NCBI RefSeq assembly: GCF_902498785.1
Contig: NZ_LR701491.1
Span: 1-42,568 of the forward strand
Direction of reading: 5' to 3'
From: Sphingomonas sp. EC-HK361
GTDB lineage: Bacteria; Pseudomonadota; Alphaproteobacteria; Sphingomonadales; Sphingomonadaceae
Length of the DNA: 42,568 bases
Shown here: positions 1 through 42,568 of the stretch, in pieces
How the letters are laid out: each line of letters starts with the position of its first letter
How positions within the stretch are numbered: position 1 is the first letter of the stretch
Notes under the pieces: model-generated
Database searches by the model: none
What the model was told of the DNA's origin: nothing
The model's input: only the letters and a program-made list of their open reading frames with translations
Translations under genes and position numbers: made by a program

Positions 1-470
1 TGCCCGGCGCGATGGAGTGCCGCTCGCCCCCGGTGTCCTGGCACTAGGCGAGGACGGCATGGCTGGTCAGCCCGGTGCCATTGTCGTCGACCACCACCAT
101 GCACGGCAGGCCGCGGCGCTCGGCGATGGCGCTCAACTCGGGAACAACCCGCCGGCCCGACAACGAGGTGTCGACGATGCAGGCCAGGCATTTCCGGCTG
201 TAGTCGTCGATGACGCTTAGCATGCGAAACCACCGGCCGCAGGCCAATGCATCCGAGCGCTTTGGCGAGCGACCAGCGTTGGTTAAATTCCTGCGGGATC
301 GCCATCGCCGCCCGCCTGCCCAGCGCGCGCTTTCGACCGCCGCGTTTCGCACCGTCAGCCGCTCCTCGCGATACAGCCGTCGGGTTCATGCACTTGCCCT
401 CACGCCCGAGCGGGATCGCCGGCCGCCGGCAGCCGAACCGATTGCGCTCGTTCGCGATCCCCCATGCAAC
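1..470 (-). pseudogene. Degenerate IS3-family transposase orfB (partial, runs off left edge)
   Basis: Reading the minus strand in all three frames gives successive pieces of an IS3-type integrase-core transposase: NRFGCRR, then REGKCMN, RRLYREERLTVR, then in another frame AMAIPQEFNQRWSL, then DALACGRWFRMLSVIDDYSR, DTSLSG and DDNGTGLTSHAVLA. A TAG stop near position 44-46 interrupts it, after which CQDTGGERHSIAPG continues to the window edge. The VIDDYSR and DDNGTGLTS blocks are where the first two D residues of the DDE core lie. At least two frameshifts and one stop make it non-functional. The rest of the element and its inverted repeat lie outside the window or are lost. It is a different IS3 subgroup from the one at the right end. 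Confidence 0.75.
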
Positions 471-580
471 GACGGTCTCAATCCCGGTCGCTGAAGCTGG
501 AGCTATTCCGGACGCTGCAGCTGTTAGGCTCTGCGCCCGCCGACGCGGTGCCACCACCCGCAGGACAGGGGCGCGGCGCA

Positions 581-3500
581 TCAGGCCGGCGCCGTTTCGG
601 CCTGAGCATCGCCGCTTCCGCCCCGCGCCTTCCGCTTCGCGATCCAGCGCGCCATCGCGATGTGGAAGGCGGGGGTAAGATACAGCGTCAGCGCCTGCGA
701 GAAGATGAGCCCGCCGACCACCGCGATGCCGAGCGGGCGCCGCGCTTCCGCGCCCGCACCGATGCCGAGCGCGATCGGCAGCGTGCCGAGGATCGCCGCC
801 AGCGTCGTCATCATGATAGGGCGGAAACGCACGTTCGCCGCCTCGGTCATCGCCGCGCGCGGATCGGCCCAGCGCTCGTCGCCCGACCGCTCGAGCTCGA
901 GCGCATAGTCGACCATCATGATACCGTTCTTCTTGACCAGCCCGACCAGCAGGATCAGCCCGACGAAGCTGAACAGGTTGAGCTCCTGCTGAAAGATCAC
1001 CAGCATCAGGATCGCGCCGAAGCCGGCGAGCGGCAGCGAGGTCAGGATGGTCAGCGGGTGCAGCGCATTCTCGTAGAGGATCGCCAGCACGCCGTAGATC
1101 AGCAGCACGGTGATGAGCAGCAGCATCGGCAGCGTCTTCATCGAGTTCTCGAACGCCTGCGCGGAGCCGGCAAAGGTGCCGGTGATGGCCGTCGCGTCGC
1201 CCTTGCCGAGCGTATTCGCCATCAACTGGCCGACCCGCGTGGTCGCGTCGCCCAGCGACAGCCCGGGGGCGAGGTTCATCGACAGCGTCACCGCGGGCAG
1301 GCTCATATAATGATTGATCGCGACCGGGCCGACATCGGTCGCGACATCGGCCACCGCGCGCAGCGGCACCATCGGTCCACCGGCCTGGGTCAGCACCGAC
1401 GCGGTGCCCGAGCTGCTGTTCGAGGTCTGCGTGCCGATCGCGGTGATGCCGGGGGTCTGGCTGCCGTTGAAGGACAGCGCGTCGAGCGCGTTGAGATCGG
1501 CCTGCGCGCCCGGCTCGACCTGCAGCAGCACCTCATATTGATCGGTATCACCATAGATCGTGCTGATCTTGCGCCCGCCATAGGCGCTTTGCAGCGTATC
1601 CTGCAGTCCGGCGGCGGTGACGCCGAGCGAGGCGGCTTGCTCGCGGTGCAGGTTGACGCGGATTTCCGGGTTCTTGATCTGCAGGTCTCTCTGCGCGTCC
1701 TGGATGCCGTCGAGTGCCTTCACCTTCTGCAGGATCGCGTCGGATTGCGCGTAGAGCGCCTTCTGGTCGGTCGATTGCAGGACATATTGCAGCGATCCGC
1801 TCGACGCGGTCGGCCCCATGTCGATCGCGGGCGGGTTGCGCATGGTCAGCGTGATGCCCTCGATCCTGTCGGTCTTGGCGCGGACCTCCTGGATGACGTC
1901 GTCGGCGCTGCCCTTGCGGTCGGACAGCGGCTTCAGCCCGATCAGCAGCCGCCCGCTATTACCCAGCGTCCCGTCCGATCCGATCACCGACAGCACCGAG
2001 GCGACGTTGGGATCGGCCTGGATGATCTTCACGACTTCGTTCTGCTTCTTGACGAAGTCGGCATAGGCCATGCCTTCGGGCACGCGGGTGTCGCCGTCGA
2101 TCTTTCCGGAATCGACCTTGGGAATGAAGCCCTTCTCGACGATCTGGTAAACGCCGACCGTGCCGAAAAGCGTCGCCGCGCCGATCAGGATCATCAGCCC
2201 GATATGCCCCGTCGACCATTCGAGCGACCGGGCATAGCCGCGCTCCGATGCGGCGATCACCCGGTCGAAGCGTTCGAACACCCAGCCGTTGCTCTTCTTC
2301 GTATCGAGCCAGCGGCTCGCGAGCATCGGCGTCAGGCTCAAGGAGATGACGCCTGAGAGAATCACGGTGATCGCGATGACCATCCCGAATTCGGCGAACA
2401 GCCGGCCGACCAGCCCGCCCATGAATACGATCGGCAGGAACACCGCCGACAGCGAGATGGTCATGGAGAGAACAGTGAACCCGATCTCCTTCGATGCCGC
2501 CAGCGCCGCCTCCATCCGCCCGGCGCCCTCCTCGCGGTGGCGCACGATATTCTCGATCACGACGATGGCGTCGTCGACCACGAAGCCGACCGAGAGCGTC
2601 AGCGCCAGCAGCGAGATATTATCGAGACTGTAGCCGAGCAGGTGCATCACGCCGAACGTGCCGATCAGCGAGGTCGGCAGCACCAGCGCGACGATCAGCG
2701 TCGCCATCCAGCTGCGAAGGAACAGCAGGATGACCCCGACGACGAGGACCAGCGAGCCGACAAGCGTCCACTCCACGTCCTCGACCGACGATCCGATATA
2801 ATCGCCGCGGTCGTAGAGCACGTCGAGCTGGGCATCGCCGGGCAGCTGCGCGCGGATTCCGGGGAGAGCCTGCTGGATGCCCTGCGTCACCGCGAGCGTG
2901 TTGGCGCCGGGCTGGCGGTGGATGTTGATCTCGATCGCGCGCTGGCCGTTGACATAGGCCGAGGTCGTCAGGTTCTCGACGCTGTCCTCGGCATGGCCGA
3001 TATCCTGAAAGCGGACCGGCGCGCCGTCCTTGTAGACGATCACCAGCTTGTTGAAGTCGGCCGCGGTCTTGAGCTGCCCGTCGGCCTTCACCGTGTAGGA
3101 CCGCGCCTTGCCCATCAGCGTGCCGGCCGGCGCGTTGCTGTTCCCCGCCTGCACCGCCGACACAACCTGATCGAAGCCAAGCCGCCGCGCCGCGAGCGAA
3201 TGCGGGTTCACGAACAGCCGCACCGCATATTTCTGCGACCCGTTGACGTCGATCTGCCCCGCGCCTGGCACCGAGGCGAGCCGCAGCGCCACCCGGTCCT
3301 TGGCGAACTGGTTGAGCGTGGGCAGCGCGATCGTCTTCGAGCGCAGCACAAGGTGCATGATCGGCGCGGCGCTTGGGTCTTCCTTGCTCACCTCCGCCGG
3401 ATCGATCTCGCGCGGGAGCAGTCCGGCCGCCTGCGACACCGCGTTCTGCACGTCCTGCGCGGCGGAATCGACGTTGCGGTCGAGATCAAACTGCAGGACG

Positions 3501-3772
3501 ATCCGGGTCGAGCCGGTGCTGCTCGTCGACGACATCGTGTCGAGTCCCTGCAGCCCGCTGAACTGGCGCTCGAGCGGGGTGGCGACCGCCGCCGCCATCG
3601 TCTCCGGATTTGCGCCCGGCAGCGACATGTTGACCGTGATCGTCGGGAAATCGACGCTCGGCAGCTCGCTGACCGGCAGCTTGAAGAACGACATTCCCCC
3701 GAACAGGACCAGCGCCAGAATCAGCACCGACGTCATCACGATGCGCCGGATGAAGATGGCGGAAATGTTCAC
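581..3772 (-). CDS. RND multidrug efflux permease (HAE-1, MdtC/MuxC-like)
   Basis: Inner-membrane proton-driven exporter of 1063 residues, the normal length for the hydrophobe/amphiphile efflux RND family. Visible hallmarks: N-terminal FIRRIVMTSVLILALVLFGG membrane segment, the periplasmic start LPVSELPSVDFPTI typical of MdtB/MdtC-type pumps, the proton-relay aspartate pair D400-D401 (GFVVDDAIVVIEN, TM4) and the TM10 lysines K947-K948 (GLVKKNGIMMVDYA). Its ATG overlaps the TGA of the adaptor gene by 4 bp, so the two are translationally coupled. No outer-membrane channel gene follows; the downstream DNA is IS debris, so the pump probably borrows a TolC-like channel encoded elsewhere. Substrates cannot be read from sequence. 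Confidence 0.95.
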   Translation of the reverse strand: MNISAIFIRRIVMTSVLILALVLFGGMSFFKLPVSELPSVDFPTITVNMSLPGANPETMAAAVATPLERQFSGLQGLDTMSSTSSTGSTRIVLQFDLDRNVDSAAQDVQNAVSQAAGLLPREIDPAEVSKEDPSAAPIMHLVLRSKTIALPTLNQFAKDRVALRLASVPGAGQIDVNGSQKYAVRLFVNPHSLAARRLGFDQVVSAVQAGNSNAPAGTLMGKARSYTVKADGQLKTAADFNKLVIVYKDGAPVRFQDIGHAEDSVENLTTSAYVNGQRAIEINIHRQPGANTLAVTQGIQQALPGIRAQLPGDAQLDVLYDRGDYIGSSVEDVEWTLVGSLVLVVGVILLFLRSWMATLIVALVLPTSLIGTFGVMHLLGYSLDNISLLALTLSVGFVVDDAIVVIENIVRHREEGAGRMEAALAASKEIGFTVLSMTISLSAVFLPIVFMGGLVGRLFAEFGMVIAITVILSGVISLSLTPMLASRWLDTKKSNGWVFERFDRVIAASERGYARSLEWSTGHIGLMILIGAATLFGTVGVYQIVEKGFIPKVDSGKIDGDTRVPEGMAYADFVKKQNEVVKIIQADPNVASVLSVIGSDGTLGNSGRLLIGLKPLSDRKGSADDVIQEVRAKTDRIEGITLTMRNPPAIDMGPTASSGSLQYVLQSTDQKALYAQSDAILQKVKALDGIQDAQRDLQIKNPEIRVNLHREQAASLGVTAAGLQDTLQSAYGGRKISTIYGDTDQYEVLLQVEPGAQADLNALDALSFNGSQTPGITAIGTQTSNSSSGTASVLTQAGGPMVPLRAVADVATDVGPVAINHYMSLPAVTLSMNLAPGLSLGDATTRVGQLMANTLGKGDATAITGTFAGSAQAFENSMKTLPMLLLITVLLIYGVLAILYENALHPLTILTSLPLAGFGAILMLVIFQQELNLFSFVGLILLVGLVKKNGIMMVDYALELERSGDERWADPRAAMTEAANVRFRPIMMTTLAAILGTLPIALGIGAGAEARRPLGIAVVGGLIFSQALTLYLTPAFHIAMARWIAKRKARGGSGDAQAETAPA

Positions 3773-4956
3773 CGCGCGGCAGTCTTCGACGCTGGCTGGT
3801 TCCTGGCCTTCTGGTTGACCGACTGCACCGCGCTGCCCTCGCGCAGCTCATTGGGCACGGTCAGGATCACCGTATCGCCGGCCTTGATGCCCTTCGTCAC
3901 GACCGCCTGCCCATCGACCATCCGCGCCACGGTCAGTTGGCGCAGGACCGCCTTGCCTCCGACCAGCGCATAGACATACGGTCCCGCCTGCCCCTGTTGC
4001 AGCGCGGTCTCGGGCACCGCGAGCGTGCCCGGGTGTTCCGACAGGATCACGCGCACGGTCACGAACTGGCCCGGCATCAGCGTGCCGCCGCGATTGGCGA
4101 AACGCGCCCGCACGGTGAGCGTCCCACTGCTGTCATCGAAGGCGTTATCGAGGAAATGGAGACGGCCGCGGTCGAGTGGCCTTCCGCTTACCGAATCGAG
4201 CGCCAGCACCGGCAGCCCGCTGCCGCCGGCACGGCGCACCGCATCGACCTGGACATGCGGCAGCGCGAAGCTGGCCTCGATCGGCGCGGCGACGTTGAGC
4301 GTGACCAGCGGCGTCGACGAATTGGCGGTCACGACGTTGCCCGCGCGGATCTGGACAACGCCGGCACGGCCGCTGATCGGCGCGCGGACCTGGGTGTAGG
4401 CGAGCGACAGCCGTGCCTGCGCAATCTGCGCCCTGTCGGACGCGACGGTGCCGCGCAGCGAACGCTCGGTATCGACCGCGGTGACATAGGATTTCCGGTC
4501 GACGGCGCCGGTCTGCGCCAGCGGCGCGTAGCGGCTCGCGGTGTCGGCGGCGTCCGCCGCCAGCGCCTGATCGCGCGCCAGCGTCGCCTGCGCCTCACCC
4601 ATTGCGGCGCGTAGCGGGCGCGGATCGATCGTGAAGAGCAATTGGCCGCGACGCACCTGCGCACCGTCTGCGATCCGTACCGATTCCAGCACGCCGTCGG
4701 TCTGCGGCCTTACCTCGACGGTCTGCGGCGAGACGATCGTGCCCGAGGCTTCGATGATGTCTGGCACCACCTTGGGCACGACGGTCATCGTCTGGACCAG
4801 CAGCGGTGCGGGCGGCGGCGTGCTCTGGCGCTTGCGCCCGAACAGATACCAGGCCATCGCCGCGACGGCCAGCAGCGCGATGACGATCACGAGCGTGCGA
4901 TCGAAGGGCAAACGCCGCGTCTTCCGGGCCGATCCGTCCTGCTCTTCTGGCGCCAT
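3769..4956 (-). CDS. RND efflux periplasmic adaptor subunit (MdtA-like membrane fusion protein)
   Basis: Protein of 395 residues that bridges the inner-membrane pump to an outer-membrane channel. It has a short basic cytoplasmic N-terminus (ARKTRRLPF), one anchor helix at about residues 20-42 (LVIVIALLAVAAMAWYLFG), a split lipoyl/barrel-sandwich domain (PQTDGVLESVRIADGAQVRRG and the matching RAPISGRAGVVQIRAGNVV), a coiled-coil hairpin rich in A/Q/D between them, and a beta-barrel with TLMPGQFVTVRV. This order is diagnostic of HlyD/AcrA-type adaptors. It is the first gene of a two-gene operon with the permease (4-bp ATGA overlap). The ATG at 4956 is the most plausible start. The upstream 100 bp to the ROK gene hold no obvious terminator. 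Confidence 0.93.
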   Translation of the reverse strand: MAPEEQDGSARKTRRLPFDRTLVIVIALLAVAAMAWYLFGRKRQSTPPPAPLLVQTMTVVPKVVPDIIEASGTIVSPQTVEVRPQTDGVLESVRIADGAQVRRGQLLFTIDPRPLRAAMGEAQATLARDQALAADAADTASRYAPLAQTGAVDRKSYVTAVDTERSLRGTVASDRAQIAQARLSLAYTQVRAPISGRAGVVQIRAGNVVTANSSTPLVTLNVAAPIEASFALPHVQVDAVRRAGGSGLPVLALDSVSGRPLDRGRLHFLDNAFDDSSGTLTVRARFANRGGTLMPGQFVTVRVILSEHPGTLAVPETALQQGQAGPYVYALVGGKAVLRQLTVARMVDGQAVVTKGIKAGDTVILTVPNELREGSAVQSVNQKARNQPASKTAAR

Positions 4957-5057
4957 GGTCCCCGCTTCCCCGCCCGGCGCCGATACGCGCCGACCCTAAA
5001 CCGAAACTGAACGCGATCCGGCACAGCGCGGGATCTTCGTCGATAGTCGTTGGGTAC

Positions 5058-6296
5058 TCAGCGCCCGGCCTGAATCAATATCGAATCCGATGGGAGGAGA
5101 TGATCCAGGAAGGGCAGAATCGCAGCGCCGATCGCTGGCGCATCCTGCGCCATGACCGCCGGCCTGATGACAGCGTGCGCGGGCAACGGGAGTGCGCCGA
5201 GCGCCGCGGTGAGCTCGGCCGCCAAACGTTCGATGAGCGGAAGCGGCAGGCGACCGCCGATCAGGATCGCATCGGGATCAAGCAGGCAGTTGATAGCGAC
5301 CAACGGGCTGGTCAGTGCGCGTACCGAATCCTCGATCCAGCGATCGATCACGGCGGTGGTTGCAGCGTCGGTTGCGGTCAGTGCGGCAAGATCGGTATCG
5401 GGCAGACCTGCCTGTTCCAGCCGCGCGTGCAGCGCCGACAGCGACACAATGTCCTGCACGATGGCGCCCGGCATGCCTCCCGGATCGGGCATCAGGCCGA
5501 TCTCGCCACTGCGCGCGCGGGCGCCGCGATGGTAGGTGCGGTCGATGACCGGCCCGCCGCCGAGCCCGGCGCTGATGAGCAGATAGAAGAAGCTGGGACT
5601 TTCGAAGGCAGCGCCATATTGCGCCTCGCCGAGCGCGGCGGCGGCGGCGTCGTTGTCGCAGTGGATTGGCCAGGGGAGCATCGCCAGCAGATCGGGCACA
5701 TGCAGGTCGTTCCAGACGTCATAGCCCGCGGGCTGGTGCGCGAGCGTGATCCGTCCGAGATCGTCGGGAATGGCGATGCCAACACCCAGGATGCGATCCC
5801 GCTGGATACCGGCGGACGCGAGGCCGGGATCGAGTTCCGCAGCGACGAAGGCGGTCACGTCGGCGGGCATGGCGAACGCGATCTCGCGGCTGGTACGGAA
5901 ACGGACCTCGCCTGCGAGATCGAGGACCACCAGCGTCAGGTGATCGCGGTCGATATTCAGGCCGATGCCGTACGCACCATCAGGCGCGATCTGGAGGCGC
6001 AGCGCGGGCTGGCCCCGCGCCCCCTGCTTTCGTCCGGCGGTGCGGACCAGGCCGAGATCGGTGAGGCGTGTCGTGATGTTGGCGATCGCGGGCGCTGTCA
6101 GCCCGGTCTGTTCGGCAATCTCGACCCGCGTCGTGTCGCCGGCCAGCCGGATGGCCTGGAGCACGGTGCGCTGGTTGTAATCGCCCGCGCGTTCCAGATT
6201 GGTGCCCGACAGGCTTCGGGACAACCGTCCGTCGCGCTGCTCGGCGCCGCTTGGCTGCCGGCGTGTCGTTTCCTGATCCTGGTTTTCCGGTGGCAT
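5058..6296 (-). CDS. ROK-family transcriptional regulator, probable local repressor
   Basis: Protein of 412 residues with an N-terminal winged helix-turn-helix (about residues 35-100: NYNQRTVLQAIRLAG, TRVEIAEQTGLTAPAIANI, GRKQGARGQPALRL) followed by a ROK sugar-kinase-like fold. Family members such as NagC, Mlc and XylR bind a sugar or sugar phosphate and release operator DNA. The ROK zinc motif (CxCGxxGCxE) is absent: the place where it should occur reads GEIGLMPDPGGMPG. The DxGGT phosphate loop is also altered to GLNIDRDHL, so it is not a kinase. It lies last after the GH2-MFS-esterase operon, separated by 134 bp that hold an operator-like sequence (6380-6403). Autoregulation and control of the mannan locus are inferences from position. 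Confidence 0.88.
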   Translation of the reverse strand: MPPENQDQETTRRQPSGAEQRDGRLSRSLSGTNLERAGDYNQRTVLQAIRLAGDTTRVEIAEQTGLTAPAIANITTRLTDLGLVRTAGRKQGARGQPALRLQIAPDGAYGIGLNIDRDHLTLVVLDLAGEVRFRTSREIAFAMPADVTAFVAAELDPGLASAGIQRDRILGVGIAIPDDLGRITLAHQPAGYDVWNDLHVPDLLAMLPWPIHCDNDAAAAALGEAQYGAAFESPSFFYLLISAGLGGGPVIDRTYHRGARARSGEIGLMPDPGGMPGAIVQDIVSLSALHARLEQAGLPDTDLAALTATDAATTAVIDRWIEDSVRALTSPLVAINCLLDPDAILIGGRLPLPLIERLAAELTAALGALPLPAHAVIRPAVMAQDAPAIGAAILPFLDHLLPSDSILIQAGR

Positions 6297-6379
6297 TCAT
6301 ACGCCTTCGTCTGCCTTGCGCCTTCCGATAGGGGAAGCGTCGGTCCGCGTCATCCCTGGCGCGGTCCGTGGACGGTGGT

Positions 6380-6403
6380 TCCTTGTAAAAAATGATTGTC
6401 TTT
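6380..6403 (-). promoter_or_regulatory. Candidate operator upstream of the ROK regulator (site E)
   Basis: Minus-strand reading AAAGACAATCATTTT with a TTTTACAAGG extension, within a wider GTAAA...TTTAC interrupted inverted repeat at about 6385-6405. It lies about 90 bp before the regulator start and resembles the four other sites of this window (AAAGGAA-n-NTTNNTT). It matches about 13 of 24 positions of the site upstream of the GH5 mannanase. It would fit autoregulation. It is the weakest of the five sites, and it also sits in the gap after the esterase gene. Confidence 0.35.
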
Positions 6404-6430
6404 ACCGGTTCCAGTGCATCGACCGGGTCA

Positions 6431-7908
<1,478 letters not shown>

Positions 7909-7912
<4 letters not shown>

Positions 7913-8658
7913 CTGCCGAGCCCGGGGGCAGGCTTGGACAGCGCGGTGCGGATCGCCCTTTCGGCCACCGGCGCCATCGCCGCATAGCCCGCTTCGTTGG
8001 GATGGACGCCGTCATAGGTCAGCGTGGCGCGCAAGGCATCGCCATCGTGCAGCGCGGTCCAGTAATCGGCATAGGTCGCACCGATCCGTGCGGCATAGGC
8101 TTTCAGCCAAAGGTTCATCGCCGCGATCTTGCTCGCGGTCTCCAGACCGGGCCGCCACGGGAAGTGATCCGCCGGCGGGATCGAGGCGAGGATGACGCGG
8201 ATGCCGTTGGCGCGGGCGATGTCCGCCATCGCCATGATATTGTCCTTCGTCTGCTCGGCGGTCATCGGGCCGGTATTGCCCGCAATGTCGTTGGTGCCGC
8301 CCATGATCTGGACGACGGCAGGGCGCAGATTCACCACGTCGGCGCGGAAACGCACCAGCATTTGCGGGGTTGTCTGCCCGCCGATTCCGCGATCGATGCG
8401 GGTGTTCGAAAAGAAGGCGGGAACCTTGTCGTACCACCCTTGCGTGATCGAATCGCCGATGAAGACGGTGCGCGGCGCGGTCGCGGAGGGCAGCGCGGCG
8501 TTGGCCGCCGCATACCGGCCGAGCCACGCCCAGTCCTGATGCAGGCGAATCTCCGCTGCATCGGTGGGCTGCTGTTGGTCCGTTCTGGTCTGTGCGTTCA
8601 CCCCGATCGATGCGGCAAGCAGCATTGCACCCATCGGCACCGCAATCATCTTCATCAT
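7909..8658 (-). CDS. SGNH/GDSL-family hydrolase (acetylesterase-like), exported
   Basis: Protein of 249 residues with a Sec-type signal peptide (MMKMIAVPMGAMLLAASIGV, cut after NAQ) and the four SGNH blocks: FIGDSITQGW (S70), GIGGQTTPQ, GGTNDI (N123) and YDGVHPN (D216, H219). Families of this kind include carbohydrate deacetylases and platelet-activating-factor acetylhydrolase-like enzymes. The start at 8658 was chosen because ATGA overlaps the stop of the MFS gene and the signal peptide begins there; longer readings run antisense through the transporter. It probably deacetylates acetylated mannan fragments in the periplasm alongside the neighbouring carboxylesterase, an inference from operon context. 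Confidence 0.92.
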
Positions 8659-9971
8659 GCTTCCATTTTCCTGTGCATCATATCCAGCGATACGCCCTTG
8701 GTTTCGGGAAAGAGCAGCAAGACCACGACAAGCTGCACGGCCATGCACGCCGCGAAGATTGCGAACGGCGCGCCGGCCGACCATGCAATCAGCGTCGGGA
8801 AGATCGCGGCGATCACCGCATTCATCAGCCAGTGCGTGCTCGCGCCCAGGCTGCTGCCGCGCGCGCGCACCGCCGCGGGGAAAATCTCGCTGAGATAGAC
8901 CCAGATCACCGCGCCCTGGCTCGTCGCGAAAAAGGCGATGAAGCCGATCAGCGCAGGCAGGAGCAACGCCTCGCCCAGCGCGCCGTACATCACCGCCGCC
9001 GCGGCCGAGAGGCACAGCGCCATCCCACCCGCGCCGACCGCCAGCAGCGTCCGGCGCCCGACGCGGTCGATCAGCGCCATGCCGAGGATCGTGAAGGCCA
9101 GGTTCGCGCCGCCGATCAGGATCGCCTGCCGGTCCGGCGACAGGCTGCCCGCCTTCGCGAAAATGTCGTTGAGATAATAGAGCACCGCGTTGATCCCGGC
9201 GAGCTGGTTGAACATCGCCAGCAGCACCGCCAGAACTATGGGCCTGCGATGGCGGCGCCAGGACAGCTGATCGCCGTCCTCGGTCGCGAGCGCGGCCTGC
9301 TGTGCGGCGGCGATCTCCTGCTCGGCGGCCGCCGAATCCAGCCCGATCCGGGCGAGGGCGCGGCGCACATCCGCCTCGCGTCCGATCGCCAGCAGCCAGC
9401 GCGGGCTGTCCGGGATGCGCGCGAGGAGGAACAGGAAGACGAGCGCTGGGGCCGCGGTGACGCCCAGTTTCCAGCGCCAGGCGCCGCCGTCGACCAGCGC
9501 CCCGACGACGGCGTTGCTGAGATAGGCGACAAGAATTCCGGTCACGATCGCCAGCTGGAACAGCCCGACCAGGAACCCGCGGTGCCGCGGCGGCGCGATT
9601 TCGGCGATGTAAACAGGGGCCAGCACAGACGATCCCCCGATCGCCAGCCCGCAGGCGAAGCGGAAGGCGAGGAACGCGGACCATTGCGTAACGAGCGCGG
9701 TGCCAAGCCCCGCGACGAGATACAGCACGCCGAGCACCGCGAGCACCCGACGGCTGCCAAACCGGTCCCCGGGCTTGCCGGTGACGAGCGCACCGACCAG
9801 CGTGCCCCAAAGCGCCGCCGACACGGTGATGCCCAGCGTCTGCGGGGTCAGGGTATAGACGCGCGTCAGATCACCGGTAACACCGGCGATGACGGCGGTG
9901 TCAAAGCCGAACAGCAGGCCGGCCAGCGCCGCCGTGCCGATGCTGGCGGCAAGGACGCCGTGGCGCATCAC
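8655..9971 (-). CDS. MFS sugar:proton symporter (sugar porter family)
   Basis: Inner-membrane transporter of 438 residues with about 12 hydrophobic segments. Sugar-porter hallmarks are visible: LFGFDTAVIAG in TM1, GDRFGSRRVL in the loop after TM2, PVYIAEIAPPRHRG in the TM4-5 region, DRVGRRTLL after TM8 and the C-terminal PETKGVSLD. These resemble XylE/GalP-type monosaccharide symporters. It starts at ATG 9971, 4 bp inside the GH2 gene's end, and ends 4 bp inside the SGNH gene. The likely substrate is mannose or another monosaccharide released by the periplasmic glycosidases, to be phosphorylated by the ROK kinase at 18081. Substrate identity is inferred. Confidence 0.92.
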   Translation of the reverse strand: MMRHGVLAASIGTAALAGLLFGFDTAVIAGVTGDLTRVYTLTPQTLGITVSAALWGTLVGALVTGKPGDRFGSRRVLAVLGVLYLVAGLGTALVTQWSAFLAFRFACGLAIGGSSVLAPVYIAEIAPPRHRGFLVGLFQLAIVTGILVAYLSNAVVGALVDGGAWRWKLGVTAAPALVFLFLLARIPDSPRWLLAIGREADVRRALARIGLDSAAAEQEIAAAQQAALATEDGDQLSWRRHRRPIVLAVLLAMFNQLAGINAVLYYLNDIFAKAGSLSPDRQAILIGGANLAFTILGMALIDRVGRRTLLAVGAGGMALCLSAAAAVMYGALGEALLLPALIGFIAFFATSQGAVIWVYLSEIFPAAVRARGSSLGASTHWLMNAVIAAIFPTLIAWSAGAPFAIFAACMAVQLVVVLLLFPETKGVSLDMMHRKMEA

Positions 9972-12900
9972 CGCACCGCCTCGCTCGCCGCCGCCACGTT
10001 CCAGCCGCGCAGCGTGACGCGCGCATCCTTTGCCTTGTCGGTGGGATAGGTGATCCGCACCGTCCGCGTCTCGCCGGGCAGCAGCGAGACGTAGTTGTCG
10101 CTGAAATAGGCGGGCAGGACCTGGCTTCCGTCGGCATTCATGACGGTCAGTTTGGTCTCGATCGCGGGCGTGTCGCTCGGATTGGTGAGCGTCACATCGA
10201 GCGCGGTCATGCCAGCTTCCTGTGGCATACCGCCGGCTGCGACGGTCGTCGTCAGCGTCACGGGTTTCAGACCGTTGAGCGCGCGGAATTGCGCGTCCGC
10301 CGCCGCCTGCCAGTAGAAGTTGGTCGAGAGCAGCTTGCCATCCGCATCGGTCGCGCGGAGTTGGATCAGCGCAACGCCTGCCGCGAGGGCGGGCGCGAGA
10401 TCCAACGTGAAGGCGTCGCTGACCGTCTCCCCCGGCGCGGCGATCATGGTCTTGCGATCGGCAAAGCTGCGGCCGTCGAGCCCGACGACCTTCGCCGTCA
10501 CCGTCACGCCCTTCAGGCCGCCGACGCGGTTGTTGACCAGCACGACCTTGTGATCGGGCAGGTTCATCTGGACGTGGACCGGCTCCGACGCCTTCTTGAC
10601 GCCGTAGAACGAGGCTTGCGTGTCATAGTCGGACGAGAAGATCTGCCAGGCGGAGGACGGCCATGCAGGCTGCGTCATCCACAGCATCCGCCCGCTATTC
10701 TCCGTCCACAGCCCGGCGTTCATCCCTTCGAAGATGGCGCGGTAGGATTCATACTGCATCATTTGCGCCTTGCGCTCGAAGTCCTCCAGACTGGTGCCGG
10801 CACCGAAGCGCGTCGCGAGCGCGTCCATATAGGTCTTCACCGCGCCGTTCCCGGTCTGGTGCCAGTCGTGATAGGCCCAGGCGTCGCTGATCGGCCATTG
10901 GTCCGCGGCAGGGATCGCGCGCTTCCATGCCTCCAGCGTCGGCAGCGACGGCGTCCCGCTCTCGACCGAAAAGCCCTTGGCGTGCTCGGTGAAATACTCG
11001 ACCGGCGGGCGCCAGTTGTAGGGGCCGCTGTTCTGCAGATTCACGCGGTTTGACGAGCCCATATAGAGCCGCGTGCCATCCTCCTTCGCGATCAGGTCCT
11101 CCAGCCCCTCGTTCAGGATCGGCTGAGGCACGCCCTCGTTTCGGCCGAACCAGACGACGATCGAGGGGTGGTTGCGGTAGCGCTTCACCACATCGGCGGC
11201 GTTCGCAAGGAACAGCGCCGGGTCCTGCGCCTCCAGATTATAATCCTGCGTCGATTCCCAGAAATCGTTGAGAATCATCAGGCCATATTCGTCGGCCAGA
11301 TCATAAAAGCTCTCCTCGGTATTCTGCCCCACCCAGTTGCGGATGATGTTGAGGTGAGCGTCCTTGTGGAGGCGAAAGAAGGGCTCGAGGCGCGTGCGGT
11401 CGACGCGCTTCATGAAGTCGTCCATGCCGATATTGCCGCCGCGCGCCGCGATCTTCACGCCGTTGACGCGGATGACGAGATAGGGGGTCAGGCCGTCCTG
11501 CCCCTTCACGGGCGTGACCGCGGGCGAGGTTTCGGCGCCCGGCACGAGGCTCGCCGCCCAGCCGCCGCGAACCTTGCGGATGCCGGTGTGCGATCCGTCG
11601 ACGATCCGCTCGCCGCGCGCCCGCGCCCTGGACAGATTGATGCCGACGCGTTCGAGGTCGCCCTTCTGGTTCATCAGCGACAGGTCATAGGTCACCTGCC
11701 GCATCCCGAAGCGCAGCTTGCGCGTGTCGCTGGCGGTGCCGTTGACGGTGGTGGTCAAAGTCAGGTCGTGCAGCGCCTGATCGCCATAGCCGTTGGGCCA
11801 CCAGAGCTTGGGATCACGCACCGAAAGCTGCGGAAAGTCGGACGGTTTCATCACGACATCGACCGTCTGGCCCGGCGCGACGGCGACCTGTTTTTCCACC
11901 GCCACATCGTCGAACGCGGCGCGGACGGTGGCGGTGACGGCTTGCGCGGAGGCGTTCGTGACGGGGGCCGTGATCTCGATATCGGCGACGCTGTTGTCGG
12001 CCTTGGGCAGGGTCGTGACCACATGCGGATCGCCGATCGTGGCCGCGCCGGTCGCGGCGAGCGATACGCCCTGCCACAGCCCGGTATTGCGGTCGCGGAT
12101 CGACGGAATCCAGTCCCAGCCCTCGGTCGCGCCGAAGGTCGGGCCGTCGAGCATCATCATCCCGCCATTCTCGCCGACGCCGGCGGTCAGCGATTCCTCG
12201 TGCGCGATGCCCGGATGGGGCGGCGGCGAGACCCTCACCGCGATCGCGTTGCGGCCGGGCAGCAGCTTGCCCGTCACGTCGAACTTGCCGCGAATGAAAG
12301 CGCCCTTCATCGCGCCGATCCGCGCGCCGTTCAACCACACTTCGGCCGCGTAGTTGACCCCGTTGAACGTCAGCACCTGCCGCTTGCCCGCCGCGGCGGC
12401 CGGCGCCTCGAACTCGGTGCGATACCAGTAATCCTGCCGCGCCAGGCTTTCGGGGATTACGGTGTTGTTCAGGCCATAGGCGGGATCGGGATAGACGCCG
12501 CGATCGACCAGCGTCGTCAGCACCGTGCCCGGCACCGTCGCCGCGTACCAGCGCCGCGCATCGAAGCCGGCGCGGCTGATTGCGGCGGCCTGTGCCGTGA
12601 TCTTCGGCGCCTCGGCGAGCCGCCAGCCCGCAATGTCCCACCGCATCGGCCCGGTCGCGACGATCGCCGGGCCGGTCGGCTCGGGCTTGGCGACCGCGGC
12701 CGGGATCGGTGCCTTGGAGCGCGGCAGCGTCCAGGCGTCCTGCGGCACCGTCTGGCCGGCCATCTGGCGCACCTGCACCGGCCAGTCGGGGCTGGTCGTC
12801 TGGTAGACCGTGCCGGTGAAATCGGGCCTGTGCTGCGCTTCTGCGCGCAGCATCGCCGGATCGGAGGCAGTCGGCGAAAAGCGGAATCCCGCGACGCGCC

Positions 12901-13357
12901 CGGCAAAGCCCGGCGTCGGCGCGAAGACCGCAACCGGCGCCACCGGTGCGTTCGCAATCCGCCCCGAGCCGGCGGCCACGCCGTCGACGTAGAGCCGCGC
13001 GACGCCGCCCGAAACGCTCGCCGCGACATGATGCCAGCCCTTGCCCAGCGTGCGCGTGCCGCGGACCGTGGCCGCCTCGGTTACCAGCGTCGGACGCCCA
13101 TCGACGATGGCCAGATAGCGGTGCGCTTCTTCCGGGTCGCCGAGTCCGCCGACGATGCCATCCCCCGCCGACCGCTCGATCCAGCCGGCCAGCGTCCAGT
13201 CGCGCGCGCCGATCGCGGGCGCATCGTCGGCGCCGACCCGCTTTGTGTAGCTGTCGCCGCCCGCAGGAATCGCGACGTTGAACGGACCGATCGTCTGCGC
13301 CGCAAGCGGCGCCGCCAGGACCAGCGCCAGTGCCGAAATCGCGTTCATCGCCCGCAT
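9968..13357 (-). CDS. Exported GH2 glycosidase with N-terminal LamG-like domain (beta-mannosidase or exo-glucosaminidase-like)
   Basis: Protein of 1129 residues. The start at ATG 13357 follows a GGGAGG ribosome site and a signal peptide (SALALVLAAPLAAQ). Residues about 25-190 look like a concanavalin/LamG fold (WTLAGWIERS, GWHHVAASV, ARLYVDGVAAG), then a GH2 sugar-binding domain (WYRTEFEAP, NGVNYAAEVWLNG), immunoglobulin-like domains, and a TIM barrel. Acid/base is probably E741 (WFGRNEG) and nucleophile E799 (FSVESGTPSLPT). Domain order matches the CsxA / endo-mannosidase-like branch of GH2 rather than LacZ. In a locus with GH26 and GH5 mannanases an exo-beta-mannosidase role is likely but not proven. 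First gene of the operon running to the esterase. Confidence 0.9.
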   Translation of the reverse strand: MRAMNAISALALVLAAPLAAQTIGPFNVAIPAGGDSYTKRVGADDAPAIGARDWTLAGWIERSAGDGIVGGLGDPEEAHRYLAIVDGRPTLVTEAATVRGTRTLGKGWHHVAASVSGGVARLYVDGVAAGSGRIANAPVAPVAVFAPTPGFAGRVAGFRFSPTASDPAMLRAEAQHRPDFTGTVYQTTSPDWPVQVRQMAGQTVPQDAWTLPRSKAPIPAAVAKPEPTGPAIVATGPMRWDIAGWRLAEAPKITAQAAAISRAGFDARRWYAATVPGTVLTTLVDRGVYPDPAYGLNNTVIPESLARQDYWYRTEFEAPAAAAGKRQVLTFNGVNYAAEVWLNGARIGAMKGAFIRGKFDVTGKLLPGRNAIAVRVSPPPHPGIAHEESLTAGVGENGGMMMLDGPTFGATEGWDWIPSIRDRNTGLWQGVSLAATGAATIGDPHVVTTLPKADNSVADIEITAPVTNASAQAVTATVRAAFDDVAVEKQVAVAPGQTVDVVMKPSDFPQLSVRDPKLWWPNGYGDQALHDLTLTTTVNGTASDTRKLRFGMRQVTYDLSLMNQKGDLERVGINLSRARARGERIVDGSHTGIRKVRGGWAASLVPGAETSPAVTPVKGQDGLTPYLVIRVNGVKIAARGGNIGMDDFMKRVDRTRLEPFFRLHKDAHLNIIRNWVGQNTEESFYDLADEYGLMILNDFWESTQDYNLEAQDPALFLANAADVVKRYRNHPSIVVWFGRNEGVPQPILNEGLEDLIAKEDGTRLYMGSSNRVNLQNSGPYNWRPPVEYFTEHAKGFSVESGTPSLPTLEAWKRAIPAADQWPISDAWAYHDWHQTGNGAVKTYMDALATRFGAGTSLEDFERKAQMMQYESYRAIFEGMNAGLWTENSGRMLWMTQPAWPSSAWQIFSSDYDTQASFYGVKKASEPVHVQMNLPDHKVVLVNNRVGGLKGVTVTAKVVGLDGRSFADRKTMIAAPGETVSDAFTLDLAPALAAGVALIQLRATDADGKLLSTNFYWQAAADAQFRALNGLKPVTLTTTVAAGGMPQEAGMTALDVTLTNPSDTPAIETKLTVMNADGSQVLPAYFSDNYVSLLPGETRTVRITYPTDKAKDARVTLRGWNVAAASEAVR

Positions 13358-13425
13358 CAAGAATCCTCCCGTTCGCCACGCCGTATTCGGCCTCGACAGA
13401 CGTGCTTTCAGCACAGCTGCCAGAA

Positions 13426-13455
13426 AAAGCCAAATTGAAATATGAAATCTTGACA
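13426..13455 (+). promoter_or_regulatory. Candidate operator (site A) and -35 element between GH2 and GH3 genes
   Basis: AAAGCCAAATTGAAA at 13426-13440 resembles the AAAGGAA-n-NTTNNTT sites elsewhere in the window. It is followed 9 bp later by a consensus -35 hexamer TTGACA (13450-13455) facing the GH3 gene; a convincing -10 is not visible. The spacing operator-9 bp-TTGAC(A/G) is repeated at the site before TonB receptor 2. The intergenic region is 159 bp and also serves the divergent GH2 operon. Confidence 0.45.
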
Positions 13456-13516
13456 GGGGTGCGGTTGCAAGCTTTGCTGGCCATGCCGCGATCAGAACGG
13501 CGTCAGGGAGAGAAAT

Positions 13517-15955
13517 GTGACACGACGCCTCCGGCTCGCGACCGCGACGCTGATCCTGTCGGCGGCCGCCGCGCCGCTTCTCGCGCAGACCGCGCTTTCT
13601 CCCGTCGCCCATCCGGAGCAGTGGCCGAAGCCGGCGATGCAGCGGCACCGCGACCCGAAGGTCGAGGCCCGCGTGGCCGCAATGCTCGCGCGGATGTCGA
13701 TCGAGGACAAGGTCGGGCAATTGCTGCAGGTCGACATCGCCAGCATCGCGCCCAAAGACCTCGAGACCTACAAGCTCGGCTCTATCCTGAACGGCGGCAA
13801 TTCCGCCCCGAACAACGACGAGCGCGCAGCCCCGGCCGAATGGCTGAAGCTGTTCGACGCCTTCTACGAAGCTTCGGTCAAGCGGAGCGACGGCCGCCCG
13901 GCGGTGCCGGTGATCTGGGGCACCGATGCGGTGCACGGCGCCAACAACATTGTCGGCGCGACGCTGTTTCCGCACAATATCGGGTTGGGCGCGATGCGCG
14001 ACCCCGCGCTCATCCGGAAGATTGGCGCGGCGACCGCGCTCGAGACCGCCGCGACCGGCATCGACTGGAGCTTCGCGCCGACGCTGGCGGTCGTCCAGGA
14101 CGATCGCTGGGGGCGCACCTATGAGAGCTATTCGGAAGACCCCGCGATCGTCGCCAGCTACGCCGCGCCGATGGTCGAGGGGGTGCAGGGTACCGTCGGC
14201 AAGGATTTCCTCGCGCCGGGCCACGTCATTTCCTCGGTCAAGCATTTCGTCGGCGATGGCGGGACGGGCGGGCGCGATCAGGGCGACACGCGCGTCCCCG
14301 AAGCGGTGCTGCGCGACGTCCATGCGGCGGGGTATCCGCCCGCGATCGGCGCGGGCGCGCTGACCGTCATGGCCAGCTTTTCCAGCTGGAACGGCGAGAA
14401 GATGACCGGCAACGCGTCGATGCTGACCGGGGTGCTGAAGGATCGCTGGGGCTTTGACGGGTTCGTCGTCGGCGACTGGAACGCGCACGGCCAGGTGCCC
14501 GGCTGCACCAACGAGGATTGCGCCGCCGCGATCAACGCCGGGCTCGACATGTTCATGTATTCCGGCCCCGGCTGGAAGCAGCTCTACGCGAATACGCTGC
14601 GCGAGGCGAAGGCGGGGGTCATCCCGCGTGCGCGGCTGGACGATGCGGTGCGGCGCATCCTGCGGGTGAAGGTGCTGGCCGGGACGTTCGAGGCGGGGCG
14701 GCCGTCGTCGCGGCGCTATGCCGGCAAGTTCGATCTGATCGGCGCGCCCGCACACCGTGCGATCGCGCGCCAGGCGGTGCGCGAATCGCTGGTGCTGCTG
14801 AAGAACAATGGCGGCGTGCTGCCGCTCAAACCGTCCGCCAATCTGCTGGTCGCGGGCCGCGGCGCGGACGATATCGGCATGCAGTCGGGCGGCTGGTCGA
14901 TCACGTGGCAGGGCACCGACGTGACCAACGCCGACTTTCCGAACGGCCAGTCGATCTTCGCCGGCATCCGGGACGCGGTGGCGAAGGCGGGCGGGAGCGC
15001 CACGCTCAGCGTCGATGGCCGCTATGCGCGCAAGCCCGACGCGGCGATCGTGGTGTTCGGTGAGACGCCCTACGCCGAATTCAGCGGCGACCGGCCGACG
15101 CTGGAATACAGCCCGGGCGACAAATCCGATCTTGCGCTGCTCAAGCGCTTGAAGGCAGCCGGCATTCCGGTCGTCGCGCTGTTTCTGTCCGGGCGTCCGC
15201 TGTGGGTGAACGCCGAACTCAACGCGGCGGATGCGTTCGTCGCTGCCTTTCTGCCGGGGACCGAAGGCGGCGGGGTGGCCGACGTCCTGATCGCGAAACC
15301 CGATGGGCGACCCGCGCAGGATTTTCGTGGGCGCCTGAGCTTTTCGTGGCCCAAGCGGCTCGATCAATATGTCCTCAATCGCCGCGATCCGAATTACGAT
15401 CCGCTGTTCCCGATCGGCTACGGCCTCAGCTACGCCAGCCCTGCGACCGTGCCCATGTTGTCGGAGGTGCGTCCCAAGGTCGCCGCCGTCGATCCGGGCG
15501 CGATCTTCGTGGCGGGGCGTCTGGCGCCGGGAGCCCGCATCACGACCTCGGGATCGGTGGCGGCCACCCGCACCGATCGCGCCGCGCAGGAGGACTCGGT
15601 CCGGCTGACCTGGACCGGTGCGGGCGAGGCGGGGTTCGCCCTGCGCGATCCGCTCGATCTGTCGCGCGAGGCCAACGGGATGCTCAGCCTGATCGTGGAT
15701 TACCGGACGAGCGACGCGAGCGGTCCGGTCGCGATCGGCATGGCCGCCGGCAGTCGCAGCGGCACCGTCACCCTGCCCGCCGGCAAGCCCGGCGAATGGA
15801 CGAGCGTCGCGGTCCCGCTGCGCTGTTTCGCCGCGCGCGGCGTCGACATGGCGAAGATCGACCGGCCCGCCACCTTCGCCAGCCAGGCGCGCACCCGGAT
15901 CGACGTGTCACGCGTCCGCATCGCGAGCAGCACGACGCCCATCGCATGTCCGTAA
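13517..15955 (+). CDS. Exported GH3 beta-glucosidase with C-terminal ExoP-like domain
   Basis: Protein of 812 residues starting at GTG 13517, preceded by AGGGAGAG, with a signal peptide (LATATLILSAAAAPLLAQ). The GH3 barrel shows WGTDAVHGANN, FAPTLAVVQDDRWGRTYES, SVKHFVGDG and the nucleophile D320 in GFVVGDWNAHGQ. The alpha/beta sandwich follows (RESLVLLKNNGGVLPL), then a C-terminal galactose-binding-like domain of about 170 residues as in exo-1,4-beta-glucosidases such as ExoP/CelD types. It would release terminal beta-linked glucose from gluco-manno-oligosaccharides in the periplasm. It leads a short plus-strand operon with the GH26 gene, which starts inside its end, and diverges from the GH2 operon. 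Confidence 0.94.
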   Translation: MTRRLRLATATLILSAAAAPLLAQTALSPVAHPEQWPKPAMQRHRDPKVEARVAAMLARMSIEDKVGQLLQVDIASIAPKDLETYKLGSILNGGNSAPNNDERAAPAEWLKLFDAFYEASVKRSDGRPAVPVIWGTDAVHGANNIVGATLFPHNIGLGAMRDPALIRKIGAATALETAATGIDWSFAPTLAVVQDDRWGRTYESYSEDPAIVASYAAPMVEGVQGTVGKDFLAPGHVISSVKHFVGDGGTGGRDQGDTRVPEAVLRDVHAAGYPPAIGAGALTVMASFSSWNGEKMTGNASMLTGVLKDRWGFDGFVVGDWNAHGQVPGCTNEDCAAAINAGLDMFMYSGPGWKQLYANTLREAKAGVIPRARLDDAVRRILRVKVLAGTFEAGRPSSRRYAGKFDLIGAPAHRAIARQAVRESLVLLKNNGGVLPLKPSANLLVAGRGADDIGMQSGGWSITWQGTDVTNADFPNGQSIFAGIRDAVAKAGGSATLSVDGRYARKPDAAIVVFGETPYAEFSGDRPTLEYSPGDKSDLALLKRLKAAGIPVVALFLSGRPLWVNAELNAADAFVAAFLPGTEGGGVADVLIAKPDGRPAQDFRGRLSFSWPKRLDQYVLNRRDPNYDPLFPIGYGLSYASPATVPMLSEVRPKVAAVDPGAIFVAGRLAPGARITTSGSVAATRTDRAAQEDSVRLTWTGAGEAGFALRDPLDLSREANGMLSLIVDYRTSDASGPVAIGMAAGSRSGTVTLPAGKPGEWTSVAVPLRCFAARGVDMAKIDRPATFASQARTRIDVSRVRIASSTTPIACP

Positions 15956-17082
15956 TAAGGCGCAGGAGGATGCGCTGGCTGCTCCTGTCGATGCTGCTCG
16001 TCGCGACATCCGCGGTTGCCCAGCCGATCGACGGGCATGCGACGCGCGAGACGCGCAATCTGTTCGCGAACATGCAGCGCCTCGCGCAGCGCGGGGTGAT
16101 GTTCGGCCACCAGAATACGCTCACCTATGGCCATGACTGGGCGGGCGACGCCGATCGTTCCGACGTGAAGGACGTCACCGGCGTCTATCCGGCGGTCTAT
16201 GGCTGGGACGTCATGGATATCTTTGCCGACAAGACCGATCGGCTCGATCCGGCAAAGGCGGCGCGGCTGCGCGCGTTCGTGGCGGCGGCGCACGCGCGCG
16301 GCGGGGTGAACACCTTCAGCTGGCACATGCCCAATCCCGTGACGGGCACCGATGCCTGGGACGTGAGCCCGGCGGTCGCGGCGATCCTGCCGGGCGGGCG
16401 GCTGCACGATGCCTATCGCCGCCGGCTCGATATCGCCGCGACCTTTCTGGCCAGCCTGAAAGACGCGCAGGGGCGCCCGATCCCGGTCTGGTTCCGGCCA
16501 TTTCATGAGCAGACCGGCGCATGGTTCTGGTGGGGCCGGGGGAACGCGAGCGCCGCCGATTTCGTCGCGTTATGGCGCTTCACCGTCGGCTATCTGCGCG
16601 ACACACGGCGCGTGCACAACCTGCTCTACGCCTATTCCACCGACATATTCGACGGCGCTGCGGATTATTTCGCCTTTTATCCGGGCGACCGGTGGGTCGA
16701 TATGCTCGGGTTCGATGACTATCACAGCATCGAAATCACCCGCACGCGCGACGTGTTCGCGCGCCGGCTAGCCGAGGTCACACGCTGGGCCGGCGAACGC
16801 GGCAAGATCGCGGCGCTGACCGAGACGGGGCTGGAAAAGCTCCCCGATCCGCAGTGGTGGACGCAGGTGCTGTTGCCGGGCTTGCAGGCACCCTCGTCGC
16901 GCGGCGTCAGCTATGTGCTCGTCTGGCGCAATGCCAACGCGGCGCGCGAGAAGCGCGAGCATTTCTTTGCACCGTACCGCGGTCAGGCGAGCGCTGCGGA
17001 CTTCGTGCAGTTCGAGAAATCGCCGATGACGCTGTTCGAGCCCGATCTGCCCAATCTCTACGCCAATCCAGCGGCGCGCTAG
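15946..17082 (+). CDS. Exported GH26 endo-beta-1,4-mannanase
   Basis: Protein of 378 residues that cleaves the beta-1,4-mannan backbone. Acid/base E188 lies in WFRPFHEQTGAWFWWG and nucleophile E293 in ALTETGLEKLP; FGHQNTLTYGHDW near the N-terminus is also a GH26 hallmark. A signal peptide follows a basic start (RRRRMRWLLLSMLLVATSAVAQ). I take ATG 15946, which overlaps the GH3 stop by 10 bp. ATG 15970 is an alternative, but its GGAGG is only one base away from the start codon and so too close. No lipobox is seen, so it is likely periplasmic or secreted. Its stop lies 1 bp from the stop of the convergent GH5 gene. Confidence 0.93.
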   Translation: MSVIRRRRMRWLLLSMLLVATSAVAQPIDGHATRETRNLFANMQRLAQRGVMFGHQNTLTYGHDWAGDADRSDVKDVTGVYPAVYGWDVMDIFADKTDRLDPAKAARLRAFVAAAHARGGVNTFSWHMPNPVTGTDAWDVSPAVAAILPGGRLHDAYRRRLDIAATFLASLKDAQGRPIPVWFRPFHEQTGAWFWWGRGNASAADFVALWRFTVGYLRDTRRVHNLLYAYSTDIFDGAADYFAFYPGDRWVDMLGFDDYHSIEITRTRDVFARRLAEVTRWAGERGKIAALTETGLEKLPDPQWWTQVLLPGLQAPSSRGVSYVLVWRNANAAREKREHFFAPYRGQASAADFVQFEKSPMTLFEPDLPNLYANPAAR

Positions 17083-17083
17083 A

Positions 17084-18079
17084 CTAACGCGGTTTGCCGA
17101 GCCCGATCGCGCGGAGGATCGGATCGATCCAGCGATCGCCGCGGCGCAGCGCGAAGCCGTTGGTATAGCCCCAGGCGCAGCCATCGATACCGATGCGCGC
17201 AAAGGCGTCATGCACCGCGCCGTAATAGCGGGCGCGCTGGTCGATCGCGATGGGATCGTGCGCGCCATATTCGCCCATGAAGATCGGGCGCCCGGTCCGC
17301 GTCGCATAGGCGCGGACCTTGGCGACGTCGCCGGCCAGCGCCGCGGCATCGCCCGGCATCGGATAGGTCCGTCCGACCGGTGGAGACGGGTTGACCCAGC
17401 TTGCGCCCTGATGGGTGAAGGCGAAGGGTTCGTAATAGTGGAAGGTCACGACGAGATTCCTGTCGTCCGGAAGCGGCAGCGTCGCTAGCGAGTCGACGTT
17501 GCTCCAGTTCTGCCCCCCGATCACCACCTTGCGCGTCGGGTTCGTGCGGCGCACCGCGGCAAGCGCCGGACCCAGGGTTACGAGCAGGTTCGCGTTGGTC
17601 AGCTTGTCGTGCGGCTCGTTCAGCAGCTCGAACCACAGCGCGTCGTCGCGGTTCGCGAAATGCGCTGCGATCTGTCGCCACAGACCGGCGAAGCGCTGTG
17701 TGTTGGCGGCCGGCTCCGTCATCAATGCATCGTAATTGTGCAGGTTCAGGATCACACCCAGACCCGCCGCCCGCGCCTTGCCGACGACATGATCGACCCG
17801 GGCCATGAACGCCGGATCAATCGCATAGGGCGGCTGCACGGCGGCATGGGCGGACCATTGGACCGGAATTCGGACGGTGCGGAATCCGGCGTCGGCGATG
17901 ATGCGGAAATCGGCGTCGGCGATGGGCCGCCCCCATGCGCCTTCGCGGGGAGCCTCAAGGTGGTTCGCCATATTCACGCAAGCGCCGATGGCGCGCGCTG
18001 CGTTCGCGGGCGGATTCGTGGCCGAAAGGAGAAGCGATGCGCAACCCAGCAATCCGAACCTCATCACAGCGTCGCGCAT
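17084..18079 (-). CDS. Exported GH5 glycoside hydrolase (endoglucanase/mannanase-like)
   Basis: Protein of 331 residues with a Sec signal (MRFGLLGCASLLLSATNPPANA); the LLGC could be mistaken for a lipobox, but hydrophobicity continues past it. Clan GH-A features: RTVRIPVQWS, NLHNYDA, acid/base E155 in ELLNEPHD, HYYEPFAFTHQ and nucleophile E270 in IFMGEYGAHD. This looks like the endoglucanase branch of GH5 rather than the subfamily 7 mannanase at 28166. It would attack beta-1,4-glucan or mixed glucomannan. It starts one base after the stop of the ROK kinase gene, so both belong to the TonB receptor 1 operon. It ends stop-to-stop with GH26. Confidence 0.9.
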   Translation of the reverse strand: MRDAVMRFGLLGCASLLLSATNPPANAARAIGACVNMANHLEAPREGAWGRPIADADFRIIADAGFRTVRIPVQWSAHAAVQPPYAIDPAFMARVDHVVGKARAAGLGVILNLHNYDALMTEPAANTQRFAGLWRQIAAHFANRDDALWFELLNEPHDKLTNANLLVTLGPALAAVRRTNPTRKVVIGGQNWSNVDSLATLPLPDDRNLVVTFHYYEPFAFTHQGASWVNPSPPVGRTYPMPGDAAALAGDVAKVRAYATRTGRPIFMGEYGAHDPIAIDQRARYYGAVHDAFARIGIDGCAWGYTNGFALRRGDRWIDPILRAIGLGKPR

Positions 18080-18080
18080 G

Positions 18081-19037
18081 TCAGTGTCCCGGTTCGACAG
18101 CGAGCGCCGCGCGGGCCAGCGCGATCGAGCCGAGCGGTCCGGCCTGCGCTCCGAGGGACGGCGGAACGATGTAGGGGCCGTTGGCGGGCAGCGACAGATA
18201 GCCGTTCAGGCTCGCGCGCAGCATAGGCTCGATGCGCGGCAGCAGATGGTCCTGCTTCATGAACACCCCGCCACCCACCGCGATACGCTGCGGCCCGGTC
18301 GTGCAGATCAGGCTGTGACACAGCTTCGCGACGGCATCGGCCACGCGCGTCCAGACCGGATGATCGGCAGCGATGTCGGAAACCGGTGTTTCTCCGAGAA
18401 CCGCCTCGATCGCCGGACCCGATGCGAGGCCCTCCACACAGTCACGATGGAAGCGGCAGGCGCTCGGTCCATCGTCGCCATCGAGCCGCGGCACCAGGAT
18501 GTGGCCTAGCTCGCTATGGCCCACACCGCGGGTGGGTTGGCCCCGGACAATCAGCCCAACGCCGACCCCGGTGCCCACGGTCACATAGGCAAAGTCGGAC
18601 AGGCCTTTTCCTGCACCCCAGGCCATCTCGGCGAGCGCCGCGCCATTGACGTCGGTATCGAACGCCATCGGCACGGGGTGGCGCGACGACAGTCGCCGCG
18701 CGACATCGGTCATGGTCCACCCGCCCTTGTTGGTCGCAAGGACGTAGCCGTAGTTGGCGGAGTCGGGATCCAGATCGACCGGTCCGAAGCTGCCGATACC
18801 GATCGCCGCGAACGGGTGGTCATGCGCCCATCGATCGAGAATCCCGTCGATCGCACCGAGCGTGGGCTCGGGCTGTTGGGTAGGAATGGTGCGTTGTTCG
18901 ACGATCGCCCCCGGGCCGTGCGCGAGCGTACAGACGCATTTCGTTCCGCCAAGCTCGATACCGGCAAACACCGGCATCCCCCGCCCCCCTGTTTCGGGGA
19001 GCGGCATCGGATCTCGTATTGGCTTCATGTCTGGCAT
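18081..19037 (-). CDS. ROK-family sugar kinase (fructokinase/mannokinase, GmuE-like)
   Basis: Cytoplasmic ATP-dependent sugar kinase of 318 residues. Visible: phosphate loop GIELGGTKC, catalytic D129 in FDTDVNGAALAE, TVGTGVGVGLIV, and a zinc site made of H179 (ELGHILV) and C194, H197, C200 (ACRFHRDCVEGLASG). This CxFHxxC form is that of Bacillus fructokinases, including GmuE of the glucomannan operon, rather than the CxCGxxGC form of NagK-type kinases. It probably phosphorylates mannose or fructose brought in by the MFS carrier. An in-frame ATG at 18977 (MPVFAGIELGG) preceded by a G-rich tract is an alternative start that would trim 20 residues. Operon: TonB receptor 1, this kinase, GH5. Confidence 0.92.
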   Translation of the reverse strand: MPDMKPIRDPMPLPETGGRGMPVFAGIELGGTKCVCTLAHGPGAIVEQRTIPTQQPEPTLGAIDGILDRWAHDHPFAAIGIGSFGPVDLDPDSANYGYVLATNKGGWTMTDVARRLSSRHPVPMAFDTDVNGAALAEMAWGAGKGLSDFAYVTVGTGVGVGLIVRGQPTRGVGHSELGHILVPRLDGDDGPSACRFHRDCVEGLASGPAIEAVLGETPVSDIAADHPVWTRVADAVAKLCHSLICTTGPQRIAVGGGVFMKQDHLLPRIEPMLRASLNGYLSLPANGPYIVPPSLGAQAGPLGSIALARAALAVEPGH

Positions 19038-19124
19038 TCCCGAAACTGCGGCAGAACCGGCATCGGCATCGTCGCAGCCCTTGCGGCGGCGAATGCTCGT
19101 GCAATCGCCGCCATCGGGTGCCGC

Positions 19125-22100
19125 TCAGAAGCTCATCCGCGCACTGATGGTGTAGGTGCGATCCGCCTTCGAATATTGGCGTGGTGATTCAAGTCCTTCG
19201 CCGTTGAGGCGGAAGACCGTTTTGGTCGTCGCATCGAGCAGATTCTGCACCTCGATCCCGATCTTGAAGCTCTGATTGACGGCGTAGAAGGCTGAACCGT
19301 CCAGCTGGCCGTAAGACGCTGCATAGACCGGCAGGAACGGGAAGCAGCAATCGCGGTTGGTCAGCAAATATTTCGACCGCCAGCTATAGGCCGCCCGCAG
19401 ATACAGCCCGTTGCGGTCATAGAAAAGCGACGCGTTGAAATTGTGTTTGGAAAGACCCGGAAGCTCGAGATTGTCGTAGAGGCCCTGCACGTCGAGCGGT
19501 GGCTGATAGCCATCGCCCTCCAGCGGCGTGGGGTCGGCAGACGCACGATAGTCGGGCGGGGCGATCTGGACCTTGCCCGCGTCGATATAGGTATAGGTCG
19601 CCTGCACGCCCAAACCGGCAAGCGCACCGGGCAGGAAATCATAGGTCTGCTGATAGCCGAACTCGAGGCCCTTGATCTTGGTCGTGCCCGGCGCGTTGGC
19701 GGGGCCGCTCAACTGGAGCGTGTAGGTGGAGCCGTTGTTCGATACGTCGCGGCTAAACCCGCTGTTCGCGAGGATCACGTTCTTGAGCGATTTGTAGAAC
19801 GCCGCGGCGGTGAACGAGCCCACTTTTGCGAAATACCATTCGGCGGTCAGGTCGAACTGGTCCGCGGTGATCGGTCGCAGGAACGGGTTGGACGATCGCG
19901 CCTCGAACGCCCCAGTCGAGCCATTGAAGCCGATCGACAGGAAGTTGCGCAGATCGCCGAAATTCGGCCGCGATATGGCGCGTGACGCGGCGAAGCGGAA
20001 CAGCAGCTTGTTGGTCGCATCGAAACGCAGGTTGAGCGCCGGCAGGAAATTGTCGAATTCCTGCCTGGCGGTTTGCGGCAATTGCGATCCGTCGGCGAAG
20101 GCCAGCACGGCATTGCGCTGCGCGTCGGTCACGCCGGGGCGGCATAGCGCGGGCAGCTGCGTTTGCGGCGGCGCGTTGCTGACGGGGCCGGGCGGGGGCG
20201 GCTGATTGGCCTGCGATTGCTGATCCGCACAGTAGCTCGCGAAATCCGGGAAGGTCGAGATGACCTGGGTGCGCGAAGGGAAGGTGATCGCCCCCACCGA
20301 ATCGTCGCGGGTATGGACGTAGCGCGCGCCGATATTGCCCGACAGGCGCCGGCCGCCGCCGAAATCGGTCGCGAAGTCCAGCCGGGCATAGCCGGCATAG
20401 GTCTTTTCCGAATTCTCGTAGATTTCGCCGGGCCGGAAATACCCGTCGATCAGGTCCGTGCCGCGATCCTCGATCGGGGTGTAGCTGAACTGCCCCGACG
20501 GATCCTTCGCGCGGTTGACGAGCAAGTCCATGAGGGCATCGTGGTTGCGCAGGATGCTCTCGTTGATGAACGGCGATGCCGGCGGCGCAGTCGTGCCGCC
20601 ACGAAAGAAATTGCCGTAGCTGTAGAGGCCGACGTCGTTCGGCGTCACCTCGTTGACGAAGCGCGGGCCCTGATCGGTCCATGTCGCGGACAGGCTGCCC
20701 CAATTGTTGTAGTCGTTGGTGCGCACCGTCTGCTTGCGGTCCGCATAGCGGCCGCCGACGCGAATCTTGCGGAAGAAGCCGTCGTCCGACAGATCATAGT
20801 CGGCATCCACGCGGAACGCCCATTCGTCGCCGTCGCTGATGTTCCGGTTGTTGTAGGCGTCGTTGTAGAAGATCGTGCTGTCGACGCCCGAGAAATAGCG
20901 CGCGGTGTCGAAGCCCGGCGTCGCAAACGAGATTTGCGGCACCTTGCCGGTCAGGTCGATGGTCGGATTGGCATAGGTCTGCAAGTCGACGATGTCGTCG
21001 ATCTGATCGGCCTCCGACTTCACATACTGCCCGTCGAACGTCAGGTGCAGCCGCTCGGTCGGCGTCCATTTCAGGTTGAGCGAAAAGTCCTGCGCCAGCG
21101 AGCGTGTCGCATTGTAGCGGTTGGTGAAGCGCACCCCGGTGCCGGTGCGCACCAGCTGCGGATAGGGGCAGTAGGTATTCGTGTACGGAAACCCCTGGTT
21201 CGGGATCACGCACGGCGTCGTGACATTATGCTGCTGGGTCGTGTTCGTCTCCTCCAGCGTGCCGCTGGTGAAGATGCCGTTCTTGTCGAACGTGAACTGG
21301 TTGGCAGGATTGTAGGCGAAGCCGCCCGGCGTGGTCATGCCGTTCGGGCTGAACTGGTTCGGCGCGAGCGTGCCGGCCGGAAAGGTATTCCCGATATCAT
21401 TGTAATAGACCGATGGCTCGGTCGTGCGCTCGACCCAGTTCTCCTTGCTCAGCGCGCGCAGATACTGGCCGGTGATGAGCAGCGATCGGTCGGCATTCTC
21501 ATATTGCAGCGCGCCGGAGAAGCTGGTCCGCAGCCGGTCGAATTCCTGCGAGCCGAAGCCGCCGCCCAGCGGCGTGTACACCGTGTCGAACCCCGCCGGC
21601 ACGTTGAACGCGTCGCAGGCGCGCACGGCATAGGGCGTGCCCTGGTTGAGGATGCGGCCTTCGTTCGGATTGTTGCCGTCGCACAGCTGCCCGTCATATT
21701 GCGAGCCCTGATAGTTGCCGTTGACCGCATAGCCGTCGACCCCGTCGTTCGGGGCGTTGAAGCGCGGCAGGAAGGACGACAGGAACACCCGGTCGGAGCG
21801 ATTATACTGGCGGTTGTAGCTGCCCGACGCGAGCACGCCGATCCGCCCGCCGCCCGGCAGGTCGAAGGTCTTGCTGGCCAGGCCGGCGAACCCCGGCGCC
21901 GACTTCTTCACGAAATCGCCGTAATTTACCGAAGTCGAGAGGTAATAGATGTCTTTCGTGCTGTCGAAGGGCTTGCGCGTGTTGATGCTGACCGTGCCGG
22001 AGATGCCGCCTTCGATCAGGTCGGATGTCAGGCCCTTGAAGACCTCGATGGAGCCGACGAGTTCGGTCGGCACGTCGCTGAAGCCGATCTCGCGCCCACC

Positions 22101-22556
22101 GCTGGCGGCAAAGGCGTCGCGGCCGTTGAACTCGCCGCGAACATAGCCAAGCCCGCGGATGACGACGCCGGACCCCTCGACCGAGAAATGCTGTGAGTCG
22201 TCAGGGGCGGCGAAGCGGGTGATCGCGACTCCGGGGATGCGCTGAAGCGCTTCGTTCACCGACCGGTCGGGCAGCGCGGAAATGTCCTCCGCGCTGATCG
22301 CGTCAACCACGGTATCCGCGTTGCGCTTGATCTCCTGCGCGTTCTGCAGGCTGGCGCGGATGCCGCGCACGATGATGTCGTCGCCCTCATACGCGGGCGC
22401 GTCATCCTGCGACGGCGTGGCCGCGGTCTGTGCCTCGGGTTCGGGGGTGTCCTGCGCAAATGCCGCTGGCGTCGCGCCTGCGAGCGCGATCGCGGATACG
22501 CCGCCGAAAAACCTGGAAAGCTGATTGCGCGATGATCGCGAACGCGAAAAATCCAT
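19125..22556 (-). CDS. TonB-dependent receptor 1 (TonB-Xanth-Caul type, carbohydrate importer)
   Basis: Outer-membrane active transporter of 1143 residues. Signal peptide of about 35 residues ending AAFAQ, a short proline/glutamate linker, then a plug with DDIIVRGIRASLQNAQEIKR, SALPDRSVNEALQRIPGV and IEVFKGLTSDLIEGGISGTV. The long 22-strand-type barrel ends in the canonical aromatic YTISARMSF. The plug start and length fit the large Xanthomonas/Caulobacter family found in polysaccharide loci. It heads the operon with the sugar kinase and GH5 (88 bp gap to the kinase). It diverges from the halogenase genes across a 194-bp region that holds operator candidate D. The substrate is probably a manno-oligosaccharide, by context. 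Confidence 0.95.
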   Translation of the reverse strand: MDFSRSRSSRNQLSRFFGGVSAIALAGATPAAFAQDTPEPEAQTAATPSQDDAPAYEGDDIIVRGIRASLQNAQEIKRNADTVVDAISAEDISALPDRSVNEALQRIPGVAITRFAAPDDSQHFSVEGSGVVIRGLGYVRGEFNGRDAFAASGGREIGFSDVPTELVGSIEVFKGLTSDLIEGGISGTVSINTRKPFDSTKDIYYLSTSVNYGDFVKKSAPGFAGLASKTFDLPGGGRIGVLASGSYNRQYNRSDRVFLSSFLPRFNAPNDGVDGYAVNGNYQGSQYDGQLCDGNNPNEGRILNQGTPYAVRACDAFNVPAGFDTVYTPLGGGFGSQEFDRLRTSFSGALQYENADRSLLITGQYLRALSKENWVERTTEPSVYYNDIGNTFPAGTLAPNQFSPNGMTTPGGFAYNPANQFTFDKNGIFTSGTLEETNTTQQHNVTTPCVIPNQGFPYTNTYCPYPQLVRTGTGVRFTNRYNATRSLAQDFSLNLKWTPTERLHLTFDGQYVKSEADQIDDIVDLQTYANPTIDLTGKVPQISFATPGFDTARYFSGVDSTIFYNDAYNNRNISDGDEWAFRVDADYDLSDDGFFRKIRVGGRYADRKQTVRTNDYNNWGSLSATWTDQGPRFVNEVTPNDVGLYSYGNFFRGGTTAPPASPFINESILRNHDALMDLLVNRAKDPSGQFSYTPIEDRGTDLIDGYFRPGEIYENSEKTYAGYARLDFATDFGGGRRLSGNIGARYVHTRDDSVGAITFPSRTQVISTFPDFASYCADQQSQANQPPPPGPVSNAPPQTQLPALCRPGVTDAQRNAVLAFADGSQLPQTARQEFDNFLPALNLRFDATNKLLFRFAASRAISRPNFGDLRNFLSIGFNGSTGAFEARSSNPFLRPITADQFDLTAEWYFAKVGSFTAAAFYKSLKNVILANSGFSRDVSNNGSTYTLQLSGPANAPGTTKIKGLEFGYQQTYDFLPGALAGLGVQATYTYIDAGKVQIAPPDYRASADPTPLEGDGYQPPLDVQGLYDNLELPGLSKHNFNASLFYDRNGLYLRAAYSWRSKYLLTNRDCCFPFLPVYAASYGQLDGSAFYAVNQSFKIGIEVQNLLDATTKTVFRLNGEGLESPRQYSKADRTYTISARMSF

Positions 22557-22656
22557 GATTGCCCCTCCATTGTCTGGCGCGCGGTCTTTTGCCGGCTCCA
22601 GTGCGCGATCCTCCCTAAAGATCGCTTGAACGTTACATCTCGCATGCGGCGCGACC

Positions 22657-22683
22657 GCGCAAGATGAAAAAGGAAAATTGATT
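22657..22683. promoter_or_regulatory. Candidate operator (site D) between TonB receptor 1 and halogenase genes
   Basis: AAAGGAAAATTGATT at 22669-22683, with a GATGAAA flank, shares the AAAAAGGAA core with the sites at 28078 and 29562. It is about 67 bp before the first halogenase gene. On the minus strand a weak -35-like TTGCGC (22657-22662) lies 6 bp away and points toward the TonB receptor. It could regulate both directions. The AT-rich site stands out in an otherwise GC-rich intergenic region. Confidence 0.5.
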
Positions 22684-22736
22684 AAACTAAGATGGAGGGC
22701 TAGTCGTCGGGCTCCGGACGCGCCACAAGTCGATCA

Positions 22737-22750
22737 GGGGGGGGGCGGCA
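22737..22750 (+). promoter_or_regulatory. Ribosome binding region containing a nine-G run
   Basis: A homopolymer of nine G (22737-22745) followed by CGGCA directly precedes the halogenase ATG at 22751. It is the only purine-rich stretch close enough to serve as ribosome site. Long G runs are prone to slippage, so the spacing and strength of translation initiation could vary between cells. Confidence 0.4.
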
Positions 22751-24241
22751 ATGGCGGACGCACGGCCGCGCACGCGCGTGGTCATTCTGGGCGGTGGCAC
22801 CGCGGGGTGGATGACTGCGGCAGCGCTGGCGAACGACCTTGCGCCGATCGCCGACATCCGTCTCGTCGAATCCGCCGACATCGGCATCGTTGGCGTGGGC
22901 GAAGCGACGCTGCCGCATATCCGGCAATTCGTGCAACATCTGGGCATCGACGAAGGCGCCTTCATGGCGGCGACCCATGCGACCTTCAAGCTGGGTATCG
23001 CGTTCGAAGGGTTCGGCGCGATCGGCGACCGGTATATTCATCCCTTCGGCACCTTCGGCCGCGATCTGGCCGGCGTGGCATTCCACCATTACTGGCTGCG
23101 GGCGGGCGGGCGAGTGCCGATCGGCCAGTGGTCGGTCGCGGTCGCCGCGGCGGAAGCCAACCGCTTCGCGCATCCAAATCCTGCCGACCCGGAGCTCGCC
23201 GGCAGCTATGGCTATGCTTATCAGTTCGACGCCACCCGCTTCGGCCCGTTCCTGCGCGACTACGCCGTCGCTCGCGGCGTCGCGCGGACCGAGGCGACCG
23301 TCCGATCGGTGGAACGCGATGGCACGACCGGGGACATCGCGGCCTTGCATCTGGATACCGGCGAGCGGATCGCCGGCGATCTCTTCGTCGACTGCTCCGG
23401 CTTTCGCAACCTGCTGCTCGGCGGCGAGCTGGACGAAGCATGGGAGGACTGGAGCGGCTGGCTGCCGTGCGATAGCGCCGCCGCGATGCCGTGCGCGTCG
23501 CCCGAGGGCGCGATCGAGCCCTACACGCGCGCCGTTGCCATGCCGGCGGGATGGCGATGGCGGATTCCGCTCCGGCACCGGGTGGGCAACGGCTATGTCT
23601 TTGCCAGCGACCATGTGTCGGAGGACGAAGCCTGCGAAGCGCTGATCGCGGCGGTCGAGGGCGAGCCGCTCACCGAGCCGCGCGTCCTGCGCTTTCGTGC
23701 CGGGCGGCGGCGGCGCAGCTGGGTGCGCAACGTGGTCGGTGTCGGCCTCGCCAGCGGCTTTCTCGAACCGCTGGAATCGACGTCGATCTATCTCGTCCAG
23801 GCCGCGATCACGCGGTTGATCGAGCTGTTTCCGGCAGGCGGCATCGCGGACGCCGACCGTAACGCGTTCAATCGTCTCGTCGACATGGAATATGATCGCA
23901 TCCGCGACTTCCTGATCCTGCATTATCATGCGACCCGGCGCGACGATTCGACCTTCTGGGATCACGTGCGGACGATGGCGGTGCCCGACAGCCTTGCCGA
24001 AAAGCTGGCCTTGTGGCGCGCGACGGGGCGCGTCGCGCGCTATGGTGAGGGACTGTTTCTGGAACCGAGTTGGGTCGCGGTGTTGATCGGACAAGGCATT
24101 TTGCCCGATGCCTATGATCCGCGCGCCGCCATCCCCGACGATGCCGCGATGGATCGCGCGATGCAGGATTTGCGCGCGCGGGTTGGCGCGACCGCCATCG
24201 CCATGCCCGAGCACCGGGCGAGCCTGGCCGCGATGCGATGA
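22751..24241 (+). CDS. Tryptophan-halogenase-family flavin-dependent enzyme (first copy)
   Basis: Protein of 496 residues of the PrnA-like flavin-dependent halogenase family. All hallmarks are present: FAD-binding GGGTAGW near residue 14, GVGEATLP at about 48-55, the catalytic lysine K80 (ATFKLGIAF), the halogenase motif W268-R-W270-R-I-P, and E342 in FLEPLESTS. Family enzymes oxidise halide with FADH2 and oxygen to halogenate an aromatic substrate. Members sitting beside TonB receptors in xanthomonads and sphingomonads have unknown natural substrates. A partner flavin reductase is not seen nearby. It ends with a 4-bp ATGA overlap into the next gene. Presumed cytoplasmic, as no signal peptide is visible. 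Confidence 0.9.
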   Translation: MADARPRTRVVILGGGTAGWMTAAALANDLAPIADIRLVESADIGIVGVGEATLPHIRQFVQHLGIDEGAFMAATHATFKLGIAFEGFGAIGDRYIHPFGTFGRDLAGVAFHHYWLRAGGRVPIGQWSVAVAAAEANRFAHPNPADPELAGSYGYAYQFDATRFGPFLRDYAVARGVARTEATVRSVERDGTTGDIAALHLDTGERIAGDLFVDCSGFRNLLLGGELDEAWEDWSGWLPCDSAAAMPCASPEGAIEPYTRAVAMPAGWRWRIPLRHRVGNGYVFASDHVSEDEACEALIAAVEGEPLTEPRVLRFRAGRRRRSWVRNVVGVGLASGFLEPLESTSIYLVQAAITRLIELFPAGGIADADRNAFNRLVDMEYDRIRDFLILHYHATRRDDSTFWDHVRTMAVPDSLAEKLALWRATGRVARYGEGLFLEPSWVAVLIGQGILPDAYDPRAAIPDDAAMDRAMQDLRARVGATAIAMPEHRASLAAMR

Positions 24242-25503
24242 GCCGCGCGGTCACGGCCCGTATGCCGTTGTCGCGCGTCCTCGTCATCGGCGGGGGCCAG
24301 GTCGCGCTGCTCGCAGCGATCGCGCTGCGCCGCGCGCTGCCGCACACCATCGTCGCACTTGCAGACGCACCCGTGGCGCCGCACGCCTTGGCGGACCTCG
24401 CCCATACCACGCTGCCGTCGCTCGGCCAGTTTCATGCAAGGATGGGCATGGATGAGGCCACCCTGATCGGTCGCGCGGCCGCGACACACCGGCTTGCGAT
24501 CCGATATCTTGGCTGGCCCAGTGAAGGCGCCGAGTGGCTGCTGGCCTATGGCGCGGTGTCCGAGGGCGGAGTTTCGATCGGCGCGGCGCTTGCAGCGGAA
24601 GAATATTTTGCCGAACCCGGCGACGCCTTGGACGATCCGCTGTCCGATCTCGATCCCGCGCTGCGCTTCGATCCTGCGCTGCATCTGCGCGGTTTGCGGT
24701 CGCTGGCGCGCCATGTCGGAGTCGCCGCCGGCGATGCGGACGATGGGGCCGATCTGATCATCGACACGCGCGCCGCGCAAGCGGGCGGGTCGAACTGGAT
24801 CGACTGGAGCGATCGCTTGCCCGGGCGCAGCATCGCGGCGGAAACATGCGCGCCGGCGCTTTCCGTGATCGACACCGTCACCGCATCCGAGGCGGGCTAT
24901 CGGATCGCGTCGCCTGGCAGGGCTGCGACGCGCACGCTTACGATCGGATACGCACAGCCGACGGTGGACGACGTCCCCCTGTCGCAGGGGCGCATCGCGG
25001 CGGGCTGGGTCGATCGCACCGTCAAGGTCGGCGACGCGGCGGCGGTGTTCGAGCCGCTCGGCTGGTGCAACCTTCATCTGGCGATCTGCCAGATCGAGCT
25101 GCTGCTCGAGCTGCTGCCCGGACGCGATATCGTGCCGCTGGAGCGCGCGGAATATAACCGGCGCTGGGCACTGCTGACCGACCGGGTCGCCGATTTCGTG
25201 GCGGCGCATCATCTCGGTCGCCCCGGCATCGTGCGTTCGCCGGGTCTGGACCACACCGTTGCCGAGTTCGTCCGGCGCGGGCGCATCGCGTATGTCGAGG
25301 AAGACAGCATCGGTCCGGACCTGTGGCGCCAATTGCTGGGCCGCGTCTGTCCGCAGCATAGCCCGGCGCCGATCGCGATCGCGCGGGACGACAAGGTGCA
25401 AGCCAGCCTGACCGCCGCGCATCGAGCCCGTGCCGCACGCGCGCTGGCGACCGCCTCACCCTATCCGGCGTGGCTCGCCGATCGCTTGAAGGATTGTCGA
25501 TGA
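24238..25503 (+). CDS. Degenerate tryptophan-halogenase paralogue lacking catalytic residues
   Basis: Protein of 421 residues, about 75 shorter than its neighbours, alignable with them along the length: VLVIGGGQVALL for the FAD loop, HTTLPSLGQFHARMGMDEA for EATLP...LGIDE, THRLAIRYLGW for TFKLGIAF, and FEPLGWCNLHL for LEPLESTSI. The catalytic lysine is R85, the key glutamate is G275, the WxWxIP motif is gone, the third glycine of the FAD loop is replaced, and the GxGEAT loop is missing. The reading frame is intact and coupled at both ends by ATGA overlaps, which argues against simple decay. It may be a non-catalytic partner or scaffold of the flanking halogenases. Function unknown. Confidence 0.82.
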   Translation: MSRAVTARMPLSRVLVIGGGQVALLAAIALRRALPHTIVALADAPVAPHALADLAHTTLPSLGQFHARMGMDEATLIGRAAATHRLAIRYLGWPSEGAEWLLAYGAVSEGGVSIGAALAAEEYFAEPGDALDDPLSDLDPALRFDPALHLRGLRSLARHVGVAAGDADDGADLIIDTRAAQAGGSNWIDWSDRLPGRSIAAETCAPALSVIDTVTASEAGYRIASPGRAATRTLTIGYAQPTVDDVPLSQGRIAAGWVDRTVKVGDAAAVFEPLGWCNLHLAICQIELLLELLPGRDIVPLERAEYNRRWALLTDRVADFVAAHHLGRPGIVRSPGLDHTVAEFVRRGRIAYVEEDSIGPDLWRQLLGRVCPQHSPAPIAIARDDKVQASLTAAHRARAARALATASPYPAWLADRLKDCR

Positions 25504-27011
25504 CCCCGATCGAATCCGTCGTGATCGTGGGCGGCGGGACCGCGGGCTGGATGGCCGCCGCCGCTGCGGCGCGGTTCCTGGACGATGGCCATCGACGAAT
25601 CACGCTCGTCGAATCGGATGCGATCGGGACCGTCGGCGTCGGCGAGGCGACGATCCCGCCGATCCTCGGCTTCAACCGGCTGCTCGGCATCGACGAGGCG
25701 GAGTTCGTCCGCGAGACCGGCGCGACTTTCAAGCTTGGGATAGAGTTCGTCGACTGGGGCGGACGTGGCGAACGCTATTTCCATCCGTTCGGCGAGCACG
25801 GCCGAGATTTCCAGGGCGTGGCCTTTCATCAGTATTGGCTGAAGCACCGGCATGCCGCCCGGATCGGTGTGCTGTCGGACTATGCGATGGCGGGGGTGGC
25901 CGCCGCGGCGGGCCGCTTCGCCCCGCCCGCGACGGACCCGCGTGCCCCGCTGTCGCAGCTGGCCTACGCCTATCATTTCGATGCCGGGCTCTATGCCGCC
26001 TTCCTGCGCCGCCGCGCCGAGGCGCAGGGCGTCGTGCGGATCGAGGGCAGGATCTCAGGCGTGGAGACCGATGCGCAGACGGGGTTCGTGGGCGCGGTCG
26101 TGCTCGAGGACGGGCGCCGCGTGGCGGGCGATCTGTTCATCGACTGCTCGGGATTTCGCAGCCTGCTGCTCGGCGAGACGCTGGGCGTGGGCTACCGCGA
26201 CTGGTCGCACTGGCTGCCGTGCGACCGCGCGGTCGCGGTGCCGGCCGCGCGCGCCGCGCCGCTGCCGCCCTTCACCCGCGCGACGGCGCAGGCGGCGGGC
26301 TGGCAGTGGCGGATTCCGCTCCAGCATCGCACCGGCAACGGACTCGTCTACGCGAGCGCGCATCTGAGCGACGACGCGGCCGAAGATGCGCTGGTCGCGG
26401 GTGTCGATGCGCCGCTCGCTGCACCGCGCCGCCTGTCCTTTACTGCCGGCGTGCGCGAACGGCTGTGGGATCGCAACGTCGTCGCGCTCGGCTTGGCGGG
26501 TGGCTTCATCGAACCGCTCGAATCGACCAGCATCCATCTGATCCAGACCGGCATCTCGAAACTGTTCTGGCTGTTTCCCGACAAAGGTTTCAGCGCGGTA
26601 GAGCGCGACACCTACAACCGGCTGATGACCGAGCAGTTCGAATATGTCCGCGACTTCATCGTGCTGCATTACAAGGCGACGCGGCGCGACGACACGCCCT
26701 TCTGGCGCTACGTCCGCAACATGGCGATCCCCGACAGCCTCGCGCACAAGATCGCGCTCTTCCGGGAAAAGGGGCGGGTGATGCGCTTCGACCATGATCT
26801 GTTCGCGGTGCCCAGCTGGGTCGCGGTCATGCTGGGGCAGGGGATCGCGCCGCAGGGCTATGATCCGCTGGTCGACGCGATGGACGATGCGCGGATTTGC
26901 GCCGCGATGGCCGAGATGCGGGCGGGCTATGCCGCGCAGGCGCTGCGGATGCCGCTCCACGCCGACTATGTCGCGGCGCATTGTCCGATGCCGGGGGTCA
27001 GCGGCGGGTGA
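25500..27011 (+). CDS. Tryptophan-halogenase-family flavin-dependent enzyme (third gene)
   Basis: Protein of 503 residues with a full set of halogenase hallmarks: GGGTAGWMAAA at residue 11, GVGEATIPP, catalytic lysine K78 (ATFKLGIEF), WQWRIP (W268, W270) and E341 in FIEPLESTS. ATG 25500 overlaps the preceding stop (ATGA) and follows an AAGGA ribosome site; a longer reading from 25470 lies inside the previous gene. It shares the family's overall architecture with the gene at 22751 but differs in the substrate region around residues 85-160, so the two may act on different sites or substrates. Its last 14 bp overlap the end of the convergent cupin gene. Confidence 0.9.
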   Translation: MTPIESVVIVGGGTAGWMAAAAAARFLDDGHRRITLVESDAIGTVGVGEATIPPILGFNRLLGIDEAEFVRETGATFKLGIEFVDWGGRGERYFHPFGEHGRDFQGVAFHQYWLKHRHAARIGVLSDYAMAGVAAAAGRFAPPATDPRAPLSQLAYAYHFDAGLYAAFLRRRAEAQGVVRIEGRISGVETDAQTGFVGAVVLEDGRRVAGDLFIDCSGFRSLLLGETLGVGYRDWSHWLPCDRAVAVPAARAAPLPPFTRATAQAAGWQWRIPLQHRTGNGLVYASAHLSDDAAEDALVAGVDAPLAAPRRLSFTAGVRERLWDRNVVALGLAGGFIEPLESTSIHLIQTGISKLFWLFPDKGFSAVERDTYNRLMTEQFEYVRDFIVLHYKATRRDDTPFWRYVRNMAIPDSLAHKIALFREKGRVMRFDHDLFAVPSWVAVMLGQGIAPQGYDPLVDAMDDARICAAMAEMRAGYAAQALRMPLHADYVAAHCPMPGVSGG

Positions 27012-28008
27012 GCGCCTCGACGAGATAGTCGACGATGCGCTGGGTGCGGGTCGGCGACGGCGCATCCATAACGCCGCGCGCATGGTCGGGCAGATGATCG
27101 GCGCGGGTCGCGGCGTCTTTCGAGAACACATAATGGTCGAACCACACCCGCCACGCCTCGCGTTCGGTGTGCGGCAGGTCGCGCACCGCCTGCATCGCAT
27201 GGACCAGCGCGGCGAAGGGCGATCCGCTGGGTGGCTGGCCATACCAGTAGTTCAGCAGGATGTTGAAAGGGCCCTCGGCGACGACATTGTGCCACCACAA
27301 GGTCGGTATGTAGATCGCGTCGCCCGGCTCCAGTTCGGCGCTCAGCGCGGCACTCATTGCCTTGGCGAAGCGGGGGTAGCGATCCAGATCGGGCGCGCGC
27401 AGGTCGACCATGCTCACTGGCTGGCCGGCGATCGTCATGTCCAGCGGTCCGACATAGAGATTGGGGGTCTGATCGGGCGGGAACAGCGTGAAGCGGCGGC
27501 GCCCCGCCGCCACGACCGCAATATTCTCCGACGCGTCATAGTGCGTCGAGATGTGCGAGGCGTTGCCGATCCAGATGCGCGGCGTCGCGCCGGGGGTGGC
27601 GAGCGGCATCGGATTGGCTTCGGCGAGACCCGGCAAATGCTCGGGCGTGGAAGCCGACCCGGCGTAGAGCGACGGCGCATCGTCGCGGTCGAGCCACAGG
27701 ATCAGCTGGCGGATCAGGACCGTCATCGGCACCTGCGCGGTCTCGAAATTGAAGCCGCGCATGTCAGGCGTGTAGAAATAGCGGCCCCGTTCGGCGGGGG
27801 CGGCGCGCATCGCGCGTGCGGTGCTGCCGCGATCGAACCGCGCGAGATATGCCGCCGCCGCCTCGGGCCCGGCGCGACCTGCCGCGACCAAAGGCCAGTC
27901 CGCGGCGAGTCCGCGAAGCACCAGCGGGCCGGGATCGTCGGCCACCGCCTGCGCAAAGGCATCGGCGCCTTCGTAGCGGATTTCGCGGATCGGATTTGCT
28001 GGGATCAT
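26998..28008 (-). CDS. Cupin_8/JmjC-like Fe(II)/2-oxoglutarate oxygenase family protein
   Basis: Protein of 336 residues. ATG 28008 follows GGAGAG at good spacing and starts with MIPANPIREI. A cupin_8 (FIH-1/JmjC-like) core carries the iron-binding facial triad H156-x-D158 (SHISTHYDASEN) and distal H240 (YIPTLWWHNV); RRRFTLFPPDQTPNLYVGP follows the triad as in family members. Such enzymes usually hydroxylate amino acid side chains of proteins or small molecules. Genes of this family often lie with tryptophan-halogenase genes beside TonB receptors. Its end overlaps the third halogenase gene by 14 bp, tail to tail. Substrate unknown; soluble, no signal peptide. Confidence 0.88.
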   Translation of the reverse strand: MIPANPIREIRYEGADAFAQAVADDPGPLVLRGLAADWPLVAAGRAGPEAAAAYLARFDRGSTARAMRAAPAERGRYFYTPDMRGFNFETAQVPMTVLIRQLILWLDRDDAPSLYAGSASTPEHLPGLAEANPMPLATPGATPRIWIGNASHISTHYDASENIAVVAAGRRRFTLFPPDQTPNLYVGPLDMTIAGQPVSMVDLRAPDLDRYPRFAKAMSAALSAELEPGDAIYIPTLWWHNVVAEGPFNILLNYWYGQPPSGSPFAALVHAMQAVRDLPHTEREAWRVWFDHYVFSKDAATRADHLPDHARGVMDAPSPTRTQRIVDYLVEALTRR

Positions 28009-28077
28009 GCAGATGCTCTCCGCCGATCCGGGGCGGGGTGCAACGTCTTCCGTCCCTTTCGACGCCCACCATCTTAA

Positions 28078-28101
28078 AAAGGAAATTTGTTTTGGCAAAT
28101 C
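28078..28101 (+). promoter_or_regulatory. Candidate operator (site B) between cupin and GH5 mannanase genes
   Basis: AAAGGAAATTTGTTT at 28078-28092 followed by TGGCAAATC. The AAAAAGGAA core is shared with sites C and D, and the downstream AAATC matches site A at the same offset. It lies 73 bp before the mannanase start and about 70 bp before the divergent cupin gene, so it could control both. The surrounding intergenic DNA is 157 bp. Confidence 0.5.
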
Positions 28102-28165
28102 CCCGGAGATCGCGCGATTAAGGCGCAACCCGATCCCGAACTGAGCGCCTGCAACTGGAGAAGCC

Positions 28166-29560
28166 ATGACGACCCGCCGCGAGATACTGGCTGCCGGCAC
28201 CTCCCTGCTCGGCCTGACGGCGCTACCTGCGATCGCCGGTTCAAGGCGATCACGCACATCGTCCGATTTCGTCACCGTTGCGGGGCATGGCTTTCGCCTG
28301 CACGGCAAGCCCTATCGCTATGTCGGCGCCAACATGTGGTACGCCGCCTATCTCGGTGCCGACACCGCCTATGGGGACCGTGCGCGACTGGGGCGCGAAC
28401 TCGACCGACTGGTCGCGCTCGGCATCGATAATGTTCGGGTGCTGGGCGCATCGGAGGACTCGCCGCTTATCGGTGCGATCTCGCCGGCGTTTCGCGGGAA
28501 GACGGACGTCTATAATCCGGACTTGCTGGCCGGGCTGGACTGGTTCCTGGCGGAATTGGGCAAGCGCGGGATGCGCGCCGTCATCTATCTCAACAATTTC
28601 TGGGAATGGTCGGGGGGCATGATGACCTACCTGTCCTGGGTCAATGGCGGGAAATATATCGACGCCCACGATCCGGCGCATCCCTGGCCGGAATTCGCGG
28701 ACTATACCGCGGGCTTCTACACTCATCCGCGCGCGGTGGCGCTGTATCACGCCTATGTCTGCGCGCTCGTCGGCCGCACCAACGGTGTGACGGGACGGCG
28801 CTATGCGGACGATCCGGCGATCATGGCGTGGCAGCTCGCCAATGAACCGCGCCCCGGCGAAAGCCCGGCAACGACCGCCCGCATCCTTCCGGCCTATCAG
28901 GCCTGGATCCGCAAGACCGCCAGGCTCATCCGGTCGATCGACGCCAATCATCTGGTGTCGAGCGGGGCCGAGGGCACGATCGGGTGCGCGAACAGCATGG
29001 CCTGCGTCGCCGATGCCGCAGCCCCGGTCGACTATATGACGATCCACATCTGGCCGCAGAATTTCGGCTGGATCGATCCGGCCGATCTCGCCGGCACCCG
29101 CGCGGTGGGCGAGGCGAAGACATTGGCCTATATTCGCGATCACCGCGCGCTGGCGGTGAAGCTGGGCAAGCCCCTGGTCATCGAGGAGTTCGGCTATCCG
29201 CGCGATGCCGGCTATGCGCCGGGAACGCCGACCATCCACCGCGATGGCTATTACCGGCTCATCATGGAAAGCGTGGCGGCCGATGCGCGCGCGGGCGGCC
29301 CGCTCGCGGGGCTGAATTTCTGGGCGTGGAACGGCGAAGGGCGTGCCCAGCATCCCGATCACCGGTTTCGGACCGGTGACCGAAGCTATCTCGGCGATCC
29401 GCCGCACGAACCGCAGGGATGGTACGGCGTCTTCGATCAGGACATGACGACAAAGCGGCTCATCCGCCGCTACGCGACCGCCTTCGCACGATCGGCTGAG
29501 GCTGCCCTGGGACATGTCAATCCTGCAATAGCGTGGCCAATTTGTCGTCTTGCATTATAA
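28166..29560 (+). CDS. Tat-exported GH5 endo-beta-mannanase (subfamily 7-like)
   Basis: Protein of 464 residues. A twin-arginine-type leader (TTRREILAAGTSLLGLTALPA) precedes the catalytic domain. GH5_7 marks: FRLHGKPYRYVGANMWYAAY, VRVLGASED, YLNNFWEWSGGM, acid/base E227 in WQLANEPRPGE, HIWPQNFGW, and nucleophile E341 (E340 is adjacent) in LVIEEFGYPRD. The NNFWEWSGG block and the length are those of mannanases such as fungal Man5 and bacterial homologues. It would cut mannan or glucomannan in the periplasm or outside, alongside GH26. The start at 28166 has weak GGAGA upstream. The gene stands alone between the cupin gene and TonB receptor 2. Confidence 0.92.
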   Translation: MTTRREILAAGTSLLGLTALPAIAGSRRSRTSSDFVTVAGHGFRLHGKPYRYVGANMWYAAYLGADTAYGDRARLGRELDRLVALGIDNVRVLGASEDSPLIGAISPAFRGKTDVYNPDLLAGLDWFLAELGKRGMRAVIYLNNFWEWSGGMMTYLSWVNGGKYIDAHDPAHPWPEFADYTAGFYTHPRAVALYHAYVCALVGRTNGVTGRRYADDPAIMAWQLANEPRPGESPATTARILPAYQAWIRKTARLIRSIDANHLVSSGAEGTIGCANSMACVADAAAPVDYMTIHIWPQNFGWIDPADLAGTRAVGEAKTLAYIRDHRALAVKLGKPLVIEEFGYPRDAGYAPGTPTIHRDGYYRLIMESVAADARAGGPLAGLNFWAWNGEGRAQHPDHRFRTGDRSYLGDPPHEPQGWYGVFDQDMTTKRLIRRYATAFARSAEAALGHVNPAIAWPICRLAL

Positions 29561-29561
29561 A

Positions 29562-29591
29562 AAAGGAAGTTCCTTTATTTAATCCTTGACG
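29562..29591 (+). promoter_or_regulatory. Perfect palindromic operator candidate (site C) with -35 element
   Basis: AAAGGAA-G-TTCCTTT at 29562-29576 is a perfect inverted repeat with 7-bp arms, the best version of the motif seen at five places in this window. It is followed by nine bases and a -35-like TTGACG (29586-29591), the same layout as site A before GH3. It lies directly after the mannanase stop codon and about 230 bp upstream of TonB receptor 2. A terminator is unlikely because the stem is AT-rich and no U tract follows. Confidence 0.55.
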
Positions 29592-29807
29592 ATGACTGCG
29601 TGCTGCGGAATGAGCGATACGAAGGCTGACGTTCGAGCAGCTCGGGAGGATGTGGCGACCCAGGCATGACGGCGGGGTTGCGGATCGGCGGCGCAGGATT
29701 GCGCCCGTCCCGGCAGCGACACTTCGGCTTTCTACAGGTCACCCCCATGCGGGCGGCCAAAAGGACAATGCGCCTTACAAGTGGGGCGGTGCCGAAGGAG
29801 CAGGTTG
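29592..29807 (+). other. Leader region of TonB receptor 2, no gene recognised
   Basis: A 216-bp stretch between the palindromic operator and the TonB receptor start. No open frame with family resemblance and no convincing structured RNA is visible to me. If transcription starts soon after the -35-like TTGACG, the 5' untranslated leader would be near 200 bases, long for this window. The ribosome site AAGGAG lies at its 3' end. Confidence 0.4.
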
Positions 29808-32800
29808 ATGAAGGGTTTTGATCGCACCGCCGCAAGCCGGGTTCGCCGGGGGGCAGTTCTCGCTGCGGCCTCGCTCGTCGCGATCGCGCTGTCCCAGCCG
29901 GCCTGGGCGCAGGCGACCGCGAGCGATCCCGCGCAGACATCGGGGGCGGCGCAGGACAATTCCACCGGTCAACCGAGCGCGGACTCTGCGGCGGACGACA
30001 TCGTCGTGGTCGGCGTGCGCGGCGCGCAACGCGCGGCGGTTCAGATCAAGCGCCAATCGGCCGAGATCGTCGACAGCATCGTCGCCGAGGATATCGGCAA
30101 GCTCCCCGACGCGACCATTGCCGATTCGCTCCAGCGTGTGCCCGGCATCCAGATCGGGCGCTCGGCAGGCGAGGGATCGAGCGTCAATGTGCGCGGGCTG
30201 GGGCAGGTGCTGGTGACGCTCAACGGCGAGCAGTTCCTCGGCGGCCAGAGCATCGACAACGCGCAGCCCAACTTCACCGATATTCCCCCGTCGCTGTTCG
30301 CGGGCGTTGATGTTTACAAGTCGCCGAGCGCGCGCCAGGTCGAGGGCGGGGTCAGCGGCACGATCGACCTGAAGACGCGGCGCCCGTTCGACCTGAAGGA
30401 GGGGCTGACGGCGACGGGGTCGGCGGAAACGTCGTACGGGTCGCGGGTCAAGAAGTTCAACCAGCTCTATTCCGGCCTGCTCGGCTATCACAACGGGCGG
30501 TTCGGGCTGCTGGTGGCGGGGTCCTATTCGAAGGCCAGGCTCGCCAATATCGGCATCGACACCGGCAACAGCTGGCTGATCTCGACCGACGCGCTATCGG
30601 GTACCGACCTGCGCGGCGACGGCGACATCACCGACAGCAACAAGTTCGCCGATAAGGATTACGTCTATCAGCCTGCGGTCGTCAGCAACTCCAACCGCCA
30701 GACCGAGCGCGAGCGCTATGGCCTCAACGCGTCGGCGCAGTTCGCGATCACCGATCAGCTGACGCTCACCGGTTATGTCGCGTATACCAAGCTCAACGAC
30801 GATCTGCGCGCGGTCAACATCCAGCTGAACAGCGGCTATGCGCCGCGCCCGCTGCTGCCGGGATCGCAGGTGGACGAGAACGGCGTCGTCACGGTCGGCA
30901 ATTTCGCGCTGCCGGGCTTCACCGCCAACAGCCTGGCGACCAACAGCCGCTCGCGCACCTATAATACCAATCTCGAGCTCACCTACGAGAATGACGGCGT
31001 GTTCAAGGGCACGCTGCGCTGGGTGCACGGCGATGCGCGGCGCACGTCGGATTCATCGCAGGCGGATTCGAAGCCCGTCACCGGCCCGACGATCACGCGC
31101 GGCACGACAGCGGCCTGCCGCGTCAACCCCGCACCCGCGGCGTGCACGGGTTTCCAGAACCCCAACGGCTTTCCGGCCGTGAACGTCGGCATCGACTACA
31201 CCACCAAATATCCGACGCTCAACTTCGGCACCGATGTCAGCAATCCGGCCAACTGGATCCTGTTCTCGACCTGGGGCTATGGCGACGAACGCACCGCCAA
31301 GACCGACGCGTTTCGTGCCGATGGCACCTACACGGTCGGCGGGTTCCTGAAGACGATCGACGCCGGCATCCGCTACAACACCCGCGACGTCTCGGTATCG
31401 GAATACAAGCTGCTGGCGCCGGTGACGGTCGACGGTCTCGGCACGCTGAACGGCCCGGGCGATCTGTATTACTTCAAGGATGCCGGCATCGGTCATACCG
31501 GCAACGCGGCGATCGAAGGCCGCTCGGTGCTGCCGATCTACACCTTCGCGCAGCTGGGCGACCGCGTGCGCAACTACAACAACTTCATCTTCGGCGGCGT
31601 GCCGAGCGGCGGCATTCCCGCGATCGATCCGAACGCGATGTCGGACCCGCTCGCGTTTCAGAACAGCCTGTATCCCGGCAATGCGGCCTATAACGATCCG
31701 ACCCGCAGCTTCCGCGTGACCGAGAAGACGGGCACTGCCTACCTCCAGGCGAATTTCGGTACCGAGAATGGCGGGCTGTTCGGCATGGACCTGTCGGGCA
31801 ATGTCGGCGTGCGCTACACGACGACGCGCCGCAGCGTTTATGCGAACACGACCGATCCGAACCGCTTCATCGGCACGGGCGGCAATTACAACGGCGTGTT
31901 CATCAACCTCGGCACCAACGTCACGCGCAAGACGATCGACCGGTGGTTGCCCTCGCTCAATCTGACGCTCGACATCGACGATCGTCAGAAGCTGCGCTTT
32001 GCCGCGGCGAAGGTCGTGGGCGAGCTCAACCTGTTCGATCTGGGCGCCGGCCGGGTGCTCTATTACGGCGCGAACAACGGCCGCTACCCCAACCTGCCGT
32101 CCGATTTGCAGGTGTTCCTGCAGGGCAACTCGGGCAACCCCGATCTCGAACCGTATCAGTCGAACAACTACAACGCCTCGTACGAATTCTATTTCGGGCG
32201 GGGCGGATTGTTCAGCGCCGCGGTGTTCCTGTTCGACGTGAAGTCGTTCCCGCAATCGATCAACACCATCCAGCCGATCGCCGATGCCGACGGCGTGGTG
32301 CGCGCCGGCGGCGTCATCTCGACGACCGGCAACGGAACCGGCGGCAAGATCAAGGGAATCGAGGTCGGCTATCAGCAGCAGTTCGATTTCCTGCCGGGCT
32401 TCCTGAGCGGGTTCGGCGCGAACGCCAATTTCACGCTGTCCGACAGCGAAAGTTCGAACAGGGATCTGTTCGGAAAGACGCTGCCCGTTCCGGACAATTC
32501 GAAATATCAGTACAATCTCATCGGTTTCTACCAGAAGGGCCCGGTCCAGGCGCGTGTTGCGTATAACTGGCGCTCGAAGCGCTTTGCCGGGCTGCAGTCG
32601 GTCAACGGCGTGGCCGATGGCGACGTGCTCGCCATCTATTCGAAGCCGGTCGGCTATCTCGATGCCTCGGCCAGCTACGATATCACCCCCAACTTCACCG
32701 TCTTCGCACAGGGGACCAACCTGACGAGCGCGAGCGACCAGCAATATGCCCAGTTCGAGAATCTCTATTACCAGCAGAACATCTTCGAACGGCGCCTGAC

Positions 32801-32825
32801 CTTCGGTATCCGTATCCGGAACTGA
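29808..32825 (+). CDS. TonB-dependent receptor 2 (TonB-Xanth-Caul type)
   Basis: Outer-membrane transporter of 1005 residues. ATG 29808 follows AAGGAG with 7-bp spacing, then a signal peptide ending QPAWAQ. The plug has DDIVVVGVRGAQRAAVQIKR, GKLPDATIADSLQRVPGIQI, VNVRGLGQVLVTLNGEQFLGG and YKSPSARQVEGGVSGTIDL, all typical of the Xanthomonas/Caulobacter family. The protein ends RRLTFGIRIRN, lacking the usual terminal aromatic residue needed for efficient Bam recognition. It is followed by a clear terminator and then the GH31 gene. The likely role is import of a second type of oligosaccharide; which one is unknown. Confidence 0.94.
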   Translation: MKGFDRTAASRVRRGAVLAAASLVAIALSQPAWAQATASDPAQTSGAAQDNSTGQPSADSAADDIVVVGVRGAQRAAVQIKRQSAEIVDSIVAEDIGKLPDATIADSLQRVPGIQIGRSAGEGSSVNVRGLGQVLVTLNGEQFLGGQSIDNAQPNFTDIPPSLFAGVDVYKSPSARQVEGGVSGTIDLKTRRPFDLKEGLTATGSAETSYGSRVKKFNQLYSGLLGYHNGRFGLLVAGSYSKARLANIGIDTGNSWLISTDALSGTDLRGDGDITDSNKFADKDYVYQPAVVSNSNRQTERERYGLNASAQFAITDQLTLTGYVAYTKLNDDLRAVNIQLNSGYAPRPLLPGSQVDENGVVTVGNFALPGFTANSLATNSRSRTYNTNLELTYENDGVFKGTLRWVHGDARRTSDSSQADSKPVTGPTITRGTTAACRVNPAPAACTGFQNPNGFPAVNVGIDYTTKYPTLNFGTDVSNPANWILFSTWGYGDERTAKTDAFRADGTYTVGGFLKTIDAGIRYNTRDVSVSEYKLLAPVTVDGLGTLNGPGDLYYFKDAGIGHTGNAAIEGRSVLPIYTFAQLGDRVRNYNNFIFGGVPSGGIPAIDPNAMSDPLAFQNSLYPGNAAYNDPTRSFRVTEKTGTAYLQANFGTENGGLFGMDLSGNVGVRYTTTRRSVYANTTDPNRFIGTGGNYNGVFINLGTNVTRKTIDRWLPSLNLTLDIDDRQKLRFAAAKVVGELNLFDLGAGRVLYYGANNGRYPNLPSDLQVFLQGNSGNPDLEPYQSNNYNASYEFYFGRGGLFSAAVFLFDVKSFPQSINTIQPIADADGVVRAGGVISTTGNGTGGKIKGIEVGYQQQFDFLPGFLSGFGANANFTLSDSESSNRDLFGKTLPVPDNSKYQYNLIGFYQKGPVQARVAYNWRSKRFAGLQSVNGVADGDVLAIYSKPVGYLDASASYDITPNFTVFAQGTNLTSASDQQYAQFENLYYQQNIFERRLTFGIRIRN

Positions 32826-32869
32826 CGATCGGCGCGGTTTTCCCATCGTCCTCCCCGGACGAATCTTGG

Positions 32870-32914
32870 CCGCCGCGATCCCGCGCAATCGGGGCGCGGC
32901 GGTTTCTTTTCTTT
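32870..32914 (+). terminator. Rho-independent terminator after TonB receptor 2
   Basis: An 8-bp perfect stem CCGCCGCG / CGCGGCGG with an inner CCC/GGG, followed by TTTCTTTTCTTT at 32903-32914. It lies 45 bp after the receptor stop and before the GH31 gene, which would therefore be transcribed by read-through or by its own promoter. Confidence 0.8.
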
Positions 32915-32942
32915 CGGCGCGGCCGTGACGAAGGGTGAAGCG

Positions 32943-35840
32943 ATGACGGACGATCGGCTCCGTATGCCTGCGCTAACACGGCGGACGCTGCTGGCCGGCG
33001 CCTCGCCGCTGGTCGCCGCTGCGCTGCTGCCGGGATGGGCGCAGGGCGCCCAGGGCATCCCCGTCGATCGGATCGAGCGGCTGCACGACGGGGTGCTGAT
33101 CCACAGGGGCCCGGCCGTGACGCGCGTGCGCATCGCCGCGGCGGGGGTCGCCAGCGTCATCCATTGCCCCGCAGCGAAGCTGGCAAGCGCCGGCGGCTTC
33201 TTCGCGCATGACGGTCTGCCCGTGCGCTTCGCAGAAACCGGCCCTGTCCTTGCGATGATCGGCCAGGGCATTCGCGTCGCGATCGATCGCGGGACCGGGT
33301 GTCTGGCGTTCCATACGCCGGATGGGGGGCGTGTCATTGCCGAGGCGCCGACGCCGTTGCCGCTCGCGGGTGTCGCAACGACCCGGCGGCAGGGCTTCAC
33401 GATCGGCGCGACCGAACGCCTGCACGGCCTAGGCCAGTTTCGCGAACCGGTGTTCGATTACCGCGGCCAAAGCGTCTTTCTGGCGCAGGCCAACAGCGAT
33501 GCGGTGAACCCGTTCCTCGTCTCGACCGCGGGGTGGGGACTGCTGTGGGATACCGGCACCGCGGCGCATTTCCGCTCGCACGGTCGGGCGATCGACTATC
33601 ATTCGGTCGCCGGCGATACGATACGCTATCATGTCTGCCTCGGCGTCGACATGGACGCGGTGATCCGCGGCTACCGCGCGCTAACCGGCGCGGCGGCGCT
33701 GCTGCCGAAATGGGCGTACGGCTATTGGCAGAGCAAGGAGAGCTACGCGCGCCAGGTCGATCTCGTCGCGGTCGTCGACGAATATCGCCGCCGCGGCCTG
33801 CCGCTCGACGCGATCGTGCTCGATTACAAATACTGGGGCGGGAATGAAAACTTCAGCGGCATGAAGTTCGATGCAGCGACCTTCCCCGATCCGAAGGCGA
33901 TGGTCGATCACGTCCACGCGGCCGACGTCCATCTGCTCGCCTCGATCTGGCCCGCCTTCGGCACCGCGACCGATCTGTACCGCGCGATGGGCGCGAAGGG
34001 CTATCTGCTGCCCGGCGAGCACTGGTCTGGCGGCAAGGTCTTCGATGTCAGCAACGCCGACGCCCGCGCACTCTACTGGCGGTCGATCAAGCGCGGGCTG
34101 ATCGACATCGGCGTCGACGGGCTGTGGACCGACGGCAACGAACCCGAGCTGCGATCGACCGGGGAGCGTTACGGCACCGCTGCCAGCTTCGCCGCCAACG
34201 GGTGGATGGCCGCCGGGCCGATCGCCGAGAATCTGCTCACCTATTCCTGGTATCAGGCGCGCGGGCTGAGCGACGCCATGCGGCGCGACATTCCCGCGAA
34301 GCGCCCGGTCATCCTCAGCCGCTCCGCCTATGCCGGGCAGCAGGCATTCGGCGCGGTCACCTGGTCGGGCGATATCTTTGCCAGCTGGGGCACGCTCGCC
34401 AACCAGATCGTCGCGGCGCTCAATTTCTCGATGGCGGGCATTCCGTGGTGGACGTGCGACATCGGCGCGTTTCTCGTCTTTCATCGCTATCCCGAGGGGC
34501 TGGCCGACCCGGCCTACAAGGAGCTCTACGTCCGCTGGTTCCAGTTCGGCGCGTTCCTGCCCGTCTTCCGCGCGCACGGCACCCACATCCCGCGCGAGCT
34601 GTGGCAGTTCGGCGAGCCGGGCGACCCCCATTACGACGCGCTCGAAGCGGCGCTGCGCCAGCGCTATCGGTTGATGCCCTATATCTATTCCGTCGCGGCT
34701 GCGGCCGTGTATGACGGAGACACGCCGATGCGTGCGCTGGCGATGGACTTTCCGGACGACCCGCGGGCCCGCGCGGAACAGGCGGCGTTTCTGTTCGGCC
34801 GCGACCTGCTGGTGCGGATCGTCGACCGCCCGTTCGAGCATGCGAGCCGCAACATGCAGGAGTTCATCCCCAGCCGTTGCGTCCAGGGCGCTGCGGCGCC
34901 CGCTGCGCGGATCGAATATTATGAAGGCGCGCAGTTCGAACGGCGCGTGTCCTCACGCCTGACCGACGACATCAAGATGAGCTGGTCGGGCGATCTGCCC
35001 GCCGCGCTTGCCGGCAAACCCTATTCGCTGCGCTGGACCGGCCGCATCGTTGCCGAGGAAACCGGGCCGCACCGCTTCAGCGTCATCGGCAAGGGCGCGA
35101 TCCGCCTCGTCTTCGATCACCGTGTCGTCGTCGATGGCGCGTCGGGTGCCGCAAAGGCGGACGGCGCGACCGGCGGCGTGTCGTTCCGCGGCCACGAGGG
35201 CGATGCATTCTTCGACTTCACCGCCGATCTCGTCGTCGGCCGCGCTTATGATTTCCTGCTGGAGCAGCGCCAGCCAACTCCCGACGCGGTCAGCCTGTGG
35301 TTCGAATGGATCACGCCTTCGATCCGCCGCCGTCAGCAGCTTCCGGCACGCCATGCGCTGCCGGTCGTGCTGCCGAAGGGACGCGACTGGTACGACCTCC
35401 ATAGCGGGCGGCGTCATCGCGGCGGAACAGCGCCGATGATCGACATCACGCTGCAAAGCCATCCGCTGTTCGCGCGCGCCGGCGCCATCGTGCCGATGGT
35501 GCAGGGACTCGATCGGACAGCGACGCCCCCCGGCGAGATCGAAATCCATGTGTATGCCGGCGCCGACGGGCATTTCGTGCTCTACGACGATGCGGGGAAT
35601 GGGCAGGGCCACCTGAACGGCGAAGCCACGCGGATCGCGTTCTACTGGAACGATCGTGCGGCGACCCTCTCGATCGGGGCGCGACAGGGGGCTTTTTCGG
35701 GAATGCCGCCATCCTTGAAGATGAAGCTCGTCTTCCACGACGGCGCCAACCACGCGTCCATACGCCCGCTGGTCTATGAGGGCGCTGCGCAGGTGATCCC
35801 GCTGCGCCAGTCGATGCGCGCTGAGGAACCTGGCGGCTGA
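32943..35840 (+). CDS. Exported GH31 alpha-glycosidase with inserted PA14-like domain
   Basis: Protein of 965 residues. ATG 32943 is preferred; GTG 32925 is possible. The leader (LTRRTLLAGASPLVAAALLP) has a twin-arginine look. GH31 landmarks: GLGQFREPVFDYRG, LPKWAYGYWQSKESY, nucleophile D397 in GLWTDGNEPE, acid/base D477 in TWSGDIFASW, and the proximal C-terminal signature LPKGRDWYDLHSG. A PA14-like beta-barrel of about 135 residues (roughly 656-792; YSLRWTGRIVAEETGPHRF) is inserted between FLFGRDLLVRIV and that signature. GH31 enzymes cleave alpha-glucose, alpha-xylose or alpha-galactose; which bond is removed here is open. It would strip alpha side groups from heteropolysaccharide fragments. 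Confidence 0.92.
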   Translation: MTDDRLRMPALTRRTLLAGASPLVAAALLPGWAQGAQGIPVDRIERLHDGVLIHRGPAVTRVRIAAAGVASVIHCPAAKLASAGGFFAHDGLPVRFAETGPVLAMIGQGIRVAIDRGTGCLAFHTPDGGRVIAEAPTPLPLAGVATTRRQGFTIGATERLHGLGQFREPVFDYRGQSVFLAQANSDAVNPFLVSTAGWGLLWDTGTAAHFRSHGRAIDYHSVAGDTIRYHVCLGVDMDAVIRGYRALTGAAALLPKWAYGYWQSKESYARQVDLVAVVDEYRRRGLPLDAIVLDYKYWGGNENFSGMKFDAATFPDPKAMVDHVHAADVHLLASIWPAFGTATDLYRAMGAKGYLLPGEHWSGGKVFDVSNADARALYWRSIKRGLIDIGVDGLWTDGNEPELRSTGERYGTAASFAANGWMAAGPIAENLLTYSWYQARGLSDAMRRDIPAKRPVILSRSAYAGQQAFGAVTWSGDIFASWGTLANQIVAALNFSMAGIPWWTCDIGAFLVFHRYPEGLADPAYKELYVRWFQFGAFLPVFRAHGTHIPRELWQFGEPGDPHYDALEAALRQRYRLMPYIYSVAAAAVYDGDTPMRALAMDFPDDPRARAEQAAFLFGRDLLVRIVDRPFEHASRNMQEFIPSRCVQGAAAPAARIEYYEGAQFERRVSSRLTDDIKMSWSGDLPAALAGKPYSLRWTGRIVAEETGPHRFSVIGKGAIRLVFDHRVVVDGASGAAKADGATGGVSFRGHEGDAFFDFTADLVVGRAYDFLLEQRQPTPDAVSLWFEWITPSIRRRQQLPARHALPVVLPKGRDWYDLHSGRRHRGGTAPMIDITLQSHPLFARAGAIVPMVQGLDRTATPPGEIEIHVYAGADGHFVLYDDAGNGQGHLNGEATRIAFYWNDRAATLSIGARQGAFSGMPPSLKMKLVFHDGANHASIRPLVYEGAAQVIPLRQSMRAEEPGG

Positions 35841-35870
35841 TGTGCAGGGCGCGTGCGCGGCGAGACTGCC

Positions 35871-36357
35871 TGCCAAGGCACGAGCATCCGCGACGAGAAC
35901 CTTTAGGCTATCGTCATCGACACCGCGGCCGAACGGCTATTTCGTCCCGAGAGACTTCGCGAGTTCCTCAGCCAACGTGCTTGATGACAGCTCGGCTGCG
36001 GTGCGCGAGTGTCAGGCACCTGAAGGCGTTTCGCACCGAACCAGAGTCGAGGGCGCGGTCCAGAATATGTTCGACTTCACCGAGCAGGGCCTAATCTCCG
36101 CCTGCGATGTCGACTTCACCGCGCGGCTCGCCGTCCAGCGAACCCGCCGCACTGATCTCCAGCAGGAAATCCTGCTGATCGAGCGGCAGTTATCCTCCTC
36201 CGATCGCAAAATGACCGCGCAAGCCGTTGATCGGCTCGGCGAGGTGTTTCTGGCGAAACTGCGCGCGAGTGACGCCGCGAACCGTCAAGGCTATGCACGC
36301 CAGTTCATCGCCAAAGCCTGGGTCGCACCCGATCGAATCATGTCAGCGGGCCGATGA
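35871..36357 (+). pseudogene. Remnant of a large serine recombinase (C-terminal part, broken)
   Basis: Starting 30 bp after the GH31 stop, one frame reads CQGTSIRDENL-stop-AIVIDTAAERLFRPERL, which matches the end of the recombinase zinc ribbon and the following helix of large serine recombinases (CKGRSI...L...LLAPERL). After a stop and a frame change, a second frame gives VEGAVQNMFDFTEQGLIS, ARLAVQRTRRTDLQQEI and FIAKAWVAPDRI, the coiled-coil and end of the same family. The resolvase catalytic domain is absent. This is a dead fragment of an integrative element and marks the right edge of the polysaccharide locus. Confidence 0.7.
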
Positions 36358-36564
36358 AGCCACTCGAAATCGCGGCTAATGGCGATCCCGACCATTAGGC
36401 ACCCATGGAGCCGTCGCTTGATCGGGAGTGGTGCACCACTCTCGTGAAAATCCATCTCATAGAAGACAAAAGCGGGCACCCGCCTGCGGGGTTGCCGCGT
36501 TTCACGCTTGACTTGTTGGAAGATGTTGCTCAGATGTTCTCGCCGCAACAATGGACGGGGCGGC
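36358..36564. other. Intergenic region between recombinase relic and toxin gene
   Basis: About 200 bp with no recognisable gene, repeat or RNA. Composition is less GC-rich than the surrounding catabolic genes, in keeping with acquired DNA. Confidence 0.4.
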
Positions 36565-37674
36565 ATGATCGAAAAATCTGGCGGTAAGAGATCGAGCGCT
36601 TTTTCATGTTGGCTGCGAACAGGAAAGCTGCCGCCCGCTCTCAGCACTGACGGTCTCGAACTCAAGTTCAATCCATGGCACAATCCGGCTGACGGCCGGT
36701 TCACCTTTACGGGCGCGGGACAACGTTATAGCGCGAGCGGAACCAATACGGCCGACGGCGCGAGCGGTCGCGTGTCTGCTTGTAGCAGGCGCGCCCCGCG
36801 TATGCGGGATCGTATTAACTTGCGGACCGCGACAATGCCAACGGCAGATGCGCCGCGTGCCGGATCGCTTGCAACAGATCGCCAGAAATCAGTAGAGCGT
36901 CCGTCGGTCGACGTGCAACCAAAGCGCGTTCCAGCACCGCGGCCCGCTAACCAGCCAAACCCTGTCGCCGAATTCGTCGATGGCGTCGGCGAGGGACTTC
37001 ACGACGTCGGAAAAGAAGCGGTGGCGGGAGTCCATGCTGCGCTGACGACGAATCCAGCGACCACCGTTCGCAACGCGGGCCGCGGGGTGGCGGGCATGAT
37101 TGATGCCGCGATCGCTGGCGAGGATACCCCAGCTCATATCCAGATGTCGCGCGCTGCAAATGCCGTCGCCAACGCGTCGGCGCGGGATTTCGGTCGGGCC
37201 ACGGGGACGGTTGTCGGAAACGTCGCGCTGATGGCAGCGCCGGGGGCGGCGCTGTCCAAGACTGCCGCATTACGGCAACTTCGCATGGCCAGGCCGCGCA
37301 CGATATATGAGCCGCCGCAGATCGGCTGGGTGAGGGAGACGACCAGATCGAAAAAGCCTTGGAAAGCCTATAACGACACCGCGCCCGGTGCACGCGCCGG
37401 TGAGGCGCCGACGCTGATGCGGACGATGGCCGACGGTTCGAAGCGGCCTGTGAAGTTCGACGGCATCCAGGGCGATTATGTGATCGACCGGAAATGGTCT
37501 GTCATCGATAGGCCGCACGCGCGGGCCCAGATTTTGCGGCAGTCGGAGGTGTTGGCAGAACACCGTCTTATCGGAACGTGGGAAGTTCCCACGCCTGACC
37601 AAAAAATCAAGGCGCTGAAGCTCCTTAAGAAGATGAACGTCACCAACATTCACGTAAAGGTGGTGAAGCCATGA
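36565..37674 (+). CDS. Polymorphic-toxin-like protein with C-terminal Tox-REase-5-like nuclease domain
   Basis: Protein of 369 residues from ATG 36565 (weak ribosome site; the true start is unsure). It contains LKFNPWHNPADGRFTF, a motif of secreted toxin linkers, then a low-complexity P/A/T-rich stretch, a small hydrophobic helix (VGNVALMAAPGAALSK), and a C-terminal domain of about 95 residues. That domain shows PVKFDGIQGDYVIDRKWSV and then RQSEVLAEHRLIGTWEVP, resembling restriction-endonuclease-fold toxins (Tox-REase-5) with D...DxK as catalytic core. No secretion domain (RHS, VgrG, filamentous haemagglutinin) or signal peptide is present, so it is either a standalone cargo effector or a displaced toxin tip. 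The immunity gene follows with ATGA overlap. Confidence 0.7.
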   Translation: MIEKSGGKRSSAFSCWLRTGKLPPALSTDGLELKFNPWHNPADGRFTFTGAGQRYSASGTNTADGASGRVSACSRRAPRMRDRINLRTATMPTADAPRAGSLATDRQKSVERPSVDVQPKRVPAPRPANQPNPVAEFVDGVGEGLHDVGKEAVAGVHAALTTNPATTVRNAGRGVAGMIDAAIAGEDTPAHIQMSRAANAVANASARDFGRATGTVVGNVALMAAPGAALSKTAALRQLRMARPRTIYEPPQIGWVRETTRSKKPWKAYNDTAPGARAGEAPTLMRTMADGSKRPVKFDGIQGDYVIDRKWSVIDRPHARAQILRQSEVLAEHRLIGTWEVPTPDQKIKALKLLKKMNVTNIHVKVVKP

Positions 37675-37982
37675 TCGCCATGCAGGTTGCGGAGATTATT
37701 GCGGAGTATGTCATATTCCTCGAACTGACCGATGAAGAGGAATTAAACCCCGATACGGCGGTAAAGATGATGGAGGCTCTGGGCGGCCATCTCGAAGAGA
37801 TGGACAAGGGATTCCTCCGGGAACTGGTGGATGCGTTTGCGATCATAGCAGCAGGATACAGCGGCGAGGCGCAGGAGGTGGTGCGCAACATATCGTATGG
37901 CTACTACCTCGAAGAGGTGCTGGCAGCCGACGACCCCGTCAGGCTGGCCGAGTTGGAAGCGCTGCGCGACGCGCGGGACTAA
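37671..37982 (+). CDS. Small acidic protein, putative cognate immunity protein
   Basis: Protein of 103 residues, acidic and predicted helical (LTDEEELNPDTAVKMMEALGG, FLRELVDAFAIIAAGYSGE, LAELEALRDARD). I recognise no family. Its ATG lies inside the stop of the toxin gene (ATGA), the usual arrangement for toxin-immunity pairs, and its charge would suit binding a basic nuclease such as the K/R-rich toxin tail. The function is inferred from position and physics only. Confidence 0.6.
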   Translation: MIAMQVAEIIAEYVIFLELTDEEELNPDTAVKMMEALGGHLEEMDKGFLRELVDAFAIIAAGYSGEAQEVVRNISYGYYLEEVLAADDPVRLAELEALRDARD

Positions 37983-38060
37983 ATGGCGGATTCGAGCCCG
38001 CGAACAGCACAAGGCCACGCAATTTCAAGACCTATGCCTTTACCACTGCGACTGACCGAA
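37974..38060 (-). other. tRNA-Ser(UGA)-like relic
   Basis: Read on the minus strand, GTCGCAGTGGTAAAGGC looks like a serine tRNA D arm, GGTCTTGAAAT like an anticodon arm with TGA, a variable-arm-like insert follows, and GCGGGCTCGAATCC like a T arm. D-stem pairs GTC/GGC fit, but the T stem has two mismatches, the anticodon stem fails and the acceptor ends do not pair. I therefore read it as a decayed tRNA or attachment-site scar, not a working tRNA. It overlaps the end of the immunity gene by a few bases. Confidence 0.35.
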
Positions 38061-38613
38061 ATTTCCCAACAACCTGAGTTCCCAGCTTTGTTCCCCGTGG
38101 GGCCCCATCGGGGACAAAAATGGGCACTCGGATCATTGGAGAATTTCTATGTCACGCGGCTGAAATTGGCTGGCATGTGCCCGGCACCGTCAAGTCAGAG
38201 AACATTCTCTACATTACTTTACGACAGCCTGTATGGCCACAAGGCGATCAGCCTTTGATGGCGGGGTTGCCTGCCCAGCCCGCCGGTAGGCGCCAAGCCT
38301 CGAGAGGCATACGAGCGTTGCACGCTGTGGGTTCGGTAGCGCCGGGCGCACGACAACGCGCGCCGATGGTCATCGCGCCAGCCGGTCAATTGGTAAAAAA
38401 TCCGGCCAGCTTCGGCGGCGTGTCGCACGTTGAGCGCTAAAACGCGGTCGATGGGAACGCCTCAGTCGATACTTGCTGACAGGTCGCGACCATCCATTAC
38501 TATTCGACGCCGACCGCGACGGACGAACCGGCGCTCGTTTACCAGCTTTTGCCCATGAATCGAAGCGGGAGGTGACCGAGGCGGATGGACGTGCAAACCA
38601 AGGTCATCCGAGA
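38061..38613. other. Gene-poor interval between toxin module and ZnuD-like receptor
   Basis: About 550 bp in which I see no gene with recognisable family features; the short open frames have no good ribosome sites. A GC-rich perfect palindrome of nested CCCCG/CGGGG and GGGG/CCCC arms lies at 38093-38113 but has no T run on either side, so I do not call it a terminator. The interval probably holds debris of the mobile element represented by the recombinase and tRNA relics. Confidence 0.5.
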
Positions 38614-38649
38614 TGACCGCCGTCGGAACTTTCTATCCGGCGGCGGTCA
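38614..38649 (-). terminator. Hairpin just after the ZnuD-like receptor gene
   Basis: Perfect 9-bp inverted repeat TGACCGCCG / CGGCGGTCA with an 18-base loop, starting 7 bp after the receptor stop. It could end transcription of the metal operon or stabilise the mRNA 3' end. The lack of a U tract makes classic rho-independent termination uncertain. Confidence 0.5.
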
Positions 38650-38655
38650 CTTCGA

Positions 38656-40662
38656 TCAGAAGTTCGCCAGCTTCAGCGTAACGAGCAGCCGGCGTCCCGG
38701 CATGACGACCTGATCCTTGTTGAGCGCGGTCGACAGCCGCTGGACATCGTCGGTCAGATTCTGGCCGACCAGCGCCAGCTCGATCCCCGGATAGCGCGTG
38801 AACGGCCGCACCGCGATCTGCCCGTCGAGCGCGACATAGCCCGGCGTCGGCGTGTCGAACACGCCCGGTTTGTCCTGCCGCCCGGAATAGATGAGGTTGA
38901 ACCCGGTATCGAGCCGGTCGCCCTTCCAGTTCAGCCCGCCGCCGATGCGATAGGGCGGGATGCGCGGCACGTTGCTGCCGTCGTCCAGCGTCGCGCGGAC
39001 ATAGTCGCCGAGCAGGCTGAACTGGTAGACGCCGTGCTCGGTCTTGACGAGATCGTAGCTCGCCTCGCCCTCGACCCCGCGAAAATGCGCGCCCTGCTGG
39101 CGGTAATTGAGCTCGCGCAGATCGCCGTCGCCACCCACGGCGCAGACGCCGTCGTCGTCGCAGGTCCGCCCGGTCAGGTCGCCATAGATATAGTTGCGGA
39201 ACCAGGTGCTGTAGATGCTGCCGTCGAGCCGGAAGCCGCCCGAGCGGACGCGTAGCGTGCCCTCCAGCGAGTTCGCGCGTTCGATCTTCAGGTTCGGATC
39301 GCCCGTCTCGAAGGTGTTCGGCCCGTCATGCCCGCCGCGCGCGAACAGCTCGGTCAGCGCCGGCGCGCGGCCGGTGCTGGAGAAGGTCACGCCCAGCTTG
39401 ATCGCCGGGATCACCGTATAGAGCGCGCCGATCGCGCCGCTGACCGGGGTGTATTCGGGCGTCGTGAGCACGTCGGATGCCGGCGTGCCCTGCAACCGCA
39501 CATGCTCGACCCGGCCGCTCGCCTCGATGTGGAGGCGGTCGGCGAGCTGCATGTCGGTGAAGAGATAGCCGGCGACGCTCTCCTGCGTGGAGGGAAACAG
39601 GTAGGAGCTGTCCTCGCCGATCGCGGAGAAATCGCGATGCTGATATTCGACGCCGAGCGCGGAATTGTCGATGAAGCCGATGCGGTTGAACACCAGTTCG
39701 GCGCGACCGTTATATTCCTTGTTCTTGAACGTCGTGTCGATCGTGCCGTCGGGCTCTTTCTCGTCATGCGCATAGTCGGCATAGCTGCCGTCGACGTTCA
39801 GCGACTTGAGCAGTCCCGATCCCAGCGCGAAGGAGGATCGCGTCATCACCTTCGTCTGGCGCATGTCGATATAGGTCGTGTCGCTCGGGATGCCGTATTT
39901 CGCGTCATATTGCGACACCGCCACGCCGACATGGCTGTCGTTGCTGCCGCCGAAGAAATAGGAGCCGCCCAGCGACCCGCCGTGCCCGCGGAAGAACGAA
40001 TTCTGCTGGGTGCCGAGTGGCGTGTCGTAATCGCCTTCGTCGCGGATGAAGCCGTCGGCGTGCAGCGCAAGATGGCCCAGCGTCGCATCGACCAGCGCCG
40101 CCCCCTGCCCCAGGTCCGATGCGGTGCCATAGGTGCCGTCGAGCTCTGCCTGGAACGGCTTGTCCGACAGCGTCGTCGGCACGCGGTTGTTGATGACGTT
40201 CACGACACCGCCGATCGCCTGGCTGCCGTAGCGCAGCGTGCCCGCGCCGCGCACCACCTCGATGCTGCGCGCCGCCAGCGGATCGATCGGGATGCCGTGA
40301 TCGGGGCCGATGTCGGACACGTCCGAGGAGCTCGTGCCGTCCTCCAGGATGCGCACCCGCGTCGCGTCCATGCCGCGGATGATCGGCCGGCTGGCGCCCG
40401 CCGCGAAGCCCGTCGCGGCAATGCCCGGCACCTTGGCAAGCGAATCGGCGATGCTCGCGCCGCCCTGGTGCAGTATGTCCTCTGCATCGACCTTGGCGAC
40501 GATCGCGGGGGTATCGTCGCGGTCGTGTTCGATGGGGGATGCGGTGATGACGATGTCCTTGCTCGTATCGGCCGGGGGTGTCGCGTCGGGGGCGACTTGC
40601 GCCAACGCACAGGCGGGAACGAGCGCGGCAACGGCCGCGCCCAGCAAAAAGGTGGAACGCAT
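38656..40662 (-). CDS. ZnuD-like TonB-dependent zinc/metal receptor
   Basis: Outer-membrane receptor of 668 residues. ATG 40662 follows CGGAG and opens a signal peptide (MRSTFLLGAAVAALVPACALAQ); a longer reading from 40749 lacks one. The plug has IVITASPIEHDRDDTP, IRGMDATRVRILEDGTSSSD, VSDIGPDHGIPIDPLAARSI and VVRGAGTLRYGSQAIGGVVN. The DVSDIGPDH block is characteristic of ZnuD-type zinc receptors. A surface loop carries a cysteine pair in CDDDGVCAVGGDGD. It ends LLVTLKLANF with the aromatic terminal residue. It is the last gene of a minus-strand metal operon after DUF2946, DUF1826 and COG0523 genes. Zinc is the most likely substrate. No Zur box is seen nearby. Confidence 0.9.
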   Translation of the reverse strand: MRSTFLLGAAVAALVPACALAQVAPDATPPADTSKDIVITASPIEHDRDDTPAIVAKVDAEDILHQGGASIADSLAKVPGIAATGFAAGASRPIIRGMDATRVRILEDGTSSSDVSDIGPDHGIPIDPLAARSIEVVRGAGTLRYGSQAIGGVVNVINNRVPTTLSDKPFQAELDGTYGTASDLGQGAALVDATLGHLALHADGFIRDEGDYDTPLGTQQNSFFRGHGGSLGGSYFFGGSNDSHVGVAVSQYDAKYGIPSDTTYIDMRQTKVMTRSSFALGSGLLKSLNVDGSYADYAHDEKEPDGTIDTTFKNKEYNGRAELVFNRIGFIDNSALGVEYQHRDFSAIGEDSSYLFPSTQESVAGYLFTDMQLADRLHIEASGRVEHVRLQGTPASDVLTTPEYTPVSGAIGALYTVIPAIKLGVTFSSTGRAPALTELFARGGHDGPNTFETGDPNLKIERANSLEGTLRVRSGGFRLDGSIYSTWFRNYIYGDLTGRTCDDDGVCAVGGDGDLRELNYRQQGAHFRGVEGEASYDLVKTEHGVYQFSLLGDYVRATLDDGSNVPRIPPYRIGGGLNWKGDRLDTGFNLIYSGRQDKPGVFDTPTPGYVALDGQIAVRPFTRYPGIELALVGQNLTDDVQRLSTALNKDQVVMPGRRLLVTLKLANF

Positions 40663-40757
40663 GATGAACTCCGAGAATCTGGATGATCCGCCTTGCGGCG
40701 TAATGCAGGCGACACAGCGGTCGGTCCTGCCGCCCCGCTGCATCGCCAATGATCAGA

Positions 40758-41132
40758 TCAACCGGAAACGGGTGGAGCGCGGCTTTGCCAATCGTGCGCG
40801 CGAGCCGCGAGCAGCAGTGACTTCGTGAACTGGAGAGACGCTGAAAAGCTTGGGGTGAGACGGACGGAGAATGCAACCGCGGTCGGTTGCACATAGGGCT
40901 CGTCAAACGACAGTGCCTCGCAAAGCGGACACGGCTCATCCGCGCCTTGGACTAGAACCAGCGGTGCGGCGTTGGTTGCCACATGATGCGTGGCGCCAAC
41001 CCCCCTATGCTCCAGATGTCGATGCGCCTGCAGGATCAAGGCGTTGGCGACAAATGCCAGCAGGCTGATCAGCGCGGCAAGGTGAAACGATTGTCGCCGG
41101 AAAGCTTTCAGGAAGCGCAACAACTCGTTCAA
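40758..41132 (-). CDS. DUF2946-like small membrane protein
   Basis: Protein of about 124 residues starting at TTG 41132, which has GGAG at 7-bp spacing and no competing ATG. A basic N-terminus precedes one membrane helix (LAALISLLAFVANALIL), then a histidine-rich patch (HRHLEHRGVGATHH), a CPLCEAL motif and a C-terminal SRAPP. This pattern is that of DUF2946 proteins found next to metal or haem TonB receptors. The His and Cys residues suggest metal binding in the periplasm, but its role is unknown. It lies 95 bp before the ZnuD-like gene, same strand. Confidence 0.65.
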   Translation of the reverse strand: MNELLRFLKAFRRQSFHLAALISLLAFVANALILQAHRHLEHRGVGATHHVATNAAPLVLVQGADEPCPLCEALSFDEPYVQPTAVAFSVRLTPSFSASLQFTKSLLLAARAHDWQSRAPPVSG

Positions 41133-41265
41133 GCACCGGCTCCACCAAGCTCCGCCGATCGACCCGGACCTCGGCTCAACACGCTGGTGGGGTGCTATTG
41201 ACAGACTACGAGGCATTCGCCGTTGTCCCCGTTCGGCTGCTGGGCTGTCGACCAATCCACTTACC

Positions 41266-41838
41266 TCAGTCGAGCGGTGGTCGTGCAGGATCGATGACGA
41301 GCAGGAGTCTTTCCTTACCCGTACCTGCGATCGGGGGCGAGCGGTGGACGATGGGATTGTCCGGTGCCCAATCACGCCCTTTGAAGAGGCCGACCGCTCC
41401 AGTCGCCAATCGGCGCGTCTTGGCAGCAGCGGCATCACACCATTCGGTACCCTGTCCGATATAGGTCGTGATCAGGCGTGCCGTTGTATAATCGGCGTGG
41501 AATTTCCAGCAGGCGTTGGTCGTCACGCGCTCGAGCCTAACCTCCACCTCATCGGTCGCCATGATATCGGCGAAACGCGCGGCGAGAAACGCGATATCGA
41601 GACGCAAGGCTTCGGCAAACGGCAGATCGGTCAGATCCGATGCGGCAAGCGCCGCGTCAATTGTCGTCGGATCGCCACGCAGGCGAACCTCGGTGAATCC
41701 GCCAAGATTATGCTGCGTTGCTCGAAAAGGCGGGGGCCGATTCCAGATCGCGATGTTGATGGCTTCCTGCAAAATCGAACGCAGGACGACCGGATCGTCG
41801 TGCTCGACCGCGTGAGACGCAGAGAGGACCGTCGCCAT
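41266..41838 (-). CDS. DUF1826 domain-containing protein
   Basis: Soluble protein of 190 residues. Its start ATG overlaps the stop of the COG0523 gene by one base (TGATG) and follows GGGAGG. Conserved-looking core: ERVTTNACWKFHADYTTARL, LITTYIGQGTEWCD, GRDWAPDNPIVHRSPP. DUF1826 genes are commonly found directly beside COG0523 zinc GTPases and are regarded as part of zinc-limitation responses, with unknown biochemistry. The WKFHxD element and later histidine could bind metal. Second gene of the metal operon. Confidence 0.82.
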   Translation of the reverse strand: MATVLSASHAVEHDDPVVLRSILQEAINIAIWNRPPPFRATQHNLGGFTEVRLRGDPTTIDAALAASDLTDLPFAEALRLDIAFLAARFADIMATDEVEVRLERVTTNACWKFHADYTTARLITTYIGQGTEWCDAAAAKTRRLATGAVGLFKGRDWAPDNPIVHRSPPIAGTGKERLLLVIDPARPPLD

Positions 41839-42389
41839 CACGCCGCCTCCCGCACGCCCCAGGCGGGAAAGGGATCGGGCAGATCTGCCCAGAGCTGTGG
41901 CGTAAACGCCGTGGCCGGAAGCAGGCACGCATCGAGGCGGCGGCGGATATCGGCCTGGTCCATGCCGATGCCGATGAACACCAGTTCCTGCCGCCGGTCG
42001 CCCCAGACCGGCGACCATTTCTCGGCCATCATCGCTTGGAATGCTTCGCCGGTCGGGTGCCGTGCGGGCGGGATCGCGGCCCACCACCGGCCGAGCGCCT
42101 GTGTCATGGTCTGCGCCCCCGCCTGCGCCAGCTCGCCGCACCAGTCCGGGCGCGTGGCCAGCCAGAAATGCCCCTTGGCGCGGATCACGTTCGGCCAGCC
42201 GCCTTCGGAAAAGGCGTGGAACCGGACCGGATCGAACGGCGCGCGGGCGCGATAGACGAAGCTCTCGATACCATATTCCTCGCTTTCGGGACGATGATGC
42301 GCGAAGCCGTATAGCTCCTTCGCCCAGAGCGGGTGCCGTTCCGCCTCCGCATCGTCGAACAGGCCGGTGTCGAGGACGGTAGTCAGCGG
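41838..42389 (-). pseudogene. C-terminal half of a COG0523/CobW (ZigA-like) GTPase, truncated by IS insertion
   Basis: About 184 residues in frame, beginning PLTTVLDTGLFDDAEAE and continuing with FAHHRPESEEYGIESF, FVYRARAPFDPVRFHAF, IRAKGHFWLATRP and DRRQELVFIGIGMD. This is the CobW C-terminal domain plus the end of the linker of zinc-type COG0523 proteins. The whole GTPase domain (Walker A, CxCC metal motif, NKxD) and the promoter are missing. Homology stops at about 42389, next to what looks like the TG end of an IS element at 42390, and an in-frame stop follows. Such metallochaperone GTPases deliver zinc; this copy cannot do so. DUF1826, DUF2946 and ZnuD lie downstream on the same strand. 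Confidence 0.8.
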
Positions 42390-42435
42390 TGTCCGCCGTC
42401 AGCGCCAATGGCACAGATTTGAGGTTGTGATGTAA

Positions 42436-42492
42436 GGAGGATTTGGGCTTCGTCGTAGTGACGAAGGAACGAAGATGAAGCCCAAATCCTCC
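42436..42492 (+). repeat. Perfect 16-bp inverted repeat enclosing the transposase start codon
   Basis: Left arm GGAGGATTTGGGCTTC at 42436-42451 and right arm GAAGCCCAAATCCTCC at 42477-42492 are exact reverse complements with a 25-base loop. The right arm starts at the G of the orfA ATG and covers its first codons. A second, competing 7-bp hairpin CTTCGTC / GACGAAG (42448-42466) shares four bases with the left arm. In RNA the two structures exclude each other. The long stem would hide the initiation region. Confidence 0.8.
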
Positions 42493-42568
42493 AATGCAAA
42501 ATCGCTGGTGAAGGCCTCTGCCGAGCGGGTGGTGAAGGATATCCGGCGGCAGACCCGCCGCCATTTCT
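42475..42568 (+). CDS. IS3-family transposase OrfA, N-terminal part (cut by window edge)
   Basis: ATG 42475 opens a frame reading MKPKSSNAKSLVKASAERVV then KDIRRQTRRHF up to the edge. The ending resembles the start of the IS3-family OrfA helix-turn-helix (RRHFSAEDKIRIVLEG in relatives), which binds the terminal repeats. The basic N-terminus is typical. The frame is open to the last base, so the element may be intact. GAAGGAAC lies 5' of the start inside the loop of the inverted repeat. Confidence 0.65.
   Translation, partial: MKPKSSNAKSLVKASAERVVKDIRRQTRRHF

Follow-up and report, generated by a model that had tools for sequence, protein, structure and literature searches.

The window analysed here is the whole stretch of 42,568 nucleotides from Sphingomonas sp. 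EC-HK361. Near its middle lie three genes of the tryptophan-halogenase family (Pfam PF04820, cut-off 21 bits), hal1, a middle gene and hal3, with ATGA overlaps at both the hal1/middle gene and the middle gene/hal3 junctions (Table 1). The initial annotation had described three overlapping halogenase-family genes, two with the full catalytic set, and the Pfam matches, motifs and junctions bear this out. It had also placed a Cupin_8 gene tail to tail with this triad, as the ends at 27011 (hal3) and 26998 (the minus-strand Cupin_8 gene) confirm, and TonB receptors on both sides, which are matched as TBDT-A and TBDT-B. Between TBDT-A and hal1, a gap of 194 bp contains no whole open reading frame (ORF) of at least 20 aa that might encode a precursor peptide. 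Short ORFs are present near the start of the Cupin_8 gene. The partner receptor of the cassette is TBDT-A; TBDT-B has no directly adjoining halogenase and lies outside the TBDT-A clade, the one found with these cassettes. With a TonB receptor and glycosidases, a transporter and a sugar kinase, the window has the make-up of a proteobacterial carbohydrate-uptake locus. The beta-mannan-type glycosidase setting proposed earlier is recovered around the cassette (GH26, GH5, GH2 and a Man5A-like exo-mannosidase), and these predicted functions, with those of the GH3 and ROK kinase genes, fit the use of beta-mannan or glucomannan.

Table 1. Genes of the halogenase cassette and its surroundings in the window
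Feature	Positions	Strand	Support
GH2 enzyme, mannosidase/glucosaminidase-type Ig domains; ends approximate	9971..13300	-	
GH3 glycosidase	13517..15955	+	PF00933 259 bits
GH26-domain ORF (mannanase family); true start probably past 15955	15202..17082	+	PF02156 164 bits
GH5 endoglucanase-like enzyme	17084..18079	-	PF00150; 7vt5 E 3e-79
ROK sugar kinase	18081..19037	-	PF00480 172 bits
TBDT-A, TonB-Xanth-Caul (TIGR01782) receptor, divergent from the halogenase triad	19125..22556	-	610 bits vs cut-off 310
hal1, predicted flavin-dependent halogenase, catalytic motifs all intact	22751..24241	+	PF04820 587 bits
Pseudo-halogenase (predicted); fold complete; catalytic Lys, Glu and WxWxIP gone	24238..25503	+	PF04820 103 bits
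hal3, predicted flavin-dependent halogenase, catalytic motifs all intact	25500..27011	+	PF04820 642 bits; BrvH 6frl E 6e-158
Cupin_8/JmjC-type candidate 2-oxoglutarate oxygenase, FIH-like HxD + distal His	26998..28008	-	PF13621 212 bits; FIH alignment
Man5A-like GH5 exo-beta-1,4-mannosidase	28166..29560	+	1uuq E 1.1e-112
TBDT-B, second TIGR01782 receptor, outside the triad clade	29781..32825	+	647 bits vs cut-off 310
GH31 enzyme	32925..35840	+	PF01055 306 bits

Both hal1 and hal3 encode GGGTAGW, the catalytic Lys (in TFKLGIxF), WxWxIP and the Glu of EPLES. In a PDB search with hal3 as the query, the solved structures nearest by sequence are those of the BrvH/Xcc4156 subgroup. A motif comparison of 280 genes shows the catalytic Lys and Glu retained in 230. 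By sequence comparison hal1 and hal3 are predicted BrvH-type flavin-dependent halogenases. The middle gene has the homology and fold of a flavin-dependent halogenase, but all of these motifs are altered in it (GGGQVAL, THRLAIRY, YRIASP and EPLGWC). Because the catalytic Lys, Glu and WxWxIP are lost, it is classed as a pseudo-halogenase, not as an active halogenase. Among 50 degenerate genes, a set that excludes genes gapped at the Lys column, Lys is lost in 43 and Glu in 41, and WxWxIP is intact in none; a GDAA-like motif is often found where active enzymes have GLxSGF. Position 2 is degenerate in 39 of 44 clusters, and the remaining positions are intact except for one gene. Pairs of middle-gene relatives (11 pairs, none including the window copy) have dN/dS of 0.14-0.41. 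A recent decaying pseudogene was considered and rejected on the basis of near-single origin, this dN/dS in relatives and a high-confidence prediction in which the pseudo-halogenase fold is kept. Judged from its sequence, the middle gene is a conserved pseudoenzyme in a fixed position, which the initial annotation had overlooked. A genome scan using the middle protein alone found no relatives.

The Cupin_8 ORF is open to 28308; translation probably begins at the Met at 28008, in keeping with the coordinate of the initial annotation. HYD and WWH of the encoded protein align to FIH, where we take their counterparts to be the iron ligands, and the HxD...H ligand pattern is present. The protein is thus a candidate FIH-like 2-oxoglutarate (2OG) oxygenase.

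Halogenases of this family are linked to receptors well beyond the window. A PF04820 census of five genomes counted 43 halogenase places, of which 33 have one of the listed TIGR01782 receptors at a distance of 3 kb or less. The count is the same within 4 kb, where 2.2 are predicted; this chance expectation (about 2) comes from a coverage calculation only. Note that the five genomes were chosen for carrying hal1 relatives, and that none of the listed TIGR01782 receptors comes within 4 kb of 10 of the 43 places; both points count against the receptor-dedicated role favoured below. Beside the unlinked halogenases are ten long ORFs, six without a Pfam match and several probably spurious overlapping frames. 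Every PF04820 candidate was scored, in the census as in the tests on new genomes. Receptor numbers are lower bounds, since at most 49 first-look candidates of the TIGR01782 search (E 1e-60) were scored in four of the five genomes, and at most 25-26 per genome with the receptor profile. A nearby halogenase is found for 34 of at least 90 TIGR01782 receptors of the census, and 39 of its 42 WxWxIP-type genes are in receptor-linked loci. For 32 of 35 linked receptors the halogenase is the direct neighbour within 600 bp (27 co-directional, 5 not). In the TBDT-A clade, 44 of 45 receptors have a halogenase within 2.5 kb. Halogenase fragments of <330 aa were dropped, the broken halogenase L001 (two pieces) was omitted from the identity table, and loci L102, L111, L113, L122 and L132, duplicates of places already included, were dropped where stated. 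Plasmid loci are represented by 14 taken from 63 matches listed.

A profile of the triad-clade receptors detects at least 13 receptors in 57 new genomes, and among the matches listed all 13 have a halogenase (8/8 in 28 genomes and 5/5 in 29 more), 12 within 450 bp and one at 2.0 kb. Six of these 13 listed receptors lack a low-scoring (degenerate-like) halogenase nearby, which counts against the favoured role. The receptor profile was also run across the class Gammaproteobacteria (E 1e-200) and found nothing; this null is uninformative, since the scan also missed L132, the known clade receptor in the centre genome G005. The initial annotation had called for a survey of the cassette's placement relative to TonB receptors, and the placement is non-random. 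The observation is not chance: the halogenase-receptor arrangement is kept in many related bacteria. Random co-residence with receptors is disfavoured by the census set against its coverage expectation and by the new-genome tests. In the open-access literature searched, a prior description of such an arrangement was not found.

The glycan genes vary. In relatives, cassettes and single halogenases adjoin receptors with GH9, GH10, GH43, GH31, GH3 and sucrose/fructan-type genes, in loci of xylan, cellulose and sucrose type. Of 50 triad loci, GH9 is found in 11, GH10 in 7 and GH43 in 5, and GH68, GH32, amylosucrase and alpha-amylase genes stand beside other halogenase-linked receptors. A mannan-specific role is therefore rejected, and this variety, sucrose-type loci included, makes the glycan unlikely as the shared substrate. 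What survives of the initial interpretation is the non-random receptor association, with receptor-linked modification still the best reading; the link to mannan is not general.

Oxygenase-type genes also recur at these loci. Of 35 halogenase-linked receptors, 18 have a Cupin_8, DUF6445, 2OG-FeII_Oxy_5 or SapC gene no more than 5 kb away; none of 35 control receptors does. The first 40 control loci had a same-family receptor (>200 bits) in only 12; the control receptors used here come from 33 further loci, covering most of 36 more places. This co-occurrence of 2OG-oxygenase-type and SapC genes with linked receptors had been overlooked initially. One receptor (L094) has SapC and Cupin_8 nearby without a halogenase, which counts against the favoured role.

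Aromatic positions were compared between halogenase-linked and unlinked receptors, and none separates the two after clade weighting. The 59 receptors called unlinked follow a 1-kb chain definition; control loci supplied 47 of them, and among the remaining 12 are 4 with a halogenase 1.1-2.0 kb away. W619 of TBDT-A is found in 45/45 receptors of the clade, 21/60 other linked and 2/54 unlinked receptors, and W626 in 43/45, 24/60 and 5/54, respectively. In 19 matched pairs W619 scores 4-0 and W626 3-0, below non-aromatic columns (up to 7-0), so their enrichment may reflect ancestry. The residue comparison yields no clear modified position, and this counts against the favoured role.

Comparison shows that one clade of glycan TonB receptors has kept as its neighbours two intact BrvH-type halogenases with a conserved dead copy between them, often joined by a JmjC-type oxygenase. 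This arrangement points to a chemical step tied to the receptor. As the best explanation overall we tentatively favour, at somewhat less than even confidence, a receptor-dedicated oxidative-modification cassette acting on a polypeptide, most likely the receptor precursor. The two halogenases would work in the cytoplasm with FADH2, O2 and halide, and the dead copy may serve as a non-catalytic subunit or substrate adaptor. Their target would be aromatic side chains of the polypeptide before export, and the Cupin_8 enzyme may hydroxylate the same target or a linked one. Receptor function would then be tuned regardless of the glycan carried. In its most specific form the proposal is rather unlikely: before export, a dedicated two-enzyme-plus-pseudoenzyme complex in the cytoplasm would halogenate (and hydroxylate) the glycan-uptake TonB receptors of Alpha- and Gammaproteobacteria, with conserved tryptophans such as W619 and W626 of TBDT-A as candidate sites.

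Alternatively, the enzymes may make or modify an aromatic metabolite (a signal, a defence compound or a transported ligand) that the receptor helps to export or import, an account to which we give only slightly less weight. Characterised flavin halogenases act mostly on small aromatic substrates, which favours it. According to the available text, BrvH brominates indole, slowly (PMC5945002), and in the three models of the CciO authors the substrate is a small molecule rather than the receptor, which counts against the favoured role (PMC12004947). However, a single aromatic ligand would have to be shared by sucrose-, xylan-, cellulose- and mannan-type loci, the receptor link is mostly one of nearest neighbours, and the recurrent neighbours that can be named are sugar-related (glycosidases, a LacI regulator, a sugar transporter and a xylose-isomerase-like protein). 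Two other recurrent neighbour families, present in 6 and 4 loci, go without a Pfam match and may include a scaffold-making gene.

Action on aromatic decorations of the imported glycan, such as feruloyl or lignin-linked groups, would suit the plant cell-wall hydrolases of some triad loci (the GH9, GH10 and GH43 counts above), but such decorations are not expected where receptors adjoin the GH68, GH32, amylosucrase or alpha-amylase genes. We also know of no catabolic step that is a halogenation, and consider this account improbable. Equally improbable are intact enzymes that work as flavin monooxygenases or as NADH/flavin sensors gating receptor expression, with the dead copy as a regulatory subunit. 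The GDAA-like replacement is frequent in the dead copy, as such a role would allow, but hal1 and hal3 retain the halogenase Lys and Glu, and BrvH, with the same motifs, does halogenate according to the available text (PMC5945002). Finally, the genes might be passengers co-residing in mobile carbohydrate islands; carbohydrate genes abound at these loci, and plasmids carry some of the copies. Direct adjacency in both orientations, the halogenases near all the listed new-genome receptors and the purifying selection that acts on a gene without catalytic motifs make this very improbable.

The sphingomonad and caulobacter genomes examined contain many BrvH-type halogenases. The receptor as a fixed partner, together with the conserved dead subunit and the oxygenases that occur alongside, makes the question of the natural substrate of BrvH testable. 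If the receptor is modified, nutrient uptake would be under post-translational control of a new kind, and halogenation of the receptor would be, to our knowledge, the first case of physiological protein halogenation from bacterial membrane transport. If a metabolite is modified instead, the missing substrate would be identified for a whole enzyme subgroup of interest to biocatalysis.

PrnA, RebH and PyrH belong to the same family and share the catalytic Lys/Glu/WxWxIP chemistry. PrnA (E 7e-79) and RebH (about 2e-71) are more distant, and the three sit in natural-product clusters, whereas receptors and glycosidases surround the halogenases here. Closer are BrvH of Brevundimonas BAL3 (PDB 6frl), Xcc4156 (PDB 6y1w) and, as a related solved structure, the Pseudoalteromonas L11 halogenase (PDB 9luq). 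In the available text on BrvH, the enzyme prefers bromide and accepts indole but not free tryptophan, the K83A mutant is inactive, and the site of the enzyme could fit larger substrates; two halogenase genes are described there and a dead third copy is not (PMC5945002). The word TonB is absent from the main text of that paper. For Xcc4156, a natural role is not described in the available text (PMC7336383). As a precedent for the favoured role, the available text reports that peptides can be substrates of flavin halogenases, as can an intact protein in one case; SrpI, MibH and ChlH halogenate peptide-bound Trp, as the enzymes here might (PMC10858898, PMC12518702). Their substrates are precursor peptides in biosynthetic clusters, whereas here we see no obvious gene for such a precursor between those of the cassette. 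CciT/CciO, Fiu/YbiX and PiuA/PiuC appear analogous in that a TonB receptor is likewise linked to a neighbouring oxygenase gene. The function of CciT specifically requires the neighbouring cytoplasmic oxygenase CciO, a further precedent for the favoured role; these are iron receptors with a different 2OG oxygenase, and the available text mentions no halogenase (PMC12004943, PMC12004947).

On the plus strand of the window, three overlapping genes match the flavin-dependent halogenase profile PF04820, with an ATGA overlap at both junctions, and a Cupin_8 gene faces them. Its relatives make a sphingomonad origin probable for the window. The halogenase motifs are present in hal1 and hal3, and the middle gene has lost both catalytic residues (lysine and glutamate) as well as WxWxIP. 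The initial annotation, which described three overlapping halogenase-family genes, two with the catalytic set, opposite a cupin_8 gene, is confirmed by these matches. In the dead copies (that of the window and others at the second cassette position), GDAA is often aligned where active enzymes read GLxSGF. A GD motif is a feature of flavin hydroxylases, and the likeness suggests that some dead copies may retain FAD binding.

TonB receptors adjoin halogenases on plasmids. Among 14 plasmid loci taken from 63 listed matches, 13 are annotated, and in all of these the receptor adjoins the halogenase directly or across one or two oxygenase/SapC-type genes. A receptor was also found beside the halogenase of the fourteenth, unannotated locus; one plasmid locus (L014) has an additional halogenase away from its receptor. 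Because it avoids the choice of plasmid loci, a census of all PF04820 matches (43 places) was made in five genomes selected for carrying hal1 relatives. Among the matches listed, 33 of the 43 places have a TIGR01782 receptor at 3 kb or less, where a simple coverage figure predicts about 2 (binomial 3e-34), and 34 of the 90 TIGR01782 receptors listed have a halogenase; scored with our own receptor profile, 34 of the 43 places are linked. Placement relative to TonB receptors is thus non-random, as the initial annotation required. The halogenase is immediately adjacent (<600 bp) to 32 of 35 linked receptors, co-directional in 27 cases and not in 5. Linkage is found for 39 of 42 WxWxIP-type halogenases and is less frequent (10/16) for a second type with WxWxIG and FKQG motifs, the six others being lone genes (L098, L110, L120, L129, L130, and L131). 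The record titled Arthrobacter sp. TPD3018 (L027) holds a sphingomonad-type cassette and a TonB receptor, and the organism named in the title is probably wrong.

In the 50 loci that include a degenerate halogenase, the cassette is divergent from the receptor in 26, downstream and co-directional in 14, and otherwise in 2; in 8, some at contig ends, no receptor lies in the 1-kb chain. Since the link is kept despite changes in orientation, this argues for selection on halogenase-receptor linkage. Cupin_8 occurs in 22 of the 50 stretches. Cupin_8, SapC, DUF6445, or 2OG-FeII_Oxy_5 genes lie <5 kb from 18 of 35 linked census receptors vs none of 35 controls (Fisher 4e-7), with profiles seeded from halogenase-linked loci that may favour those loci. 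At L094, which is not among the controls, SapC and Cupin_8 accompany a receptor that lacks a halogenase. The DUF6445 gene looks like a further cassette member.

The clade that includes TBDT-A has 45 members (support 0.999); 44 of these receptors have a halogenase <2.5 kb away, most of the loci having been reached through halogenases. For this reason new genomes were searched from the receptor, with a clade profile built from alignment A5. Among the matches listed, 28 genomes of one family gave 8 receptors in 8 genomes, all with a halogenase at 255-449 bp by match edges, and among 29 genomes of a second family, 3 carried a total of 5 receptors, each accompanied by a halogenase (at 118-204 bp for four of them and at 2.0 kb for the fifth). 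Co-occurrence of halogenase and receptor held for 13 of 13 receptors in 57 new genomes, and by-eye comparison of contig coordinates matched none of these places to previously collected loci. Seven show a low-scoring PF04820 member in or facing the cluster, which, judged by score, fits a degenerate copy candidate; six show none. Overall, the cassette looks like an accessory dedicated to a single clade of receptors.

The genes around the window cassette are consistent with use of beta-mannan or glucomannan, and its glycosidases (Table) agree with the mannan-utilisation setting initially proposed for these neighbours; as a general rule that setting fails. Triad loci contain GH9 (11/50), GH31, GH10, GH3, and a LacI regulator (7/50 each), or GH43 and GH5 (5/50 each), and single halogenases adjoin receptors beside GH68, GH32/amylosucrase, and alpha-amylase genes. 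Because the carbohydrate genes vary, the common denominator of the cassettes is the receptor, not the glycan.

Table. Features in the window and in comparison loci
Feature	Location	Strand	Remark
GH26 domain	window		profile match
Man5A-like exo-mannosidase	window		1uuq, E 1e-112
GH5 endoglucanase-like enzyme	window
GH2 and GH3 enzymes	window
ROK kinase	window
MFS sugar transporter	window
AcrB-type RND efflux pump, HlyD-type membrane-fusion gene	window 581-4956	-	edge of mannan locus
GDSL esterase and MFS sugar transporter ORFs	window 7909-9971	-	overlapping, different frames; true GDSL start probably near 8650
Degenerate middle halogenase	window 24238-25503	+
388-aa ORF	window 36508-37674	+	no Pfam match; near third receptor
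Third TonB receptor	window 38656-40749
DUF1826 protein	window 41266-42564	-	near third receptor
Receptor-SapC (PF07277)-Cupin_8-halogenase module	L013:8159-9899		recurrent, sometimes halogenases both sides; also L103, L117, L124, L099, L109
DUF6445 genes	L007:9294-9989, L010:9180-9896, L096:6163-6846		in chain with receptor and halogenase
Neighbour family, no Pfam match	L027:4351-5763	-	6 of 50 triad loci
Neighbour family, no Pfam match	L022:1285-3081	-	4 of 50 triad loci
Third halogenase, Sphingomonas parapaucimobilis plasmid	L001:14834-16578		annotated as two pieces, looks broken; intact relative in L025

Residues were compared between 100 linked receptors and 59 unlinked by the 1-kb chain; for 4 of the latter, a halogenase lies 1.1-2.0 kb away. 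On the receptor tree, linkage switches 19 times, compared with 48 after shuffling, so it partly follows ancestry. In the clade-weighted comparison of linked and unlinked receptors, the leading positions are non-aromatic. Outside the clade, W619 of TBDT-A is found in 21/60 linked vs 2/54 unlinked receptors and W626 in 24/60 vs 5/54; matched pairs, however, score no more than 4-0 for W619 and 3-0 for W626. This enrichment may point to candidate sites, short of a result. Mean tryptophan content is 17.2 per receptor in the triad clade (mean length 1107 residues), 12.4 in other linked (989), and 11.2 in unlinked receptors (986).

The cassette enzymes would modify a receptor-linked polypeptide, with the receptor itself as first candidate, and this is tentatively the preferred target. 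A small molecule, ranked close behind, is a slightly less probable substrate; the models of the CciT/CciO authors concern small molecules (PMC12004947). Titles and abstract starts of the top-ranked open-access matches gave no description of the cassette or of a conserved pseudo-halogenase, and an earlier remark on halogenases beside TonB receptors may exist in subscription literature.

Polypeptide modification is favoured because peptide-modifying flavin halogenases are known (PMC10858898, PMC12518702) and because CciT/CciO offers the nearest functional precedent, a receptor dependent on a neighbouring dioxygenase. CciT requires the cytoplasmic CciO encoded next to it, while CciO is dispensable for three other tested receptors (PMC12004947).
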